A stretch of DNA of 64,000 nt. Origin: Rheinheimera sp. 4Y26. Its GTDB lineage: Bacteria; Pseudomonadota; Gammaproteobacteria; Enterobacterales; Alteromonadaceae. This document shows positions 1 to 64,000 of this stretch, in pieces; within the stretch, counting starts at the first letter, position 1, and the number at the start of each line of letters is the position of its first letter. A program made the translations under genes and the position numbers. The notes under the pieces are model-generated. The model saw nothing but the letters and a program-made list of their open reading frames with translations, ran no database searches and was not told the origin of the DNA. The stretch spans positions 124,001 through 188,000 of the forward strand of contig NZ_JAOBWS010000004.1 of assembly GCF_025245835.1 (NCBI RefSeq). The letters run 5' to 3'.

Positions 1-139
1 GAGGTTTTGGCTGGATCTGCTGGCGCCATAACATCGACAACGGCGTATGCTGTAAAGCTTTTAAGCTGTCGAGGGCAAAATGATGCGATTTTTCCGCATC
101 AGCACAAAACATCAGATCACGTGCAATTTTGTAAAACAT
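1..139 (-). CDS. pyrD: Dihydroorotate dehydrogenase (quinone), N-terminal part, cut by window edge
   Basis: Only the first 46 codons are present; the gene continues beyond base 1. The reading frame opens with MFYKIARDLMF and runs through SHHFALDSLKALQ. This matches the amphipathic N-terminal helical extension of class 2 PyrD (Y..RK.LF..D.E.AHEF in the E. coli enzyme), which anchors the protein to the inner membrane and reaches the quinone. PyrD oxidises dihydroorotate to orotate in pyrimidine synthesis. The ATG at 139 is preceded by AGG about ten bases upstream. It lies just downstream of the NAD-GDH gene on the same strand but is separated from it by a terminator. The call rests on a short stretch, but the pattern is characteristic. 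Confidence 0.8.
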   Translation of the reverse strand, partial: MFYKIARDLMFCADAEKSHHFALDSLKALQHTPLSMLWRQQIQPKP

Positions 140-185
140 AACCAGGCCTTTGTATTTAATGTAAAAAGATAACGCAGCACATTTT

Positions 186-213
186 AAAAAAATGCCCCGG
201 CAGTCGGGGCATT
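186..213 (-). terminator. Rho-independent terminator of the NAD-GDH gene
   Basis: Stem AATGCCCC/GGGGCATT (191-198 with 206-213) has a 7-base loop. On the minus strand it is followed by a run of seven T (186-192). It lies 35 bases after the NAD-GDH stop codon and before pyrD, so the two genes are probably separate transcripts. Confidence 0.85.
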
Positions 214-247
214 TCTGTTTGATGTCAAACTTTAGTTCACAACCGCG

Positions 248-3200
248 TTATTTCACGTTGTCGCAGTGGTGGCTTAATAACATCAGCTCACGCAAGGCAA
301 CAGAGAACTTGGCGAACTCGTGGCTCTTGGTGGTTTTAAACTCGGCCAGCATCATGCTCCAGCGCGACAGCACCAGTTCATTCGACTTCAGCCAGTTCTG
401 GATCACTTCGTCTGACGAACAGGCGTTGTGACAGGTACGAACCACGACCTGAGACAGCGCACGTTGTTGCCAATCCAGCTCTTCGCGGTATGAAGCGCGC
501 GCCAGAGCCTGCCAGTGGTTGCTGACCGGCTGTTGGGTGATTTGCTCCAGGAACCAGTGTAAGTCCAGCTTGTCACCGAGCTTAAAGTAAATTTCCGCAG
601 CCAATAACAAGTCGGTTTTTTCCGCATCAGCGACCTGGGCAATATCCATCACCGAGAACACAGTGCTTAACTGTGCCAGATAACGTGCCACATTGACCGG
701 CACCTGCTGTGCCACCAGGCTGTCCTGATGTTCCTGCAGTGCTGCCGCTTCTGCAGACGCCAATAATCTTGGTAACTGCTCAGAAATTTGCACAAAAGCT
801 GGTTTGAAAAACGCCACAGTTTGCGCGATATCCATTGCTTTGTTGCGATGACGCAGGAACCAGCGTGTTACACGGCGCATAGTACGGCGTAACTGGAACA
901 ACAAGCGGGTTTGCAGATCAGCGGCAATGACGTTGTCTAAATCTTCCAGTTGATGCCAGATACTTTCCACATCAAACAGTTCACGGGCGATGGTGTAAGA
1001 AATAATGACTTCAGCCACAGTGGAGCCTGTTTCTTCCATCATCCGGTGCGCAAAATTGGCGCCCATATCGTTCACCAGCATATTGGCAAGCTTAGTGGCG
1101 ATAATTTCGGCTTTCAGCGGATGGTTTTCCATTTGTGTTGCATAACGCTCCTGCAACACTTTCGGGAATGCACCAATCAGCTCTTGTTTAAAGAACGCAT
1201 TGTCAGACACTTCAGGCGTCACCAGCTGCTCTTTTAACACCATTTTGCCGTAAGCGGTCAAAATGGCGAGCTCTGGACGGGTTAAACCAACACCTTTCAC
1301 CATCCGCTCTGCCAGCATGTCGTCCGTTGGCAGGAATTCCAGCTCGCGGTTTAACTTGCCGTCTTTTTCCAGGGCATGGATAAAACGGGTGTATTCTTTG
1401 AGCTGCTCAGCACCTAACAACGAAGAGACTGAAATACTCTGGGTCTGACGGTAACAGTCGTTAATGACGATGTCCGCCACGTCATTGGTCATGTCGTACA
1501 GCAACTCGTTACGCTGTTTCAGCGTCATATCACCGCTGGCGACCATGGCGTTGAGCAGAATTTTGATGTTCACTTCGTTATCTGAACAGTCAACACCACC
1601 GACGTTATCGATAAAATCGGTATTAATACGGCCACCGTTTGCAGCGTATTCAATACGGCCACGTTGGGTGGTACCTAAGTTACCGCCTTCACCAATAATT
1701 TTGGCTTTGACTTCTTTACCGTTTACACGCAGCGGTTCAGAAGCACGATCGCCCACTTCGGCATGGCTTTCGTCCGTCGCTTTGACGTAAGTACCGATAC
1801 CACCGTTCCAAATCAGGTCCACTTCCATCATTAATGCAGCGCGGATCAACTCATTCGGCGTTAATGAGGTTTTGTCAGTGCCAAGCATGGCCTGCATTTG
1901 CGGGCTCAGTTTAATGGCCTTGGCGCTACGCAGGAAGACACCGCCCCCTTCAGAAATCAGCTCTTTGTTGTAATCATCCCAGGTTGAAGTCGGCAGATTA
2001 AACAGGCGCTGACGTTCGGCAAACGAAGTGGCAGCGACCGGGTTTGGATCCACAAAAATATGCATATGGTTAAAGGCAACCTGCAGGCGGATATGCTCTG
2101 ATAACAGCATGCCGTTACCAAAAACGTCACCGGCCATATCACCGATACCAACCACGGTAAAATCTGTGGTCTGACAGTCAATGCCCACTTCACGGAAGTG
2201 GCGTTTCACTGATTCCCAACCGCCGCGGGCAGTGATACCCATGCCTTTGTGGTCGTAACCGTTAGAGCCGCCCGACGCAAAGGCGTCACCTAACCAGTGG
2301 TTGTATTCCAATGAAATGCTGTTGGCGATATCAGAGAAAGTTGCAGTGCCTTTATCTGCTGCCACCACCAGGTACGGATCGTCTTCATCCAGGCGCACCA
2401 CTTGTTTTGGCGGCACAATCTGGCCTTGCAGAATATTGTCGGTCACATCCAGTAAACCGCGGATAAAGGTGCGGTAACAGGCTTTACCTTCGTTTAACCA
2501 GGCTTCACGGCCACCGGTTTCAGGCAGTTTTTTACAAACAAAACCACCTTTGGCGCCTACAGGCACAATCACAGTGTTTTTCACTTGTTGTGCTTTCACC
2601 AGGCCCAGGACTTCAGTGCGGAAGTCTTCACGACGGTCAGACCAGCGTAAACCACCCCGTGCAACCTTACCAAAACGTAAGTGCACACCTTCCACCTTCG
2701 GTGAATACACAAAAATTTCGAAGAATGGCAGTGGCAATGGCATATCCGGGATCATGGCCGGACGTACTTTAAAGGAGATATAAGGTTTATCTGTGCCGTC
2801 AGCTGCTTTCTGGAAGTAGTTGGTGCGCACAATGGCCTGAATAATGGCCAGGAAACGACGGATAATGCGGTCGTCGTCCAGGTTTGCCACGTTCTCCAGC
2901 TGGGCCAGAATTTCAGTGTGCAGTTTATCGGCATCAGCCTGACTGTTGTTCTCAAGCGCAAACTTGGTGTTAAAAAGTTTCACCAGCAGATTGGCCAATA
3001 ACGGATACCGGCCAAAAGTCGATTCAACATAAGCCTGGCTGAAAGTACCGCCGATTTGACGTTTGTATTTGGCAAAAGCACGTAACAACGATGCTTCACG
3101 GCCCGTTAAACCTGCACCCAGAATTAAACGGTTAAAACCATCGTCTTCTAAATCACCTTTCCAGACCTTGGCAAAAGATTCCTGGAACAGCTGCTGGGCA

Positions 3201-5083
3201 GCTTCAAAGTCTAGTGGCACCTTGCCGTTTAATTCCATACTGAAGTTTAAGATCCAGCTGACCGAACCTTCAGGGCAACGCACGGCATAAGGAGTTTCAC
3301 CAATCACGCGCAGACCAAAGTTTTCCAGCATCGGCAACACGTCAGATAAATGGATTGGATGGTCTTTATGGAACAGGTTCAACCGCACTGCTTTAGACTC
3401 AGCGCTTTCTTCCTGTGGCCGGTAGAACAGCATTTCCAGCGTGTTGTCTTCGCTTAAGGCTTCCAGCTTGGCAATGTCTACCAAAGCATCATTTGGCAAC
3501 ATTTCTTCTTTATAGGCACGCGGGAAAGCGTTGACATATTTGCGGCTGAGCTCACGGCCACTCAGTTCACCAAAACGGCCAATCAGGGCTGTTTCCAGTT
3601 TATCTTCCCAGGTACGGGCCGCTTCAATCAGATTGTTTTCGATATCTTTCACATTGAACTCGATATTACTGTCGTTGATCCGGACAAAATAATGGGTCCG
3701 GGCCAGCACGGATTCAGAGAAATAGGTGGTAAATTCCACCGGTTCGGTACTGCCTAAAAACTGCTGCAGAATTTGCTGGGTTTCTTTACGCAGCTGTGTG
3801 TTGTAACGCTCGCGCGGCACATACACCATGGCGGAGACAAAACGGCCAAATGCGTCTTTGCGCATAAACAGCCTGGTCATGTCACGTTCCTGCATTTGCA
3901 GTACGCCAGTGGCAATTTCCAGCAGCTCATCGCTGTCTGCCTGAATCAGCTCATCACGCGGATAAGTTTCCAGAATATTCAACAGCGCTTTATAAGCATG
4001 GGTACCAACAGCAAAACCAGAACGGGCCATCACATTGGCCAGTTTGTTTTTCAGCAGTGGAATATCACCGGCGCTATTGTTGTATAACGATGAGGAGTAC
4101 AAACCGATAAAACGGTCTTCACCCACCACATTGCCGTTGGCATCAAAACGTTTAATACCGATGTAATCGATATAAGCCGGTCTGTGCACCCTGGATTTGT
4201 TGTTGGTTTTGGTCAGGATCAAAAGATCTGTGCTTAACGCCTGTTTGCGCGCCACATCCGGTAAATCTGACAACATTAAATCGCGCGACACAGAACGGCG
4301 CATTAAACCGAGGGCTGTGTCGGCCTGACCGGCGATGCGATAGTCACCCTGCACCGGCACTATGCTGTACTGGCGGTAACCCAATAACGTGAAGTTATCT
4401 TTGGCCAGCCAGTTTAAAAATTCGGTTGCTTCGGCCAGTTGTTCTTTGCTGGCTTTACCACAATGGTTTGGCAGCTCGCGGATCACCTGCTCCAGCTTGG
4501 CACGGGTTGGCTGCCAGTCGCTGACAGCAAGCGACACGTCCTGCATCACTGAATCCAGCTCAGCAACCAGATTGTCGATAGCCGTTTTGTCAGTCATCCG
4601 GTCGATTTCAATATGGAACACCGTTTGTTGGGTGCTCGGGTTGGCTTTGGTACCCAGTTTGTTAAATTCGGTGATATTGCCTTTGTCATCACGGAAAGTC
4701 TGCAGCGGGTAATGCAGCAGTAAATGCGCTGTGATGTTGTGGCGGTTTAATGCAATACGCACCGAGTCAACCAGAAACGGCATGTCTTTGACCACAATCT
4801 CAACAATAGTGTGTTTGGATTCCCAGCCATGACGGGCGATTTCCGGATTAAACACCCGGATTTTGGCGGCATCCTCAGTGTGGGTGTTAAAAGTTTGCCA
4901 CAGGCTTAAAGCTGCACCATATAAGTCGCTGTCATTGCGACCAAACATGTCTTCATTGGCAACATTGCCGTAAAGCGTGAAGGCGAATTTCTCGACCAGT
5001 TCGACCTGATCTTTAACTTTTTGGCGGATGAGTTTACTTACATTTTGTAGAAGTACAGATGGTTGACCGTCTATCAGTGCCAT
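248..5083 (-). CDS. gdhB: NAD-specific glutamate dehydrogenase, large (180 kDa) type
   Basis: This 1611-residue protein is the size of the large bacterial NAD-dependent glutamate dehydrogenases (Pseudomonas GdhB about 1620 residues). The enzyme converts glutamate to 2-oxoglutarate and ammonia with NAD+, mainly in amino-acid catabolism. The N-terminal ~700 residues carry the ACT-like regulatory region. The catalytic core follows, with RGGLRWSDRREDFRTE, the VGAKGGFVCKK stretch and the nucleotide-fold motif GIGDMAGDVFGNGM near residues 970-980. A helical C-terminal region ends the protein. The ATG is preceded by AAGGA at seven bases. It stands alone between two terminators, with a 281-base leader region. 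In relatives this enzyme is controlled allosterically, for example by arginine; nothing here shows that directly. Confidence 0.97.
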   Translation of the reverse strand: MALIDGQPSVLLQNVSKLIRQKVKDQVELVEKFAFTLYGNVANEDMFGRNDSDLYGAALSLWQTFNTHTEDAAKIRVFNPEIARHGWESKHTIVEIVVKDMPFLVDSVRIALNRHNITAHLLLHYPLQTFRDDKGNITEFNKLGTKANPSTQQTVFHIEIDRMTDKTAIDNLVAELDSVMQDVSLAVSDWQPTRAKLEQVIRELPNHCGKASKEQLAEATEFLNWLAKDNFTLLGYRQYSIVPVQGDYRIAGQADTALGLMRRSVSRDLMLSDLPDVARKQALSTDLLILTKTNNKSRVHRPAYIDYIGIKRFDANGNVVGEDRFIGLYSSSLYNNSAGDIPLLKNKLANVMARSGFAVGTHAYKALLNILETYPRDELIQADSDELLEIATGVLQMQERDMTRLFMRKDAFGRFVSAMVYVPRERYNTQLRKETQQILQQFLGSTEPVEFTTYFSESVLARTHYFVRINDSNIEFNVKDIENNLIEAARTWEDKLETALIGRFGELSGRELSRKYVNAFPRAYKEEMLPNDALVDIAKLEALSEDNTLEMLFYRPQEESAESKAVRLNLFHKDHPIHLSDVLPMLENFGLRVIGETPYAVRCPEGSVSWILNFSMELNGKVPLDFEAAQQLFQESFAKVWKGDLEDDGFNRLILGAGLTGREASLLRAFAKYKRQIGGTFSQAYVESTFGRYPLLANLLVKLFNTKFALENNSQADADKLHTEILAQLENVANLDDDRIIRRFLAIIQAIVRTNYFQKAADGTDKPYISFKVRPAMIPDMPLPLPFFEIFVYSPKVEGVHLRFGKVARGGLRWSDRREDFRTEVLGLVKAQQVKNTVIVPVGAKGGFVCKKLPETGGREAWLNEGKACYRTFIRGLLDVTDNILQGQIVPPKQVVRLDEDDPYLVVAADKGTATFSDIANSISLEYNHWLGDAFASGGSNGYDHKGMGITARGGWESVKRHFREVGIDCQTTDFTVVGIGDMAGDVFGNGMLLSEHIRLQVAFNHMHIFVDPNPVAATSFAERQRLFNLPTSTWDDYNKELISEGGGVFLRSAKAIKLSPQMQAMLGTDKTSLTPNELIRAALMMEVDLIWNGGIGTYVKATDESHAEVGDRASEPLRVNGKEVKAKIIGEGGNLGTTQRGRIEYAANGGRINTDFIDNVGGVDCSDNEVNIKILLNAMVASGDMTLKQRNELLYDMTNDVADIVINDCYRQTQSISVSSLLGAEQLKEYTRFIHALEKDGKLNRELEFLPTDDMLAERMVKGVGLTRPELAILTAYGKMVLKEQLVTPEVSDNAFFKQELIGAFPKVLQERYATQMENHPLKAEIIATKLANMLVNDMGANFAHRMMEETGSTVAEVIISYTIARELFDVESIWHQLEDLDNVIAADLQTRLLFQLRRTMRRVTRWFLRHRNKAMDIAQTVAFFKPAFVQISEQLPRLLASAEAAALQEHQDSLVAQQVPVNVARYLAQLSTVFSVMDIAQVADAEKTDLLLAAEIYFKLGDKLDLHWFLEQITQQPVSNHWQALARASYREELDWQQRALSQVVVRTCHNACSSDEVIQNWLKSNELVLSRWSMMLAEFKTTKSHEFAKFSVALRELMLLSHHCDNVK

Positions 5084-5265
5084 TTTTGTATCCTTGTTTT
5101 AATCTCTGCAGAGGGGAAGCAGGATTGTGCATTACATACAGAGCGTGTCAGGTGCGAAGTTTATTGCCTATTCCCGCGCTTTTCGAGCTTTATTTCCGCC
5201 TTTCAAACTGGTTGTACCAGAGCAAAAAAGCTGATTTGACAAGATATTCAGCCTTGTTAAATAAG

Positions 5266-5287
5266 AAAATGGCCCGCAGGCCATTTT
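5266..5287 (-). terminator. Likely terminator after the RND transporter gene
   Basis: Perfect 9-bp stem AAAATGGCC/GGCCATTTT with a 4-base loop. On the minus strand the 3' arm ends in TTTT and runs into CTTATTT. It lies 78 bases after the stop codon of the RND gene. A second inverted repeat, CAGACGGC/GCCGTCTG (5326-5351), sits between it and the stop codon but lacks a T tract on the minus strand. The rest of the 281-base gap (5084-5364) is the upstream region of the glutamate dehydrogenase gene, and I see no gene in it. Confidence 0.6.
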
Positions 5288-5364
5288 CATTAGTTTTTTT
5301 GCATAAAGATGCTGGATGGGTACAGCAGACGGCAATACATCAAGCCGTCTGTATTTTGGCGTTT

Positions 5365-7683
5365 TTAGCGATTTTTTGGCCAGAAGAAGGCCGCAAGTGC
5401 CGGCAGTACAAAAACTGCGCCCAGCATATTGACGATAAACATAAAGGTTAACAGTATGCCCATGTCTACCTGGAACTTCAGTGCGGAGAACACCCAGGTG
5501 CTGACGCCGATGGCCAGAGTGACCGCAGTAAAGAGCACGGCACTACCGGTCGACTTTAAGGCTTGAAAATAAGCCTGACGCAGCGGCACACCCTGACTCA
5601 GTGGTTGGGTCATATTGGTCAGAATATAAATACCGTAATCCACACCAATACCTACACCCAATGCAATTACTGGTAAAGTTGACACCGTCAGGCCAATTTC
5701 CAGTAACGTCATTAAGGCGGTTGCCAGTACTGTCACGACATAAAGTGGCAGGATCACGGCTAAAGTGGCACGGGCTGAGCGGAAACTTAACAGACACAGC
5801 AGGATAACAGCACCATACACGTACCAGGTCATTGGGTCCTGTGCAGCCGCGACCGCCTCGTTGGTGGCAGCCATTACACCCACAGGGCCTGATGCCAGCA
5901 TAAACTTCGTGGTATCTGTGCCAAGTTCGGCACCGATACGTTTGGCCTCTGCCACCACTTTTTCGATAGTTTCAGCTTTATGGTCATTCAGGAAAATAAT
6001 CACCGGCATCACAGAGCAATCAGGGTTTAATAAACCTGTGCTGGTTTCAACCCGGGAAGAAGACTGAACCAGAGACTCTGTGGTGCGTGGCAAAATCCGC
6101 CATTTGACGTTGCCTTCGTTAAAAGCCGCGTTGATAGTTTTTGACACTGAAGGCAAAGACACCGCACTTTGTACACCAGCTACGTTTTCCATTTGCCACT
6201 GGAACTGGTCAATCTTTTCCATAATAGGATGGAAAGTACAACCATTGGCATCGGTTTCTACCATCACATTGATGTAGTCTACCGAAATGGCATAACGGTC
6301 TGTGATCAGGAAAGTATCCTGGTTATAGCGAGAATCTTCGTGTAGAGATGACGCGCCAGGATGCAGATCGCCAATTTTCAGCTCTTTACTCTGGATATAA
6401 CCCAGCGTAAATAAGCCGGCCGTTAAAGCTAGAATGACAGCTGCGACTTTTGGCTCAGCGCAAGCCGACAGTTTGTACCAGAACTTGTCAGCGACAGGTG
6501 TGGGTTCCGATACTGCTTTGACGTAACTGGCTTTAAAACGCACATAAGACATCAACACCGGCAGCAGGATAAGGTTAGTCAGAATAATCACGCCAACACC
6601 TAAACTGGCGGTAATGGCCAGCTCACGAATGACGCCAATTTCGATAATCAGTAACGTGATAAAACCTACAGTGTCAGATAGCAGCGCCACACCGCCAGGT
6701 ACTAACAATCGGCGAAAACTGGCCTGAGCCGCTGTTTTTGCATCAAGGCCTGCCGCCACGTTTTTGCCGGTGGCGTTGATCATCTGCACACCGTGGCTCA
6801 CGCCAATGGCAAAGACCAAAAACGGTACCAGAATGGACATCGGATCGATACCAAAACCCATGACTGTTAATAACCCCATCTGCCAAATTACCGCTATCAG
6901 GGAACAGGCGATAGGCAACAAGGTTAAGGTGATAGATTTTGAGAATAAAAACACCATCACTGCGGTGATAAGAATTGCCACTGCAAAAAATGCCAGTACG
7001 CCTTTAGCGCCATTGGCAACATCACCGACCATTTTGGCAAAACCAATGATGTGTACGGTAATTTTGTCATTTTCAAACTGACCTCGTACATCTTTTTCCA
7101 GTTGATTGGCAAAAGCGATGGTGTCGAGTTTTTCGTTGGTGTCCGGGTTGATTTCCTGCAGTTGGGCTGTGACCATAGCGCAGCTATAATCGTCAGCCAC
7201 CATTCGGCCAACAATGCCCGCTTTTTCGATATTTTGTTTGACGATGGCAAGGCCATTGGCGTCATTGACAAAATCCGCAGGGATCACAGGACCACCGGCA
7301 AAACCATCTTCCACCACTTCAACAAAGCGGGTACTTGGGCTAAACAGGGATTTTACCAAAACCCGGTCCACACCAGACATGTAATAAACCTGATCATGGA
7401 TTTTGCGGAATGAATCAAAAAAGTCCGGGTTAAAAATATTGCCTGAGGCGTCACAAACTGAAATCAGAATATTATTGGCACCACCAAAATCTTTGGCGTG
7501 CTTCAGATAGGTCTGCATATATTCATGTTTGAGCGGAATATTTTTGGTAAAGGCAGCATCCAGTTTGATTTGGCTCGCCTTAAATAGCAAAAACAAGGTG
7601 ACCAGCACAAAAGCGACCAGCACCAGACCGCGATGCCGGAACAGCGCATATTCACATTTATTAATAAAACGGTTCGCACTCAT
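5365..7683 (-). CDS. RND-superfamily (MMPL-type) inner-membrane transporter
   Basis: This 772-residue integral membrane protein has the RND layout. One membrane helix (about 19-36) is followed by a large periplasmic loop, then a five-helix block (about 225-390). A helix near 415, a second periplasmic loop and a final helix block (about 615-770) complete it. The second half keeps the Asp of the usual proton-relay helix (GVGIGVDYGIY). The matching helix of the first half reads FAIGVSHGVQM, without Asp. It resembles the MMPL/hopanoid-type (HAE-3-like) RND proteins that move hydrophobic molecules, rather than AcrB-type drug pumps (about 1040 residues). The start is two bases after the stop of the Ycf48-like gene. 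It is the last gene of a four-gene envelope cluster. No membrane-fusion protein or TolC gene is nearby. Substrate unknown. Confidence 0.85.
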   Translation of the reverse strand: MSANRFINKCEYALFRHRGLVLVAFVLVTLFLLFKASQIKLDAAFTKNIPLKHEYMQTYLKHAKDFGGANNILISVCDASGNIFNPDFFDSFRKIHDQVYYMSGVDRVLVKSLFSPSTRFVEVVEDGFAGGPVIPADFVNDANGLAIVKQNIEKAGIVGRMVADDYSCAMVTAQLQEINPDTNEKLDTIAFANQLEKDVRGQFENDKITVHIIGFAKMVGDVANGAKGVLAFFAVAILITAVMVFLFSKSITLTLLPIACSLIAVIWQMGLLTVMGFGIDPMSILVPFLVFAIGVSHGVQMINATGKNVAAGLDAKTAAQASFRRLLVPGGVALLSDTVGFITLLIIEIGVIRELAITASLGVGVIILTNLILLPVLMSYVRFKASYVKAVSEPTPVADKFWYKLSACAEPKVAAVILALTAGLFTLGYIQSKELKIGDLHPGASSLHEDSRYNQDTFLITDRYAISVDYINVMVETDANGCTFHPIMEKIDQFQWQMENVAGVQSAVSLPSVSKTINAAFNEGNVKWRILPRTTESLVQSSSRVETSTGLLNPDCSVMPVIIFLNDHKAETIEKVVAEAKRIGAELGTDTTKFMLASGPVGVMAATNEAVAAAQDPMTWYVYGAVILLCLLSFRSARATLAVILPLYVVTVLATALMTLLEIGLTVSTLPVIALGVGIGVDYGIYILTNMTQPLSQGVPLRQAYFQALKSTGSAVLFTAVTLAIGVSTWVFSALKFQVDMGILLTFMFIVNMLGAVFVLPALAAFFWPKNR

Positions 7684-7685
7684 GG

Positions 7686-8711
7686 TTATTCAGTTTCTTT
7701 TGTAGGAATTGTTTTGATACCAACTTCGGTTGCCAGAACCAGGTTAGCGCCAATTTTGACCGCGTTCAGAATGGCTTTGCCGTCAGCTTCGTTCATCGCA
7801 CTGAAGCTCTGGCCATCGTCTACACTGACCATTAAAGTACCGGCATTGCCCAGTAAATACACTTTACCATCGCTGGTGCTCAGTACACTGTTCAGCGTAG
7901 CCGGTGATGGCACCTGAATTTGCTGCCAGCTCTGGCCCTGATCGGTGCTACGGAATACGTGGCCGCGTAAGCCAACGGTGATTAAGCTCAGTTGTGCCGT
8001 TCTGGTGATACCAAATAGCGAACCATTATAAAATTCCGGCTGGCGCTGCCAGGTGGCGCCAAAGTCCAGACTCTTGGCAAAAAAGCCTGCTTCACCAACC
8101 AGATACAAGGTACTGCCGTCGGCATATAAACGATTAAAATGCGGTAATACTGACTCGGCTTCAATGGCATACGACTCGGGATCAGTTTCTTTTAATTCCG
8201 CAAGCAGCGCCTGATCGTCTTCACTGGCTAGTTCCGGGTGAAACTCACTCTGCCAGCTTTGGCCGCCATCTTTGCTGCGGTAAAACATCCCATAGGCACC
8301 TACAGCGATGCCCTCTTTGGCGTCTTTAAAAAATACATCAAATAAAGGTTTGTCGAGTTCTGGCAAAAATTGCTGAATCACCCAGCTTTGGCCACCATCG
8401 GCTGAATGTAAAATGCTGGCATCATGCCCAACCGCCCAGCCATGCAACTCATCGGCAAAATAAACCGAGTTCAGATTTGATTGCAGTGGCACCGGCATCT
8501 GTTGCCAGTTCGTACCGTCCTGACTCAGCAGTATGTGGCCTCTTTCACCTGCACTGACATAAAACTTACCCGCAACAGGTACTATGTCAGTCAGGACTGA
8601 ATGCACAGCCTTTGGTAATAAATAAGCTGCCTGTGGCTGCACCTGTGCCGCTGCCATATGCGATGTCAGTAAACAACATACACTCAGACCAGAAAGTAGT
8701 TTTGAAATCAT
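7686..8711 (-). CDS. Exported Ycf48-like/BNR-repeat beta-propeller protein
   Basis: The reading frame stays open upstream to 8804, but MISKLLSGLSVCCLLTSHMAAAQ at the chosen ATG (8711) is a clean signal peptide. That gives 341 residues. At least six repeats share the pattern S.D.G.SW, seen as SADGGQSW, SKDGGQSW, SLDFGATW, STDQGQSW, SQDGTNW and SVDDGQSF. This is the signature of BNR/Asp-box and Ycf48 propellers. In plants and cyanobacteria Ycf48 assembles photosystem II. In non-photosynthetic bacteria such proteins are uncharacterised and often lie beside RND transporters. It should be periplasmic and may dock the RND protein to its partners; that is inference. No good ribosome-binding site is visible. 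The gene starts 32 bases after a strong hairpin. Confidence 0.85.
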   Translation of the reverse strand: MISKLLSGLSVCCLLTSHMAAAQVQPQAAYLLPKAVHSVLTDIVPVAGKFYVSAGERGHILLSQDGTNWQQMPVPLQSNLNSVYFADELHGWAVGHDASILHSADGGQSWVIQQFLPELDKPLFDVFFKDAKEGIAVGAYGMFYRSKDGGQSWQSEFHPELASEDDQALLAELKETDPESYAIEAESVLPHFNRLYADGSTLYLVGEAGFFAKSLDFGATWQRQPEFYNGSLFGITRTAQLSLITVGLRGHVFRSTDQGQSWQQIQVPSPATLNSVLSTSDGKVYLLGNAGTLMVSVDDGQSFSAMNEADGKAILNAVKIGANLVLATEVGIKTIPTKETE

Positions 8712-8742
8712 TAGAGCTATTACTCGAGGGTTAAACAGAAAC

Positions 8743-8773
8743 AAAAACGGTTGGCAACAAGCCAACCGTTTTT
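8743..8773 (-). terminator. Intercistronic terminator or attenuator between the DUF1329 and Ycf48-like genes
   Basis: Perfect 13-bp stem AAAAACGGTTGGC/GCCAACCGTTTTT with a 5-base loop. On the minus strand the 3' arm ends in five T, followed by GTTTCTG. It lies 15 bases after the DUF1329 stop and 32 bases before the Ycf48-like start codon. There is little room for a new promoter downstream, so it probably reduces, rather than abolishes, transcription of the last two genes, or it stabilises the 3' end of the first two. Confidence 0.75.
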
Positions 8774-8787
8774 GCCGGACTTTCAGA

Positions 8788-10149
8788 TCAACGGGTTCCC
8801 TCACGGCGCAGCGCTGCCGGCGTGAAGTCGTTATCCGATAATTTCACTGAGAAATTATACATCTTATCTTCGTTATCTAAACCGATCGCAATATAACGAC
8901 GTGAGTTCAGATCATGATAGACCTCGAGTGTACTCCAGTGAGTTGGCACTTCATAATAGTTCAGACCATGGGCTGTAGCGACACGGTATAACTCACCACG
9001 CGCATCATAAAGGTCCGCCACATGAATTTGCCAGCTGTCCTCGTCGATATAAAACACCCGTTTACCGTATACGTGGCGCATGCCGTCTTTTAACTTGGCT
9101 TCAACAACCCAAACACGGTGTTTTTCCCAGCGTACGTAGTCTGGGTTTAAATGACCAGCGGTTAACAGACTGGCGTATTTAGTGTCTTTGCTATGCAGTT
9201 TGTAGCTGTTGTATGGAATTAACATTTCCTGCTTGCCTTTGAGCTCCCAGGTGTAACGGTCTGGTGAACCGTTAAACATGTCAAAATCATCTGTGGTGCG
9301 CAGACCATCTGAAGCTGTACCTGGCGCGTCATAAGCCACATTTGGTGCACGGCGTACACGGCGCTGGCCAGTGTTGTAAGTCCAGGCCTGACGTGGTGTT
9401 TTCACCTGGTCCATGGTTTCATGGACTAACAGTGCAGTACCCGCCAGACGTGCCGGCGTCGTCACGCTTTGTTTAAAGCGGAACAGAATGTTTTCCGCCT
9501 GCAAAGCCTCTGCGGTTGCTTTTTGATCTGAATATTTGAACATAATTTGTTCATCAAAACCGATCAGGGTATAAGCACCTGTTGCCGTTGGAGCAGCCTG
9601 GCCACCGTTACGGGTTGCAGCCACACCACGGAAACGTACGATGTGGTTCCAAATCGCTTCCAGACCGTTGGCAGGAATTGGGAACGGAATACCGATAGCG
9701 GCATTAATAATACCGTTGCCACCTTGAACCAGTTCGGCTTTGCCGGCAATTTCCTTAGTTGCATCATACACATACTGTGGGTATGACGCTGAACGATGTG
9801 TTGGATACACGTTCATCTTAAAGGTTTCCGGATACAGGTTAAACAGCGCCAGCTGACCCGGTGACAATAACGATTTGTATTGTTCCAGATTGGCTTTGGT
9901 CACTGTGTACACCACTTTATCAGCGGCAAATGGATCCGGGTGATGATCGCCTGGCTTATAACCAGCAGGCGCCGACTGAATACCACCGGTCCAGGCCGGG
10001 ATACTGCCGTCTTTGTTACCGGCTTTTTCCGCGCCAAGCGGTGTTAAATCAGCACCTAAACGGGCAACCTGGTCTGGTGCAACTTTGGCCATTGCGCCAC
10101 AACTTAAAACCAGCGCAATCGCGGACGATAGCAGGGTGAGTTTTTTCAT
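8788..10149 (-). CDS. DUF1329 exported protein (outer-membrane-associated, lipid-handling-like)
   Basis: This 453-residue protein starts at the ATG at 10149 and opens with signal peptide MKKLTLLSSAIALVLSCGAMA. Conserved DUF1329 features follow: ARLGADLTPLGAEKAGNKDG and IPAWTGG near the mature N terminus, and a C-terminal part rich in beta strands with VEAKLKDGMRHVYGKR and FYIDEDSW. To my knowledge the family is grouped with LolA/LolB-like folds, which bind acyl chains in a half-barrel; no specific substrate is proven. It follows the DUF1302 gene by 16 bases, and the pairing of these two families is widespread. An upstream in-frame extension to 10203 lacks a signal sequence and was not used. 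It ends before a strong hairpin. Confidence 0.9.
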   Translation of the reverse strand: MKKLTLLSSAIALVLSCGAMAKVAPDQVARLGADLTPLGAEKAGNKDGSIPAWTGGIQSAPAGYKPGDHHPDPFAADKVVYTVTKANLEQYKSLLSPGQLALFNLYPETFKMNVYPTHRSASYPQYVYDATKEIAGKAELVQGGNGIINAAIGIPFPIPANGLEAIWNHIVRFRGVAATRNGGQAAPTATGAYTLIGFDEQIMFKYSDQKATAEALQAENILFRFKQSVTTPARLAGTALLVHETMDQVKTPRQAWTYNTGQRRVRRAPNVAYDAPGTASDGLRTTDDFDMFNGSPDRYTWELKGKQEMLIPYNSYKLHSKDTKYASLLTAGHLNPDYVRWEKHRVWVVEAKLKDGMRHVYGKRVFYIDEDSWQIHVADLYDARGELYRVATAHGLNYYEVPTHWSTLEVYHDLNSRRYIAIGLDNEDKMYNFSVKLSDNDFTPAALRREGTR

Positions 10150-10165
10150 AAGACTGTCTCGTCCC

Positions 10166-12334
10166 TTATAATGAATATTTGATGTTAAAAGACACAAAAT
10201 CACGGTCTTCAGTGTTATTGGTGGTGCCTACACCGTCGAAGAAGGCGTTGTAGGAAATTTCAGCTGACCATTGGTTCAGATAATCGAAGCTGACAGCATA
10301 GCTCAGCGATTTTTTATCTTCAGAGAACATAAACAACGGATCAGGTGTAATACCGTTTACGTCATGTGAGAAGGTCAGACGTTGTGACAGGTTCACACCA
10401 GCTAAAACGTTGTTGTAGTCGGCTTTGGCAACGACACGGTAACCCCATGCTGAAGCTGTTGGGAACGGGTTGGTTTCCGGGCCATTGGATAAACCAGTGT
10501 GTAAACCGGTTTTAATCACTAAAGGACCGCCTACACCATTGGTTCCCATCAGCGGATAACCGCTACGGTCAGTATTTGGACCGTTTAAACGCAGTATGTC
10601 CTGATGGGGCATATCTTTGATTTTAATACCACCAATTTCAGCCAGTAAGGTGAAGTTATCGGTGTTCAGCACAGGGCCGAATAAATGGGTAATAGTCACC
10701 TGTGCCTGAGTGGTATCTGCCAGGATATAACCCTGGGCAAATTCACCCGGCTGAACTTTTTTACCATCATAACGGCCAATTTGTGAAATACCGGCAAAAC
10801 CGAGGAAGTTTGCCAGTGCCGGATTTGTTGCTGCGCCATTGGCCAGCTGCTCCGGCATACCGGCATACAGAATTTCTACGTCGTCGATTTGCAGTGGTTC
10901 ATCCTGACGGTAGGCCAGTTCACCTGCGATAGAAGTACCTTCCAGTGTGGTGTTAAAGCTAAAACCATAAAGTTTGATATCTTCCGGATATTCAATCAGA
11001 CCTTTTGACATGCCTTTGAGGTTCGACACGTTTTCTTTGGTCATATTACCGGCGTTGGCAACCAGATAACCGATATCAGCCTGCACTGCCGCAAGGCGGA
11101 AGTCAGAGGCAATACCCGAAATAACCGGCGTGCGGCTGTGGTAATTCATGTAATACAAAGCAAATTCAGTGTCGTTCAGTTCAGGCGCGAAATATTCTAA
11201 CTTGGCACCATACTGACCACCGTCTTCCGGCTCAATTTCACCGGCATCGCCATAAGGACGCAGCGTAACTTTTGTTGGATAAGCCAGATAAGACGCTGAT
11301 AAAGCGCTGATTGCAGCCTGAGCCTGTGCTTTTTGCGCGGCAGAAGCCTGTGGATTGGCAAGTACAGCGCTGGCCGCTTTGATATTGGTGCCGATGCTGT
11401 TTAAACCAGCCAGTAAGGTTGATAAATCAAGATCCGGGTTACCGGCAAAACCTAACTGAATATTCTGGTTGTAACCGCCTTTACCGGCAAAGTCGTTGGT
11501 GGAGAAATAAGTGCCTGGCACCGGCAGGTAGCTGTTTTGCCAATCGTACTGATAAAACACTTCAGCTGACAGCTGTTCAGTTAAACCTAAAGATGCTGAG
11601 ATCATCCCTACCGGAATATAAGCTTCTTTTAAATCAGCACCTGGTAAACGGGCGATACCGACATCGATTGGTGTGATGTTGATACCGTGCTGAATTAACG
11701 TACTTTCACCCCAGCTTAATACCTGATTACCGACACGGATGGATAATGGGTTAGCACCATCATTCAGCGCAAAATTGGCAAATACATAAGCATCTAATAA
11801 ACGCAGGTCACGACAGGCTAAATCACGGCCTTCATCATCGGCACATGGATCCACTCTGTTGCCTGAAACAGGATTGGTGTAAGCACCATCATTGTCCATC
11901 AGGGCGGCGTCATAAAAATACATAAAGCGGGTAAAGAGACCAAAATCACCTTTGGTCACTGATAATTCGTGAGTGCCTTTAAACAGCTCAGAGAACATGT
12001 CACCTTTGTCGTAGTTCAGGTTGCCGGCATCACCGTTTGATGAATAACCGCCTCTTTGTTGCCAGACTTGTGACGAGGTGTAGATAGTGTTACTTGCAGC
12101 GTTGTAACCAGTCCAGTTCAGCGCCGGATTGTTGGCTTTACTGATAGTGTCCCAGTTTCTGTCCTCAGCGCGCCAGCTGGCGCCATAAGAAAAGCTTGAG
12201 TCAAATACAACTTCTACGTCGTCGCCTAATGTATAACTGGCGGCTTGAATGGATGTTGCAGACAAGGCTAACAGCGCAGACGCGACACCTATTGCTAAAG
12301 GATTTTTAGCAAAGGCAAATGGCCTTTTGTTCAT
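10166..12334 (-). CDS. DUF1302 outer-membrane beta-barrel-like protein
   Basis: This 722-residue protein opens with a signal peptide (MNKRPFAFAKNPLAIG...SIQA). Alternating strands typical of an outer-membrane barrel follow, ending in FVSFNIKYSL, a plausible C-terminal barrel signal with a hydrophobic last residue. The N-terminal VEVVFDSSFSYGASWR and later QVLSWGESTLIQHGINI are DUF1302 hallmarks. Acidic loop segments and an Ala-rich stretch around residues 310-350 would lie outside the barrel core. Members are linked by genome context to uptake or export of hydrophobic compounds. The start has a strong GGGGGAG ribosome-binding site. It is the first gene of the four-gene cluster and would be the outer-membrane exit or entry point of that system. 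Confidence 0.88.
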   Translation of the reverse strand: MNKRPFAFAKNPLAIGVASALLALSATSIQAASYTLGDDVEVVFDSSFSYGASWRAEDRNWDTISKANNPALNWTGYNAASNTIYTSSQVWQQRGGYSSNGDAGNLNYDKGDMFSELFKGTHELSVTKGDFGLFTRFMYFYDAALMDNDGAYTNPVSGNRVDPCADDEGRDLACRDLRLLDAYVFANFALNDGANPLSIRVGNQVLSWGESTLIQHGINITPIDVGIARLPGADLKEAYIPVGMISASLGLTEQLSAEVFYQYDWQNSYLPVPGTYFSTNDFAGKGGYNQNIQLGFAGNPDLDLSTLLAGLNSIGTNIKAASAVLANPQASAAQKAQAQAAISALSASYLAYPTKVTLRPYGDAGEIEPEDGGQYGAKLEYFAPELNDTEFALYYMNYHSRTPVISGIASDFRLAAVQADIGYLVANAGNMTKENVSNLKGMSKGLIEYPEDIKLYGFSFNTTLEGTSIAGELAYRQDEPLQIDDVEILYAGMPEQLANGAATNPALANFLGFAGISQIGRYDGKKVQPGEFAQGYILADTTQAQVTITHLFGPVLNTDNFTLLAEIGGIKIKDMPHQDILRLNGPNTDRSGYPLMGTNGVGGPLVIKTGLHTGLSNGPETNPFPTASAWGYRVVAKADYNNVLAGVNLSQRLTFSHDVNGITPDPLFMFSEDKKSLSYAVSFDYLNQWSAEISYNAFFDGVGTTNNTEDRDFVSFNIKYSL

Positions 12335-12651
12335 CTTGTGATCTCCCCCCCTGTCCCTGCAGGTCTATTTTGTTTTTGTAATGAATGAGCCGGTTCAACT
12401 GCTCTGATCTCTGCTCACTTGGGTAAAATAATTACATCATTTTATAAAGGGCGCAAGGCTTGCGATGTCGTAAATCTGTTGATTTGTCTTTAGTTTTTTC
12501 TGCGAACTGTCCGATTCTGTCAGTATTGGCCAGACCTCAGTTTAACTGGGTTTACAAAAAATGTACGAATAAGGGTTAAGTTGATGAAAACAAAAGGCAA
12601 ATGACAAAATTTTCCAGCCTGCGTTTTAATCTGCCGTTTAAAGTAGCTACT
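12335..12651 (-). other. Upstream region of the DUF1302 cluster
   Basis: This is 317 bases without a gene, AT-rich in places. On the minus strand, TTGCGC (12456-12451) is followed after 16 bases by TAATTA. This is only a weak match to a sigma-70 promoter. No terminator, tRNA or repeat was recognised. Confidence 0.35.
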
Positions 12652-12876
12652 CTAATTTATTTTTTTAAGCCCAATAAACTTACCCGTTGCTGTGGTCGTC
12701 AGTTCAAAATAACCATTTAAACCAAAATGACTGATATAAGGCCGGAAATGGTGGGCTGGCAGCTGCACTTTTTCGCCGCTGTCTGCCCACACTAACACTT
12801 GTGTAATAGCACCCTGATAATACGCGAGGCACTGCTCTGCACTGAGCACTGCGTGAAATCTATAGGTTTTGTTCAT
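12652..12876 (-). CDS. DUF2835 family small protein
   Basis: This 74-residue protein has the pattern of the DUF2835 family: RF...LS.E..LAYYQG......V...SGEKVQLPAHHFRPYISHFGLNG.FEL......FIGLKKI. The function is unknown. The family is common in gammaproteobacteria and is often found beside pepN. The ATG at 12876 overlaps the pepN stop codon as TGATG, which implies translational coupling; a GTG one codon earlier (12879) is also possible. It is predicted cytosolic, with no signal peptide or membrane segment. Confidence 0.8.
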   Translation of the reverse strand: MNKTYRFHAVLSAEQCLAYYQGAITQVLVWADSGEKVQLPAHHFRPYISHFGLNGYFELTTTATGKFIGLKKIN

Positions 12877-15479
12877 CACTGCAGACTTCGGCTGACCTTT
12901 TCATACAAATCATTGCTAAGTCCCGGTAACGCGAGCAGTTGCTGCAGTTGCTTTTGCATCAGCTGCTGCCGGTTTTGGTCAAAACGTTTCCAGGACAACA
13001 GCGGCGTGACCAGTCTGGCTGTCAGCTGCGGATTGACCGCATCAAGTTTTTGCAGGATTTGGGTCAGCAGCAGATACCCCCTACCGTCTGTGCGATGGAA
13101 CTGCAGCGGGTTTTGCATGGCAAAAGCACCATACACAGCCCTGACTCTGTTGGGATTGGTCCAGCTAAATTGCGGGCACTCTGATAACGCGGCAAGACTG
13201 TCAAAGACAGCGGGCGATGGGCTGATTGCCTGCACACTGGCCCATTTATCAAACACCTGCGGGTTCTGCGCAAAACGCTGACCGAGATCGGCCAGCATAG
13301 TTGCAGCGGTATGACTTTCAGCAAAAACGGCAGCTTTAATAGCGGCCAAACGGTCCGTCATATTGTCCGACTGCTGATAATGCGAAAGTAACAGTTCATC
13401 ATGGCCGCTCAGCGCCAGGTAAGACAAACATAATGCCTGCAGTTGCCTGCAGCCGGTTTGGGTCTGTGAATACTGATAAGGAGCGCGCGGTAATTTGTGG
13501 TAACAGGCCAGTAAGTCAGGCTGCAAAGCCAGGGCTATTTGTTGGCGGAAATCCTGTAAGCTTTGCAAAATTGCATCCACCGGGATCTCATCGTATTGTT
13601 CAGCCAGGGTGTCGTAACCAGGCAGCGTTAATAATTCTGCGGTAAAAGCCAAATCAGCGAGCGGCTGTTGCAGCAGTTGTTGCATACTGGCAATCAGCGC
13701 TTGTGGGATCATCACTGTTGATTGTGCTGAGGCTGATTTTTCTTGTTGCAGCCGCGCGGCTTGTTCAACGGACTGATGAACCAAAGCTGACCACAGTTGT
13801 TGCATCGCATCCCAGCGCGCGACCCCATCCTGCGCTTTGGCGGCAATCAGCAGCAACTCCTGCGTTTGATATTGCACCTGTAGCTTCACAGGCGCAGAAA
13901 AATCGGCCAGTAACACCGGCACCACATCGTCCGGCACATTGCTAAAACGCCACTCGGCACGTTCGTCGTTCAGTACCAGCAATTGCTGCTGATGATAATC
14001 AGTACCGGCACTGACAAGTTCAAAACGGACCGGTAGCACCAGTGGTAACTTGGCGCTGCCATCTGCTGTTGCCGGCGTATGTTGACTAAGGCTGAGATGC
14101 AGACATTTTTCAGTGCTGTTGTAACTGTAAGTTGCACTAAGCACCGGGGTACCGGCTTGCTGGTACCAGCGGCGGAACTGCTGAAGATCAACACCGCTCG
14201 CGTCCTGCATCGCCTGCACAAAATCATCACAGGTGACGGCCTGGCCATCATGCCGTGCAAAATACAGATCCATGCCTTTTCTGAAACCCTCAGCACCCAG
14301 CAAGCTGTGTTGCATCCTGATCACCTCAGCGCCTTTGTCGTACACTGTCACGGTATAAAAGTTATTCATCTCAAGCACTTGCTCAGGCCTTATCGGGTGC
14401 GCCATAGGGCCAGCGTCTTCGGCAAACTGGGCAGTGCGGATGGTTTTTATCGCATCAATGCGGCATAAAGTTGGCGAGCCCATATCGGCACTGAACTGCT
14501 GATCACGGAACACCGTCAGGCCCTCTTTTAAACTGAGCTGGAACCAGTCACGGCAAGTGACCCTGTTACCGGTCCAGTTATGGAAATACTCATGACCGAT
14601 AATACTTTCAATATGGAAATAGTCAGTGTCGGTGGCGGACTCCGCATCAGCCAGCACGTATTTGCTGTTAAAAATATTCAGGCCTTTATTTTCCATGGCG
14701 CCCATATTAAAAAAGTCGACAGCCACCACCATATACACTTCAAGATCGTACTCCAGACCATAGGTGGTTTCGTCCCAGCGCATGGCTTTTTTCAGCGACT
14801 CCATGGCAAATTCGGCACGGCTTTTATTGCCTTTATCCACATAAAACGCCAGTTTGACCTCTCGGCCGCTGCGGGTTTGATAGCTGTCTTCGAGCACATC
14901 AAAATCACCTGCGACTAAGGCAAATAAATAACAAGGTTTAGGGAAAGGGTCGAACCAGCTGACACGACGTCTGCCATCGGCGAGTAACGCTGAGGCGGTT
15001 TGATTGCCATTTGATAACAGGTGCGGATACTTTGTGCTGTCAGCAATGATATGGGTGGTAAACACAGCAAGCATATCAGGGCGGTCCGGATAATAAGTGA
15101 TACGGCGGAATCCTTCGGCTTCACACTGGGTGCAATAAGCACCATTGGAAAGGTATAAACCTTCCAATGCTGTGTTTGCGGCCGGGTTTAGCAGAGTCAC
15201 TATTTTCAGTTCAAATACGTCAGGCAAGTCCTCTAATATCAGCTGTTCGTCATCAAGCTGGTAGTTTGTGACCAGGGTGCCGTTGAGCCAAACCCCCTCA
15301 AGTTGCAGATATTGACCATCCAATACCAGGGGCGTAACTTCGCCTGTTCTGCGCCATTGGCTGATGGCTGTGACCCGGGTTTGTTCCGGTGCTAAATCAA
15401 ACTCAAGCTCAATGGTATCAATGGCATAAGATGGTGCCTGATAGTCAGCTAATCTTTTTGCCTGGCGGGTTTGACTCAT
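12876..15479 (-). CDS. pepN: Aminopeptidase N, M1 family
   Basis: This 867-residue cytosolic zinc aminopeptidase is close to the 870 residues of E. coli PepN. It removes N-terminal amino acids from peptides in the last steps of protein turnover. The exopeptidase motif GAMEN is near residue 260. The zinc site HEYFHNW begins near 297, with the third ligand Glu in LKEGLTVFRDQ. These spacings match the E. coli enzyme. The frame is open 26 codons further upstream, but the ATG at 15479 (MSQTRQAKRLADY) has GGAG at a good distance and aligns with the known start. It is co-transcribed with the DUF2835 gene and separated from nhaC by a terminator. Confidence 0.97.
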   Translation of the reverse strand: MSQTRQAKRLADYQAPSYAIDTIELEFDLAPEQTRVTAISQWRRTGEVTPLVLDGQYLQLEGVWLNGTLVTNYQLDDEQLILEDLPDVFELKIVTLLNPAANTALEGLYLSNGAYCTQCEAEGFRRITYYPDRPDMLAVFTTHIIADSTKYPHLLSNGNQTASALLADGRRRVSWFDPFPKPCYLFALVAGDFDVLEDSYQTRSGREVKLAFYVDKGNKSRAEFAMESLKKAMRWDETTYGLEYDLEVYMVVAVDFFNMGAMENKGLNIFNSKYVLADAESATDTDYFHIESIIGHEYFHNWTGNRVTCRDWFQLSLKEGLTVFRDQQFSADMGSPTLCRIDAIKTIRTAQFAEDAGPMAHPIRPEQVLEMNNFYTVTVYDKGAEVIRMQHSLLGAEGFRKGMDLYFARHDGQAVTCDDFVQAMQDASGVDLQQFRRWYQQAGTPVLSATYSYNSTEKCLHLSLSQHTPATADGSAKLPLVLPVRFELVSAGTDYHQQQLLVLNDERAEWRFSNVPDDVVPVLLADFSAPVKLQVQYQTQELLLIAAKAQDGVARWDAMQQLWSALVHQSVEQAARLQQEKSASAQSTVMIPQALIASMQQLLQQPLADLAFTAELLTLPGYDTLAEQYDEIPVDAILQSLQDFRQQIALALQPDLLACYHKLPRAPYQYSQTQTGCRQLQALCLSYLALSGHDELLLSHYQQSDNMTDRLAAIKAAVFAESHTAATMLADLGQRFAQNPQVFDKWASVQAISPSPAVFDSLAALSECPQFSWTNPNRVRAVYGAFAMQNPLQFHRTDGRGYLLLTQILQKLDAVNPQLTARLVTPLLSWKRFDQNRQQLMQKQLQQLLALPGLSNDLYEKVSRSLQ

Positions 15480-15593
15480 AATTGCTCCGTTGATCGTTGC
15501 TGGTATTGTGCCTTGCTGCGGTTGTGGCAAGTGTACTGAAATCAGTGGCCTGTGCAACCTGCTTTGCTGGCACAGATATATCGGATGACATAA

Positions 15594-15619
15594 AAAAACC
15601 TGAGCTTGCTCAGGTTTTT
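15594..15619 (-). terminator. Terminator after nhaC
   Basis: Perfect 11-bp stem AAAAACCTGAG/CTCAGGTTTTT with loop CTTG. The T tract continues for two more bases on the minus strand. It lies 48 bases after the nhaC stop and before pepN. The A-rich 5' arm means it could also stop transcription from the other strand. Confidence 0.85.
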
Positions 15620-15667
15620 AGTTTTAACGAAGGGCTAAGCGATATTACAGCGACCGCTGCAATGACA

Positions 15668-17143
15668 TCAGCCTTTAATTGCCACCGGGTTTGGCACTGA
15701 CGTTGGTGGTGTCAGTTTCAGGATCTTGATACCGCAGTACGCATAGATAATGGCTAAAACCGGATTAATCAGGTTGAAGAACGCATAAAAAATGTATTCC
15801 AGCGGGCTGACGTTGAGCACGCCATGCATATAGGCACCACAGGTATTCCAGGGCACCAGCGGACTGGTAATGGTGCCGCCGTCTTCCAGCGTGCGTGACA
15901 GATTCACTGGTGCCAGCCCTCTTCTGGCATATTCGTCTTTATACATTCTGCCCGGCATCACAATGGCCATATACTGATCAGCAGTCAGAATATTGGTGGC
16001 AATACAGGTCGCAATAGTACTGGTGATTAAAGAGCCTGTGCTATGCGCTTTGGCCAGAATCGCTTCCACAAAACGGCGCAATAAACCTGTGTGCTCAAGC
16101 ACCGAACCAAAAACCATGGCCGACATAATCAGCCAGACAGTGTTCATCATTTTTGCCATACCACCGCCGGACAATAACTTATCCAGTTCAGCATTTCCGC
16201 TTTCGATCACAAAACCGCTATGTAATGTGCTCCAGATCACTTTGAGCAAGCCAAGCGCTGTCGGCAAAGTGTCATCCGCCATTTTATTCACCAGTTCAGG
16301 CTGGAACAGCAATGCCCAGACACCTCCGAGTAATGCACCGATAAACACTGTTGGGAAAGCAGGTACTTTTTTAATCGCCATGATCATCAGCACCAGCATA
16401 GGCACCAGGTTCAACAAGCCGATATTAAACTGCGCCTGTAAATCAGCGCTGAGTTTGACTATTTTTTCTGCGTCCGCGACAGCTCCACTGTTGAAGCCCA
16501 GAGCAGCAAAAATAACAATGGCAATAACCAGACTTGGAATTGTGGTCCAGGTCATATGGCGGATATGGTCAAACAGTTCAGCACCTGCCACGGCCGGCGC
16601 CAGATTGGTGGTGTCTGACAAAGGCGAAATTTTATCACCAAAATAAGCACCGCTGATAATTGCACCCGCAGTGATGACCGGTGACAAACCAAGCCCCACT
16701 GACACGCCAATCAACGCGACACCTATGGTTGCGGCTGTGGTCCATGAGCTGCCGATAGACATAGACACAATGGCGCATAAAATACAGGTAGCCGCATAAA
16801 ACCAGGCTGGATCCAGCACTTGCAGCCCGTAATAGATTAAAGCCGGTACTGTACCTGCCAGTAACCAGGTGCCAATCAGTGCGCCTACGGCAAACAGAAT
16901 CAGCACAGCGCCCAGCGACAATGAAATGCCATGGATCATGGCTTTTTCCATCTCAGCCCAGCTGTAACCATTTTTTAAGCCGATAATGACGGCGATAGCA
17001 GCCCCAACAAAAAGCGCGATTTGGTTTGGACCATAAGAGGAATCACTGCCGTAAAGGTATACCGACAGGCTTAACAGGATGATTAATACCACCAGTGGAA
17101 TTAACGCATCCAGCAGACTGGGTCTTTTGATTTGATTTGTCAT
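15668..17143 (-). CDS. nhaC: Na+/H+ antiporter, NhaC family
   Basis: This 491-residue protein has about twelve hydrophobic segments and fits the NhaC group. Family-like stretches include GSSWTTAATIGVALIGV, ISGAYFGDKISPLSDTTNLAPAVAG and EDGGTITSPLVPWNTCGAYM. NhaC proteins exchange Na+ for protons at the inner membrane; some relatives exchange organic acids such as malate for lactate. The preceding gene on the same strand is a Na+-dependent SNF symporter, 41 bases away. The pair may therefore couple Na+-driven solute uptake to Na+ export; that link is inferred. The substrate (ion only, or organic anion) cannot be read from sequence. Confidence 0.88.
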   Translation of the reverse strand: MTNQIKRPSLLDALIPLVVLIILLSLSVYLYGSDSSYGPNQIALFVGAAIAVIIGLKNGYSWAEMEKAMIHGISLSLGAVLILFAVGALIGTWLLAGTVPALIYYGLQVLDPAWFYAATCILCAIVSMSIGSSWTTAATIGVALIGVSVGLGLSPVITAGAIISGAYFGDKISPLSDTTNLAPAVAGAELFDHIRHMTWTTIPSLVIAIVIFAALGFNSGAVADAEKIVKLSADLQAQFNIGLLNLVPMLVLMIMAIKKVPAFPTVFIGALLGGVWALLFQPELVNKMADDTLPTALGLLKVIWSTLHSGFVIESGNAELDKLLSGGGMAKMMNTVWLIMSAMVFGSVLEHTGLLRRFVEAILAKAHSTGSLITSTIATCIATNILTADQYMAIVMPGRMYKDEYARRGLAPVNLSRTLEDGGTITSPLVPWNTCGAYMHGVLNVSPLEYIFYAFFNLINPVLAIIYAYCGIKILKLTPPTSVPNPVAIKG

Positions 17144-17184
17144 TATTGCTACTCAGTTGCCCTTAAGGGCGTTTTTTGTAATTG

Positions 17185-18564
17185 TCAGAGTACGCCAACC
17201 AGATTCAAAAACACTGCGACTATTGCCACAGGTGTGAACCAGCGGATACAGAAGCGCCAGATAGTATAAGCAAGTGGCGTTGTATTCAACTCTTCTTCGA
17301 TGGCATGACGTTTCATCACCCAACCGGTAAATAATGCCACCGACAAGCCGCCCAGCGGTAGCAGAATATCTGAGGTCAGATGATCAATAAACTCAAAAAA
17401 GTTGTGAACGTCTTTGCCAATAAAATGAAAGTCAAACTGTGACCAGGCCGCACCACTAAAGGAGAATACCGTCAACAGACTTAAACTCCAGAGCACCACG
17501 CCGCCAAGCAAAGCAGCAGGTACCCGGTTAAATCCTTTAGATTCAACCAGCCATGCCACCACCGACTCCATCATGGCTATGGTGGAGGTAAAAGCAGCCA
17601 GCACCAGCATAATAAAAAATATTGGCCCGAGCACGGCTCCGCCCGGCATAGTGGTAAAAGCGACGGGTAAAGTGACAAAAATAAGGCCAGGCCCCTGACC
17701 TGCGTCTAATCCCTGACTGAACACTATCGGATAAATCACCATAGCGGCAATAAGCGCCACTGACGTATCAGCCAGTGCAATCCACACCGATGTGCGAACT
17801 ATAGAAACGTTATTGGGTAAATAAGCGCCATAAATCATCATCACACCAGAGGCTAAACTCAGGCTGAAAAAGGCATGGCCCAAAGCTATCAGCACCCCAT
17901 TCATCGTCAGTTTGGAAAAGTCCGGGTAAAACATAAAACGGGCTGCCTGTAAAAACTCACCGGTCAGACAGGCATATATTGCCATGCCAACTAAAAGTAA
18001 ATACAAAGCCGGCATCATCCATTTTACGGCACGTTCCAGACCATTTTTGAGACCACGCGCAACCACGGCACAGGTGGTCACAATGACGACCGTGGTCCAG
18101 AGCAACAAATTACTGCTATCTGTTGAAAACTGACCGAACATCTGCCCAAGTTCGGTAGCGGATTTGCCGGCAAATTCCCCTGTGGCCGCTTTACCAACAT
18201 AAGCAAAAGCCCAGCCGGCAATCACCGAATAAAATGACAAAATCAAAAATCCGGCAAAAAGACCAATCCAGCCAGTCAGTTGCCAATACGGATGGGCATT
18301 GGCTTCCAGCGCCAGTATACGTGCTGATAAACCAGGGCTTTGCCGCCCTCTTTTACCCATCAGTACTTCGGCCATCAGTACCGGCAAACCAATTAATAAA
18401 ATTGCCAGCAGATAGACGAGCACAAAGGCGCCACCGCCGTTTTGCCCCATGATGTATGGGAACTTCCAGATATTGCCAAGACCAACGGCGGCACCTGTAG
18501 CGGCGATAATAAATGTAAAACGGCTGGACCATTGGCCATGAACAGAAGGACGGCGCTGTGACAT
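17185..18564 (-). CDS. Sodium-dependent SNF-family (neurotransmitter/amino-acid type) symporter
   Basis: This 459-residue protein has about 11-12 membrane helices. The first helix carries the SNF signature GAAVGLGNIWKFPY, with the unwound Na+/substrate site known from LeuT, and continues to NGGGAFVLVYLLAILLIGLP. Bacterial members import amino acids such as tryptophan, tyrosine or leucine with Na+. The ATG has AGG eight bases upstream. It is probably co-transcribed with nhaC, since no minus-strand terminator lies in the 41-base gap. The substrate cannot be assigned. Confidence 0.92.
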   Translation of the reverse strand: MSQRRPSVHGQWSSRFTFIIAATGAAVGLGNIWKFPYIMGQNGGGAFVLVYLLAILLIGLPVLMAEVLMGKRGRQSPGLSARILALEANAHPYWQLTGWIGLFAGFLILSFYSVIAGWAFAYVGKAATGEFAGKSATELGQMFGQFSTDSSNLLLWTTVVIVTTCAVVARGLKNGLERAVKWMMPALYLLLVGMAIYACLTGEFLQAARFMFYPDFSKLTMNGVLIALGHAFFSLSLASGVMMIYGAYLPNNVSIVRTSVWIALADTSVALIAAMVIYPIVFSQGLDAGQGPGLIFVTLPVAFTTMPGGAVLGPIFFIMLVLAAFTSTIAMMESVVAWLVESKGFNRVPAALLGGVVLWSLSLLTVFSFSGAAWSQFDFHFIGKDVHNFFEFIDHLTSDILLPLGGLSVALFTGWVMKRHAIEEELNTTPLAYTIWRFCIRWFTPVAIVAVFLNLVGVL

Positions 18565-18597
18565 GCGTAAAACCTAAAATAAACGACACAAAAAAAC

Positions 18598-18623
18598 ACA
18601 AAGGACTGAAACCAGTCCTTTGT
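18598..18623 (-). terminator. Terminator after prc
   Basis: Perfect 11-bp stem ACAAAGGACTG/CAGTCCTTTGT with a 4-base loop. On the minus strand it is followed by GTTTTTTTG. It lies 24 bases after the prc stop codon. Confidence 0.9.
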
Positions 18624-18646
18624 CGGTCGAGCGTAAAGCGGCTGAA

Positions 18647-20671
18647 CTATTTTTTCGCCAGTTTACTGCTCATGATCAGATCTGCAGTGATAAGCGCTGT
18701 CTCTTCCAGGAAAGGATCCAGTTTTTCCAGCACTTCAGGTGCGTCTTCCGCTTTTTTTACCGGAGGCAACTTTAATCTGGCCAGACGTTCATTGGTACGG
18801 GCCAGTTCACGGGCGGCCAATTCATCTTTTTTCGCGATACGTTCTTTTTCGTTCAGAGAAACAGTTTTTACATCTTTTTCTTTCTGATATTCAGCTATGT
18901 CTGCCAGCAGGAACTTAAACTCCGGCTCTTTGGCAATACGTTGCTGGTGTTTTTCCATCAGAATTGGTAAAGCCACTTTGATGTCGGTTGCACTGCTATA
19001 GCCGGCAGGTGCAATGGAGTCCCATGGCAAGGCGTTTTTCTCTTTGCTTTCGCCCCATTCAGCCGGATCTATCGGTGATGGGAAGGTGATATCAGGCACC
19101 ACACCTTTGTGCTGGGTGCTGCCACCGTTGATACGGTAAAACTTCGCAATAGTGTATTGCACACTGCCAAGCTCACCGTCGAAGGTGTCATAAATCCGGC
19201 CCAGGCCACGGTGTTGCTGCACCGTGCCTTTACCGAAAGTGTGTTCACCCACAATCACAGCACGACCATAATCCTGCAGCGCAGCGGCAAAAATTTCCGA
19301 CGCTGAAGCACTATAACGGTCCACCATCACGGTAAGCGGGCCTTCGTAAAATACACTGGCGTCGGTATCGTCATTTTGGGTAATGCGACCGTTACCTTCA
19401 CGAATTTGCACCACCGGGCCTTTATCAATAAACAGACCCGTCAGCGTAATGGCTTCAGGTAATGAACCACCGCCGTTGCCACGTAAATCAACAATAATAC
19501 CTTCGACTTTCTGCTCTTTGAGTGCAGCCAGCTCTTTGCGCACATCTTCTGTCAGGTTGTTGTAAAAACTCGGGATATTAATCACACCGATGTTTTTGCC
19601 ATTCTGATGCAGCATCGACTTAAATACTTCGCCTTTGGCTGCTCTGTCTTCCAGACGGATCTTATCGCGGATAATTTCGATTTGTTGTGGCGTCGCCCCT
19701 GCCGTATCGCTGGCCGCCATCACCTGCAAACGGACTTTCGAGCCTTTAGGGCCTTTGATTAGGTCTACCACATCATCCAGACGCCAGCCGACCACATCAA
19801 CAAAATCTTCATTGCCCTGTGCCACGCCAACAATACGGTCTTTTGGTTTCAGCTTTTTGGTTAAATCAGCCGGACCACCGGGCACCAGACTGGCAATGGT
19901 GGTGTAGTCATCGTCCAGCTGCAACACAGCACCAATACCTTCAAGGCTCAGGTTCATTTCCTGCTGGAAACGGTCAGCGTTACGTGGGGACAAATAAGAA
20001 GTGTGAGCTTCGATACTACGGGCATAAGAGTTCAGGACCAGCTGAAATACATCTTCACTTTCCGTTTGTGCCAGCCGTTTTTTTGCGCTCTTATAACGTT
20101 TTAATAAGATGTCTTTGATTTCAGTCTCGTTTTTACCAGCTAACTTCAGGTTTAACGCATCAAATTTTACCCGCTGACGCCATAACTCGTTGAGCTGCGC
20201 CATGTCCGCAGGCCAGGGAGCGCCTTCCCTTTCATATTCGTATTGATCGGCAGTGGTAAAATCGAAGGGCTTGTCCAGCAAAGAAATTGCGTAATCAAAA
20301 CGTTCAGCACGACGTTGCAGACTCAGGTTAAACATCTGATAGGCAAAATCAAACTGGCCTTTTTGAATGGCATCGTCAAACTGAAACTTGTATTGGGCAA
20401 AACCGTCAATGTCACTTTTGAGCATCACGTTGTGGAAATAATCCAGACTATCCAGATAGCGTTCAAACACTTTGGCTGATAACTCGTCGTCAATCTGCAC
20501 CTGCAGATAATGACCACGGGTAAAAATTGCCGCAACCCTTTTACTGGCGGTGAAATGCTGGTCCAACTGCGCCAGCTTTGGCATCACCACAGTATCGGAA
20601 TTTACCGCTGCCAGTACCGTACTGCCTGAGATCAGCAGCAATGCTGCCGCTATACCGGATAATCTTTTCAT
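18647..20671 (-). CDS. prc: Tail-specific (C-terminal processing) periplasmic protease
   Basis: This 674-residue protein compares with 682 for E. coli Prc/Tsp. It has a signal peptide (MKRLSGIAAALLLISGSTVLA) and a helical N-terminal domain. A PDZ domain follows around residues 235-325 (LSLEGIGAVLQLDDDYTTIASLVPGGPA). The S41 protease core comes next, with the catalytic Ser in RYSASASE near residue 454 and the Lys in HTFGKGT near 481. A helical C-terminal domain ends the protein. Prc trims the C termini of periplasmic proteins, including penicillin-binding protein 3 and murein hydrolases in E. coli. It follows proQ by 16 bases, the same order as in E. coli. Confidence 0.97.
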   Translation of the reverse strand: MKRLSGIAAALLLISGSTVLAAVNSDTVVMPKLAQLDQHFTASKRVAAIFTRGHYLQVQIDDELSAKVFERYLDSLDYFHNVMLKSDIDGFAQYKFQFDDAIQKGQFDFAYQMFNLSLQRRAERFDYAISLLDKPFDFTTADQYEYEREGAPWPADMAQLNELWRQRVKFDALNLKLAGKNETEIKDILLKRYKSAKKRLAQTESEDVFQLVLNSYARSIEAHTSYLSPRNADRFQQEMNLSLEGIGAVLQLDDDYTTIASLVPGGPADLTKKLKPKDRIVGVAQGNEDFVDVVGWRLDDVVDLIKGPKGSKVRLQVMAASDTAGATPQQIEIIRDKIRLEDRAAKGEVFKSMLHQNGKNIGVINIPSFYNNLTEDVRKELAALKEQKVEGIIVDLRGNGGGSLPEAITLTGLFIDKGPVVQIREGNGRITQNDDTDASVFYEGPLTVMVDRYSASASEIFAAALQDYGRAVIVGEHTFGKGTVQQHRGLGRIYDTFDGELGSVQYTIAKFYRINGGSTQHKGVVPDITFPSPIDPAEWGESKEKNALPWDSIAPAGYSSATDIKVALPILMEKHQQRIAKEPEFKFLLADIAEYQKEKDVKTVSLNEKERIAKKDELAARELARTNERLARLKLPPVKKAEDAPEVLEKLDPFLEETALITADLIMSSKLAKK

Positions 20672-20687
20672 CTGAGACTCTGCGTTG

Positions 20688-21410
20688 TTAAGCCTGATAC
20701 AAACTGCCGCTATGCGTTTTGACCACCATACCAGAGGCTAACTGCACTACGACGTCCTGTTTAACCACTTCGACTACGGTAGCTGGCATTGGGTTCTGTC
20801 CTAGTTTGACTAAAACTTTAGCGCCCACCACCAACTTATCTGTCGCAACGGCCTGCAATTCTTTTTCAGCAGCCGGGGCTGGCTGAGCTTTCGGCCGTGG
20901 TTCTTTCAGAGTAGAACTTTTTGCTGCTGCAGCGGCAGACTTTGTTGCCGGTTTTTTGTAACCAGTTTTGTCAGTTTTACGCTCAGCACCGGCAACAGCA
21001 GCTGCTTTTGGTTTTTGCGCCTGCTGTTTGGCTTTTTGTTCAGCAATTTTTGCTTTACGAACTTCAGCTGCTTTTGCTTTGCTTTCAGTCAGGGTTTTTA
21101 ATGCATGTTCAGCTTGCTGCTGGTCAATCAGCTCGCCCGCTGTGCCATCCAGATCGACCCTGGCCACCCCTTCTTTCACTGCGTCCAGATAACGCCAGCT
21201 GGAGGTGTAGACGCGCAGCGCCTGACGCAACTGAGTTTTGCTCAGCTGCGGATTGTCTTTTAAACGTTCAACCAAATCCTGGAAGATACCGATTTTCAGC
21301 GGTTTCGCTTCACCAGTCAGCGTGAAACACAGTGGAAACTGTTCACTTAATAAGGCTACGATTTCTTTCACGTTGTGTGGTTTAACTTGCGGTTCGACTT
21401 GGCTGGTCAT
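20688..21410 (-). CDS. proQ: RNA chaperone ProQ
   Basis: This 240-residue protein has three parts. The N-terminal FinO/ProQ RNA-binding domain (about 10-125) shows FPLCFT..GEAKPLKIGIFQDL and LRQALRVYTSSWRYL. A Lys/Ala-rich basic linker covers about 125-190. The C-terminal Tudor-like domain (about 190-240) shows GAKVLVKLGQNPMPATVVEV. ProQ binds structured small RNAs and mRNA 3' ends and affects many transcripts. It begins four bases after the stop codon of a small acidic protein gene and ends 16 bases before prc, so it sits in an msrC-acidic ORF-proQ-prc operon. Confidence 0.96.
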   Translation of the reverse strand: MTSQVEPQVKPHNVKEIVALLSEQFPLCFTLTGEAKPLKIGIFQDLVERLKDNPQLSKTQLRQALRVYTSSWRYLDAVKEGVARVDLDGTAGELIDQQQAEHALKTLTESKAKAAEVRKAKIAEQKAKQQAQKPKAAAVAGAERKTDKTGYKKPATKSAAAAAKSSTLKEPRPKAQPAPAAEKELQAVATDKLVVGAKVLVKLGQNPMPATVVEVVKQDVVVQLASGMVVKTHSGSLYQA

Positions 21411-21413
21411 GCA

Positions 21414-21758
21414 TTAATACTCTTCATCTTCTTCGTCATCTACATCGGTATCGCTGTCGTCATCGTCAGCATCATCTTCATCGAGGGCTTTATCCAGAAC
21501 TTTTCTGGTGTGAGCCAAAGCCCAGTCGATTAATTCGTATTCGTCGGCTTCAATCAGCACCAGACTGCCACGCAGCTGGTCCCAGATATCACGCATCAGT
21601 TTGTCTATCAGTGCAACTTCAGTGTCATCGGGAATTTGTTGCCATACCGCATGGTATATAGCATTGATCCGGTCTGCAACCAACTCTTCATCACCTTCCC
21701 AGTCGCCGACATCGCCAACGCCGAACAGGTAATCATGGATTGAAACCAAATCCTTCAT
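21414..21758 (-). CDS. Small acidic protein of unknown function, coupled to msrC and proQ
   Basis: I do not recognise this 114-residue protein. Residues 1-90 look like a compact helical domain rich in Trp and Asp/Glu (YLFGVGDVGDWEGDEEL, ..RDIWDQLRGSLVLI). The last ~25 residues are almost entirely Asp and Glu. There is no signal peptide or membrane segment. The start overlaps the msrC stop as ATGA, and the stop is four bases before proQ, so it is translated within this operon. The acidic tail is opposite in charge to the basic linker of ProQ. An interaction is conceivable but unproven. Confidence 0.75.
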   Translation of the reverse strand: MKDLVSIHDYLFGVGDVGDWEGDEELVADRINAIYHAVWQQIPDDTEVALIDKLMRDIWDQLRGSLVLIEADEYELIDWALAHTRKVLDKALDEDDADDDDSDTDVDDEEDEEY

Positions 21759-22228
21759 AAAGTTTGTTCCAACCGATCTTCAAAAACAGCCACCAGCGCT
21801 GCCAATCCTTGTTGATCGGCGTCATCAAAACGGGCAAGCGATGGGCTGTCGATATCCAGAACAGCGATGATTTCATCGCGCAGTCTGACCGGCAACACGA
21901 TTTCTGAATTGCTGGCTGCGTCACAGGCAATATGGCCAGGGAACTCGTGCACATCTTTCACCAGCTGGATTTCGCCTGTTGCCACTGCAGTACCACAAAC
22001 GCCTTTGCCGACAGGAATGCGGACACAAGCAGGTTTACCCTGGAATGGGCCTAACACCAATTCACCTTGTCTTAAAATGTAAAAGCCTGACCAGTTCAGA
22101 TCAGGCATTTCATTAAATAACAAAGCGCTCAGGTTGGCCATATTGGCAATCAGGTCGGTTTCATCTGCGATCAGCGCCTGTGCCTGCGCTGTTAATGTGC
22201 GGTAAAAGTCTAATTTTTCAGCAAACAT
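21755..22228 (-). CDS. msrC: Free methionine-(R)-sulfoxide reductase (GAF type)
   Basis: This 157-residue GAF-domain enzyme matches E. coli MsrC (YebR, 165 residues). It reduces free Met-R-sulfoxide using thioredoxin. The three cysteines expected for catalysis are present: two in CVRIPVGKGVCG and one in HIACDAAS. The Trp-Ser-Gly-Phe-Tyr stretch (NWSGFYIL) is also typical of the family. It is the first gene of the operon leading to proQ and prc, and its stop codon overlaps the next start. In E. coli msrC also lies directly upstream of proQ. Confidence 0.95.
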   Translation of the reverse strand: MFAEKLDFYRTLTAQAQALIADETDLIANMANLSALLFNEMPDLNWSGFYILRQGELVLGPFQGKPACVRIPVGKGVCGTAVATGEIQLVKDVHEFPGHIACDAASNSEIVLPVRLRDEIIAVLDIDSPSLARFDDADQQGLAALVAVFEDRLEQTL

Positions 22229-22310
22229 GGGTGTTCAGTATCTGACTATCACAAAGGCCACTACCTTACTTGGTTTGGCTTTAAATTTAAACCTTTAGCC
22301 AGAACATTTA

Positions 22311-22979
22311 TCAGGGCTTTGCCAGTTCAAACTGTATTGACAGCTCAGCACGTACCTGATTATTACCAAATTGCACTGTATCAGAGGCCATCATTGCCAT
22401 TTTATGCATGGGCGCCGGTGAAGCGCCCTGCTCCTGAATTTGATGTACCTGCTTGATCTTCCGTCCGCTTAATCTGGCCAACTGCTGCGCTTTTTGCTCA
22501 GCATCGGCGTAAGCCAGTTGCAGCGCCTGCTGATACAAAGGTGCAGGTTCAGAGACAACAAGCTCAGCCGGCGCCAGTTGTGTAATGCCAAGTGCAGCGG
22601 CCTGCTCTAATAACGCCGGATATTTGCTTAAGTCACGCACCTGTACCGTCAGCTCGCGTTCAACCCGGTACATCTCAACCGCCTTTTGATCCTGCTGATA
22701 TTCAGGGTAGATACGCAGCGGTGCATTATTAATGTCGCTGCTGGCAACACCCAGTTGTTGCACCATAGCGGTCAGTTGCGCAATTTTAGCGTCAACTTCT
22801 GTTTTGGCTTTACTCACCGACGTTTGCCTGCTGCCCACTGTCATTTGCAGTCTGGCCCTGTCCGGCGCCGCTTGTACAACACCCGAGCCCTGCACTGAGA
22901 TGAGCGCTATTTGTTCCTGAGCCAGTGCCTGAGTGCTCAATAGCAGCGTCAACATGGTCAGAGGCAATATCATTTTCAT
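22311..22979 (-). CDS. SIMPL-domain (DUF541) exported protein, YggE-like
   Basis: The protein is 222 residues from the ATG at 22979, which has AAGGA eight bases upstream; an upstream in-frame ATG lacks these features. It opens with a signal peptide (MKMILPLTMLTLLLSTQALAQ) followed by a SIMPL domain. Typical segments are ISVQGSGVVQAAPDRARLQMTV near the mature N terminus, and LQLAYADAEQKAQQLARLSGRKIKQVHQI. The family is periplasmic, and E. coli YggE is linked to tolerance of oxidative stress. It appears to be a single gene between a short gap after msrC and a hairpin near the M1 peptidase gene. Confidence 0.9.
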   Translation of the reverse strand: MKMILPLTMLTLLLSTQALAQEQIALISVQGSGVVQAAPDRARLQMTVGSRQTSVSKAKTEVDAKIAQLTAMVQQLGVASSDINNAPLRIYPEYQQDQKAVEMYRVERELTVQVRDLSKYPALLEQAAALGITQLAPAELVVSEPAPLYQQALQLAYADAEQKAQQLARLSGRKIKQVHQIQEQGASPAPMHKMAMMASDTVQFGNNQVRAELSIQFELAKP

Positions 22980-23062
22980 TGATGTGTTCCTTTTGTGGTG
23001 TTTATGCAATCTTTCGCCAAAACATAAGCCTGCCAGCTGCCGATGAACTCTGGCTGAAATAT

Positions 23063-23090
23063 CAGAGCCGCCATGTTAATGGCGGCTCTG
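23063..23090 (-). terminator. Terminator-like hairpin after the secreted M1 peptidase gene
   Basis: Perfect 12-bp GC-rich stem CAGAGCCGCCAT/ATGGCGGCTCTG with a 4-base loop, 40 bases after the stop codon. The following minus-strand sequence, ATATTTC, is only moderately T-rich, so termination may be weak. Confidence 0.55.
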
Positions 23091-23129
23091 AATAGAAACT
23101 GTTAAATGATGTTGCCGGTCGCTTTGGGG

Positions 23130-24977
23130 TTATTGCACGATTTTATCGACCTGCGCCTGGGTCAGCGGGTGATAACCCGGCCGTGCCTGTTGATAAACCT
23201 GTTTGGCAAAATCCTGCCAGTGTGGATTATGTGCCAGTGCCCGATACAGCGGCACCACAAACTTGGAACGCCCTACTTTTAATAAAAACTGCCGTAACGG
23301 CTGTTTTAAGGCTTCGTAATTGAGTGGCACCGCAAGCCGGCTCCATGCCACAAATAATTCCGCATTCTGGCTTTGACTAAAGCCAAATTGCTGATCAAGG
23401 TTGATTAGCTGTTGTCCCGACAACTGACGCGGTAACTTATCCAGTAAGTGCAGCCACTGGTGTACTGTCCACTGGCTTGTTTGCCACTGGGGTGTGCCGG
23501 CAACAAAAAGCGCAAGCTGCTTTTCTACGTCGCTAAAGGCATCGGATGGCCGTTTTGGATAAGTGTCCGGCAAGCCACCCTGAAATACCCATTGCTCAAC
23601 TTCGGCCTTAGACACCACTTGCGGGTATTTATCTAACAGATTGGTTTGTAAAAACTGTAAAAACCGCGCTGTATCCATCGACCGAAAAGCAAAAGTTTTA
23701 AAATATAAAGACACAAACTGATCAAACCGCTCGCGGCCAAAGCGTTGTTCCAGAAAACTTAAAAACAGCTGACCTTTGACATAAGCGACAGGGCTAAATG
23801 CTTCATCCGGGTCGCGGCCCTGGAGCTTGAGCTTTAATGCCTGATCGGCTTGTGTTAAATCCGGCATAGTGCGGGTTAATTCGGCCACACTCAGGCTGTA
23901 TTCCATATCGGCGCGGCCTTTGCCGTACACTTCCGCCATGAGTCTGTTTTCAAAAAAGTTGGTAAAACCTTCGTTTAACCACAAATCTTCCCAGTTGCTG
24001 TTGGTGATTAAATTACCCGACCAGGAATGCGCCAGCTCGTGGGCTATCAGACTGACCAGACTTTTATCGCCGGTGATCACTGTAGGGGTAATAAAAGACA
24101 AACGTGGATTTTCCATGCCACCAAAGGGAAAACTGGCCGGCAAAATTAATAAATCATAACGGCCCCATGGATACTGACCATATAGCTTAGACGCCACATC
24201 CATCATGGCCTGAGTGTCGGCAAACTCATTCACTGCTTTTTTCAGCCAGGTTTTTTCGGCATAAACGCCGGTTTGCGCTGACATGCTCTGAAAGTGCAAA
24301 TCGCCTACAGCTAAAGCCAGCAGATAGGACGGCACAGGTTGTGGCATGTCAAAGTGATAATCGCCGTCACGTTCGGTATTTTTGCTGTTATCAGCACTCA
24401 TTACTGCCAATAATTGTTTTGGGGTGCGGATGCGCGCCTGGTAACTCACCCTGACCGCCGGCGTGTCCTGCAGTGGGATCCAGCTTCTGGCATGAATTGC
24501 CTGAGATTGGCTAAACAAAAACGGCTGCTGTTTTTCACTGGTTTGCGCCGGGCTTAACCACTGCAAACCGCTGCTATCTGCTGTAGTGTGATAATACACC
24601 CGTACTTTCTGACTGCCTGGTGATAGCTGAATACTCAGGCTTTGGCCCAGAATGCCGGCCGCTTCGCCTAACTGAAAATAAGCGCTCGCCCACTGCCCGT
24701 CAGCTTTTTGCTGTAATACTTTTTCAATGACCAGAGCGCGACTATCAAGTACGAGGGTGTTGGCATCCTGCTGCTGTCGTTTCAGTTGATGTTCAACAAA
24801 ACCACGCAGTTCAGACTTGTCAAAATCGACAGTAACATCCAATAACAGATGGCGGGAGCTGATTTGTTCAGGATTGGAAAAACTATGCTGGTCGCGCACC
24901 TGCGCCTGTAACTGTGCGCTGAAACTCACTGCCATCAACAGCAGGAAAAAATGAAACAGATAAAACATTTGTGGCAT
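23130..24977 (-). CDS. Exported M1-family metallopeptidase (LTA4 hydrolase/aminopeptidase B-like)
   Basis: The protein is 615 residues from the ATG at 24977, preceded by a strong GGAGG. The N terminus (MPQMFYLFHFFLLLMAVSFSAQLQAQ) is a signal peptide. The substrate motif FPFGGMENPRL is near residue 287. The zinc site HELAHSW begins near 314, with the third ligand in LWLNEGFTNFFE. Motifs and size resemble leukotriene-A4-hydrolase-type M1 enzymes rather than PepN. It should act on peptides in the periplasm or outside the cell. Its start codon and part of its ribosome-binding site lie in a 10-bp hairpin, described separately. Confidence 0.92.
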   Translation of the reverse strand: MPQMFYLFHFFLLLMAVSFSAQLQAQVRDQHSFSNPEQISSRHLLLDVTVDFDKSELRGFVEHQLKRQQQDANTLVLDSRALVIEKVLQQKADGQWASAYFQLGEAAGILGQSLSIQLSPGSQKVRVYYHTTADSSGLQWLSPAQTSEKQQPFLFSQSQAIHARSWIPLQDTPAVRVSYQARIRTPKQLLAVMSADNSKNTERDGDYHFDMPQPVPSYLLALAVGDLHFQSMSAQTGVYAEKTWLKKAVNEFADTQAMMDVASKLYGQYPWGRYDLLILPASFPFGGMENPRLSFITPTVITGDKSLVSLIAHELAHSWSGNLITNSNWEDLWLNEGFTNFFENRLMAEVYGKGRADMEYSLSVAELTRTMPDLTQADQALKLKLQGRDPDEAFSPVAYVKGQLFLSFLEQRFGRERFDQFVSLYFKTFAFRSMDTARFLQFLQTNLLDKYPQVVSKAEVEQWVFQGGLPDTYPKRPSDAFSDVEKQLALFVAGTPQWQTSQWTVHQWLHLLDKLPRQLSGQQLINLDQQFGFSQSQNAELFVAWSRLAVPLNYEALKQPLRQFLLKVGRSKFVVPLYRALAHNPHWQDFAKQVYQQARPGYHPLTQAQVDKIVQ

Positions 24978-25004
24978 AACGGCCTCCGAAGTTAAGGCCG
25001 TTAT
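24976..25004 (-). promoter_or_regulatory. Hairpin covering the ribosome-binding site and start codon of the M1 peptidase gene
   Basis: Perfect 10-bp inverted repeat ATAACGGCCT/AGGCCGTTAT (24995-25004 with 24976-24985) with a 9-base loop. In the minus-strand mRNA the GGAGG site straddles loop and 3' arm, and the A and U of the AUG are the last two paired bases. Folding would block ribosome access. It could also be a DNA operator. No T tract follows, so it is not a terminator. Confidence 0.6.
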
Positions 25005-25107
25005 CATAGGCGCAGCGCCAAATGAAAAAAAGCAGTTAAATGCTGTCAGAATAAAAACAACCTGTGTATTCAAGGTTTTTGCTGATTATTGAAGTCTTCA
25101 ATACGAC

Positions 25108-26001
25108 TTAATACAGCCTGACACAATTGCGGCCATTGGCTTTAGCCTGATACAAAGCGTGATCGGCAGCAGCAACCAGTTCATCCAGCGATTGTAAAGA
25201 CAAGGAAAATCCGGCAATGCCGATACTGCTGGTCACTTGCTGGCCGGCAAGTTGCTCCGGATACCAGAGTGCAATTTTTTCGCGGATCCGCTCGGCAAGC
25301 GCCAGCGCAGATACCGCACTGGTGTCCGGCAACACTGCAATAAACTCTTCACCACCCAGACGCCCTAACTCATCCGGCTTACGCAACTCCGCGTTCACTC
25401 TGTCGACAAAACCACTTAAAATACAGTCACCTACGGCATGGCCAAAGGTGTCATTCACCTGCTTAAAATGGTCTAAATCAAAAACCAGCACCGCCAGATC
25501 CTGCTGGTATCTGCGGGCTTTTTTCAGATAAAGCCCGGCAATTTCCAGAATTTTTCGTCTGTTGTAGCACTCGGTCAGCACGTCATGATCAGCCATACTT
25601 TGTAACTGACGCTGTAAATCTTTGATTTTGCTAATGTCGGCTGCCACAAGACCAGTGGCAAATAATTTGCCTTCGGTGGAATAAATCGGGAATTTAATCG
25701 ATAAAAAATCACGGTCTATACCGTCCACCGGCACCACTTCTTCCACACTGATTGGGGTATTGCTTTGTTGTGCCAAAAGATCGGCACGCCTGAACTGAGC
25801 TGCGGTTTCGGCCGGGAATAACTCACTGTCTTTGCGACCAACAAAGTCGCTGACCGGCCGCTGAAACAGCCGGCCGTATTGTTGGTTCACATACAGATAT
25901 TCGCCATCCAGTGATTTGGCACCAATCACAGCCCCCGAGTTATCGGCGATAGCTTTAAAAATTTGCAGTTGTTGTGCTGACCAATCTTTTTCGTCACTCA
26001 T
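25108..26001 (-). CDS. Diguanylate cyclase with N-terminal PAS domain
   Basis: The protein is 297 residues from the ATG at 26001; the frame continues to a TTG at 26013. A PAS domain (about 10-125: IFKAIADNSGAVIGAKSLDGEYLYVN, FVGRKDSELFP) is joined by a short helix to a GGDEF domain (about 135-297). The active-site loop is GGEEF near residue 217. The product-inhibition site RKPD stands five residues before it. FDLDHFKQVNDTFGHAVGD is the usual metal/substrate region. It should make c-di-GMP with feedback control, with the PAS domain sensing a cytosolic signal. No membrane segment is present. The next gene upstream, the kinase, is 107 bases away on the same strand. Confidence 0.95.
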   Translation of the reverse strand: MSDEKDWSAQQLQIFKAIADNSGAVIGAKSLDGEYLYVNQQYGRLFQRPVSDFVGRKDSELFPAETAAQFRRADLLAQQSNTPISVEEVVPVDGIDRDFLSIKFPIYSTEGKLFATGLVAADISKIKDLQRQLQSMADHDVLTECYNRRKILEIAGLYLKKARRYQQDLAVLVFDLDHFKQVNDTFGHAVGDCILSGFVDRVNAELRKPDELGRLGGEEFIAVLPDTSAVSALALAERIREKIALWYPEQLAGQQVTSSIGIAGFSLSLQSLDELVAAADHALYQAKANGRNCVRLY

Positions 26002-26108
26002 AGCGATAACCAAAGTCCGTTATGGTTGCCCGCAAAAGCAGGTTATACCTCAAGTCAAAGGTAGCAGAGGCCAGAGAGGCCGGTGAAAAATATTACGAAA
26101 ATCTGATA

Positions 26109-27944
26109 TTAGCTTGATAAGCCACTACTTTGCTTCGGATTGGCCGGATAATAGCGGGCATTCTGTACTATCTGGTGTGGAAAAAAACGGGTGTCTTTGT
26201 GCGGCAATTTCATAAAACCACCTACACCTTCTCCGGCAATAAGCGGGATATTTTTGACGATATTCGCTAATAACGCACTGAACTCCTGCTCTTTTGCCGG
26301 ATCAAGCAAATGAAAATAACTGTGAATTTTCATATAAAGTGTGGTTACTTCAAAAATTATACAGCCGCTGTGCCTGATAAGGTTCAGTTTGGCAATGTCC
26401 GCCATAATAGCGTCCGGTAACACCAGCTGTTCGTCCGGATCTTTCCCATCTTCAAAATACGAATGTTGTTTGCTGCTGTCATCCGGACTTAACGTAGATG
26501 CCACTTCATAAGGAATACAAGTACCAGCAGCGGCGGCAAAAGGATGTTCAGTGCTGGTTCTGGATAAATGAATCGTCTGACGGGCATTAAACAAACAGGC
26601 TTTAAAAATACCGACTTTGCCAATGGCCTGCGCCAGATAAACCACATTATTCACCGCCAGGCTAAATGCACTATAAAGCCCGGCGTCGTAGAGGTGCAGA
26701 TTACAATCAATATAAACCCCCTGCTGTTGCCAGTGAATGGCAAGCCCTCCCACCACCGGATAACGTGCCAGCCGGCTTACCGCAGCAACAAAGGCTTTTT
26801 CCGTTTCGCCCATGCCTTCCAGATAGTTTTTGTAATAACGCTCCAGCTGGACATCGTCCACATACTGAATACCCGCTTCTTCGCTGTGCTCGCGTAAAAA
26901 TGATTTACGCGACGAATACACCACTGTATCCAGTTCTTTTGTTTCATCGTTAGCGCGTACCGGCAACAAGGGATTGTCATCAAATAACCTGAGTTCAGGC
27001 AGTACCAGCTGCTTTAGCCTTGGCATCACTTTGAGGAAATAATCGCCGGCATCAGCGCGTAGCTGTGCGTCGTCGGCCAGCATACTGTCGAGGATAGTGG
27101 CAAATTCCATCGGTAAACCCAGGCTGCGGGCCGGAATGGCTTTACGGCCAAAACGACAGGACTGCCCCGACGCCAGCGCATATAAGGTACCGGCCACACC
27201 CTGTTCGTCAAATCTGGGGCTGGATAAAGCGCCAAGGCGCTGCTCGGTGCCGATAAAATACACATCCCCCAACCTGGCGTTGGACGTTTGTAAATCGGCT
27301 GACATCAGCTGCATCACATTATTGCTGATGTACTGGCCCTGCTCGTCCGTCTGGGCAAACACCGACGAGCCCCAGTCCACCAGGCTGATTTGACCGCTTT
27401 GTTCATCAAACACTATGTTGGAGGGTTTAATATCACCATGCACTATCGGGCAAAGTTCGCCGTCTTTGTGATGACTGCGCAGCACTTTTAATAATGCAGC
27501 CAGCTGAGCGGCAATATCAATGACCAGCCGCACCGGCAAGCGGCCATGGCGCAGGCTGTACTGTTCCAGATCCACCCCTTTGGCCCGGCCCATCATCAAA
27601 ATGCCCTGCTTTTTGATCAGCTGATAAGTGATATAACGTGGCACATTGGCATGATTCAGTTGCGACAGCATAAAGGCTTCGTCGGCGAGCCTTTCCTGAA
27701 TATGTTGTGGCAGATTAATACGGGAAAATTTAAACACACATTGTTCGTTGCGCTGATCAAGGCCGGCAAAAGCAAAACCATAAGCGCCTTTGCCCACCAG
27801 CTCAATGTCGCGATACCCCAGCTTTTGCAGCTCTTCAATACAAAGTGCCACCCAGTCTTTGAGTTTTTTAGCGTCGTTGGCATTGAGCAGATAAAAGGAC
27901 TGTTCTTCCGGAATGTAGAAATTGCGAAGCTGGTGTTTTTCCAT
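26109..27944 (-). CDS. Eukaryotic-type protein kinase domain with an unrecognised C-terminal half
   Basis: The protein is 611 residues from the ATG at 27944; an in-frame ATG at 27989 would add 15 residues, and neither has a clear ribosome-binding site. The kinase domain spans about 45-310. It has the Gly-rich loop GKGAYG (51-56), the ATP lysine in FKF (K72), an alpha-C Glu (about E89) and the catalytic loop HGDIKPSN (169-176). The metal motif is DWG (190-192) instead of DFG. All key residues are present, so activity is likely. The remaining ~300 residues match no domain I know and contain no membrane helix. It is flanked by a diguanylate cyclase and an MFS permease. Targets unknown. Confidence 0.85.
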   Translation of the reverse strand: MEKHQLRNFYIPEEQSFYLLNANDAKKLKDWVALCIEELQKLGYRDIELVGKGAYGFAFAGLDQRNEQCVFKFSRINLPQHIQERLADEAFMLSQLNHANVPRYITYQLIKKQGILMMGRAKGVDLEQYSLRHGRLPVRLVIDIAAQLAALLKVLRSHHKDGELCPIVHGDIKPSNIVFDEQSGQISLVDWGSSVFAQTDEQGQYISNNVMQLMSADLQTSNARLGDVYFIGTEQRLGALSSPRFDEQGVAGTLYALASGQSCRFGRKAIPARSLGLPMEFATILDSMLADDAQLRADAGDYFLKVMPRLKQLVLPELRLFDDNPLLPVRANDETKELDTVVYSSRKSFLREHSEEAGIQYVDDVQLERYYKNYLEGMGETEKAFVAAVSRLARYPVVGGLAIHWQQQGVYIDCNLHLYDAGLYSAFSLAVNNVVYLAQAIGKVGIFKACLFNARQTIHLSRTSTEHPFAAAAGTCIPYEVASTLSPDDSSKQHSYFEDGKDPDEQLVLPDAIMADIAKLNLIRHSGCIIFEVTTLYMKIHSYFHLLDPAKEQEFSALLANIVKNIPLIAGEGVGGFMKLPHKDTRFFPHQIVQNARYYPANPKQSSGLSS

Positions 27945-28046
27945 GCTGAACTCTGTTGCTACCGCTGAGAAAATTGCTGTGTTAAACATACTTTGTTAAA
28001 CGACAGGACGTTACCACGTGATTTGCGTACGGTAAATCAGCCGTTG

Positions 28047-29222
28047 TCAAAGTTGTTGTTGCGGCCGTTGCGGCTGAAGTCGCCACATCAGCACCACAGC
28101 TATCCCCAATAACAGCGCTGAGAGCTGTAACATCAGCTGAAAATTGCCACTGTATTGCACTGCAACACCGGCAAGCCAGGGCGCGATGATTTGTGCCAGA
28201 CCATAACTTAAGGTGAGTTTGCCCATGGCCGCTGCTGCATTGTGCTGATAACGCCGCCCGGCGAGCGTCAGCATCAGGCTGACAATACCAATAAAAGTGA
28301 TGCCAAATAACAAAGCGCCCAACACGCCTGAGAGCGCGCTTTGGTTATATAGCGGCAATAACATTGCGATAATTTGCAAAACTAAGGCCTGTAACAAAGC
28401 GTTTTCAAGGCCAAAACGGCGCGCCAGAGCATCCCAGATAAAAGGTGCCGGCGTGGTCACAAGTCCAACACCAACCCAGATCCAGGCGCCAAGGTTTTGC
28501 AAGGACCGAATATTTTCAAGCTCAAGCAGGATAAAAGTGGTGCCGGTGGCAAAAGCAAAACCGGCGCAAAAATAAACCATCAGCATCGTCCTAAGCCACT
28601 GGCCGCGCTCTGGACTGTGGTTATTTCTGTTGCCAGATAATGGTTGTGGCGCAGGTAGCCAGCACCAGGCTGGAAACAGTAATAACAGGCTCAATGCTGC
28701 AAACACCCACCACAGCTGATCCCAGCGTAAGTTTTCTGCATAAAGGGAACAAACAAGACCAGATAACAAAATACCTGCGCCCATACCGATAAAATGGCCG
28801 CCCAGTTGCGGTTTAAAACCGCTTCTGGTGAGATAATTCAGTACAAAAGCTGACGCCAGTAATAAACCGGCAATGCTGGCAAAGCCGCCGGCAAAACGTA
28901 AAAAAGCCCAATAACTGAAGTCGGTGGTCAGTCCCATGCCAAAGGTGCTGAGTACCGACAACAGCAAAGCGACACGATACAGCCGTAATTTTGTGTTGTT
29001 GTTACTCAGCCAGGCCACAGTTAAGGCGCCTGTCAGATAACCGAGATAATTAAAGGTGGCCAGAAAGCTGCCCTGCGCTTTGCTCAGTTCAGTCTCTGCA
29101 AGCATCAGCGGCAGCATTGGGGTGTAAGCAAAACGCGATAAACCAACACTGAGAATTAAAGCTGCAATACCTGCCAGAATGACTTGCGTCGCTTTGGGTG
29201 TGAGCCGGCTTATTTCTCGCAT
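28047..29222 (-). CDS. MFS permease, YbfB/YjiJ family
   Basis: This 391-residue protein has twelve predicted membrane helices. The N-terminal pattern VGLSRFAYTPMLPLMLAE.ELS.AQGSFLATFNYLGYLTGAL is typical of the YbfB/YjiJ branch of the major facilitator superfamily. The substrates of this branch are unknown. The ATG is preceded by AAGAG. It lies between the kinase gene and the terminator of the bkd-type operon, and appears to be its own unit. I see nothing that points to a substrate. Confidence 0.88.
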   Translation of the reverse strand: MREISRLTPKATQVILAGIAALILSVGLSRFAYTPMLPLMLAETELSKAQGSFLATFNYLGYLTGALTVAWLSNNNTKLRLYRVALLLSVLSTFGMGLTTDFSYWAFLRFAGGFASIAGLLLASAFVLNYLTRSGFKPQLGGHFIGMGAGILLSGLVCSLYAENLRWDQLWWVFAALSLLLLFPAWCWLPAPQPLSGNRNNHSPERGQWLRTMLMVYFCAGFAFATGTTFILLELENIRSLQNLGAWIWVGVGLVTTPAPFIWDALARRFGLENALLQALVLQIIAMLLPLYNQSALSGVLGALLFGITFIGIVSLMLTLAGRRYQHNAAAAMGKLTLSYGLAQIIAPWLAGVAVQYSGNFQLMLQLSALLLGIAVVLMWRLQPQRPQQQL

Positions 29223-29314
29223 AAAGAGCTCTTGAAAATAATCACTCAGGCTGATTAAGCCTGAAAAGTGCAGACGCTGCTATGCGACTTCCGTCGTAAA
29301 ACACGCTGATGAAA

Positions 29315-29349
29315 AACAACAAACCCACCAAAATGGTGGGTTTGTTGTT
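29315..29349 (-). terminator. Terminator of the branched-chain 2-oxoacid dehydrogenase operon
   Basis: Perfect 16-bp stem AACAACAAACCCACCA/TGGTGGGTTTGTTGTT with a 3-base loop. On the minus strand it is followed by TTT. It lies 23 bases after the E2 stop codon. Confidence 0.92.
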
Positions 29350-29372
29350 CAAACTCTGTCTCGCGCTTTGGC

Positions 29373-30983
29373 TTAACGCATATTCACCAGCATACTGCTC
29401 GGCTCTTCCAGATACTGTTTCCACAGGTTGGTAAAGCGGGCAATAGTGCCGCCATCAATCACACGGTGATCACCAGACCAGCTGACCTGCATGATAGAGC
29501 GTGCAACCACATGGCCTTTGTTGTCAAAACGCGGCAGCTGCTGCACCTTGCCAAGGGCAACAATAGCCACTTCAGGTTTATTGATAATAGGCGTTGCTAC
29601 TGTGCCGCCAATAGCACCAATGTTAGATATGGTGATAGTGCCACCTTTTAAGTCGCTTGGGCTAACACGGCCTTCACGGGCTGAATCGGTCAGTTTGGTT
29701 AAGTCCTTGGCAATTTCGACAATCGACTTATGCTGACAACCTTTCACATTCGGCACCAGCAAACCCACTTTAGAGTCTACGGCGATACCTATATTGTGAT
29801 CGTCAAAATAAGTAATTTCAGAACAATCGCTGTTCACCTGGCTATTTAAAATCGGGAACTCATTTAATGCCAATGACATCGCTTTCATAAAGAACGGCAT
29901 CATCGTGAGCTTGACGCCCTGCTTGGCAAGACCGTCTTTTAAGCTCAGCCGAAGCGCGATTAAGTCTGTTAAATCAATCTCTTCACAATAAGTAAAGTGT
30001 GGAATAGTCGACACCGACTCAGCCATTTGCCGTGCCATCGCCGCTTTAATGCCTTTAATAGGCTCGACACGACGACCGCCCGTGTTCACTGCAGAAGCAG
30101 CAACTGCTGCCGTTGTTGCTGATGTCACAGCAGCGGCTGTTTTTGCGGCGCAAACCGGCGCTGATGCGCCACCACTGACAAATTTCTGTACATCTTCTTT
30201 ATAAACACGGCCTTTGGCGCCAGAGCCTGCCACCTGAGTTAAATCAACATTCAGTTCACGGGCTAAACGACGTACTGCAGGGCTTGCCACTGCTTTGCCG
30301 TTATTGGCTACCACTGTGGCAACCACTGTTGCCGACATTGCTGTTGGGGCATTTGTGACACTGGCAGCAACTGGCGTAGCAGCTGGCGCTGCTGAATGTG
30401 CTGCTACTGCCGCAGCTGCACCTTCCACCACTCTTTCGATGGCAAAAAGTGGCGCGTGCACTTTGGCAATCTGACCTTTAGCGGTATAAAGCTTTACCAC
30501 TTTGCCGGCATATTTGGCCGGAATTTGTACTAAAGCTTTGTCGGTCATCACATCACAGACCGGCTGATCTTCGGCAATGACATCACCTTCTTTGACCAGC
30601 CAATCCACCACTTCACATTCAACAATACCTTCGCCGATATCCGGCAGCAGGAAGTCTTCAGTGATTTTGCCGGAAACCGCGGCGGTCTGAGTCGCAGCTG
30701 TTTGTGCCTGAGCCACTGGTGCTGAAGTTGGGGTGGCAGTTTCACCGGCAATTTGCATTTCAAATAAAGGTGCGTGCACTTTGGCAATATCACCTTTGTT
30801 GTAATACAACTTGCTGACCACGCCGTTAAACACCGATGGAATTTGCACCAGTGCTTTGTCGGTCATCACGTCACAAACCGGCTGATCTTCAACTATGGTG
30901 TCGCCTTCTTTCACCAGCCATTCGACCAGTTCACATTCGACAATACCTTCACCGATATCCGGCAGAATAAAATCTTTTTTCAT
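29373..30983 (-). CDS. bkdB: Dihydrolipoyl acyltransferase (E2) of branched-chain 2-oxoacid dehydrogenase, two lipoyl domains
   Basis: This 536-residue E2 has two lipoyl domains (1-80 and 107-187). Both carry MTDKALVQIP, with the lipoylated lysines at K43 and K149. Ala/Thr-rich linkers follow, then an E3/E1-binding domain (about 234-272: SPAVRRLARELNVDL, GSGAKGRVYKEDV) and the C-terminal acyltransferase domain with SWSGDHRVIDGG. It moves the acyl group from lipoate to CoA during breakdown of valine, leucine and isoleucine. The gene follows E1beta by 22 bases with a GAGG ribosome-binding site. E3 (lipoamide dehydrogenase) is not in the operon. Most BCKDH E2 proteins have one lipoyl domain, so the doubled form is less common. 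Confidence 0.93.
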   Translation of the reverse strand: MKKDFILPDIGEGIVECELVEWLVKEGDTIVEDQPVCDVMTDKALVQIPSVFNGVVSKLYYNKGDIAKVHAPLFEMQIAGETATPTSAPVAQAQTAATQTAAVSGKITEDFLLPDIGEGIVECEVVDWLVKEGDVIAEDQPVCDVMTDKALVQIPAKYAGKVVKLYTAKGQIAKVHAPLFAIERVVEGAAAAVAAHSAAPAATPVAASVTNAPTAMSATVVATVVANNGKAVASPAVRRLARELNVDLTQVAGSGAKGRVYKEDVQKFVSGGASAPVCAAKTAAAVTSATTAAVAASAVNTGGRRVEPIKGIKAAMARQMAESVSTIPHFTYCEEIDLTDLIALRLSLKDGLAKQGVKLTMMPFFMKAMSLALNEFPILNSQVNSDCSEITYFDDHNIGIAVDSKVGLLVPNVKGCQHKSIVEIAKDLTKLTDSAREGRVSPSDLKGGTITISNIGAIGGTVATPIINKPEVAIVALGKVQQLPRFDNKGHVVARSIMQVSWSGDHRVIDGGTIARFTNLWKQYLEEPSSMLVNMR

Positions 30984-31005
30984 TATCGCCTCTATCAGGT
31001 TTGGA

Positions 31006-31983
31006 TCAGAACTTCACTGAAGCCACAATAGCTTCAAAAGTTTTTAAATGATCTGCCACGTATTCACGTTCCAGCGCCAGTGGATACGGTGTATCTAAAC
31101 CACATACCCGTGCAATCGGGCTTTCCAGATGCAGGAAACAACGTTGCTGAATAGTCGCGGCAATTTCACCGGCAAAACCGCCTGTTAAAGGTGCTTCGTG
31201 GTTAATGACTAAACGGCCGGTTTTGGTCACCGACTTCACTACGGTTTCCACATCCCAGGGCAGAATGCTGCGAAGGTCAATCAGCTCACAGGAAATGCCT
31301 TGTGCCGCAGCCATTTCAATGGCTTTTTGGCAAATTTCAATTTGCGCGCCCCAGGCAAGCACTGTCACGTCTTTGCCTTCCTGCATCACTTCGGCCACGC
31401 CTAAAGGAATTTCGTAATACTCTTCCGGCACTTCGCCGGTGGAGGCACGGTACAGTTTTTTAGGTTCAAAGAAAATCACCGGATCTTCTGAAGCGATAGA
31501 CGCCAGTAACAAACCTTTGGCCTGGTATGGGTCACGAGGTACCGCAATTTTTAAACCCGGGGTGTGGGCAAAATAAGCTTCAGGTGACTGGCTGTGGTAA
31601 TGACCACCCGCGATACCACCGCCGTATGGCGTGCGAAACACCAAACCACCGACATTAAATTCATTGCCTGAGCGGTAACGGAACTTGGCGGTTTCGTTGA
31701 CGATCTGGTCAAAGGCCGGAAAAATGTAGTCGGCAAACTGAATTTCAGCCACAGGCTTCATGCCCTGTGATGCCATGCCATTGGCAAAACCAGCAATACC
31801 CTGTTCAGTTAATGGGGTATTAAAACAGCGGTCTTTGCCGTATTTTTCCTGCAGTTTAGAGGTTGCACGGAACACACCACCAAAGTGGCCAACGTCTTCA
31901 CCAAAACAAACTACGGTGCTGTCTTTGGCCATCGCCAGATCAAGGGCGTTATTAATGGCCTGCAACATATTCATCTTCGCCAT
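31006..31983 (-). CDS. bkdA2: Branched-chain 2-oxoacid dehydrogenase E1 beta subunit
   Basis: This 325-residue protein has the E1beta layout of thiamine-diphosphate 2-oxoacid dehydrogenases. Recognisable segments are [52 protein letters not shown] and [29 protein letters not shown]. With E1alpha it decarboxylates branched-chain 2-oxoacids and hands the acyl group to E2. The start overlaps the E1alpha stop by one base (TAATG), so translation is coupled and subunit ratios are likely matched. Acetoin or pyruvate dehydrogenase E1beta are relatives; the operon structure and E1alpha type favour branched-chain substrates. Confidence 0.92.
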
Positions 31984-33167
31984 TATGACATTCTCCCTGA
32001 AGTGATTGGATAAGCATCCGGATATTTACGGATGTGCGCTTTGAGTTCAGCCAGCTGACGCTCAAGTTCAGGGATAGGTTCGGCGTACACATCAGAAATC
32101 AAGTGTTCAATGCCAGGTTTTGCCACTTTTTCTGCCACTTTTAATGCATCCAGAATTTCAGCACGCAATGCTTCAATCTGTGCTTTGTCGGCTTCATCAT
32201 CCAGCCAGCCTTTGGCCAATAACCATAAACGGAAACGCGAAATAGGGTCGTTTTTGCGCCAGTGTTCTTCTTCTTCCTTGCTGCGATAACCACTTGGGTC
32301 GTCAGACGATGAATGCGCGCCTAAACGGTAGGCGATAGACTCGAGCAACACCGGCTCGTTGGTCTCAAGCGCATATTCACGCGCCATTTTAGTCGCCTGG
32401 TACACGGCCAGAATGTCGGCGCCATCCACCCGGATGGCTTTCATGCCATAACCGACAGCACGACAGGCAATACCGTCACCTTTAAACTGCTCGTTAGCAG
32501 GGGTAGAAATGGCATAACCATTGTTACGGCAGAAAAACAGCACCGGCGCTTTGTGCACAGCGGCCATATTTAAACCGGCGTGGAAGTCACCTTCAGAGGC
32601 TGCGCCTTCCCCAAAATAACAAATGGTGACGTTGGATAAACCACGCAGTTTTTGCGCGTAGGCATAACCTGCTGCTTGCGGGATTTGGGTACCCAGCGGG
32701 CTTGAAATGGTCATGTAATAAATATCTTTTGAGCCGTAATGCACTGGCATCTGACGGCCTTTACCAAGGTCTTTTTCGTTGGAGAACAGCTGGTTCATAA
32801 ACTGTTCCAGCGAAAAACCACGGTAACGTAAAGCACCCTGTTCACGGTATTGCGCCATGATCATGTCTTTGTCATCCAGCGCAGCTGCACTGCCGACTGT
32901 GGCGGCTTCTTCGCCTAAACACTGCATATAAAAGCTGATGCGGCCCTGACGCTGCGCAGCAAGCATACGCTCGTCCAGTACCCGGATAAAACTCATGCTG
33001 TGATACATTTTCAGCGCGGTTTCTTTGTCCAGTTCAGGTGCCACAGCACCAGGGTAAATAGTACCGTCGTCCTGCAGAATACGAAGAGTTGGGATCTGTA
33101 ACGCGTGCCCACTGGTAAATCCGGCTGTATGCACAGTCGAAATGGTGGCGTTGTTAGGGTTGGTCAT
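31983..33167 (-). CDS. bkdA1: Branched-chain 2-oxoacid dehydrogenase E1 alpha subunit
   Basis: The protein is 394 residues from the ATG at 33167, preceded by AAGAGAGA; the frame stays open to 33296 but that extension is not conserved-looking. The thiamine diphosphate motif is present as [38 protein letters not shown] (GEGAASEGD...NNGYA). [20 protein letters not shown] is the serine-containing loop typical of branched-chain E1alpha. It is the first gene of the E1alpha-E1beta-E2 operon. Two LiuR-like inverted repeats upstream suggest repression when branched-chain substrates are absent. The enzyme is cytosolic and feeds acyl-CoA catabolism or branched-chain fatty-acid synthesis. Confidence 0.93.
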
Positions 33168-33375
33168 AGGTCTCTCTTTAGGTTTCGGGTAACGCGGACC
33201 TTGGTTGTTTGCCGGCATTACCTTGAATTGAACCAGACTGGCGGCGCACCATTGCTCTGTGGCAATTTGTGGCAGGCAAAACCAGCTTCTCCCCATGGTG
33301 CCGTTTAAGCTGGCGCTTCAGATAACGTTTTAACTGCCCTTGTTTTTAGTACTCACAGCAAGTACCCATCAGGGC

Positions 33376-33391
33376 TTTACGTCAACGTCAA
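33376..33391. promoter_or_regulatory. Candidate LiuR-type operator, promoter-proximal copy
   Basis: TTTACGTCAACGTCAA differs at two positions from the perfect palindrome TTTACGTTAACGTAAA, which resembles the site I recall for LiuR, the MerR-family regulator of branched-chain amino-acid catabolism in proteobacteria. It lies 209 bases upstream of the E1alpha start codon. Confidence 0.5.
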
Positions 33392-33462
33392 TCTGAGCTG
33401 CGCCTGCAGCACCCGCTATTCTTGTTTTTAGAATATGATCGATTTTCAGAATGCGCCGCAAC

Positions 33463-33478
33463 TTTACCTTTACGTAAA
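33463..33478. promoter_or_regulatory. Candidate LiuR-type operator, distal copy
   Basis: TTTACCTTTACGTAAA differs at two positions from the same palindrome as the proximal copy. The two sites are 87 bases apart start to start, roughly eight helical turns. Two near-matches in one 500-base region upstream of a branched-chain catabolic operon are unlikely by chance. Confidence 0.5.
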
Positions 33479-33636
33479 CTGCATTGCAACCGGATCAGCC
33501 ATTAAAAATTAGCAGAAAGCCAAAACAAAGCGGCAAGAAATGTTGATCCGGCCCTTCTCAGCCGCATGTCGTGCATAGCGGCGCAGCACTTTGTGTTTCG
33601 AAGTTTAGTCACTGCTCTGACAAGACACCCAGGCAT

Positions 33637-33665
33637 AAAAAAGCCACAACACATGTGGCTTTTTT
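33637..33665 (-). terminator. Terminator after the AstE-like gene
   Basis: Perfect 12-bp stem AAAAAAGCCACA/TGTGGCTTTTTT with a 5-base loop. The T tract is within the 3' arm on the minus strand. It lies 16 bases after the stop codon. By sequence it would work in both directions. Confidence 0.9.
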
Positions 33666-33680
33666 GACAGTCCCGGTCAC

Positions 33681-34778
33681 TCAGGCTGTTCGGCCTGCCA
33701 CTGAAATGGGTTTCACCATCAGCATGGCTCTTTGGCCTATGGCTACTTTGGCATTGGGGAAAATGAGCGCTTCACCCGGCTGCTCTACCACATATTCAAT
33801 ACCTTCGTCCCTGGCCAGCACTGTGCCGGGCGCAAACTGGGTAAAGTTTTCGATATCTGCGGCAAAACAAAGCTCAAACGCCTCAGTTTTTTTGTTAATG
33901 GCGCGATATACCTCAAACAAATGAAAATCTTGTTCGGCAAAAGTTTTGCTGCTGATTTGAACGCCACTGATCAGATTTCGGAGCAGCAGTGCAACATCAG
34001 CAAAACGGCTATGGTCGTTTTGGCCAAAAGGCCGCGCTTTGCCAAGCTCCAGCGTAAAAGCATGGGCGTTGTGCTGCTGGGCGCCGTAATAACTAAAAGT
34101 GGTGGCCGGCGTTTGCATTAATAAAAAAGTGTTCACGCCACAGCTGGCCCATAAGGTCAGTTGTTGCTCAGACCAGGGTTTGCCGTGCAAATAAGGATAC
34201 ACCGCAAATTTTTCAAATTTGGAACCCCGAATGGCGGTGTGTAAATCGTATAAAGCACGGTTACGCCCTTCCGGCACTGCTTGATAAAAGCGGCTGACAT
34301 ATTGCTCTAAGCGTGCACAACGGAGTTTTTCAAAGGACAGCCCTGCCGCTTCCGCCTGCTGTTCAGACGGCGCCTCTGCCAACACCGCAGCGTCTATCTG
34401 ATGAGCGCCGGAGAAAAACCTGTTCATATTGTCTTTTATTTCACGCACTCCGGCATTCATTGCCGGCGGATTGCCGAATAAAAACAACACCCGCTCTGAC
34501 AGCTGCAGTTTTTGCAGCAGAATGTCTTTAACCAGCTCGGCACATATTTCAATGGGCGCTGTTTCGTTACCATGCACACCTGATGACAGCACTATGTCAT
34601 TATTGCCATAACTGACAGGTGTAAAACAAATGACCCCGGTGTCCCAGATGTCGCACTTTGTGCCATTTTGCAGCACAAAACTTGTTGCCGGGTAAAAGTG
34701 TGGGTGTTTGAGGGTAAAAGCCAGAAAGTCGGCATCGCCAAGCACTTGAGGCAAAGCTGTAGGTAACGCAGATAACAT
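33681..34778 (-). CDS. astE: Succinylglutamate desuccinylase/aspartoacylase-family zinc enzyme, AstE-like
   Basis: The protein is 365 residues from the ATG at 34778, with AAGGA six bases upstream; the frame reaches back to a TTG at 34793. The zinc motif SSGVHGNETAPIE (H..E) is near residue 60-72. FGNPPAMNAGVREIKDNMNRFF and YDLHTAIRGSKFEKFAVYP (third ligand His) are typical AstE segments. AstE hydrolyses N-succinylglutamate to succinate and glutamate, the last step of the AST arginine degradation pathway. No other ast gene is in the window, so pathway membership is assumed from the family. It is a single gene between two terminators. Confidence 0.88.
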   Translation of the reverse strand: MLSALPTALPQVLGDADFLAFTLKHPHFYPATSFVLQNGTKCDIWDTGVICFTPVSYGNNDIVLSSGVHGNETAPIEICAELVKDILLQKLQLSERVLFLFGNPPAMNAGVREIKDNMNRFFSGAHQIDAAVLAEAPSEQQAEAAGLSFEKLRCARLEQYVSRFYQAVPEGRNRALYDLHTAIRGSKFEKFAVYPYLHGKPWSEQQLTLWASCGVNTFLLMQTPATTFSYYGAQQHNAHAFTLELGKARPFGQNDHSRFADVALLLRNLISGVQISSKTFAEQDFHLFEVYRAINKKTEAFELCFAADIENFTQFAPGTVLARDEGIEYVVEQPGEALIFPNAKVAIGQRAMLMVKPISVAGRTA

Positions 34779-34887
34779 AACTGGTCCTTGCAATGTTGAG
34801 CAAACAAACTGCCGGCGTCAGAGTTGCAACAGCCTGAACGGCAGAGCGTTATTGTAGCCAGCTCAGTGACGGCTTTGCAGCAAAAAA

Positions 34888-34908
34888 ATGACGGCCAAAG
34901 GCCGTCAT
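34888..34908 (-). terminator. Terminator after the lamin-tail endonuclease gene
   Basis: Perfect 9-bp stem ATGACGGCC/GGCCGTCAT with loop of three. On the minus strand it is followed by seven T. It lies 61 bases after the stop codon of the endonuclease gene. Confidence 0.85.
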
Positions 34909-34969
34909 AGTGCAAAAAGCTTGTTTATACCGGCATCAGCGACTAAGCGCAGTTGTTGCCGCTGTCGCT

Positions 34970-36232
34970 TTACTGGCAGGAACTGCCATAAATTGAGCTG
35001 GCCCACTGCGGATTATCGATAAAGGGGTTGCGGTTTTTCTGTAGCTCGTAAATGCGGTTGTTACGGCGCTGCTCAAAACTGTCTACCGGATCGGCTAAAT
35101 GCCAGGCGAGCAAAACACAAAGTTTCCCCATTTGTGGAGCTGTACTGCCGGTTGGCGCAATATTCGGAATAGATAAATCCGGGGTGCCACTGTCATCACC
35201 GCCCTGATAACGCACGTCCATATAAAACAACATCCTGGCCACGTCACCTTTAACCGCTGCACGAGGCTCAAAGCTGTCGCTGTCGGTTTTATTCAACGGC
35301 GCTTCGGCAACGGCTGTGCCGCCATTATCAAAGTCTTTATTGCCACGGGTAGAATTTAACGACACATCTTCCGGTCTTAAATGATGTAAGTCGGTATGGG
35401 CGTACTGGCTTTCATTCGGGAAACCATGGCTCTTGGCCCAAACGTGCTCGCGGTTCCAGGCATCCAGAGAGCTGCTGGTATTCACTCTGAAAGTTTTTGG
35501 CGTGCTGCGTCCGGCGTACAGCAGAATCACGTTGTTGGTATTGGCCGGATCTTCGTCGGTGTAGCTTATCGCATCCCAGACTTCGCTGTAGCTAAAACGC
35601 ACATGACCACGCAAAATATTATTTAACGCAGTTTTCAGTGCCGGGCCTGTTAAGCCTGTGGTGCCAACATAATAAGTAGGTAAATTAACTGTGGTTGAAT
35701 CGCCGCTGCCGCCGCCGTCACAAGCAGTGCTGAATACACCGGAACCCGGCGTGCCGGCATTGGTTGTCACCTGCCAGTCGGCCGCAGTATTGCTGTCTGG
35801 TACGTTTTTGCGCGCGATTGACTTATCAACCGCATTTAAACCCCAGCCGCTGACTGCATTTTCAAAAGCCACCAAGTCAATTTCGGTGCTGCCCTGGCGC
35901 AGCCGCACATAATCACCACTATTGCCCAGTGACAAAGTCATGCCTGACTGATTGGCAGTTTTTCCGGTCAGCGCCTGCAAGGCACTGCTGTTTTTTGCCA
36001 CCACAAAATAACCACCGGCGCTGATGGTGCCGGTGAGATTAAAACTGCCACCGTTATCGGCCAGGCTATAACCTGTTAAGCTGACCGCAGCGCAGCTGTC
36101 GTTATAAATTTCGATATATTCTTCGGTACTGTCATTGTTCGGTGCATCATAAAGCACTTCCGACAACAGCAATTTAGCCTGTACTGGTTGCAAAATAAGG
36201 CAGCAACAAGCCGCCAGAATAAGACGTTTCAT
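34970..36232 (-). CDS. Secreted endonuclease I with N-terminal lamin-tail domain
   Basis: This 420-residue protein has a signal peptide (MKRLILAACCCLILQPVQA). A lamin-tail (LTD) domain follows (about 20-135: LLLSEVLYDAPNNDSTEEYIEIYN, GYSLADNGGSF). A Gly/Ser-rich linker (DGGGSGDS) leads to an endonuclease I domain (about 185-410). The nuclease motifs are WNREHVWAKSHGF, DLHHLRPED and RGNKDFDNGG; the first His/Asn and the metal Asn match the EndA/NucM beta-beta-alpha-metal pattern. It probably degrades extracellular DNA for nutrients or biofilm turnover. It has a GGGGAA ribosome-binding site and is a single gene. Several Cys residues in the C-terminal domain fit a secreted disulfide-bonded enzyme. 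Confidence 0.93.
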   Translation of the reverse strand: MKRLILAACCCLILQPVQAKLLLSEVLYDAPNNDSTEEYIEIYNDSCAAVSLTGYSLADNGGSFNLTGTISAGGYFVVAKNSSALQALTGKTANQSGMTLSLGNSGDYVRLRQGSTEIDLVAFENAVSGWGLNAVDKSIARKNVPDSNTAADWQVTTNAGTPGSGVFSTACDGGGSGDSTTVNLPTYYVGTTGLTGPALKTALNNILRGHVRFSYSEVWDAISYTDEDPANTNNVILLYAGRSTPKTFRVNTSSSLDAWNREHVWAKSHGFPNESQYAHTDLHHLRPEDVSLNSTRGNKDFDNGGTAVAEAPLNKTDSDSFEPRAAVKGDVARMLFYMDVRYQGGDDSGTPDLSIPNIAPTGSTAPQMGKLCVLLAWHLADPVDSFEQRRNNRIYELQKNRNPFIDNPQWASSIYGSSCQ

Positions 36233-36562
36233 CAGTTCCCCACTTTATACTTATCTATTTATGTTGTTTCGTTAGCTGCAAAGAGCCAAGTTAGTTTGTC
36301 GATGCACCAGGCAACCCGTTCAGGCTTATCAAAAACGCGTAAAAACAAGTTTTTTGCATCAACAAGCATGATGGTTTTGGTATTGCGCCGGTGATTGACT
36401 GTCGTGAACTTTCAACACTTTGCTGTTAAAAAGCACGACAGCGCCACAGCATAAAGCAGGAATATGACAATTACCTTATTTAAAGTTAACTTATTAACAA
36501 ATGTCTGACAGTTAGAAACTGCTGTCTCAATCATGGGGTTGAGCCACGGCAGGTAAAACTTC
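36233..36562. other. Intergenic region between the endonuclease and DMT permease genes
   Basis: 330 bases, AT-rich between about 36460 and 36520. It must hold the promoter of the endonuclease gene, but no convincing -35/-10 pair was found. No terminator with a T tract was seen for the upstream DMT permease gene. Nothing else recognised. Confidence 0.4.
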
Positions 36563-37435
36563 TCAGGCCCACATCACCAGAATGGCCGCCACTACTATTA
36601 ACCCAAGCCCGAGATAATGCTGCTGTTTTAGCTTTTCCTTAAAGAAGAATGCAGAAATCATTAAGGTAAACAACACTTCTACCTGACCCAGAGTTTTTAC
36701 CAGCGGTACTATTTCCAGGCTCATAGCAGTAAACCAGCCTAAAGAGCCAATACAGCTGCTGACACTGGTCAGTAAAGTCAGCCTTGGTTTTGCCCATAAG
36801 GCACTAAGGGTTTTAGCGTCACGCAGCGCCAGATAAAAAAGCAATAACAGCGTTTGTAAACTAATCACAAACAGTAGTACCCAGGCCGCACCATAAGGAA
36901 ATGGCAAGCCAAGGGCTAAACTGGCCTCCCGTACCCAGAGCGACGTGAGCGCAAAGGCTAAGCCGGAAGCGCCGCCTATCAGCACTGTCGGCCAACTGAT
37001 GGTGTTGATGCTGGTTAAACCACTTAATAAAAATACTGCAATGCCACCAAGCACAACCCCAAGCCAGCCCAGTGGGGTCAGTGTGCTGGCAAAAAATAAT
37101 ACCCCAAGCACAGCAGCAAAAATGGCTTCACTTTTGGCAAGCCCAACGCCTATGGCGTAATTTTTTTGCTTAAAAAGCACCACCATCAAGGCTGTGGCCA
37201 GAATTTGCATCAAAGACGCGGCCACCACATAAAATACAAAGTTGCCGTGAAATACCGGCATCAGAGCATCGGGCGATTGATACAAACCCCACAGATACAA
37301 AGCCGCTAACGGGCTGGCGTAAATAAAACGCGCCAGCGTTACCCCCAACACATTCACATCCACACTCAGTTGTTTTTGAAAGGCGTTGCGCCAGGCCTGC
37401 ATAAATGCAGCTAATAAAGTAAATAAAATCCACAT
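36563..37435 (-). CDS. EamA/DMT-superfamily permease
   Basis: The protein is 290 residues from the ATG at 37435 (MWILFTLLAAFMQAWRNAFQKQL); an in-frame extension to 37519 is hydrophilic and unlikely. Ten membrane helices in two EamA repeats are visible. Conserved-looking segments are LARFIYASPLAALYLWGL, VGLAKSEAIFAAVLGVLFF and the C-terminal LGQVEVLFTLMISAFFFKEKLKQQHYLG. DMT proteins export or exchange small metabolites; the substrate is unknown. It is unrelated in position to the second EamA gene at 47765. No operon partner. Confidence 0.88.
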   Translation of the reverse strand: MWILFTLLAAFMQAWRNAFQKQLSVDVNVLGVTLARFIYASPLAALYLWGLYQSPDALMPVFHGNFVFYVVAASLMQILATALMVVLFKQKNYAIGVGLAKSEAIFAAVLGVLFFASTLTPLGWLGVVLGGIAVFLLSGLTSINTISWPTVLIGGASGLAFALTSLWVREASLALGLPFPYGAAWVLLFVISLQTLLLLFYLALRDAKTLSALWAKPRLTLLTSVSSCIGSLGWFTAMSLEIVPLVKTLGQVEVLFTLMISAFFFKEKLKQQHYLGLGLIVVAAILVMWA

Positions 37436-37645
37436 CTTATAAGTCTCGTTTCTGTGCTTTGCTGGCCGCGGCTGCGCTGAAGCTTCGGTAGTGGTTAAAT
37501 CAGGAACAGAAAATTGCACTGCCGGATGGCCGGATGGATATGGCCAATGAGGTTAATGTAACGGATTTTATGCTTGCTGTTGCCGGAGATTCTGACAAAA
37601 CAGGTTAAAAACCCAGCAGTTAAACCAGCTGCCCCAGACATTCCG

Positions 37646-37673
37646 TTGCAATCAGGAGGAAAAGTATTATGAT
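37646..37673 (+). promoter_or_regulatory. Sigma-70 promoter of tRNA-Pro
   Basis: TTGCAA (37646-37651) and TATGAT (37668-37673) are separated by 16 bases. The tRNA begins 13 bases after the -10 element. The GC-rich AAGCCCC discriminator after the -10 is typical of stable-RNA promoters under stringent control. Confidence 0.7.
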
Positions 37674-37685
37674 AAGCCCCAACGT

Positions 37686-37762
37686 CGGTACGTAGCGCAG
37701 CTTGGTAGCGCACTGTCATGGGGTGTCAGGGGTCGGAGGTTCAAATCCTCTCGTACCGACCA
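37686..37762 (+). tRNA. tRNA-Pro, anticodon GGG
   Basis: A 77-base tRNA gene with the CCA end encoded. The acceptor stem CGGTACG pairs with CGTACCG. The D arm is GCGCAGC..GGTAGCGC. The anticodon loop is ATGGGGT, with GGG at 37720-37722. The T arm carries GGTTCAAATCC. It closely follows the E. coli proL (GGG) sequence, including a U-U apposition in the anticodon stem. It reads proline CCC/CCU codons. It is on the plus strand while its neighbours are on the minus strand. No T-rich terminator is obvious immediately after it. Confidence 0.97.
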
Positions 37763-37808
37763 TTAATCTCCCGCTGTAAATTCTTGTTTTCTCTCTGATG
37801 TCTTTTCA

Positions 37809-38825
37809 TCAACGACTTTTTAAAAACTGATGGCAATAACGCACTGCCGGATTGCGCAGCAGCATATGGTGACTGATCCAGCGTTGGCCGTCCGCCCATG
37901 CCAAATCGTTGTGATCAGCTGAAGTATAAAACTCAACTGTCTGTACCCTTTTGCACAAAAACTCACGCTGTAATAACAGATACAACAACAGACGGCCCGG
38001 TGAATAAGCCGAAAAGTCTTCATCGTAGGCGGTTTTTAACAAGATCAGCATTTGAGCTGATGCAATACAAAGCTCCATCGCCACCGGTTGATCATTCAGG
38101 CAAAGCTGATAAACACAGGCTTGCTCAGTTTTGGCAAAATTTTGCAACAGCTGAAGATAAAACTGCCCTTGCCTGTTGTTCAGATGCACTGCTGTGCCTA
38201 TTTTTTCTTTCCAGCCTTTAGATTCCAGAGCGCCAAATTGCGTCAGTGCGTGTTCCATCTCGGCTGCTTTGGTGAAACAGTTCAGTGTTAAGTGCAAACC
38301 CACCTGTTGTACCTTATCAAAACGCCGCTGCAGATTTTGTCTGAATTTTTTACTGCGTCGTTGCAGGTAATCAGCAAAACTTCCTGCACTGACGTCGACA
38401 TTAATGGTCAGTGCATGAGGCATTATTGTTGCTTGCAACGGGCTGCTATCAGAGTTTATCGGGCTATAAGCAGGGTCCTGACAGGGCAAATCCAGTCCCA
38501 ATGTAAAACCAGGTAATAATGGCAATAACTGCGCCAAAATGGCAGGGTTTTGCAGCAACAACGGAGTCACCTGTGCCTGTGCCGGTAAAAATAACGACCA
38601 TTTGGTGACCCCCTTGCGCTGCACTAACAGCATGCCGTCAATCACACCGCCACTTTGATGCACACAAAGCCAGACAGCGTCATGGGCAAAATACTGCAGC
38701 ATGGCTTCGATAAATCTGCTGTCGAAATAAGGATGCTGCTGATACAAATCAGTATTGAGCTTGTCCCAGGCGCTTTTAAACAAACCAAGCCCCTGCTTTG
38801 CACAGTAAAGACACCAAGAGTCCAT
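37809..38825 (-). CDS. GNAT-fold acyltransferase, FemAB/CelD-like
   Basis: This 338-residue protein fits the Acetyltransf_6 (BioF2/CelD-like) group of double-GNAT proteins. Evidence is the central YLQRRSKKFRQNLQRRFDKV segment and the C-terminal KTAYDEDFSAYSPGRLLLYLLLQ, a family signature, followed by VQTVEFYTSADHNDLAWADGQRW. Relatives act in exopolysaccharide, cell-wall or lipid modification, often using an aminoacyl-tRNA or acyl-CoA donor. The substrate cannot be assigned. No polysaccharide genes are nearby. There is no signal peptide. The start has AGAGG five bases upstream. It lies alone, convergent with the tRNA-Pro gene. Confidence 0.75.
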   Translation of the reverse strand: MDSWCLYCAKQGLGLFKSAWDKLNTDLYQQHPYFDSRFIEAMLQYFAHDAVWLCVHQSGGVIDGMLLVQRKGVTKWSLFLPAQAQVTPLLLQNPAILAQLLPLLPGFTLGLDLPCQDPAYSPINSDSSPLQATIMPHALTINVDVSAGSFADYLQRRSKKFRQNLQRRFDKVQQVGLHLTLNCFTKAAEMEHALTQFGALESKGWKEKIGTAVHLNNRQGQFYLQLLQNFAKTEQACVYQLCLNDQPVAMELCIASAQMLILLKTAYDEDFSAYSPGRLLLYLLLQREFLCKRVQTVEFYTSADHNDLAWADGQRWISHHMLLRNPAVRYCHQFLKSR

Positions 38826-39005
38826 CCCAACCTCTTTATTACTCTGACAGCAGACGTTATGCCTGAAAAAGGCATAGTATTTTTATATAAAGTAGTAATT
38901 TGGTATTAATCTGTTTATAAACGCAGGCTTTTAATAAAGCCAGCTGCTTTGAACAACACCTTTGGTTGGTAAAGCAAAAAAACGTCCAGTACCGGAGCCA
39001 GTTTG

Positions 39006-39365
39006 ATGTCAAAAAAAGTTTATTGTATCGCTCAGTTTTTACCCAAAGCCGGCCAGGAGCAGGCGCTGTTTCAGGTATTACAAAGCCTTGAAGCCAATAC
39101 ACTCAGAGAAGATGGCTGCCTGCAATACCGCGTGACACGGCAGATCAGCAGCCCCTTTGCCGAAGGTAAAAGTTTTCCGCTGGTGTTTAATGAAATCTGG
39201 GCTGATTTAGCCAGTTTTGAAGCGCATTGCCAGCGCCGCGAAATTCAGACCTTCTTCAGCCGTTATTGCCTGGCTGAAGACGGTCTGGCCGAAGACTGGA
39301 ATGTTTGTATTTATTCTGATGAGCCGGTAGGTTATGACGCGCCGGAGTTCAAGCACAAAGCATAA
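39006..39365 (+). CDS. Antibiotic biosynthesis monooxygenase (ABM)-domain protein
   Basis: The protein is 119 residues from the ATG at 39006, with GGAG eight bases upstream. The ABM pattern is visible: YCIAQFLPKAGQEQALFQVLQSLEANTLREDGCLQYRV, FNEIWADLASFEAHCQ. The family includes YgiN-type quinol monooxygenases and other small ferredoxin-like dimers. Many members act on quinones or as heme-degrading enzymes; no specific substrate is indicated. It is divergent from the acyltransferase gene and convergent with the sbtA-like gene, so it is probably monocistronic. Confidence 0.85.
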   Translation: MSKKVYCIAQFLPKAGQEQALFQVLQSLEANTLREDGCLQYRVTRQISSPFAEGKSFPLVFNEIWADLASFEAHCQRREIQTFFSRYCLAEDGLAEDWNVCIYSDEPVGYDAPEFKHKA

Positions 39366-39399
39366 TGCTGCGTGCTATAAACCAGCGCCTGGCATTATA

Positions 39400-40329
39400 T
39401 TAATAAAACCAGCTCAACCACTGCTGATAAAGCGGAATGCCCACCAGCACGTTCACCGGGAAGGTAACACCAAGGGCTGCCAGCATAGAAAGGCCAATAT
39501 TAGCGCTGGGAATAGCTGCTTTAATGGCTGCAGGCGCGGCAATATAAGAGGCGCTGGCGCATAAAGTGGCCAGTACCAAAGCGCTGCCAAGTGGCAACTG
39601 CAGTGCCAACGCCGCCAGAATGCCGACCCATGCCAGTACAAAAGGCGCTGTGGCGGCAAAAGCCAGCAAACGCCAGTGTTGCAGTGGCAAGGGTGAACAC
39701 ACCCGTGCTGTACAAAGGCCCATTTCCAGTAAAAACATCGCCAGCATGGTTTTAAATCCGCCCAGCAGCACCGGCGACAGAGGCGCCAGTCCCTCCGGAC
39801 CATAAAGCACACCAATCAACACACCGCCGCCTAACAACAACACACCCCGGCTGGTTAACGACTCGCGCAAAATGCCGCCTGCACTGCCCTTGCCGGTTAA
39901 ACGCCGGTGTAACCATAACATCATCACAATGGCCGGCAGCTCAAGCAGCACCAAATAGAGGGTTGTTTCTGCATTGAGCGGTAACTCAGCCTTTTCGGTG
40001 AGCGCCAGCACCACAGCAAAGGTACCGGCACTGACAGAGCCATAATGGGCGGCCACACTGACAGCGTCATCCTGATTGAGCCTGACCAGGCTTCTGAGCA
40101 CCGGATAACACAACAAGGGCAAAATAAAACCCAAAGCGGCAATGGTGAGAAGTTCAGGCACTATCTGCGCCGATAACTGGCCATGTAATGCCAGCCCGCC
40201 TTTGAGGCCAAGCACCAGCATTAATAAAATTGACAGGGTTTCATAAATCGACTGCGGAACTTTTAAATCCGACTTTAATAACCCGGCCACCAGACCCAGG
40301 GCAAAAAATGCGATGACAATATCCGGCAC
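39400..40329 (-). CDS. Sodium-dependent bicarbonate transporter, SbtA family
   Basis: This 309-residue membrane protein has about ten helices in two inverted halves. SbtA-family segments are LGLKGGLALHG, VAAHYGSVSAGTFAVV and LCASASYIAAPAAIKAAIP; the last two mark the Na+/HCO3- site region. In cyanobacteria SbtA imports bicarbonate with Na+ and is gated by the PII-like SbtB. No sbtB gene is adjacent here. The start codon is GTG with GGGAG seven bases upstream. It is divergent from a LysR regulator that probably controls it. In a heterotroph the role is likely supply of bicarbonate for carboxylases; that is inference. Confidence 0.88.
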   Translation of the reverse strand: MPDIVIAFFALGLVAGLLKSDLKVPQSIYETLSILLMLVLGLKGGLALHGQLSAQIVPELLTIAALGFILPLLCYPVLRSLVRLNQDDAVSVAAHYGSVSAGTFAVVLALTEKAELPLNAETTLYLVLLELPAIVMMLWLHRRLTGKGSAGGILRESLTSRGVLLLGGGVLIGVLYGPEGLAPLSPVLLGGFKTMLAMFLLEMGLCTARVCSPLPLQHWRLLAFAATAPFVLAWVGILAALALQLPLGSALVLATLCASASYIAAPAAIKAAIPSANIGLSMLAALGVTFPVNVLVGIPLYQQWLSWFY

Positions 40330-40502
40330 TGTGTACTCCCGTTTTTTATGAGGTTTTAGCCAGTTGCTTTACAACCATTACCAAAGCTCGCTACCTGAGC
40401 TTCGGTGATAACAGTTCGGGTAAAGCCGGCTGTTGAACAAAGCGCACAGGGATGTTTTTACTGTGCTCTGTTGCCGGGTGGCGATTTTGCCTGTGTTTGG
40501 GT

Positions 40503-40521
40503 ATATTGAATAATTAAATAT
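40503..40521. promoter_or_regulatory. Candidate LysR-type operator between sbtA-like and lysR genes
   Basis: ATATTGAATAATTAAATAT is a nearly perfect inverted repeat (8 of 9 arm positions agree closely) in the 219-base divergent region, 28 bases before the LysR start. LysR regulators bind AT-rich interrupted palindromes of this kind. The exact T-N11-A form is not met, so this is tentative. Confidence 0.35.
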
Positions 40522-40548
40522 AAGCGACACACATATAGATAATCATCA

Positions 40549-41517
40549 ATGGATATAAGGCATTTAACTTTTCGTTTGCTGCAGGTGTATGTACAGGTGG
40601 TACGCCTTGGGTCGGTTTCTGCTGCCGCACGCGCCTTGCATCTGACCCAACCCACAGTGTCCTTGCAACTGAAAAAACTCAGCGAAGAAATTGGTGCCCC
40701 TTTGTTCGAACTTCGCCAGCAACAGCTGCAGCCTACTCATGTGGGCCAACAGTTATATCAGGCCGCCTGCGATGTGCTGGGCCGTTTTGACGACTTTTCA
40801 CTTAGCCTGACCGAAGCCGAACAAGGCACCAGTGGACATTTAAGTTTAGGTATAGTCACCACGGCCAGTTATGTGATGCCACAAATTCTGGGTGGTTTTT
40901 ATCGTCAGTTTCCCAATATTAAAGTGACGCTGAATGTGGCGAACCGCGCCCAGATGTTAGCCAGGTTTGAACAACAACTGGATGATTTATATGTGTTTAG
41001 CCACCCACCTATCGGCCACACTGTGCAGGCAGCGCGCATTTTAAAAAACCCGTTAAGCCTGATAGCACCGGGCAGCCATCCGCTTTGCAACACAACCACG
41101 GCCCTGACAATCAACCAGCTGCGCCAGTACCGTTTTTTACTGCGCGAGCCTGGCTCTGCCACCCGGCTGATGTTTGAGTCCTGGCTGAGCAGTCAGGGCA
41201 TCGAGCTTGGGGACACCATGCAAATTGAAAACAATGAAGCAATCCGGCTTGGTGTTGCCGCTGGTTTAGGCCTTGCCGTGGTATCGGCGCATAGTTTGCC
41301 GCGCCATCACAACGACAATATTAAAGTGCTTGAAGTGGCTGGATTTCCGCTTGACGGTCACTGGTATCTTGTAAGGCGTAAAGACAGGCGGCTGCCGCAA
41401 ACCGGTGAGCAGTTGGTGCGTTATATCAGCCGGCATCTTGGCGACTGTGTCGAGTCCAGATGGATTGTCAGTGGTATTGAACAGCTGGGAACCGCCCTTG
41501 GCGCGCATCCGGTATGA
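40549..41517 (+). CDS. LysR-family transcriptional regulator, CbbR/CmpR-like
   Basis: This 322-residue protein has an N-terminal winged helix-turn-helix (about 5-65: LLQVYVQVVRLGSVSAAARALHLTQPTVSLQLKKL). An effector-binding domain follows (about 92-300: LSLGIVTTASYVMPQILGGFYRQFPNIKVTL). The length, the YV.P..L..F...P.I pattern and the divergent SbtA gene suggest the CbbR/CmpR branch, which senses carbon status through metabolites such as 2-phosphoglycolate or NADPH. No ribosome-binding site is visible upstream of the ATG. It most likely activates the bicarbonate transporter gene and represses itself, as is usual for the family. Confidence 0.9.
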   Translation: MDIRHLTFRLLQVYVQVVRLGSVSAAARALHLTQPTVSLQLKKLSEEIGAPLFELRQQQLQPTHVGQQLYQAACDVLGRFDDFSLSLTEAEQGTSGHLSLGIVTTASYVMPQILGGFYRQFPNIKVTLNVANRAQMLARFEQQLDDLYVFSHPPIGHTVQAARILKNPLSLIAPGSHPLCNTTTALTINQLRQYRFLLREPGSATRLMFESWLSSQGIELGDTMQIENNEAIRLGVAAGLGLAVVSAHSLPRHHNDNIKVLEVAGFPLDGHWYLVRRKDRRLPQTGEQLVRYISRHLGDCVESRWIVSGIEQLGTALGAHPV

Positions 41518-41892
41518 ATTGATGCGCAACGCCGGCTCGGGGCAGACGGTGCCTAAAGCCCTGCCAAACATTGAATGTTAGGTCCTTCACACAGCATCTG
41601 GAGCTTACAACACTGTTAGCTGACAGAAGCTTATAAAAACCAGATGGCGTCAGGTTGACGAATGCCGGACTCAGAGCGAGCGCAGCGTAGATTCAGAGGT
41701 GACTCAACCATGCCTTTAATACATCCGGCGCAGCCCGATATTGTTTTTGTTTTTTCTCTGGCAGAATGCCGTGTTGATTGGCTGCTTTGCTGTCTGACGA
41801 GGTTCCAGATCTGCAGACGCTCAGACACGCAGCCGCAACAGATTTATATGACCCCCACTTTGACCTTGCATAATACCGGCACAGGAACAGTT
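41518..41892 (+). other. Long leader region before the threonine aldolase gene
   Basis: 375 bases between lysR and ltaE. The ltaE frame happens to be open back to 41662, but that stretch is Cys/Gln/Arg-rich and unlike aldolase N termini. No glycine riboswitch core or terminator was recognised. A promoter could lie in the T-rich tract near 41740-41760, without clear elements. Confidence 0.4.
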
Positions 41893-42984
41893 ATGATTGA
41901 TTTACGCAGCGATACCGTCACCCGTCCAACTGCGCTGATGCGCGAACTGATGGCCAAAGCAGAAGTGGGTGATGATGTCTTTGGCGACGATCCCAGTGTC
42001 AACCAGCTGCAGGCTTACGCTGCCGAATTACTGGGCTTTGAAGCAGCGTTATTTGCCCCCAGCGGCACCATGACCAACTTAATAGCACTGATGAGTCACT
42101 GTCAGCGCGGTGATGAAGCCATAGTTGGCCAGAACTGGCACACCTATAAATGGGAAGGCGGTGGCATGGCGGTGCTTGGCTCTATTCAGCCACAACCTCT
42201 GCCCCATCAAGCGGACGGTTCTATTGCTCTGACTGATATTGCCGGCGCTATTAAACCGGACGATCCACATTTTGCCCGTACCAGACTGATAGTGGTGGAA
42301 AACACCACGGGCGGTCAGGTGTTGTCGCTCGATTATATGCAGCAGGTGCAACAGCTTGCGAAGCAACAGGGCCTTGCCTGTCATATAGACGGTGCCCGTA
42401 TTTTTAATGCCGCCACAGCCCTTGCTGCCAAAGACGGTTCGGATCTTTACCAGAAAGCACGGCAGCTGGTGGCGGGTTATGATTCGGTGTCGGTCTGTTT
42501 ATCCAAAGGTTTGGGAGCACCCGTTGGTTCTTTGTTGTTAGGCAGTGCTGAATTTATCAAAAGAGCAATTCGGGTACGTAAAATGCTGGGCGGCGGTATG
42601 CGCCAGGCCGGCATTCTGGCAGCCGCCGGTTTATATGCATTGCAGCATCAGGTGCGGCGTCTGACTGATGATCACTATCATGCAGCTATATTGCAGCAAG
42701 GTTTGGCGGCGCAGGCCGCGCACTTCGGTCTGACGCAGCTGTTTGTGCCAGCACCAGTGCAAAGCAATATTCTGTTTTGTGATTTGGCAGCCGATTTTGC
42801 TGCCTTTTATCAGCAGCAGCTGCAGCAACAAGGTATTCTTTGCACCGGCGGCAGTTATCAGGCAGCTCAGGGGCCAAGAGTAAGGCTTCGGTTTGTCACC
42901 CATCTGGATATCAACCGGCAACAGATTGAGCAGGTGCTGGCAGTAAGTGAGCAAGCGATGCAGCTTTGGTGTTTAAAGCAATAA
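41893..42984 (+). CDS. ltaE: Low-specificity L-threonine aldolase (PLP)
   Basis: The protein is 363 residues from the ATG at 41893, with AGGAA nearby; E. coli LtaE has 333. The N terminus [37 protein letters not shown] is a family hallmark. [13 protein letters not shown] binds the cofactor phosphate. [12 protein letters not shown] holds the Asp that contacts the PLP ring. [17 protein letters not shown] holds the PLP lysine. The enzyme splits L-threonine or L-allo-threonine to glycine and acetaldehyde. It is followed by an ABC exporter gene 137 bases on; no clear terminator lies between them. Confidence 0.95.
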
Positions 42985-43121
42985 GTCATTGGGAAACAAT
43001 CTGTTTCCGCTTCTGCTGCTGAGTTTGTTGTGATCTTTTGTTAGGGTCTTGTGGCTCCTCTGAACGGCCTGGCTTTTTATCGACCTTGCCGCTGTAACAG
43101 CTTTTGTGAATTAAGGTATTT

Positions 43122-44966
43122 ATGCTGCGTTATTTTGAAAAACTAACCGAACCCTTCCCGGCGGCAGAGCCGGCTCAGCCGCCCCATGGCCTTTGGGCTT
43201 TTTGCCGGCATTATAGTCAGGGTATGGTGTTGCCACTGTTGGTGATGGCCTCTTTAACGGCGTTATTGGCCATGCTTGAGGTGTCGTTATTTGGTTTTAT
43301 GGGTCAGCTGGTTGACTGGCTGATTGAAAAAGACCCGGCTACTTTATGGCAAACCGAAAAAGACACCCTGATCCGGATGGGGCTGCTAACCGCTATCGGT
43401 ATTCCACTGCTGGTGTTATTGCACTCGGCGGTCATTCACCAGATGATCCTGGGTAATTTCCCGATGGCCATCCGCTGGCAGGCACACCGCTATTTGCTTA
43501 AACAAAGTGTCAGTTTTTATCAGAATGATTTTGCCGGCCGTATTGCCACCAAAGTGATGCAAACCGCCCTTGCCGTGCGTGAAACCGCCACCAAACTGCT
43601 GGATGTCATGGTGTATGTGCTGGTGTATTTTGGCTCTATGTTGTATCTGGTGGCAGATGCCGACTTTCGTTTGGTGTCGCCACTGTTGGTGTGGCTGTTG
43701 TGTTACATCTGCCTGAATATCTATTTTGTACCGCGGTTAAAAGCTGTGGCCAGCCGTCAGGCCGATGCCCGTTCGGAAATGACCGGCCGTATTGTCGATA
43801 GTTACACCAATATCAACACCATCAAGCTGTTTTCCCATACCAGCCGTGAAGCTGATTACGCCAAAGACAGCATGACGCAGTTTCTGGTGCCTGTGTATCA
43901 GCAGATGCGGCTGGTGACCTGGCTGACGTTTTCAGTGCAAACTTTAAATTACCTGTTGGTGTTTGCCGTTGGCAGTATGTCGATTTGGTTGTGGACTGAA
44001 CAGGCCGTCACTATTGGTTCTATTGCTATTGCCGTCAGCCTGTCGTTGCGCTTAAACGGCATGTCACAGTGGATCATGTGGGAAGTCAGCAGCTTATTTG
44101 AAAATATCGGTACTGTTGCAGACGGCATGAATACCCTGGCCCAACCCCAGCAGGTGCAGGATGTGGCCAATGCTAAAGCTTTAACTGTTCAGGGCGGTGC
44201 TATTGAGTTTCGCGATTTAACCTTTAACTACAGCAAAGCTGTCAGTGCGCAAAAAGCGGCGGTGCTTGATCAGCTGTACCTTGTGATCAAACCCGGTGAA
44301 AAAGTAGGTTTAGTTGGCCGCTCCGGTGCTGGTAAATCAACGCTGGTGAATCTGTTATTGCGCTTTTACGATCTGGAACAAGGCAAAATTCTGATTGATG
44401 GTCAGGATATCAGCCAGGTGCAACAGGAAAGTTTAAGAGCTCAGATTGCCATGGTGACGCAGGACACTTCTTTACTGCACCGCTCGGTGCGCGACAACAT
44501 TCTGTATGGCAAACCTTCGGCCACTAAAGCTGAATTACTGGCGGCGGTTCGCGCTGCAGAAGCTGACGTGTTTATCAATGATTTAACCGACCCAAAAGGC
44601 AACACTGGCCTTGATGCTCAGGTTGGTGAGCGTGGCGTAAAACTGTCCGGCGGTCAGCGCCAGCGTATTGCCATTGCCCGGGTGCTGTTAAAAAATGCAC
44701 CAATTTTGATTCTGGATGAAGCCACCTCAGCACTCGATTCTGAAGTGGAAGCCGCTATTCAGCAAAGTCTGAATACCCTGATGGCCGGTAAAACCGTGAT
44801 TGCTATTGCTCACCGGCTCTCAACCATAGCGGCGATGGACAGACTGATAGTGCTGGATCAGGGCCGGATTGTGGAGCAAGGCAGCCATCAGCAGCTCATT
44901 GCTCAAGGCGGCATTTATGCCCAGTTATGGGCCCATCAGACCGGCGGTTTTATCGGACTGGATTAG
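43122..44966 (+). CDS. ABC exporter, fused membrane and ATPase domains (half-transporter)
   Basis: This 614-residue type IV ABC half-transporter has six membrane helices (about 35-330), then a nucleotide-binding domain (about 360-605). The Walker A is GRSGAGKST. The Q loop is in AMVTQDTSLLHRSVRDNILYG. The signature is LSGGQRQR, the Walker B ILILDEATSALD and the switch His is in AHRLS. All ATPase motifs are intact. It resembles MsbA/MdlB/ATM1-like exporters of lipids, drugs or thiol compounds. It has one gene only, so it should form a homodimer. The start has AAGG seven bases upstream. A bidirectional terminator follows. Substrate unknown. Confidence 0.93.
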   Translation: MLRYFEKLTEPFPAAEPAQPPHGLWAFCRHYSQGMVLPLLVMASLTALLAMLEVSLFGFMGQLVDWLIEKDPATLWQTEKDTLIRMGLLTAIGIPLLVLLHSAVIHQMILGNFPMAIRWQAHRYLLKQSVSFYQNDFAGRIATKVMQTALAVRETATKLLDVMVYVLVYFGSMLYLVADADFRLVSPLLVWLLCYICLNIYFVPRLKAVASRQADARSEMTGRIVDSYTNINTIKLFSHTSREADYAKDSMTQFLVPVYQQMRLVTWLTFSVQTLNYLLVFAVGSMSIWLWTEQAVTIGSIAIAVSLSLRLNGMSQWIMWEVSSLFENIGTVADGMNTLAQPQQVQDVANAKALTVQGGAIEFRDLTFNYSKAVSAQKAAVLDQLYLVIKPGEKVGLVGRSGAGKSTLVNLLLRFYDLEQGKILIDGQDISQVQQESLRAQIAMVTQDTSLLHRSVRDNILYGKPSATKAELLAAVRAAEADVFINDLTDPKGNTGLDAQVGERGVKLSGGQRQRIAIARVLLKNAPILILDEATSALDSEVEAAIQQSLNTLMAGKTVIAIAHRLSTIAAMDRLIVLDQGRIVEQGSHQQLIAQGGIYAQLWAHQTGGFIGLD

Positions 44967-44992
44967 CGCCTGTCTGTTGCTGATAGCTGATG

Positions 44993-45029
44993 AACAATAA
45001 AAAAGCCCTATCCGGGCTTTTTTATTGTT
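44993..45029. terminator. Bidirectional terminator between the ABC exporter and GST genes
   Basis: Perfect 16-bp stem AACAATAAAAAAGCCC/GGGCTTTTTTATTGTT with a 5-base loop. A and T tracts on both sides let it stop the ABC gene (plus) and the GST gene (minus), whose stop codons face it. Confidence 0.93.
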
Positions 45030-45084
45030 CAATTTGTCACGAAACTTTTACCGCAATTTTTACCGCAACTCCGGGACTGGTTTT

Positions 45085-45660
45085 TCAGGACAACCTTGGG
45101 TCGCTTAATGCAATACCAGGATGATTTTTTGCCGCAGCAACAAAAGCATTCAGTGCGTTAAACGGGGTTAAATCGGTTAAATTGCGAAATGCAGCCCAAT
45201 CCAGTAATGCATACAAACTCATCGCCAGATAGTTCCAGCGCTGGAATTCACCTTGCTGCGCCTTTTGTTCCAGTACAGTTAACACTGCATGGGTACGTTC
45301 GCGTTGCAGATTAAAAAACAGTTTGTTGTCGTTGGTATCAAACCCACTGCGCTGACACAATAAAATCTCCACCAGCGAATCATTCACAGCATTGATCAGT
45401 GTCAGGGTATTCTCTTCATCCCAACTCAGTGGCGCCCAGCTGAATTTTTGCGATAAATATCTGAAAATCACCCCTGAATCAAACACCACCTGCGCGCCGT
45501 CACTGAGCATCGGCACTTTGCGCGTCGGATTGAGTTTGATCAGCCGCTCTCTGTCGGCAGATTCAAAAATATTCATGCTGATAAATTCATGTGGATATTC
45601 AGCGAGCAGCAGACGTAAACGGCGAACATAAGGTGACGATTGTGAACCAAATAATTGCAT
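45085..45660 (-). CDS. Glutathione S-transferase-fold protein
   Basis: This 191-residue protein has an N-terminal thioredoxin-fold half (1-75). Its GSQSSPYVRRLRLLL holds the likely Ser active-site region, NPTRKVPML has the cis-proline, and FDSGVIFRYLSQ has the glutathione-binding Asp/Ser. The C-terminal helical half (80-191) is shorter than in many GSTs. It could be a detoxifying GST or a GST-like regulator such as SspA; the SS in place of a Cys argues against a glutaredoxin-like activity. The start has AGGGAG. It follows the DUF3300 gene on the same strand, with a hairpin between them. Confidence 0.87.
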   Translation of the reverse strand: MQLFGSQSSPYVRRLRLLLAEYPHEFISMNIFESADRERLIKLNPTRKVPMLSDGAQVVFDSGVIFRYLSQKFSWAPLSWDEENTLTLINAVNDSLVEILLCQRSGFDTNDNKLFFNLQRERTHAVLTVLEQKAQQGEFQRWNYLAMSLYALLDWAAFRNLTDLTPFNALNAFVAAAKNHPGIALSDPRLS

Positions 45661-45683
45661 ATTGACTCCCTTTTAATAACAAG

Positions 45684-45702
45684 ACGCCCGCAAAGCGGGC
45701 GT
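45684..45702 (-). terminator. Hairpin after the DUF3300 gene, terminator-like
   Basis: Perfect 8-bp GC-rich stem ACGCCCGC/GCGGGCGT with a 3-base loop, 16 bases after the DUF3300 stop. On the minus strand it is followed by CTTGTTATT, which has few T, so it may be leaky and allow read-through into the GST gene. Confidence 0.55.
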
Positions 45703-45718
45703 TTGATGCAGCATATTG

Positions 45719-47614
45719 TTATTCAATTTGACGATGTGATTCTATCGGCCTTTCCGCCTGTTGTTCAACCGGAGGCTGATACACAGGTTCTGGTTGTTGG
45801 TACACAGGTTCAGGCTGTTGATACACAGGCTCCGGCTGCTGATATACAGGTTCAGGCTGCTGGTACACCGGCTCTGGCTGTTGATACACAGGTTCAGGCT
45901 GCTGGTACACAGGCTCAGGCTGTTGATACACCGGCTCTGGCTGCTGATATACCGGCTCCGGCTGCTGATATACCGGCTCTGGTTGCTGATACACAGGCTC
46001 TGGCTGTTGATATACAGGCTCCGGCTGCTGATATACCGGCTCTGGTTGCTGATACACAGGCTCTGGCTGTTGATACACAGGCTCTGGTTGTTGGTATACA
46101 GGTTCAGGCTGCTGTTCTATTGGCCGGGGTTGCTCAACTTGTCTGAACATATCTCTGTTATGAGTACGTTCGAGCTCGGCCGGCACCTCTGCAGTTGGCA
46201 GCTGCCGATCGGCCGGTACACCTGAGTTTGTCTGGTCAGTGACATCAGGCACAGGCTGAGGTCTGATCTCCTGTTCAATTCCTGAGTCTTTCAGACTGTA
46301 CTCTTTTCTGTCCTCAGAAACATTCAAAGCCGGGTTCAGTCTGTCCTCTGTGCGTTGGTCTGTACCTTGATCTGTACTTTGGCCCGCTGCCTGTTCCGGT
46401 TGAGTCTGATCTGGTTGCACAGCATCGGGCTGTTGCCCAATCTCAACGGGGTTACCGTCGTTATCCCGTACTATATCCCTGTCGCGTTGCCGGCGTTCGA
46501 CATCACGGGCCGGATCTGAACGCATCACCTGCTCCTGCGCCGGTGCCGGATACTGGCGCTGAATATCCTGATCACCAGGCAAGGCTACATTCTGTTGCTG
46601 GCGCTGTTCAGCAGCCCAGCGCCGTCTTTCGCCAACATCGTCTTGCCGGTAATCAGCGCCACTGAACTCGCGGTTTGGCTGATAACTGGTGTGATATACC
46701 ACACCATGGCGGTGCTGTGGGTTATGGCGCCAATGCCGGCGTTCTTCATGACGGATAATATCATCATAACGGTAATACTTTGTTGGTCTGTGGTAATGGT
46801 TGATCACCACCACTTCGCGTCTTGGCCAGTAAAAAGTGGAAAAATAAAAGCTGGTGGAGACTCTTGCCCCTGAACCCCAGTACACCACAGACGCATGATT
46901 GCCATAGACAGGATGTGGCCAGTGGATGGGCGGGTATTCGCGCCACCACCAGTCGCCATACACCACGCGGGTGTCATACACAGGTACATACACCACTTCA
47001 CGTTGACGAGGCTCGATGATAATGACTTTTTCTTTTTCACGGCGCTGCACCGTGATGTGTTCCTGATCTTTCAGATTGCCAGCTGCATAGGCCTTTTCCC
47101 TCAGGCTCTGCACTGTGGCCATCACCTGTTGCTGTTGAATTAAAAAGGCATCACCAAGCTTTTGCGTCCATTCCAGCTCATTGTTCATCTTGGTGAGCAA
47201 GGGCGCAAAAGCAACCAGAGCCCGTACGCTTGGATCCCAGGGTTCGTTTTCGGCGGCTTTTAATGCTTGTTCGGACGTCATGCCTTTTTGTGCGCTGAGC
47301 CAGCGGGTGGCTTTTACAATTTCCAGCGGATAAGTGGCGGCAATGAGCACATGGGAAAGCACTGTATCCGGATATAACGCAACAGGGGCCAGCATTTGAT
47401 CAAGCTCGGCCTGGCTGAATAGCTTCTGACCGGCGCTGGCTTTTTGCTGCTGTGGATTTGTGGTTGTAGCCTGCTTGCTGGCACCGGCAGAAATCGTTTT
47501 GGCCTGACGTTTTGTTGCGTCTGCCGTAGGTTCCGCCGCCATAGCCAGGGGTAAATGTAACGCCAGCGCAAGACTTAACGTCATGGTTGACAACCGTAAC
47601 ACTGAGCTTTTCAT
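45719..47614 (-). CDS. DUF3300 exported protein with C-terminal heptapeptide repeats
   Basis: The protein is 631 residues from the ATG at 47614, with AGGAG upstream; an in-frame extension to 47701 lacks a signal sequence. It opens with a signal peptide (MKSSVLRLSTMTLSLALALH..MAMAA). The DUF3300 domain follows (about 60-330: LDQMLAPVALYPDTVLSHVLIAATYPLEIV, then Trp/Tyr/His-rich WWWREYPPIHWPHPVY). A charged Gln/Arg/Asp-rich region (330-500) precedes 16 tandem copies of QPEPVYQ (about 500-612). A short tail ends the protein. The repeats should form an extended polyproline-type rod, perhaps spanning periplasm or peptidoglycan. The function of DUF3300 is unknown. The Pro/Glu repeats are far more regular than the rest of the protein. 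Confidence 0.88.
   Translation of the reverse strand: MKSSVLRLSTMTLSLALALHLPLAMAAEPTADATKRQAKTISAGASKQATTTNPQQQKASAGQKLFSQAELDQMLAPVALYPDTVLSHVLIAATYPLEIVKATRWLSAQKGMTSEQALKAAENEPWDPSVRALVAFAPLLTKMNNELEWTQKLGDAFLIQQQQVMATVQSLREKAYAAGNLKDQEHITVQRREKEKVIIIEPRQREVVYVPVYDTRVVYGDWWWREYPPIHWPHPVYGNHASVVYWGSGARVSTSFYFSTFYWPRREVVVINHYHRPTKYYRYDDIIRHEERRHWRHNPQHRHGVVYHTSYQPNREFSGADYRQDDVGERRRWAAEQRQQQNVALPGDQDIQRQYPAPAQEQVMRSDPARDVERRQRDRDIVRDNDGNPVEIGQQPDAVQPDQTQPEQAAGQSTDQGTDQRTEDRLNPALNVSEDRKEYSLKDSGIEQEIRPQPVPDVTDQTNSGVPADRQLPTAEVPAELERTHNRDMFRQVEQPRPIEQQPEPVYQQPEPVYQQPEPVYQQPEPVYQQPEPVYQQPEPVYQQPEPVYQQPEPVYQQPEPVYQQPEPVYQQPEPVYQQPEPVYQQPEPVYQQPEPVYQQPEPVYQQPEPVYQPPVEQQAERPIESHRQIE
45780..46115 (-). 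repeat. 21-bp tandem repeat, 16 copies, coding for QPEPVYQ
   Basis: Sixteen head-to-tail 21-base units, 336 bases, all in frame and encoding the same heptapeptide. Copies differ mainly at synonymous third positions (for example CCG/CCA/CCT). This points to selection on the peptide and turnover of units by slippage or recombination. Blocks of units 10-11 and 13-14 are near identical, which suggests duplication of larger segments. Confidence 0.97.
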
Positions 47615-47764
47615 CAACAAACTCCTGCTGCCTGGGCAGCTTCTTGCTAAAACGACAGAAACAGGCATGGATGCACCGGTGATACGACATCCAGTTATCA
47701 AAGGTTATGACACAGCGGATCTGAACTGGTTCTGAATTAACCGCCGGCATTCATTTTTTAATTT

Positions 47765-48646
47765 TTAACGGGACTTGTGCCACAACTGCCGTGGACGAAA
47801 CCCGGTAACCAGCGCTGTGCCTGTTAACACAGTCAAAGCCCCCACTGCGGTGTGCCAACCTACCTGCTCATGCAAAAATAACGCACCCCATAACACACCA
47901 AACACCGGGATCAAAAAAGTCACGGTCAGTGCGGGTGTGGCCCCAACTTCCTGCACCAGCTTAAAATACAACAGATAGGCCACACCGGTACAAACCACGC
48001 CAAGAACCAGCACTGCAAATGCAACCTGCAGGCTCAGCTCGATGGCTGGCCCTGGCAGCAAGGTTAACGGCAACAATACCAGCACAGCACCCCACATACT
48101 GCCCTGCGCATTGGCAAAAGGTTCAACGGCTTTGGCCCTTCGGGTGTAATGGGTGGCAATGCCATAACAGCAGGCAGCACTTGCCGCTGCGGCTACGGCC
48201 AGCAAAGCGCCGCTTTTAAGCAGTACAGGGTCAAACCCGACCAGAATGGCAACTCCACAAACGCCAAGCAGCAAACCTGCAACTACGGCAAACGATAACG
48301 GCTGGCGGAAAAACAAAATACCAATCAGCGCGCCCCAGATAGGTGCTGTTGCGTTTAACACCGACAATAACGACGCTGTGAGCACTGTTGCCGCATAAGC
48401 AAAGAGTAAAAATGGCAAGGCCGAGTTAATAAAACCCAGCTTCAGATAATGCAGCCAGTTTTGCCGCCAATGCAGTTTTTTATGCAACAGCAGGGCTATC
48501 ACCGACAAAAAGAGTGCAGCAAATAGCACCCGGCCAGACATCAACAGTGAAGGACCCAGAGCCGGCACTGCAATGCGGATAAATAAAAACGAAGCGCCCC
48601 AGATAGCAGCCAGTAACAACAAACGCCCGATATTGATTAACGACAT
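47765..48646 (-). CDS. EamA/DMT-superfamily permease, second copy type
   Basis: This 293-residue protein has ten membrane helices in two EamA repeats. Typical segments are AAIWGASFLFIRIAVPALGPSLLMSGRVLFA, VLNATAPIWGALIGILFFRQPLSF and the C-terminal LIPVFGVLWGALFLHEQVGWHTAVGALTVLTGTALV. These resemble RhaT/YdcZ-like metabolite exporters; the substrate is unknown. The ATG has GGAG seven bases upstream. It lies 150 bases upstream of the DUF3300 start on the same strand; a shared transcript is possible, but no functional link is evident. Confidence 0.9.
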   Translation of the reverse strand: MSLINIGRLLLLAAIWGASFLFIRIAVPALGPSLLMSGRVLFAALFLSVIALLLHKKLHWRQNWLHYLKLGFINSALPFLLFAYAATVLTASLLSVLNATAPIWGALIGILFFRQPLSFAVVAGLLLGVCGVAILVGFDPVLLKSGALLAVAAAASAACCYGIATHYTRRAKAVEPFANAQGSMWGAVLVLLPLTLLPGPAIELSLQVAFAVLVLGVVCTGVAYLLYFKLVQEVGATPALTVTFLIPVFGVLWGALFLHEQVGWHTAVGALTVLTGTALVTGFRPRQLWHKSR

Positions 48647-48741
48647 CCGTTAACTCCGTGACCAGCAGCTCCTCGATGCTCAGAGGCTGCGCAGTTTGTG
48701 GTAAATATGCAGTAAAACTGCAATCTTCTGCAAAAACCCAC

Positions 48742-48829
48742 TTGCATGACTTCGCAGTTTTATTGCATAATCACCACGCTTCATTTTTGCTTTATTGCTT
48801 CCGCCCATGCATTTTTGCATGGGCTTTTT
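48742..48829 (+). ncRNA. Possible short plus-strand RNA: promoter and terminator without an ORF
   Basis: TTGCAT (48742-48747) and CATAAT (48766-48771) are 18 bases apart, a fair sigma-70 promoter. About 30 bases later a 9-bp stem GCCCATGCA/TGCATGGGC (48803-48824) with loop TTTT is followed by five T on the plus strand. The predicted RNA would be about 50 bases. No plus-strand gene lies upstream to need this terminator, and the T tract has the wrong polarity for the dcd gene. This is a prediction from sequence pattern only. Confidence 0.35.
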
Positions 48830-48854
48830 CATTTTGGCCTGGCGCTAAATAAAC

Positions 48855-49451
48855 TCAGCGGCCGGTTTTATCATCCTGATTAATCCGACTGGCCACTGCA
48901 CCGGTTTGTTGCTGATACTTGGCATCTGTTCTTTTGTTGTAAGGGCGGTCTGCTGCGCCCGTCATCAGCTCAAAATTCAATGCACCAATTTTCATACCAG
49001 GGCGCAGCGCCAGCGGTAAACGGCCGCTGTTATAAAATTCCAGCACTATATTGCCAGACCAACCCGGATCAATACGGTGTGCAGTGACATGCACCATTAA
49101 ACCAAGCCGCGCCAGGCTGGAACGACCATCCAGCCAGCCCACAATATCCGCCGGTAAAGTGACAGACTCGAGCGTGACAGCCAGTGCCAGCTCACCGGGG
49201 TGCAGATAAAAGGCTTCATCGTCAGCAAGCACCAGTTCTTCACTCATCACTGAATCCAGTGCTTGTTGTACTTCTTCCCTCGGGCCGCTTAAATCAATAA
49301 AAGGTGCGGCGTAAGCGGTAAAACTTCTGAATTTATGGCCCAGGCGGATATCTACGCTCACCCCACTGATCATGTCGCGGGACGGCATAGGTTCAATACA
49401 AATTTTGCCTTCAGCCAGGTAGCGTTCAATGTCGCGGTCACACAGTCTCAT
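48855..49451 (-). CDS. dcd: dCTP deaminase
   Basis: This 198-residue protein is close to E. coli Dcd (193). It deaminates dCTP to dUTP for thymidylate synthesis and acts as a homotrimer. Family motifs are [39 protein letters not shown], and [20 protein letters not shown] with the catalytic Glu. The C-terminal lid ([21 protein letters not shown]) is also present. The start codon is one base after the mrp stop codon (TAACATG), so the two genes are in one operon. Confidence 0.97.
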
Positions 49452-49452
49452 G

Positions 49453-50520
49453 TTAATCGTCCGTTATAATAATTTGCGGTTGTTGGGCAATTTTGTGCTG
49501 GGCTTGCCAGTATAAAGCGAAGATCAGTTGCCTGGCTATTTTCTGATAAATTTCAGCACATTGTTCACTTTCATTCAGCACTATTGGCATACCTTCGTCA
49601 CTGTGCTGCCGGATTTGTTTTTGCAGTGGCAACTGGCCAAGCACCGGCACCTGATAACGTTCTGCTAACGCAACACCACCTTGTGAGCCAAAAATATCGT
49701 CGATATGACCGCAGCTGCTGCACTGGTAATAACTCATATTTTCCACAAGGCCCAGTAGCGGAATATTCACCTGACGGAACATGGCTATGCCTTTTTGTGC
49801 ATCAGCCAGCGCCACGTCCTGCGGTGTTGTCACTATCACAGCACCGGCCACCGGCAACTTTTGCGACAACGTCAGCTGAATATCGCCGGTGCCCGGCGGC
49901 ATATCGACCACCAGATAATCAAGCTCAGGCCACAGGGTTTCATTTAAAAGTTGCAGCAGCGCCTGGCTGGCCATAGGACCACGCCAGACCGATGCGGCCT
50001 GTGGGTCAACCAGAAAACCGATAGATTGCATAAAAATGCCAAATTTATGCACGGGGGCTAAGTGTTTGTCATCAGGTGAGGTAGCTTTGGTGCCAACCAG
50101 TCCCAGCATAGTCGGAATGGAAGGACCATAAATATCGGCATCCAATAATCCTACTTTGGCGCCTTGTTGTGCCAGCGCTATGGCGAGGTTCACAGCGGTG
50201 GTGGATTTACCTACGCCACCCTTGCCGGACGCTATCAAAATCACCTGACGGATGTTACCAAGGCTTGCTGGTAAGGGGTTTTGATACTTCAGCACCACTT
50301 CCCCGCTAAAACCTGCCCCAGCCAACGCCTGCTGTAATGAAGGCAACATTGCATCGGCGGCAAAAGGTAACTGGATAATAAGACGGTTATTATCAAAGGC
50401 TATATCAGTGGCGAGCTGTGATAAGGCCACCGGCATTTCTTCGGTTTGAAAATTTTCCAGCACCTGTTGTTGGGCACTGCTGAGCTTTATTGTGTTTTTG
50501 TTTTTCCACCAACCAAACAT
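49453..50520 (-). CDS. apbC: Iron-sulfur cluster carrier ATPase, Mrp/ApbC (NBP35 family)
   Basis: The protein is 355 residues from the ATG at 50520 (MFGWWKNKN), with AGGT upstream; an in-frame extension to 50574 was not used. A short N-terminal DUF59-like domain is followed by the P-loop GKGGVGKST near residue 105. [25 protein letters not shown] and the cluster-binding CxxC in YYQCSSCGH (about 265) are all intact. It binds and transfers 4Fe-4S clusters to target proteins. It is divergent from metG, as in E. coli (mrp-metG), and followed directly by dcd. The 200-base gap to metG holds both promoters. Confidence 0.96.
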
Positions 50521-50720
50521 CGGATACCTGCGTTTAAAAACCAGTTTATGCTCTGGAGTTTTTGCCTGTGCCACAGCTGTGACAGATAAAAACTAAAAAT
50601 GCGACTTGCTGCCTGCAGAAAAGCCGGTAGAACTACCGCTGCGGGAGTGCGCTTTAACGGCCGTTATTGTATCATGTTGTCATCTCTTTTCAGTTATTTA
50701 TGCATTCAGAGTTCTATTTG

Positions 50721-52784
50721 ATGACACAACGTAAAATTTTGATCACAAGCGCCCTTCCATACGCCAACGGCCCTATCCATTTAGGCCACTTATTGGAATA
50801 TATTCAGACCGACATCTGGTCGCGTTTTCAAAAGGCGCGCGGTCATCAGTGTTTTTACGTCTGTGCGGATGACGCTCATGGCACCCCTATTATGCTCAAA
50901 GCGCAGCAATTGGGTTTAACACCTGAGCAAATGATTGCACAAACTTCAGTAGAGCATCAGGCTGATTTTAAAGACTTTCTGATTGGTTTTGATAACTACC
51001 ACAGCACCCACAGCGACGAAAACCGCACTTTTGCCAGTGAAATTTATCAAAAGCTGGACGCCGGTGGTTATATCAAACGTAAAACCATCAGCCAGCTGTT
51101 TGACCCGGAAAAACAAATGTTCCTGCCGGACCGTTTTGTCAAAGGCGACTGCCCAAAATGTGGTGCTGTGGATCAAAACGGTGACAGCTGTGATGCCTGT
51201 GGTGCGACGTACAGCCCGACTGAACTGAAAAACCCACGTTCTGTGGTATCAGGCGCCACACCGGTATTAAAAGACTCCGAACATTATTTCTTTGACTTAC
51301 CGGCCTTTGAGCAAATGTTGCAGGACTGGACCCGCGGTGGTTCGCTGCAAAGTGAAATGGCCAACAAGTTACAGGAATGGTTCAAAGAAGGCCTGCAGCA
51401 GTGGGATATCAGCCGCGACGCGCCTTATTTTGGTTTTGAAATTCCAGGTGCGCCGGGCAAGTTTTTCTACGTTTGGTTAGATGCGCCTATTGGTTATCTG
51501 GCCAGCTTTAAAAACCTCTGTGATAAAACCGGTATCAACTTTGATGATTTCTGGAAACTCGATTCTGACGCCGAGGTCTATCACTTTATCGGCAAAGACA
51601 TTATTTATTTCCACAGCCTGTTCTGGCCTGCCATGTTAGACGGTGCCGGTTACCGCAAACCAAGCAGCGTCTTTGCGCATGGTTTTGTTACCGTAAACGG
51701 CGCCAAAATGTCCAAATCGCGTGGCACTTTTATTAAAGCCCGCACTTACCTGGATAACTTAAACCCTGAGTATCTGCGTTATTATTTTGCGTCAAAACTC
51801 ACCTCTGGCATTGTTGACCTGGATTTGAACCTCGAAGATTTTTCGCAAAAAGTGAACGCCGATTTAGTGGGCAAAGTGGTGAATATCGCCAGCCGCTGCG
51901 CCAGCTTTATCAGCAAAAAATTCGACAGCACCTTATCTACTGACATTGCCGAGCCTGAATTACTGGCTGACTTTGTGGCACAAGGTGAAAGCATTGCAGC
52001 TTCGTTTGAACAACGTGAATACGCCCGTGCCATTCGCGACATTATGGCGCTGGCTGACAAAGCCAATCAGTATATTGACGCTAAAGCACCCTGGGTGCTG
52101 GCCAAGGATGAAAGCAAACAGCTGGAAACCCATCAGGTTTGCTCTATGGGGATCAACCTGTTCCGCGTGTTGATGCATTATTTAAAACCTGTACTGCCGG
52201 CCATGGCCGCTGAAGTAGAGGCCTTTTTAAATATTGAACTGCGCTGGGATAATTATCAGGCAGCGCTTAAAAATCACCGGATCAATACTTTTAAAGCGCT
52301 GATGCAGCGGGTTGACCCGGTAAAAGTGCAGGCCATGGTGGATGCATCCAAAGAAAATTTACAAGCCGCTGAGCCTGAAAAAACCACAAGCAAAAATGCG
52401 GCAAAAGCCGATGCAGCAGTAACAGCGGCAGATGCAGCAGCTTATGAACCTTTAGCACCGATGATTCAGTTTGATGATTTTGCCAAACTCGACTTAAGGG
52501 TCGCACGAATTGTCAGCGCCGAACATGTCGAAGGTGCCGACAAACTGGTGAAACTGCAACTGGATTTAGGTTTTGAAAGCCGTCAGGTGTTTGCCGGTAT
52601 TAAATCTGCTTATGACCCAGCCGATTTAGTCGGTCGCTTAACAGTGATGGTGGCCAATCTGGCGCCGCGCAAAATGCGTTTTGGTATGTCAGAAGGCATG
52701 GTGATGGCAGCAGGCCCTGGCGGCAGCGATATTTTCCTGCTGACGCCGGACGATGGTGCAACACCTGGCATGCAGGTAAAATAA
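50721..52784 (+). CDS. metG: Methionyl-tRNA synthetase
   Basis: The protein is 687 residues from the ATG at 50721, against 677 in E. coli. The class I signature is [12 protein letters not shown] zinc-binding insert is [18 protein letters not shown], with four Cys. The KMSKS loop ([12 protein letters not shown]) is near residue 332, and an anticodon-binding helical domain follows. An Ala-rich linker (about 560-580) leads to a C-terminal Trbp111/EMAP-type tRNA-binding domain ([24 protein letters not shown]) that makes the enzyme dimeric. In-frame codons upstream to 50667 were not used since [17 protein letters not shown] aligns with known starts. The ribosome-binding site is weak. A terminator follows. 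Confidence 0.97.
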
Positions 52785-52792
52785 ATGAATCG

Positions 52793-52821
52793 GGGCGCTG
52801 CACAACACAGCGCCCTTTTTT
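52793..52821 (+). terminator. Terminator after metG
   Basis: Perfect 8-bp stem GGGCGCTG/CAGCGCCC with a 7-base loop and six T on the plus strand, nine bases after the metG stop codon. Confidence 0.9.
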
Positions 52822-52914
52822 ATTAGCTTATTGTTGATTTTATTGATGTAAATTCAGTTCCCCAAATTTGTTTTTGTTAGAATAAGCAAATTCCGACAGG
52901 CTTAAGGACAGCAG

Positions 52915-54315
52915 ATGTCTGCCACTATCCGCTCATTTTCTTCGTTATACCTCGCCACTTTACTGATGGTACTGGCGGCAGGTTTGTTAACCACTTATCT
53001 GGGTTTACGCCTGGCGGCTATTGATGTGTCCAAAATCTGGATAGGTGCCATGATGTCGGCTTATTACCTTGGTCTGGTAGCTGGCTCGAAAATTGGTCAT
53101 CGCCTGATTGCCAGAGTGGGTCATATCCGCGCTTTTGTCGCCACCGCAGGCATAGTGACGGCCTCGGCGCTGGGTCACGCATTAATTGATGATTTAAACG
53201 TCTGGCTGCTGCTTCGGCTGATGGTCGGTATTTGTATGATGTGCCAGTACATGGTGCTGGAAAGTTGGCTGAACGAGCAGGCCGATAGCAAAAACCGCGG
53301 TACTGTGTTTGCAAGTTACATGATTGTGTCGTATCTCGGCCTGGTACTGGGTCAGGGCGCAATGAGTTTAAACCCGGAACTGACCATTAAACCCTTGTTA
53401 CTGGTCGCTATTTGTTTTGCACTTTGTATTGTACCTTTGGCACTGACCCGCCGTATTCACCCGCAGCCAATGCGCCCTGCACCATTAAAAATTAAGACGT
53501 TCTGGCTGAAAGTGCCACAGTCCTTAACCACTATTGCGCTGGCCGGCATGATTGTTGGTTCTTTTTATGGCCTCGCACCGGCTTTTGCCGCAGCACAAGG
53601 CATGAATACGGAGCAAGTCGCAGCTTATATGGCAACCACAGTGGTTGCAGGCCTACTGGCGCAGTGGCCGATGGGTAAATTATCGGACAGAATACGCCGC
53701 TCGCGTCTAATCCGCACCAACACAGTGCTGCTGGGTATATTGGTACTGGCGATGGCCGCACTGCCGCTGTCAGGATACCTGCAGCTTGCTTTTACCTTCT
53801 GTTTTGGGGTGTTGGCTTTTACGCTATATCCGCTGGCGACTGCACTTGCAAATCAGAATATTGAGCAGGATGAACGGGTGGCGCTGTCGGCAACTATTTT
53901 GCTGACCTTTGGCCTTGGCGCCAGCACGGGCCCGCTGATTGCGTCTGCTTTTATGCAGTTTGGCGGCAGCCGCATGTTATATGCCTTTATGGCGTTGGTC
54001 GCTGCTTTGTTGTTCCTTCGCTTAACCCAGGTGAATTATCAGCAAAAACAACAGGAAAAATCCCAACCAAAAGATTATGTGATGGCATCGGGCGACTTAG
54101 TGTCGTCGCCGCTGGCGGCTGCTTTAGATCCAAGGGTTGATCAGGCCACAGCTCAGCAACAACTGATGGCTGACCCTGAGCTGGTGGTTGTTGAACCTGG
54201 TCAGGGCGTGCAGCAGGAGCTGGTATTTGAAACTGAGCCTGTTGCCGAAGCAGATGAACAGGTCCCGTCCCAGAGTGGACAAACAACAACATCTGTCGAC
54301 AGCAAAATATCCTGA
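52915..54315 (+). CDS. MFS permease, YcaD-like, with long hydrophilic C-terminal tail
   Basis: This 466-residue protein has twelve membrane helices up to about residue 375. The N-terminal pattern LATLLMVLAAGLLTTYLGLRLA and MMSAYYLGLVAGSKIGHRLI and the motif MCQYMVLESWLNEQADSKNRGTVFASYMI resemble the YcaD group. The last ~90 residues are acidic and Gln-rich, hydrophilic and cytosolic, longer than in YcaD (382 residues). The tail has no recognised domain and could be a regulatory or protein-interaction segment. The ATG has AAGGA upstream. It is convergent with the quinone oxidoreductase gene 22 bases later. Confidence 0.88.
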   Translation: MSATIRSFSSLYLATLLMVLAAGLLTTYLGLRLAAIDVSKIWIGAMMSAYYLGLVAGSKIGHRLIARVGHIRAFVATAGIVTASALGHALIDDLNVWLLLRLMVGICMMCQYMVLESWLNEQADSKNRGTVFASYMIVSYLGLVLGQGAMSLNPELTIKPLLLVAICFALCIVPLALTRRIHPQPMRPAPLKIKTFWLKVPQSLTTIALAGMIVGSFYGLAPAFAAAQGMNTEQVAAYMATTVVAGLLAQWPMGKLSDRIRRSRLIRTNTVLLGILVLAMAALPLSGYLQLAFTFCFGVLAFTLYPLATALANQNIEQDERVALSATILLTFGLGASTGPLIASAFMQFGGSRMLYAFMALVAALLFLRLTQVNYQQKQQEKSQPKDYVMASGDLVSSPLAAALDPRVDQATAQQQLMADPELVVVEPGQGVQQELVFETEPVAEADEQVPSQSGQTTTSVDSKIS

Positions 54316-54337
54316 ACCAGGCAGCGCACAATAAACC

Positions 54338-55402
54338 TCAGCCCTGCTGCGGGCTGAGACTTAATACCAGTTTACCAACCACCGCATTGCTGGCGAGTAA
54401 CTGATGCGACTGCTCTGCCTGTTGCCAGTCCAATACCTGAGCTAATACGGGTTTGATGGTCCCGGAAGCCAAAGCTTCGCCAAACTGCTGGTGAAAGGCA
54501 CGGCAAAGCGCGGTTTTATAATCGTCACTGCGGTTTCTGAGGGTTGAACACAAAAGCTGGCCACGCTTTTTAAACATCGGCGCCAGATCAAAAGCCGGCA
54601 CCTGCCGCCCGCCCATCATCGCCAGCACTACAATACGGCCGTCCTGCGCTAACAGCTGCACATTTTTAGGAATGTAGTCACCTGCTACCGGGTCAATGAT
54701 CACATCAAACCCCTGAGGCACAGCTGCTTTAAGCTCAGTAACAAAATCTGCTTTTTTATAATTGATACAAAAGTCTGCGCCAAGTTTATAACAAGCATCA
54801 GCCTTGTCGTCTGAACCAACCGTCACAGCAACAACGGCATTTTGCAGTTTTGCCAGCTGAATTGCAGCTGTGCCAACACCACTGGCACCGGCATGAATAA
54901 GTACACAACTCTGCGCTTGTGAACGTCCGTGCTCTGTTAAACCACCGAGCTCAAACATCGCCTGATAAGCAGTTAAAAAAACTTCGGCTGTTGCAGCCGC
55001 TTCTACTGTGCTCAAAGTTTCCGGACGTTTTAGTAAATGACCACTGTGAAGCAGCGCATATTCAGCATAACCGCCGCCCGGCACCAAACCAAACACCTCC
55101 TGCCCCAGCCAGTGCGCCAGGGTGCTATCGCCAACAGCCACTACAGTGCCGGCCACTTCCAGCCCCAAAATCGGACTTTCACCCGCTGGCGGCGGATAAA
55201 TACCGGCGCGCTGGGCTAAATCGGCGCGGTTTACCCCTGCAGCCACAACTTTCACCAGCACCTGACTGGCACCCGGCACAGGCACCGGCAGTTCTTTAAA
55301 AACCAGCCTGCTGTCAGAGCCCTGATTTTCTACATCAATGGCGCGCATTAAGGCGCTGACTGCACTTTTCTCAATCTTTGGTTCAGAACTTAAAACGGAC
55401 AT
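54338..55402 (-). CDS. NAD(P)H:quinone oxidoreductase, MDR superfamily (PIG3-like)
   Basis: The protein is 354 residues from the ATG at 55402, with GGGAG six bases upstream. A later Met (MRAIDVENQG) begins the conserved part, so the first ~20 residues are a variable extension. Family marks are VAAGVNRADLAQRAGIYPPPAGESPILGLEVAG and the NADPH-fold LIHAGASGVGTAAIQLAKL; DVIIDPVAGDY is also typical. No structural or catalytic zinc ligands are seen. It reduces quinones or other electrophiles in the cytosol. It is a single gene facing the MFS gene, with 22 bases between the stop codons and no clear terminator there. Confidence 0.92.
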   Translation of the reverse strand: MSVLSSEPKIEKSAVSALMRAIDVENQGSDSRLVFKELPVPVPGASQVLVKVVAAGVNRADLAQRAGIYPPPAGESPILGLEVAGTVVAVGDSTLAHWLGQEVFGLVPGGGYAEYALLHSGHLLKRPETLSTVEAAATAEVFLTAYQAMFELGGLTEHGRSQAQSCVLIHAGASGVGTAAIQLAKLQNAVVAVTVGSDDKADACYKLGADFCINYKKADFVTELKAAVPQGFDVIIDPVAGDYIPKNVQLLAQDGRIVVLAMMGGRQVPAFDLAPMFKKRGQLLCSTLRNRSDDYKTALCRAFHQQFGEALASGTIKPVLAQVLDWQQAEQSHQLLASNAVVGKLVLSLSPQQG

Positions 55403-55612
55403 CAGAACTCCCTGGTTCACACTGGTTTTTTGCAACAGCTTCAGACTGTTATTAATTAAAACTGATCGCTGTTTGTGCTGATATATGGCCTAACATAAGG
55501 CCAGAGTGAGCAAACACCAAGCGACATCAGCGCTACCTCATAAGTTTTACTTTAGCTTTGTGCTTTTCGTGCTTAAAATGCGCGTCTTTTCTTTTCAGCC
55601 GGAAGCACCATT

Positions 55613-56803
55613 ATGACCGCCAGTATCATTTTACAAAACGATCGTGACAAATCGTTAAAACGCCGCCATCCCTGGGTGTTTTCACAAGCCGTCAAACAGG
55701 TGCATGGCACGCCTAATGCCGGCGATACTGTGGATATTCTGACTGCAGATGGTAAGTTTCTGGCCCGCGGTGCTTATTCGCCTAATTCACAAATCCGTGC
55801 CCGTGTCTGGACCTTTGACCAAAACGAGCAAATAGATGCGGATTTTTTCCTGCGCCGTATCGCTCAGGCCTGGGCGGTGCGTCAGCAACTGTTTGATTTA
55901 AGCCAAACCAACGGCATCCGGGTGGTCGCGGCTGAGTCAGATTCATTACCAGGAGTGACCATCGATTTATACGCCGATGTTCTGGTCTGCCAGCTGCTCA
56001 GTGCCGGCGCTGAACGTCAGCGCAAACATATAGTCGCTGCGTTAAAACAACTGTTTGATGGTTATAGCATTTACGAACGTTCCGACGTGGACGTGCGCAA
56101 AAAAGAAGGTTTGGAGCCGCGCACCGGCTGGTTACATTTACCACGCGACAGCGGCGAAGTCGTGATTAAAGAAAATGGTCTGAATATTCTGGTGGATGTG
56201 GTCAATGGCCATAAAACCGGTTTTTATCTTGATCAACGTGACAGCCGTGCCGCTGCCGGCCGTTATGCCAAAGGTAAAACTGTGCTGAACTGTTTTAGCT
56301 ACACCGGAACCTTTGGTCTGGCAGCTTTAACAGGTGGCGCCGCTCATGTGACTAATGCCGATTTATCTGAGCTGGCGCTGGAAACTGCCCGTCGTAATAT
56401 GGAGCTGAACCAGCTGGATTTATCCAAAGCGACTATGACCAAAGCCGATGTATTTAAATTGCTTCGCCAGTACAAAGATGAAGGTAAACAGTTTGATATG
56501 GTGATTTTAGACCCACCTAAATTTGCCGAAAACAAAAGCCAGCTGGTAGGCGCCTGCCGTGGTTATAAAGACATTAACCGGGTGGCGATGCAAATTGTGA
56601 GGCCAGGTGGTTTGTTATTAACCTTTTCCTGCTCAGGTTTGATGGAAGAAAGTTTATTCCAGAAAGTGGTCGCGGACGCTGCTCTTGATGCCAACCGTGG
56701 TTGTTTATTTATTGAACGCTTAAGTCAGGCCACAGATCACTCTATCGCCAGCTTTTACCCTGAGGGTCATTATTTAAAAGGTCTGGTTTGTATTATCCAG
56801 TAA
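55613..56803 (+). CDS. rlmI: 23S rRNA m5C1962 methyltransferase
   Basis: This 396-residue protein equals E. coli RlmI in length. An N-terminal PUA domain (1-75: [17 protein letters not shown]) is followed by a central EEHEE domain and a C-terminal Rossmann methyltransferase domain. The SAM motif is [31 protein letters not shown] and the catalytic cysteine in FSCSGLM are present. It methylates C1962 of 23S rRNA. The ATG has GGAAG upstream. It forms its own transcript, ended by a hairpin 23 bases after the stop codon. Confidence 0.96.
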
Positions 56804-56825
56804 GCAGCTTGTTCTGCTGTCAGTG

Positions 56826-56861
56826 AAGCTGGAGCGCGCAACCTGCCACTCCGGCTTTTTT
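56826..56861 (+). terminator. Terminator after rlmI
   Basis: A 9-bp stem AAGCTGGAG/CTCCGGCTT with one G-U pair and a 14-base loop, followed by four more T on the plus strand, 23 bases after the stop codon. Confidence 0.75.
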
Positions 56862-57052
56862 ATCTCAGCGGTGGGACCAGCCACTCTTCATCACAGCGCC
56901 AGCACTTCCTTACCTACCTTTGATCTATCCATCGCAACAAATTGTACAAAACGGCAATTTTACTGGTTGTTGGCGACTGACTTGGTTACCATCAGCCAGC
57001 AATTGTTTCATTCTTGCCGACACAGGCAATTTATCATCTGACAGGAGTTGTT

Positions 57053-57625
57053 ATGCGCTTACTTATCGCCGCTATTGCCCTTTCCACCACTTTTGCAAGC
57101 CAGGCCGCCTGGCAGCTGGAGCCAGCTCAATCTCAGCTTCGTTTTGTCTCTGTTAAAAATGGCACTGTGGCTGAAGTGCATAAATTCAGTCAGCTGTCTG
57201 GCAGCTGGGCAGATGATGGCAAGGTTATGGTGCAAATTCCGGTAGCAACTTTGGATACGCTGATCCCTATCCGTAACGAGCGGATGCTGGAACATGTACT
57301 GAACGCCAAAAGTTTCCCAAACATCAGCGCCAGCGCGCAAATTGAACCGAAATTACTGTCAGATTTAACTGTTGGTGCCAGCATGCAACATCAGACAGAA
57401 CTGAGCTTAACGCTGCTGGATAAAACCCAGACTTTACCAGTGCAACTGACGCTGACTAAACTCAGTAACAACAAAATTCAGGCCAGCACCACAGCACCTG
57501 TTCTGGTGAATAGTGCAGCTTTTCAGCTGGATGCCGGTGTACGTAAGTTGCAGGACATTGCCAAGTTAAACGATATCAGCCTGCTGGTGCCTGTGACCTT
57601 TAACGTTGAATTTAGCCGCAAATAA
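57053..57625 (+). CDS. YceI-family exported protein
   Basis: The protein is 190 residues from the ATG at 57053, with AGGAG upstream. It has a signal peptide (MRLLIAAIALSTTFASQAA). A YceI lipocalin-like barrel follows, recognised by W.L.PAQSQLRFVSVKNGTVAEVHKFSQLSGSW and MLEHVLNAKSFPNISASAQI. Members bind isoprenoid or fatty-acyl lipids in a central cavity; E. coli YceI is periplasmic and induced by base. It is a single gene between terminators. The ligand is unknown. Confidence 0.93.
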   Translation: MRLLIAAIALSTTFASQAAWQLEPAQSQLRFVSVKNGTVAEVHKFSQLSGSWADDGKVMVQIPVATLDTLIPIRNERMLEHVLNAKSFPNISASAQIEPKLLSDLTVGASMQHQTELSLTLLDKTQTLPVQLTLTKLSNNKIQASTTAPVLVNSAAFQLDAGVRKLQDIAKLNDISLLVPVTFNVEFSRK

Positions 57626-57647
57626 CACAGCGTTCCGGCGCTGAAGT

Positions 57648-57682
57648 GCAAAAAAAGACAAGCTTTGCTTGTCTTTTTTTGC
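57648..57682. terminator. Bidirectional terminator between yceI-like and yjiH-like genes
   Basis: Perfect 16-bp stem GCAAAAAAAGACAAGC/GCTTGTCTTTTTTTGC with a 3-base loop. A7 and T7 tracts allow termination from both sides; both genes end facing it. Confidence 0.93.
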
Positions 57683-57700
57683 TGCGCTTATATAACAAGG

Positions 57701-59062
57701 TCAAAATAATAGATGCGCCATACCGGCAATCACCGGCAAGGTTACCAAAGTGCGCAGCAGGAAAATCAGTAATAAATCCAATAAGGTGACCGGTATTTTA
57801 CTGCCCAGTAATAACGCGCCCACTTCTGACATATAAATCAGCTGAGTCACCGACAAAGCTGCGATCACAAAACGGGTCATTTCACTGGGGACTTCGGCAA
57901 TCAGAATCGAAGGCACAAACATATCGGCAAAACCCACCATCACAGCCTTTGATGCGTCCACGGCAAAAGGGATTTGTAACAATTCAAATAAGGGCACAAA
58001 AGGTGCGCCCAGCCAGCTAAAGATAGGGGTGTATTCAGCCACAATTAAAGCGCAAGTACCCACCGCCATAATCACCGGCAATACCCCAAACAACATATCT
58101 AAAACCGTTTCCACCCCTTCTTTGGCAGTGGCTTTGACACCAGGCGCCATACTTGCGCGGTGTAAACCATGGGAAAAGGCACGGCTCCAGACCGAAGTGC
58201 GGCTAAAATGGCCACCTTCGGCTTTCATATGATCATAACCGTCGATAAAAGTATCGGGTTTGTGGCGAAGCGGCGGCAGATAAGGCAGCACTATGGCTGC
58301 GACCACACCGGCCAGACAAATAGTGCCGTAAAACTGCACAAACATATGCTCAAGTTTTACCTGCCCCAGTACCACTAAACAAAAGGTTACTGAAACGGCG
58401 GAAAAGGTCGTACCAATCACAGCAGCTTCGCGTGCGGTATAAAAACCGGCTTCATATTGTTTACTGGTCAGTAGAATACCCACACTGCCATCACCCAGCC
58501 AGGAGGCAATACAGTCCACCGCCGAACGCCCCGGCAAGCGGAATACCGGACGCATAATTTTGGTCATCAGAGTGCCTATCATTTCCAGCAGACCAAAATT
58601 CAGCAGTAAGGGTAAAAACAATCCGGCAAACACAAACACACATAAAAGCACCGGCAATAAGTCATGAAACACCAAACCGCCGGTAGCACTGCTATGAATA
58701 GCAGCTGGCCCTGTGGCAAAAAGCGCCAGTACTATAAACACAGCCCCCATTAAACGCACCCAAAGCCAGACAGGGGCGGGTTTAAATAATTTTTGCCACA
58801 GTGCATGTTGCATAAAAGCGGCTGGTTTTAGCCGGGTCCAAACAGTACATAAAGCAGACGTTGTGACAATAAAAGCCAAAACCCAGGGCATAGCACTGCC
58901 CAATGTGGTTTTTAACCAGTTGGCCATTACAGCGACCGGAATGGTCAGGCCTTTTTCCGCCGGAATAGGGGTCATAAATAAAAAAAGTCCAAGCGCTGAG
59001 GGAATCATAAGAATGGCGAGATGACGCCAGCTGAAATAATTGATGGCTTTGGACTCTGACAT
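57701..59062 (-). CDS. YjiH-family membrane protein (nucleoside-recognition/GATE domain)
   Basis: The protein is 453 residues from the ATG at 59062 (MSESKAINYFSWRHLAILMIPSALGLFLFMTPIP). It has about ten membrane helices. The GATE-type segments MRPVFRLPGRSAVDCIASWLGDGSVGILLTSKQYEAGFYTAREAAVIGTTFSAVSV and the later VMVGFADMFVPSILIA fit the YjiH family. The family is thought to transport or sense small solutes, but no substrate is proven. An N-terminal in-frame extension to 59125 lacks a good ribosome-binding site. It is convergent with the yceI-like gene across a bidirectional terminator. Confidence 0.85.
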   Translation of the reverse strand: MSESKAINYFSWRHLAILMIPSALGLFLFMTPIPAEKGLTIPVAVMANWLKTTLGSAMPWVLAFIVTTSALCTVWTRLKPAAFMQHALWQKLFKPAPVWLWVRLMGAVFIVLALFATGPAAIHSSATGGLVFHDLLPVLLCVFVFAGLFLPLLLNFGLLEMIGTLMTKIMRPVFRLPGRSAVDCIASWLGDGSVGILLTSKQYEAGFYTAREAAVIGTTFSAVSVTFCLVVLGQVKLEHMFVQFYGTICLAGVVAAIVLPYLPPLRHKPDTFIDGYDHMKAEGGHFSRTSVWSRAFSHGLHRASMAPGVKATAKEGVETVLDMLFGVLPVIMAVGTCALIVAEYTPIFSWLGAPFVPLFELLQIPFAVDASKAVMVGFADMFVPSILIAEVPSEMTRFVIAALSVTQLIYMSEVGALLLGSKIPVTLLDLLLIFLLRTLVTLPVIAGMAHLLF

Positions 59063-59244
59063 AAAGGTTCTGGTTAACTCGATTAAAATTGCGGCAAGGG
59101 TAAAGGCTTTCGGGCTGGCTGTCATCCATAAAACACGTTCTTAACGCACAACTGCTGATTTTTTAACAGCATCAGGTCAGCGGTTTTATCACAAATTGGC
59201 CGTACAAATGTGGGATGCACCCCCACAATCAGCCAGCCGAATCG

Positions 59245-59544
59245 CTAATTCAGTTCAATAAACAGTAAACCCAACAGGTATAAATCTTCACCTTCCTGAG
59301 CGCAACGCACCACTTTGGCATGAGCGTCGAGCGGCGCCACACTGGGGTTATTCGAATCCAGCCGTACATGCAACATCATGCCCATTTCCAGTGGCTCGTC
59401 GACTTCAACCGACATGCCGGTGGCGCTTAAATCACGGCAGATGCCGTCAAGTTCCCTGCCTGACTCCGGATCGTTGATCAGGATCTGTACATCACAATTA
59501 ATCATCATCCTAAAATAATTGCGTTTGTCGTTTCTGCTCAGCAT
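59245..59544 (-). CDS. Stand-alone PilZ-domain c-di-GMP receptor
   Basis: This 99-residue protein is a single PilZ domain. The c-di-GMP motif is complete: RxxxR in RNDKR (residues 4-8) and the D.SATG motif in CRDLSATGMSV (about 36-46). Other residues follow the usual beta-barrel pattern. With both motifs present it should bind c-di-GMP in the cytosol. The ATG has GAGGA five bases upstream. It lies between the yjiH-like gene and hrpA, all on the minus strand, and is not adjacent to a motility or cellulose gene, so the output is unknown. Confidence 0.93.
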   Translation of the reverse strand: MLSRNDKRNYFRMMINCDVQILINDPESGRELDGICRDLSATGMSVEVDEPLEMGMMLHVRLDSNNPSVAPLDAHAKVVRCAQEGEDLYLLGLLFIELN

Positions 59545-59648
59545 ACAATCCTCGGGCTTTGCGTGGGCTCTGCATTGTTATAATGCCAATAGCAGATGCT
59601 GTAAAGGCAATATTCCGCCACCAGGGCGATGCAAATTCCCTGTGCGGT

Positions 59649-62600
59649 TTATTTCAGCTCCTGCACCGCCAGCAATACCCTTTTGCCGGAAATCGGATAA
59701 GGCGTGCCCAGTTGCTGGGCAAATAACGACACTTTCAGCTCTTCCAGCATCCAGCGAATGGCCTCTACTTCGACTGGCACTGGCTTACCGGCAAATTTAC
59801 CCAGCAGATTTTTATAGGCGTCTTCTGCTTTTTGATACTCGTGCATCATTAACCTGTCGCGCTGCGGGTCAACCGGTAACTTTTCCAGTCGTTTTTGCAG
59901 CGCCTGCAAATAACGACGCACATCATCCAGCTTTGCCGCGCCATGGGCTGACACAAAACCTTTAAATAACAGCGTATCAAGCTGCTGTTTTATATCGGCA
60001 TTGGCATAAGCCAGGGCTAAATCCAGCCGGCCACGTAATTTTTTTGAAATCTCATGACCTATGGTAAGAATTTGCTCTACTTTGAGTGCAATTTGCAGAA
60101 CAGTATCGCCAATCTCGGCGCGCACTTTGTCGCGCAGCTGTAAAAACTGTTCGTTATTTTCCGGCCAGGGGTTATTGGCGATTAATAAATCCACACCGGC
60201 GGCGATACAGTCATCAATCAGCTCCAGTACCTTACCAAAAGGATTAAAATACAGCCCCAGTTTGGCTTTATTCGGCAGTGAGTCCTGCAGGTATTTCACC
60301 GGTGACGGGATATTCAGCAGCAATAAACGGCGAAGCCCGAGTTTTGACAAAGCCTGTGCTTGCTCGGGGTTATCCAGAAGTTTGATAGCCACACTGTCTT
60401 TTTCATCGACCAATGCCGGAAAGGCTTTGATCTGATAACCGCTTTGTACCTTGATATATTCGCGTGGCAGCTCGCCAAAACTCCATTCGGTCAGCCTGTC
60501 CTGCTCTATACCCTGCTCTGCCACCGCACTTAAAGTTTGTTGAACTTTGCCCTGCAGCTGTTGTTTTAACAAAGCCAGCGACCGGCCTTGTTTGAGCGTG
60601 TTGCCTTTATCATCCACCACTTTAAAGTTAAATTTTAAATGTGCGTCTAATAAGTTCAGCTCCCAACTTTCATCAGGAATGGTGACTCCGCTCATTCGTT
60701 TTAACCGCTGTGCCACCACTGTCAGCAAAGGGCCATCTTCCGGCTTGATACTTTGCAGCAAAGCGTCGGCGTAGTTTGGAGCCGGCACAAAATTACGGCG
60801 CAGGCTTTTGGGTAAAGATTTAATCAATGCGACCAAAAGTTCATGGCGAAGCCCTGGGATCAACCAATCAAACCCTTCGTCTTTCAGTTGATTGAGTAAA
60901 GTCAGCGGCACTATCAGGCTGACACCATCATCGGGCGCGCCAGGAGAAAAATGATACTCCAGCGGCAGGGTTAAATTGTCCTGGCGCCAGAACTCCGGAT
61001 AACTGTCGGCGGTAATGCTGTCAGCGCTGTGTTTACGCAACTGCTCCGGGTCAAAATTCAGATACTTCGGATCTTTTTGTTTTTGGGTGCGCCACCACTT
61101 TTGAAAATCCACTCTGTTATTGGCCCAAAGCGGCACTTTGTCGGCATAAAAACCGGCCAGGGTTTCTTCGTCGACCAGAATGTCACGCCGGCGCGATTTA
61201 TCTTCAAGCTCAGTGACTTCGTCAATTAAGCGGGCGTTGTAAGCTAAAAAGGCTTCATTAAGGCCAAGCTCCTGATTCACCAGCGCTTCACGGATAAACA
61301 GCTGATGACACAAAGCTTCATCAATTTTGCTGTACAGCACCGGCCTTTTGGCAACGATCACCAGACCATACAAAGTGACCTGTTCGTAGGCAATCACAGC
61401 ACCACGCTTTTTCTCCCAGTGCGGCTCGGCATAACTGCGGTTCACCAGATGCTGCGCCAGCGGTTCTATCCATTCAGGCTCAATTTTGGCCAGAGTTCTG
61501 GCATATAAACGGCTGGTTTCCACCAGCTCAGCGCTCATCACCCATTTTGGCTTTTTCTTAAATAAAGCACTGCCCGGGAATACGTAAAACCGGCTTTGCC
61601 TTGGCCCCAGATAATCGGCTTCAGTGTCACGCTGGCCAATTTGTCCGAGTAAACCGGTCAGAATGGCGCTGTGAATGCTGTGATAATCGGCATTTTGGCT
61701 ATTGAGTTTAAACTGCAGCTCCTGACACACCTGCGACAACTGGCCAAATAAATCCTGCCATTCCCGCACCCGCAGATAATTTAGCAGCTCCATTTTGCAC
61801 ATACGGCGGAACTGATTATTACTCAGCGTATCTTGCTGCGCCTGCAGGTAATCCCAGAGTTTCAGCATTGAGGCAAAATCAGAATCCGGCTCGGTAAAAC
61901 GGCCGTGTAATTCATCGGCTTTTTGCTGTTTATCCAAAGGCCTTTCGCGTGGGTCCTGAATTGACAAGGCAGCCGTGATCACCAGTACTTCGCGCAATGC
62001 GCCGTTACCGGCTGCTGCCAACACCATCCTTGCCAGTTTAGGGTCGACCGGCAGGCGGCTGAGCTGCTGACCAAGCGGCGATAATGTCAGTTTACCCTGC
62101 TGTGCAGTTTTAAGAGCTCCCAGCTCTTCGAGTAAACGAATACCGTCGTTAATAAAACGACTGTCCGGCTTTTGTAAAAACGGAAACTGCTGAATATCAC
62201 CAAGCCCAAGCGCCAGCATTTGCAAAATAACGGACGCCAGGTTGGTGCGCAGAATTTCCGGATCGGTAAACTCAGGCCGGCCTAAAAAGTCTTCTTCACT
62301 GTAAAGGCGGATACAAATACCGGCCGCCACCCGGCCACAACGGCCTTTACGCTGATTGGCGCTGGCCTGACTGATAGCTTCAATAGGCAACTGCTGCACT
62401 TTGGAGCGGTAGCTGTAGCGCGATAACCGTGCTGTGCCCGGGTCTATCACATAACGAATGCCAGGCACTGTCAGCGAGGTTTCAGCCACGTTGGTGGCCA
62501 GCACAATACGCCGGCCGGCGTGACTTTGGAAAATACGGTTTTGCTCAGTGGCGCTTAACCTGGCGTACAACGGCAACACTTCGGTGTGCGGTAGTTTCAG

Positions 62601-63524
62601 CTTTTCCAGCGCGTCGGCAGTGTCGCGGATTTCACGTTCACCGTTTAAAAAAATCAGAATATCGCCTGGCGGTTCGCGGTACAGCTCTTCTACGGCATCA
62701 AAAATGGCCTGCAGCTGATCGGCATCTTTGTCATCGTTATCCACCGGCGCTCTGTATCTGACTTCCACCGGATAAGTCCGGCCCGATACTTCAATCACAG
62801 GGGCGTTGTTAAAGTGTTTGGAGAAACGCTGTGGGTCAATAGTGGCCGAGGTAATGATCAGTTTTAAATCGGGGCGGCGCGGCAACAGCTGCTTTAAATA
62901 CCCCAGCAGAAAGTCGATATTCAGGCTACGTTCGTGCGCTTCGTCGATGATGATGGTGTCGTATTGATTTAAAAATCTGTCCTGCTGAATTTCTGCCAGC
63001 AAAATACCGTCTGTCATCAGCTTGATATGTGAAAGTGGCGAGCTGTGATCGCCAAACCGCACTTTATAACCAACCTGATCACCTAGCTGGCAGTTAAGCT
63101 CGTCGGCAAGGCGTTGTGCCACACTGCGCGCCGCTAAGCGTCTTGGCTGGGTATGACCAATAAAGCCTTCCACACCACGGCCAAGCTCCAGGCAAATTTT
63201 CGGCAGCTGCGTGGTTTTGCCCGAGCCTGTTTCGCCGGCGATAATCACCACCTGATGGGCTGCTATCGCAGCTTTAATATCGTCCCTCTTACCAACCACC
63301 GGCAGCTCGGCCGGATAACTGATATTAGGCACAGTGGCAAGGCGTCTTAATTTAAGCGCAGCAGAGCGGTCTATGTCTGCGGCAATTTTTTCCAGCACTT
63401 TTGGCAACGCATCGGCGGCGAGTTTTTCAGCGCCATGCAAACGCTTTTTCAGACCAAAACGGTCTTTTGGCATACAAGCGGCTAATTGGGAAAATAAAGC
63501 AGATACAGTTACAGCAGCAGTCAA
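59649..63524 (-). CDS. hrpA: ATP-dependent RNA helicase HrpA
   Basis: This 1291-residue DEAH-box helicase is close to the 1300 residues of E. coli HrpA. Motif I is GETGSGKTTQLPK, motif II DEAH in IIIDEAHERSLN, motif III SATID, and motif VI QRKGRCGR. A long C-terminal region (about 660-1291) is conserved in HrpA, with an OB-like and DUF3418 region. E. coli HrpA rescues stalled ribosomes and processes mRNA. The start is TTG at 63524. The following sequence TVSALFSQLAACMPKDRFGLKKRLHG aligns with TFTALQQRLDSLMLRDRL..RRLHG of E. coli, so the later ATG at 63473 would be too short. GAGGG stands seven bases before the TTG, inside a hairpin. Confidence 0.96.
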   Translation of the reverse strand: MTAAVTVSALFSQLAACMPKDRFGLKKRLHGAEKLAADALPKVLEKIAADIDRSAALKLRRLATVPNISYPAELPVVGKRDDIKAAIAAHQVVIIAGETGSGKTTQLPKICLELGRGVEGFIGHTQPRRLAARSVAQRLADELNCQLGDQVGYKVRFGDHSSPLSHIKLMTDGILLAEIQQDRFLNQYDTIIIDEAHERSLNIDFLLGYLKQLLPRRPDLKLIITSATIDPQRFSKHFNNAPVIEVSGRTYPVEVRYRAPVDNDDKDADQLQAIFDAVEELYREPPGDILIFLNGEREIRDTADALEKLKLPHTEVLPLYARLSATEQNRIFQSHAGRRIVLATNVAETSLTVPGIRYVIDPGTARLSRYSYRSKVQQLPIEAISQASANQRKGRCGRVAAGICIRLYSEEDFLGRPEFTDPEILRTNLASVILQMLALGLGDIQQFPFLQKPDSRFINDGIRLLEELGALKTAQQGKLTLSPLGQQLSRLPVDPKLARMVLAAAGNGALREVLVITAALSIQDPRERPLDKQQKADELHGRFTEPDSDFASMLKLWDYLQAQQDTLSNNQFRRMCKMELLNYLRVREWQDLFGQLSQVCQELQFKLNSQNADYHSIHSAILTGLLGQIGQRDTEADYLGPRQSRFYVFPGSALFKKKPKWVMSAELVETSRLYARTLAKIEPEWIEPLAQHLVNRSYAEPHWEKKRGAVIAYEQVTLYGLVIVAKRPVLYSKIDEALCHQLFIREALVNQELGLNEAFLAYNARLIDEVTELEDKSRRRDILVDEETLAGFYADKVPLWANNRVDFQKWWRTQKQKDPKYLNFDPEQLRKHSADSITADSYPEFWRQDNLTLPLEYHFSPGAPDDGVSLIVPLTLLNQLKDEGFDWLIPGLRHELLVALIKSLPKSLRRNFVPAPNYADALLQSIKPEDGPLLTVVAQRLKRMSGVTIPDESWELNLLDAHLKFNFKVVDDKGNTLKQGRSLALLKQQLQGKVQQTLSAVAEQGIEQDRLTEWSFGELPREYIKVQSGYQIKAFPALVDEKDSVAIKLLDNPEQAQALSKLGLRRLLLLNIPSPVKYLQDSLPNKAKLGLYFNPFGKVLELIDDCIAAGVDLLIANNPWPENNEQFLQLRDKVRAEIGDTVLQIALKVEQILTIGHEISKKLRGRLDLALAYANADIKQQLDTLLFKGFVSAHGAAKLDDVRRYLQALQKRLEKLPVDPQRDRLMMHEYQKAEDAYKNLLGKFAGKPVPVEVEAIRWMLEELKVSLFAQQLGTPYPISGKRVLLAVQELK

Positions 63525-63527
63525 AAC

Positions 63528-63553
63528 AACGCCCTCACGACAAAGAGGGCGTT
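63528..63553 (-). promoter_or_regulatory. Hairpin with the hrpA ribosome-binding site in its 3' arm
   Basis: Perfect 9-bp stem AACGCCCTC/GAGGGCGTT with an 8-base loop. In the minus-strand RNA the GAGGG site is paired and the TTG start follows within four bases. A G/T-rich tail follows the stem, so it may also be the terminator of the CBS-domain gene that ends 103 bases upstream. Confidence 0.6.
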
Positions 63554-63655
63554 ATGCTAACAAGTTTTATCAAGGCAAATCCAGCAAACTCAGCCCCAGG
63601 CTGCAAGATAAGCGTTCAGCCAAAGCCGAAGTGCCGAAAAAGCAAACAACAGAGC

Positions 63656-64000
63656 TTAACTAACGGCACGATAATGCGAATGTAATTCTTGATCGATGGC
63701 CCTTAGTACGTCGGTGCGGCTAATGACGCCAAGCAATACACCATTATCATCCACCACAGGATAAATTTTTGGTTTAGCCCCCAGCATCTGCTGCGCTAAA
63801 TCAATAATGCCGGTATAAGGTTTAACCGTCAGCACTTCAGTACGCATCACGTCGCTGACATGGGCGCTGACCTGATCGTGATAAGACGACAACAACATCC
63901 GCGCCAGACAATCCTGCTCAGATAAAAAACCAACCACTTTATGATTTTTGTCAATTACAGGGCCACCTAACTGGCCGGATGCGGCCAGCCGGTCTACTGC
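63656..64000 (-). CDS. CBS-domain protein, C-terminal part, cut by window edge
   Basis: 114 residues are present; the frame continues past the end of the window. The C-terminal CBS motif (about the last 65 residues) is clear: VSDVMRTEVLTVKPYTGIIDLAQQML and YPVVDDNGVLLGVISRTDVLRAI. The preceding GGPVIDKNHKVVGFLSEQDCL is the end of the first CBS motif. This gives the usual CBS pair, which binds adenosyl nucleotides. The full protein is likely small, with only the CBS pair, but the missing N terminus could carry another domain. It is upstream of hrpA on the same strand. Confidence 0.9.
   Translation of the reverse strand, partial: AVDRLAASGQLGGPVIDKNHKVVGFLSEQDCLARMLLSSYHDQVSAHVSDVMRTEVLTVKPYTGIIDLAQQMLGAKPKIYPVVDDNGVLLGVISRTDVLRAIDQELHSHYRAVS

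Follow-up and report, generated by a model that had tools for sequence, protein, structure and literature searches.

A four-gene AmeABCD-type operon of Rheinheimera and a possible route for the uptake of fatty acids or lysolipids

In Rheinheimera sp. 4Y26, four genes at 5365–12334 on the minus strand of the window (the whole 64,000-nucleotide stretch analysed) form an operon transcribed in the order A, B, C, D. They encode an outer-membrane barrel (A, DUF1302), a periplasmic protein with a LolA-like core (B, DUF1329), a Ycf48-like beta-propeller (C) and an inner-membrane RND transporter closest to the HAE3 type (D). Families and order match those of AmeABCD from Castellaniella defragrans 65Phen, the "tetrapartite RND transporter" for monoterpene tolerance that was named and deleted in 2018 (PMC6394551), and the operon is thus of a described kind. 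In related genomes, lipase and acyl-CoA ligase genes beside the operon point to fatty acids or lysolipids as the substrate and, less surely, to uptake; this clue to the substrate appears to be new. Whether the four proteins constitute an AmeABCD-type trans-envelope line for the uptake of fatty acids or lysolipids is, in our judgement, an even call.

The operon and its four products

Open reading frames and Pfam matches confirmed the genes, families and coordinates given in the preliminary description. A lies at 10166–12334 (PF06980, 533 bits; 722 aa, with a signal peptide by reading), B at 8788–10149 (PF07044, 532 bits; 453 aa from its likely start), C at 7686–8711 (PSII_BNR, 78 bits; 341 aa from its likely start, secreted by reading) and D at 5365–7683 (MMPL, 83 bits; 772 aa), all on the minus strand. 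The longest-ORF starts of the DUF1329 and propeller genes, 10203 and 8804, are probably too far upstream; those used here, 10149 and 8711, were chosen by signal peptides and spacing. With these starts, read from the sequence, the intergenic gaps from A to D are 16, 76 and 2 bp, and the four genes are therefore likely to form a single transcription unit. Upstream of A, a palindrome at 12472–12485 (AAATC-AACA-GATTT), which matches once in the window against 0.04 expected, is a possible operator; it precedes A in 19 of 20 genus loci, and most loci from other genera of the Alteromonadales lack it. The excerpts of the regulon literature on FadR and PsrA do not name an ABCD-type operon.

The operon is flanked by pepN, DUF2835, glutamate dehydrogenase (GDH), Na+/H+ antiporter and SNF symporter genes. 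The absence of a membrane-fusion protein or TolC-type gene, already remarked on from the sequence, holds across the 11 ORFs (≥150 aa) overlapping 1–20000; eight of them were scanned with Pfam, and the remaining three, two on the plus strand within called genes and one at 18647–20671, were only read. An HAE1 tripartite efflux pump was rejected, since neither the operon nor the Pfam-scanned flanks supply such a partner.

The AlphaFold model of A (pLDDT 73.5) has about 18 strands, counted by hand from the DSSP line. The solved folds nearest to it are OprD/Occ channels (OccK2, Z 23.6, rmsd 3.2 over 311 residues, VIA), and at this model confidence AlgE is nearly as near (Z 22.4). Occ channels import small acids and AlgE exports, so the fold of A is silent on the direction of transport. 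Assignment of A to the FadL family (Toluene_X) was rejected, the sole Pfam match at E ≤ 0.1 being DUF1302; FadL is also absent among the A-model matches listed (50 from Foldseek, 50 from VIA), which leaves room for similarity.

B matches Pfam LolA_like (48.6 bits) besides DUF1329, and its model (pLDDT 87.5) contains a LolA fold, the best Foldseek match being LolA3 of P. gingivalis (E 1.8e-17, TM 0.82 by target and 0.45 by query). The fold is shared with LolA/LolB and with the solved DUF1329 protein 4z48; B differs in having extra segments, reflected in the query TM of 0.45, and its operon partner is an RND rather than an ABC protein. C matches the solved Ycf48 chains 5ojr (E 1.8e-21) and 2xbg (E 6.2e-21).

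D had been described as an RND protein of the MMPL/hopanoid type. The MMPL part stands on the Pfam match; the hopanoid part does not, as the HpnN models reach only 57.3 of 751.85 and 20 of 1100 bits, and the best NCBIfam match is HAE3 (TIGR00921, 160.6 bits, under the cut-off of 351.9). A BstA sterol transporter was likewise rejected (26.6 of 1400 bits). D nevertheless shares the MMPL-type RND class with HpnN and MmpL3/4/5, and its PDB profile matches are MmpL5, MmpL4 and MmpL3. Its hydropathy peaks span residues 12–41, 221–432 and 625–769. S296-H297, in the first half of D, and D682-Y683, in its second half, are present in all 134 aligned sequences, near-duplicates included. Both aligned halves of MmpL5 have D-Y, so that D differs from it in having S-H in one half, and Asp stands in both halves of a D paralogue encoded by the same genome. 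By family knowledge, S-H would fall in TM4 and D-Y in TM10, and their significance would follow from the same analogy.

Conservation and genomic neighbours

The Rheinheimera copy occupies a core locus, with pepN on one side and GDH on the other. Of the 22 genus genomes, 21 encode a full-length DUF1329 protein and one (G016) has it divided between two contigs, and all 20 genus loci fetched keep A-B-C-D collinear in the pepN-GDH setting; the grouping of the four genes is therefore not chance. D is 98% identical to its counterpart in Rheinheimera sp. UBA8519, and A and B are 100% identical to those of the genus locus G008. In a class sample of 143 genomes, counted by coordinates, 16 (our own included) have collinear A-B-C-D and three more (G112, G046, G133) have permuted or partial sets; 15 of the 20 class loci fetched are ABCD. 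A wider set of 80 related loci, which are the best matches from genome contigs and not a random sample, comprises 64 ABCD, 2 ABBCD, 7 BCD, 1 BBCD, 2 ACD, 1 CD and 3 with D only, several of the incomplete sets stopping at contig ends. Members of this set come, for example, from Shewanella, Pseudoalteromonas, Alteromonas, Colwellia, Desulfuromonadales, Opitutae and a Nitrospirota MAG, and the A-B-C-D order is retained across several phyla. Both pepN and GDH adjoin the operon in 35 of them, GDH alone in one, and neither in 44. A search for literature on Shewanella SO_2594–2598, tags presumed for the orthologous place, found none.

Outside the pepN/GDH block, 47 loci provided 85 immediate neighbours. 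Among them are seven VolA/Pla-1 lipases, each encoded upstream of A and on its strand, and five AMP-binding acyl-CoA ligases, likewise on the operon's strand, compared with 2 of 392 for each at position 2 and beyond (one-sided Fisher, 1.2e-4 for lipases and 0.0025 for ligases, both inflated by related taxa). The lipase, ligase and FadL profiles used in this work were built from members adjoining the operon or a lipase. In the Pfam tally, the A side is led by Lipase_bact_N (7/40) and the D side by AMP-binding (4/45). All four lipases scanned have VolA/Pla-1 phospholipase as their best NCBIfam name, one over the cut-off. The four ligases scanned are best named long-chain fatty-acid-CoA ligase (two), FadD11-like fatty-acid-CoA ligase (one) and 3-(methylthio)propionyl-CoA ligase (one, L149); the last is over its cut-off, and the three fatty-acid-CoA names are under theirs. 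In one genome (G087), D is fused to an acyl-CoA ligase in a polypeptide of 1336 aa, its best name, a fatty-acid-CoA ligase, again being under cut-off; the fusion was seen in 1 of 76 genomes searched, and two genomes of the same genus gave no match at E 1e-60. Neither a lipase nor a ligase adjoins any of the 36 pepN/GDH-block loci, the Rheinheimera operon included. In the excerpts of the literature on DUF1302 and DUF1329, no tie to VolA-type lipases, FadL or FadD is made, although Thompson et al. may bear on the point.

In a tree of 101 D sequences, rooted on the plasmid copy L188 and with AmeD outside the set, the pepN/GDH-block clade (25 leaves, support 1.0) has as its sister (support 0.85) a clade containing every copy that the profile count marked as lipase- or ligase-linked. 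By reading of the tree, the lipase cases occupy about five places and the ligase cases about five. Nine of 13 plasmid copies group together (support 0.97), with L188, L193, L102 and L101 elsewhere; Rheinheimera D lies outside this plasmid clade, two plasmid copies fall within the lipid-linked clade, and L095, whose cassette is also adjoined by pepN and GDH, is sister to the plasmid clade. By the profile count, none of 12 plasmid loci has a lipase or ligase at position 1. Annotation, however, puts a ligase immediately ahead of A in two plasmids whose copies belong to the catabolic clade: the profile count placed that of L191 at position 4, A probably being under threshold, and left that of L104 undetected. 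A ligase neighbour is thus not peculiar to the lipid-linked clade.

FadL and DUF1302 at lipase loci

An independent NCBIfam TIGR03502 search of 369 class genomes gave a match at E ≤ 1e-20 in 52, and 53 lipase loci were taken from those 52 genomes, four without a lipase in the first gene calling being re-scored by coordinates. FadL lies within 400 bp of the lipase in 21 of the 53 (20 on the lipase's strand, L270 opposite) and A is equally close in 10, always in the lipase's orientation, with A about 1 kb off in two more. In one further locus FadD is 2.2 kb and A 4.1 kb distant; the other 19, five of them at contig ends, show neither barrel nearby. FadL and A never occur together at one of the 53 loci. 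Their profiles do not cross-match in the 12 loci checked, and by sequence A and FadL belong to different families. FadD is also near several FadL-lipase loci, so that the FadL and DUF1302 cluster types appear alike in design. FadL functions without a known carrier or RND pump. In Vibrio cholerae, VolA is vca0863 and the FadL homologue vca0862, adjoining by locus number (PMC9496633); DUF1302 takes the FadL place in the 10 loci noted above.

Genome-wide mutual exclusion of FadL and ABCD was considered and rejected. A strong FadL (>200 bits) occurs in 4 of 19 ABCD genomes and 53 of 124 others, a trend that is not significant (p 0.083), and Rheinheimera carries both. Indeed, its genome encodes a FadL (312 bits) and, elsewhere and unlinked, a VolA-type lipase (839 bits), so that a need for ABCD in this host does not follow.

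Direction of transport and competing explanations

From the families, the conserved order, the model folds of A and B and the neighbours established here, we infer the substrate, the protein contacts and the direction of the line. In the lineage to which this operon belongs, A would admit a fatty acid or lysolipid through the outer membrane, B would shield the cargo through the periplasm, C would dock B onto D, and D, as a proton-coupled RND, would pass the cargo to the inner membrane, where an acyl-CoA ligase (FadD) would trap it. The logic would be that of NPC2/NPC1 joined to a FadL-like channel. By this analogy, NPC2 and NPC1 pair a soluble carrier of hydrophobic cargo with an RND-fold membrane protein, as B and D may do, although NPC2 and B have no demonstrated homology and the Rheinheimera line is bacterial and coupled to a barrel.

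The uptake direction is the weakest step of this mechanism: the RND-ligase fusion and the exchange of DUF1302 and FadL beside lipases favour it, whereas the AmeABCD paper favours export (PMC6394551). Also weighing against the fatty-acid uptake line are the absence of lipase and ligase genes beside the Rheinheimera operon and the other pepN/GDH-block loci, the 19 lipase loci without either barrel, the single occurrence of the fusion, the best name of ligase L149, the ligases ahead of A on plasmids, the support of just 0.85 for the sister grouping and the two plasmid copies within the lipid-linked clade. Tentatively, and with somewhat less confidence than in the uptake line as such, we suggest a FadL-independent energised importer, in which DUF1302 would replace FadL, the carrier would have the LolA fold, and the RND, through an asymmetric Ser-His (TM4)/Asp-Tyr (TM10) relay, would run inward and deliver to FadD, the RND and a ligase being one polypeptide in one genome. 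A literature search on FadL-independent uptake found nothing.

Homologues in P. putida speak for the proposed line. PP_2018 of P. putida is presumably Ycf48-like and PP_2019 presumably an HAE3-type RND, and we take PA3923 of P. aeruginosa to be a DUF1302 protein. In P. putida, PP_0765 (DUF1302) and PP_0766 (DUF1329) are essential on Tween 20, with PP_2018 and PP_2019 correlated, and AlphaFold co-folding gave a strong PP_2018–PP_2019 contact and weak contacts for the other pairs (PMC10866462). The strong pair agrees with the scaffold role that the preliminary description suggested the propeller could have. These four genes thus resemble ABCD in comprising DUF1302 and DUF1329 proteins, a periplasmic protein and an efflux-type transporter, but by locus number they occupy two loci rather than one operon. 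A literature search on Tween 20 and RB-TnSeq found nothing. PA3923 is reported to be required for full biofilm on laminin (PMC8547006), a role that the uptake model does not explain. The preliminary proposal that the module is a non-canonical machine moving a hydrophobic compound or lipid, which specified neither a direction nor one substrate, fits the conservation, AmeABCD and the P. putida work; the module had, however, already been named in 2018.

Export is the strongest competitor, although we hold it to be rather unlikely. Here D would clear the inner membrane of excess hydrophobic compounds (lipase-released fatty acids, terpenes or aromatics), which would then move outward by way of B, C and A. 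Characterised RND pumps mostly export, and lipase or ligase neighbours would also suit such a safety valve. Of 40 plasmid records carrying a D homologue, 14 regions were opened and 12 were annotated, and in 9 of these 12 ring-cleavage, aromatic, beta-oxidation or CoA-transfer genes are near. AmeABCD consists of these four families, identically ordered, with no membrane-fusion protein or TolC, and its authors, who call its RND HAE3, read it as an exporter: deletion reduces growth on and tolerance of monoterpene hydrocarbons, and CCCP-treated cells accumulate more Nile Red (PMC6394551). The Nile Red effect is slight, however, and efflux kinetics are almost identical in both strains (PMC6394551). 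The four families also occur in predicted AphS/R/T regulons of Betaproteobacteria, for which the authors suggest a role in coping with toxic aromatics (PMC6449761), and in a 'Nanopod' cluster from a benzene culture, DUF1329, YCF48 and MMPL proteins are joined by a porin-like one (PMC13101534). Against export, the acyl-CoA ligase fusion and the exchange of A for FadL beside lipases suit uptake better, and the Rheinheimera locus has no catabolic island around it. Whereas Ame is induced by monoterpenes and belongs to a monoterpene island (PMC6394551), the Rheinheimera copy sits between pepN and GDH; the hydrocarbon island is a trait of Ame itself, and the cassette needs none.

It is improbable, in our view, that the core Alteromonadales lineage shifts endogenous lipid between membranes as envelope housekeeping unrelated to nutrients. 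The fixed pepN-GDH locus, the presence of DUF1329 in every genus genome and the LolA-like carrier would all fit such a role, but VolA-type lipases and acyl-CoA ligases are linked to the sister clade, and the P. putida homologues have a carbon-source phenotype (PMC10866462). That a barrel-carrier pair and a propeller-RND pair merely share a locus is very improbable: the P. putida pairs are indeed far apart by locus number, and three loci (L240, L251, L265) have A and a lipase with no B or D in the stretch fetched and no C within four genes either side, but in P. putida all four genes show the Tween 20 phenotype and have predicted contacts (PMC10866462), and the A-B-C-D order is kept across several phyla.

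If the uptake line does provide a second route beside FadL, four widespread families would gain a substrate, and lipid uptake in some lipase-bearing bacteria without a strong FadL may be explained. It would also represent a bacterial RND system running inward with a soluble carrier, and the exporter reading of AmeABCD would need re-testing.

Conserved residues and fusion of the RND protein

In D, the RND transporter (window 5365-7683), a Ser-His pair in the first half of the protein (residues 296-297) and an Asp-Tyr pair in the second half (residues 682-683) are present in all 134 of 134 aligned sequences, which raises the question of whether the two pairs may form an asymmetric proton relay. 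In one genome (G087), a single 1336-aa reading frame (L094:4558-8568) joins an RND transporter with an acyl-CoA ligase.

Setting and variants of the cassette

Upstream of the operon lies a perfect palindrome, AAATC-AACA-GATTT (window 12472-12485), which is conserved in 19 of the 20 genus loci. The pepN-A-B-C-D-GDH arrangement is also present in L095 (genome G028), which in the RND tree is sister to the plasmid catabolic clade and not within the Alteromonadales clade. This setting may predate the clade split in the tree. Three cassettes (L154, L169 and L178) contain a tandem pair of DUF1329 genes. In L092, L155 and L160, a gene of one common family lies immediately 5′ of A on the same strand; that of L092 encodes a protein kinase with a cNMP-binding domain.

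Related barrel and carrier sets

In L240, L251 and L265, the DUF1302 gene (A) adjoins a VolA-type lipase, and neither B (DUF1329) nor D was found within the fetched stretch. This pair resembles FadL-VolA in its barrel-plus-lipase form. The Rheinheimera genome itself carries a second set (L204, contig C11:270001-280000, positions 2475-8244), with a TetR-like regulator as read from the sequence, a LolA_like protein of 292 aa and an RND protein of 777 aa (24% to D). Its 610-aa ORF, which has no match in Pfam, reads as a possible LysM-plus-barrel protein. This set has no propeller and has the carrier-plus-RND logic in common with the A-B-C-D cassette.
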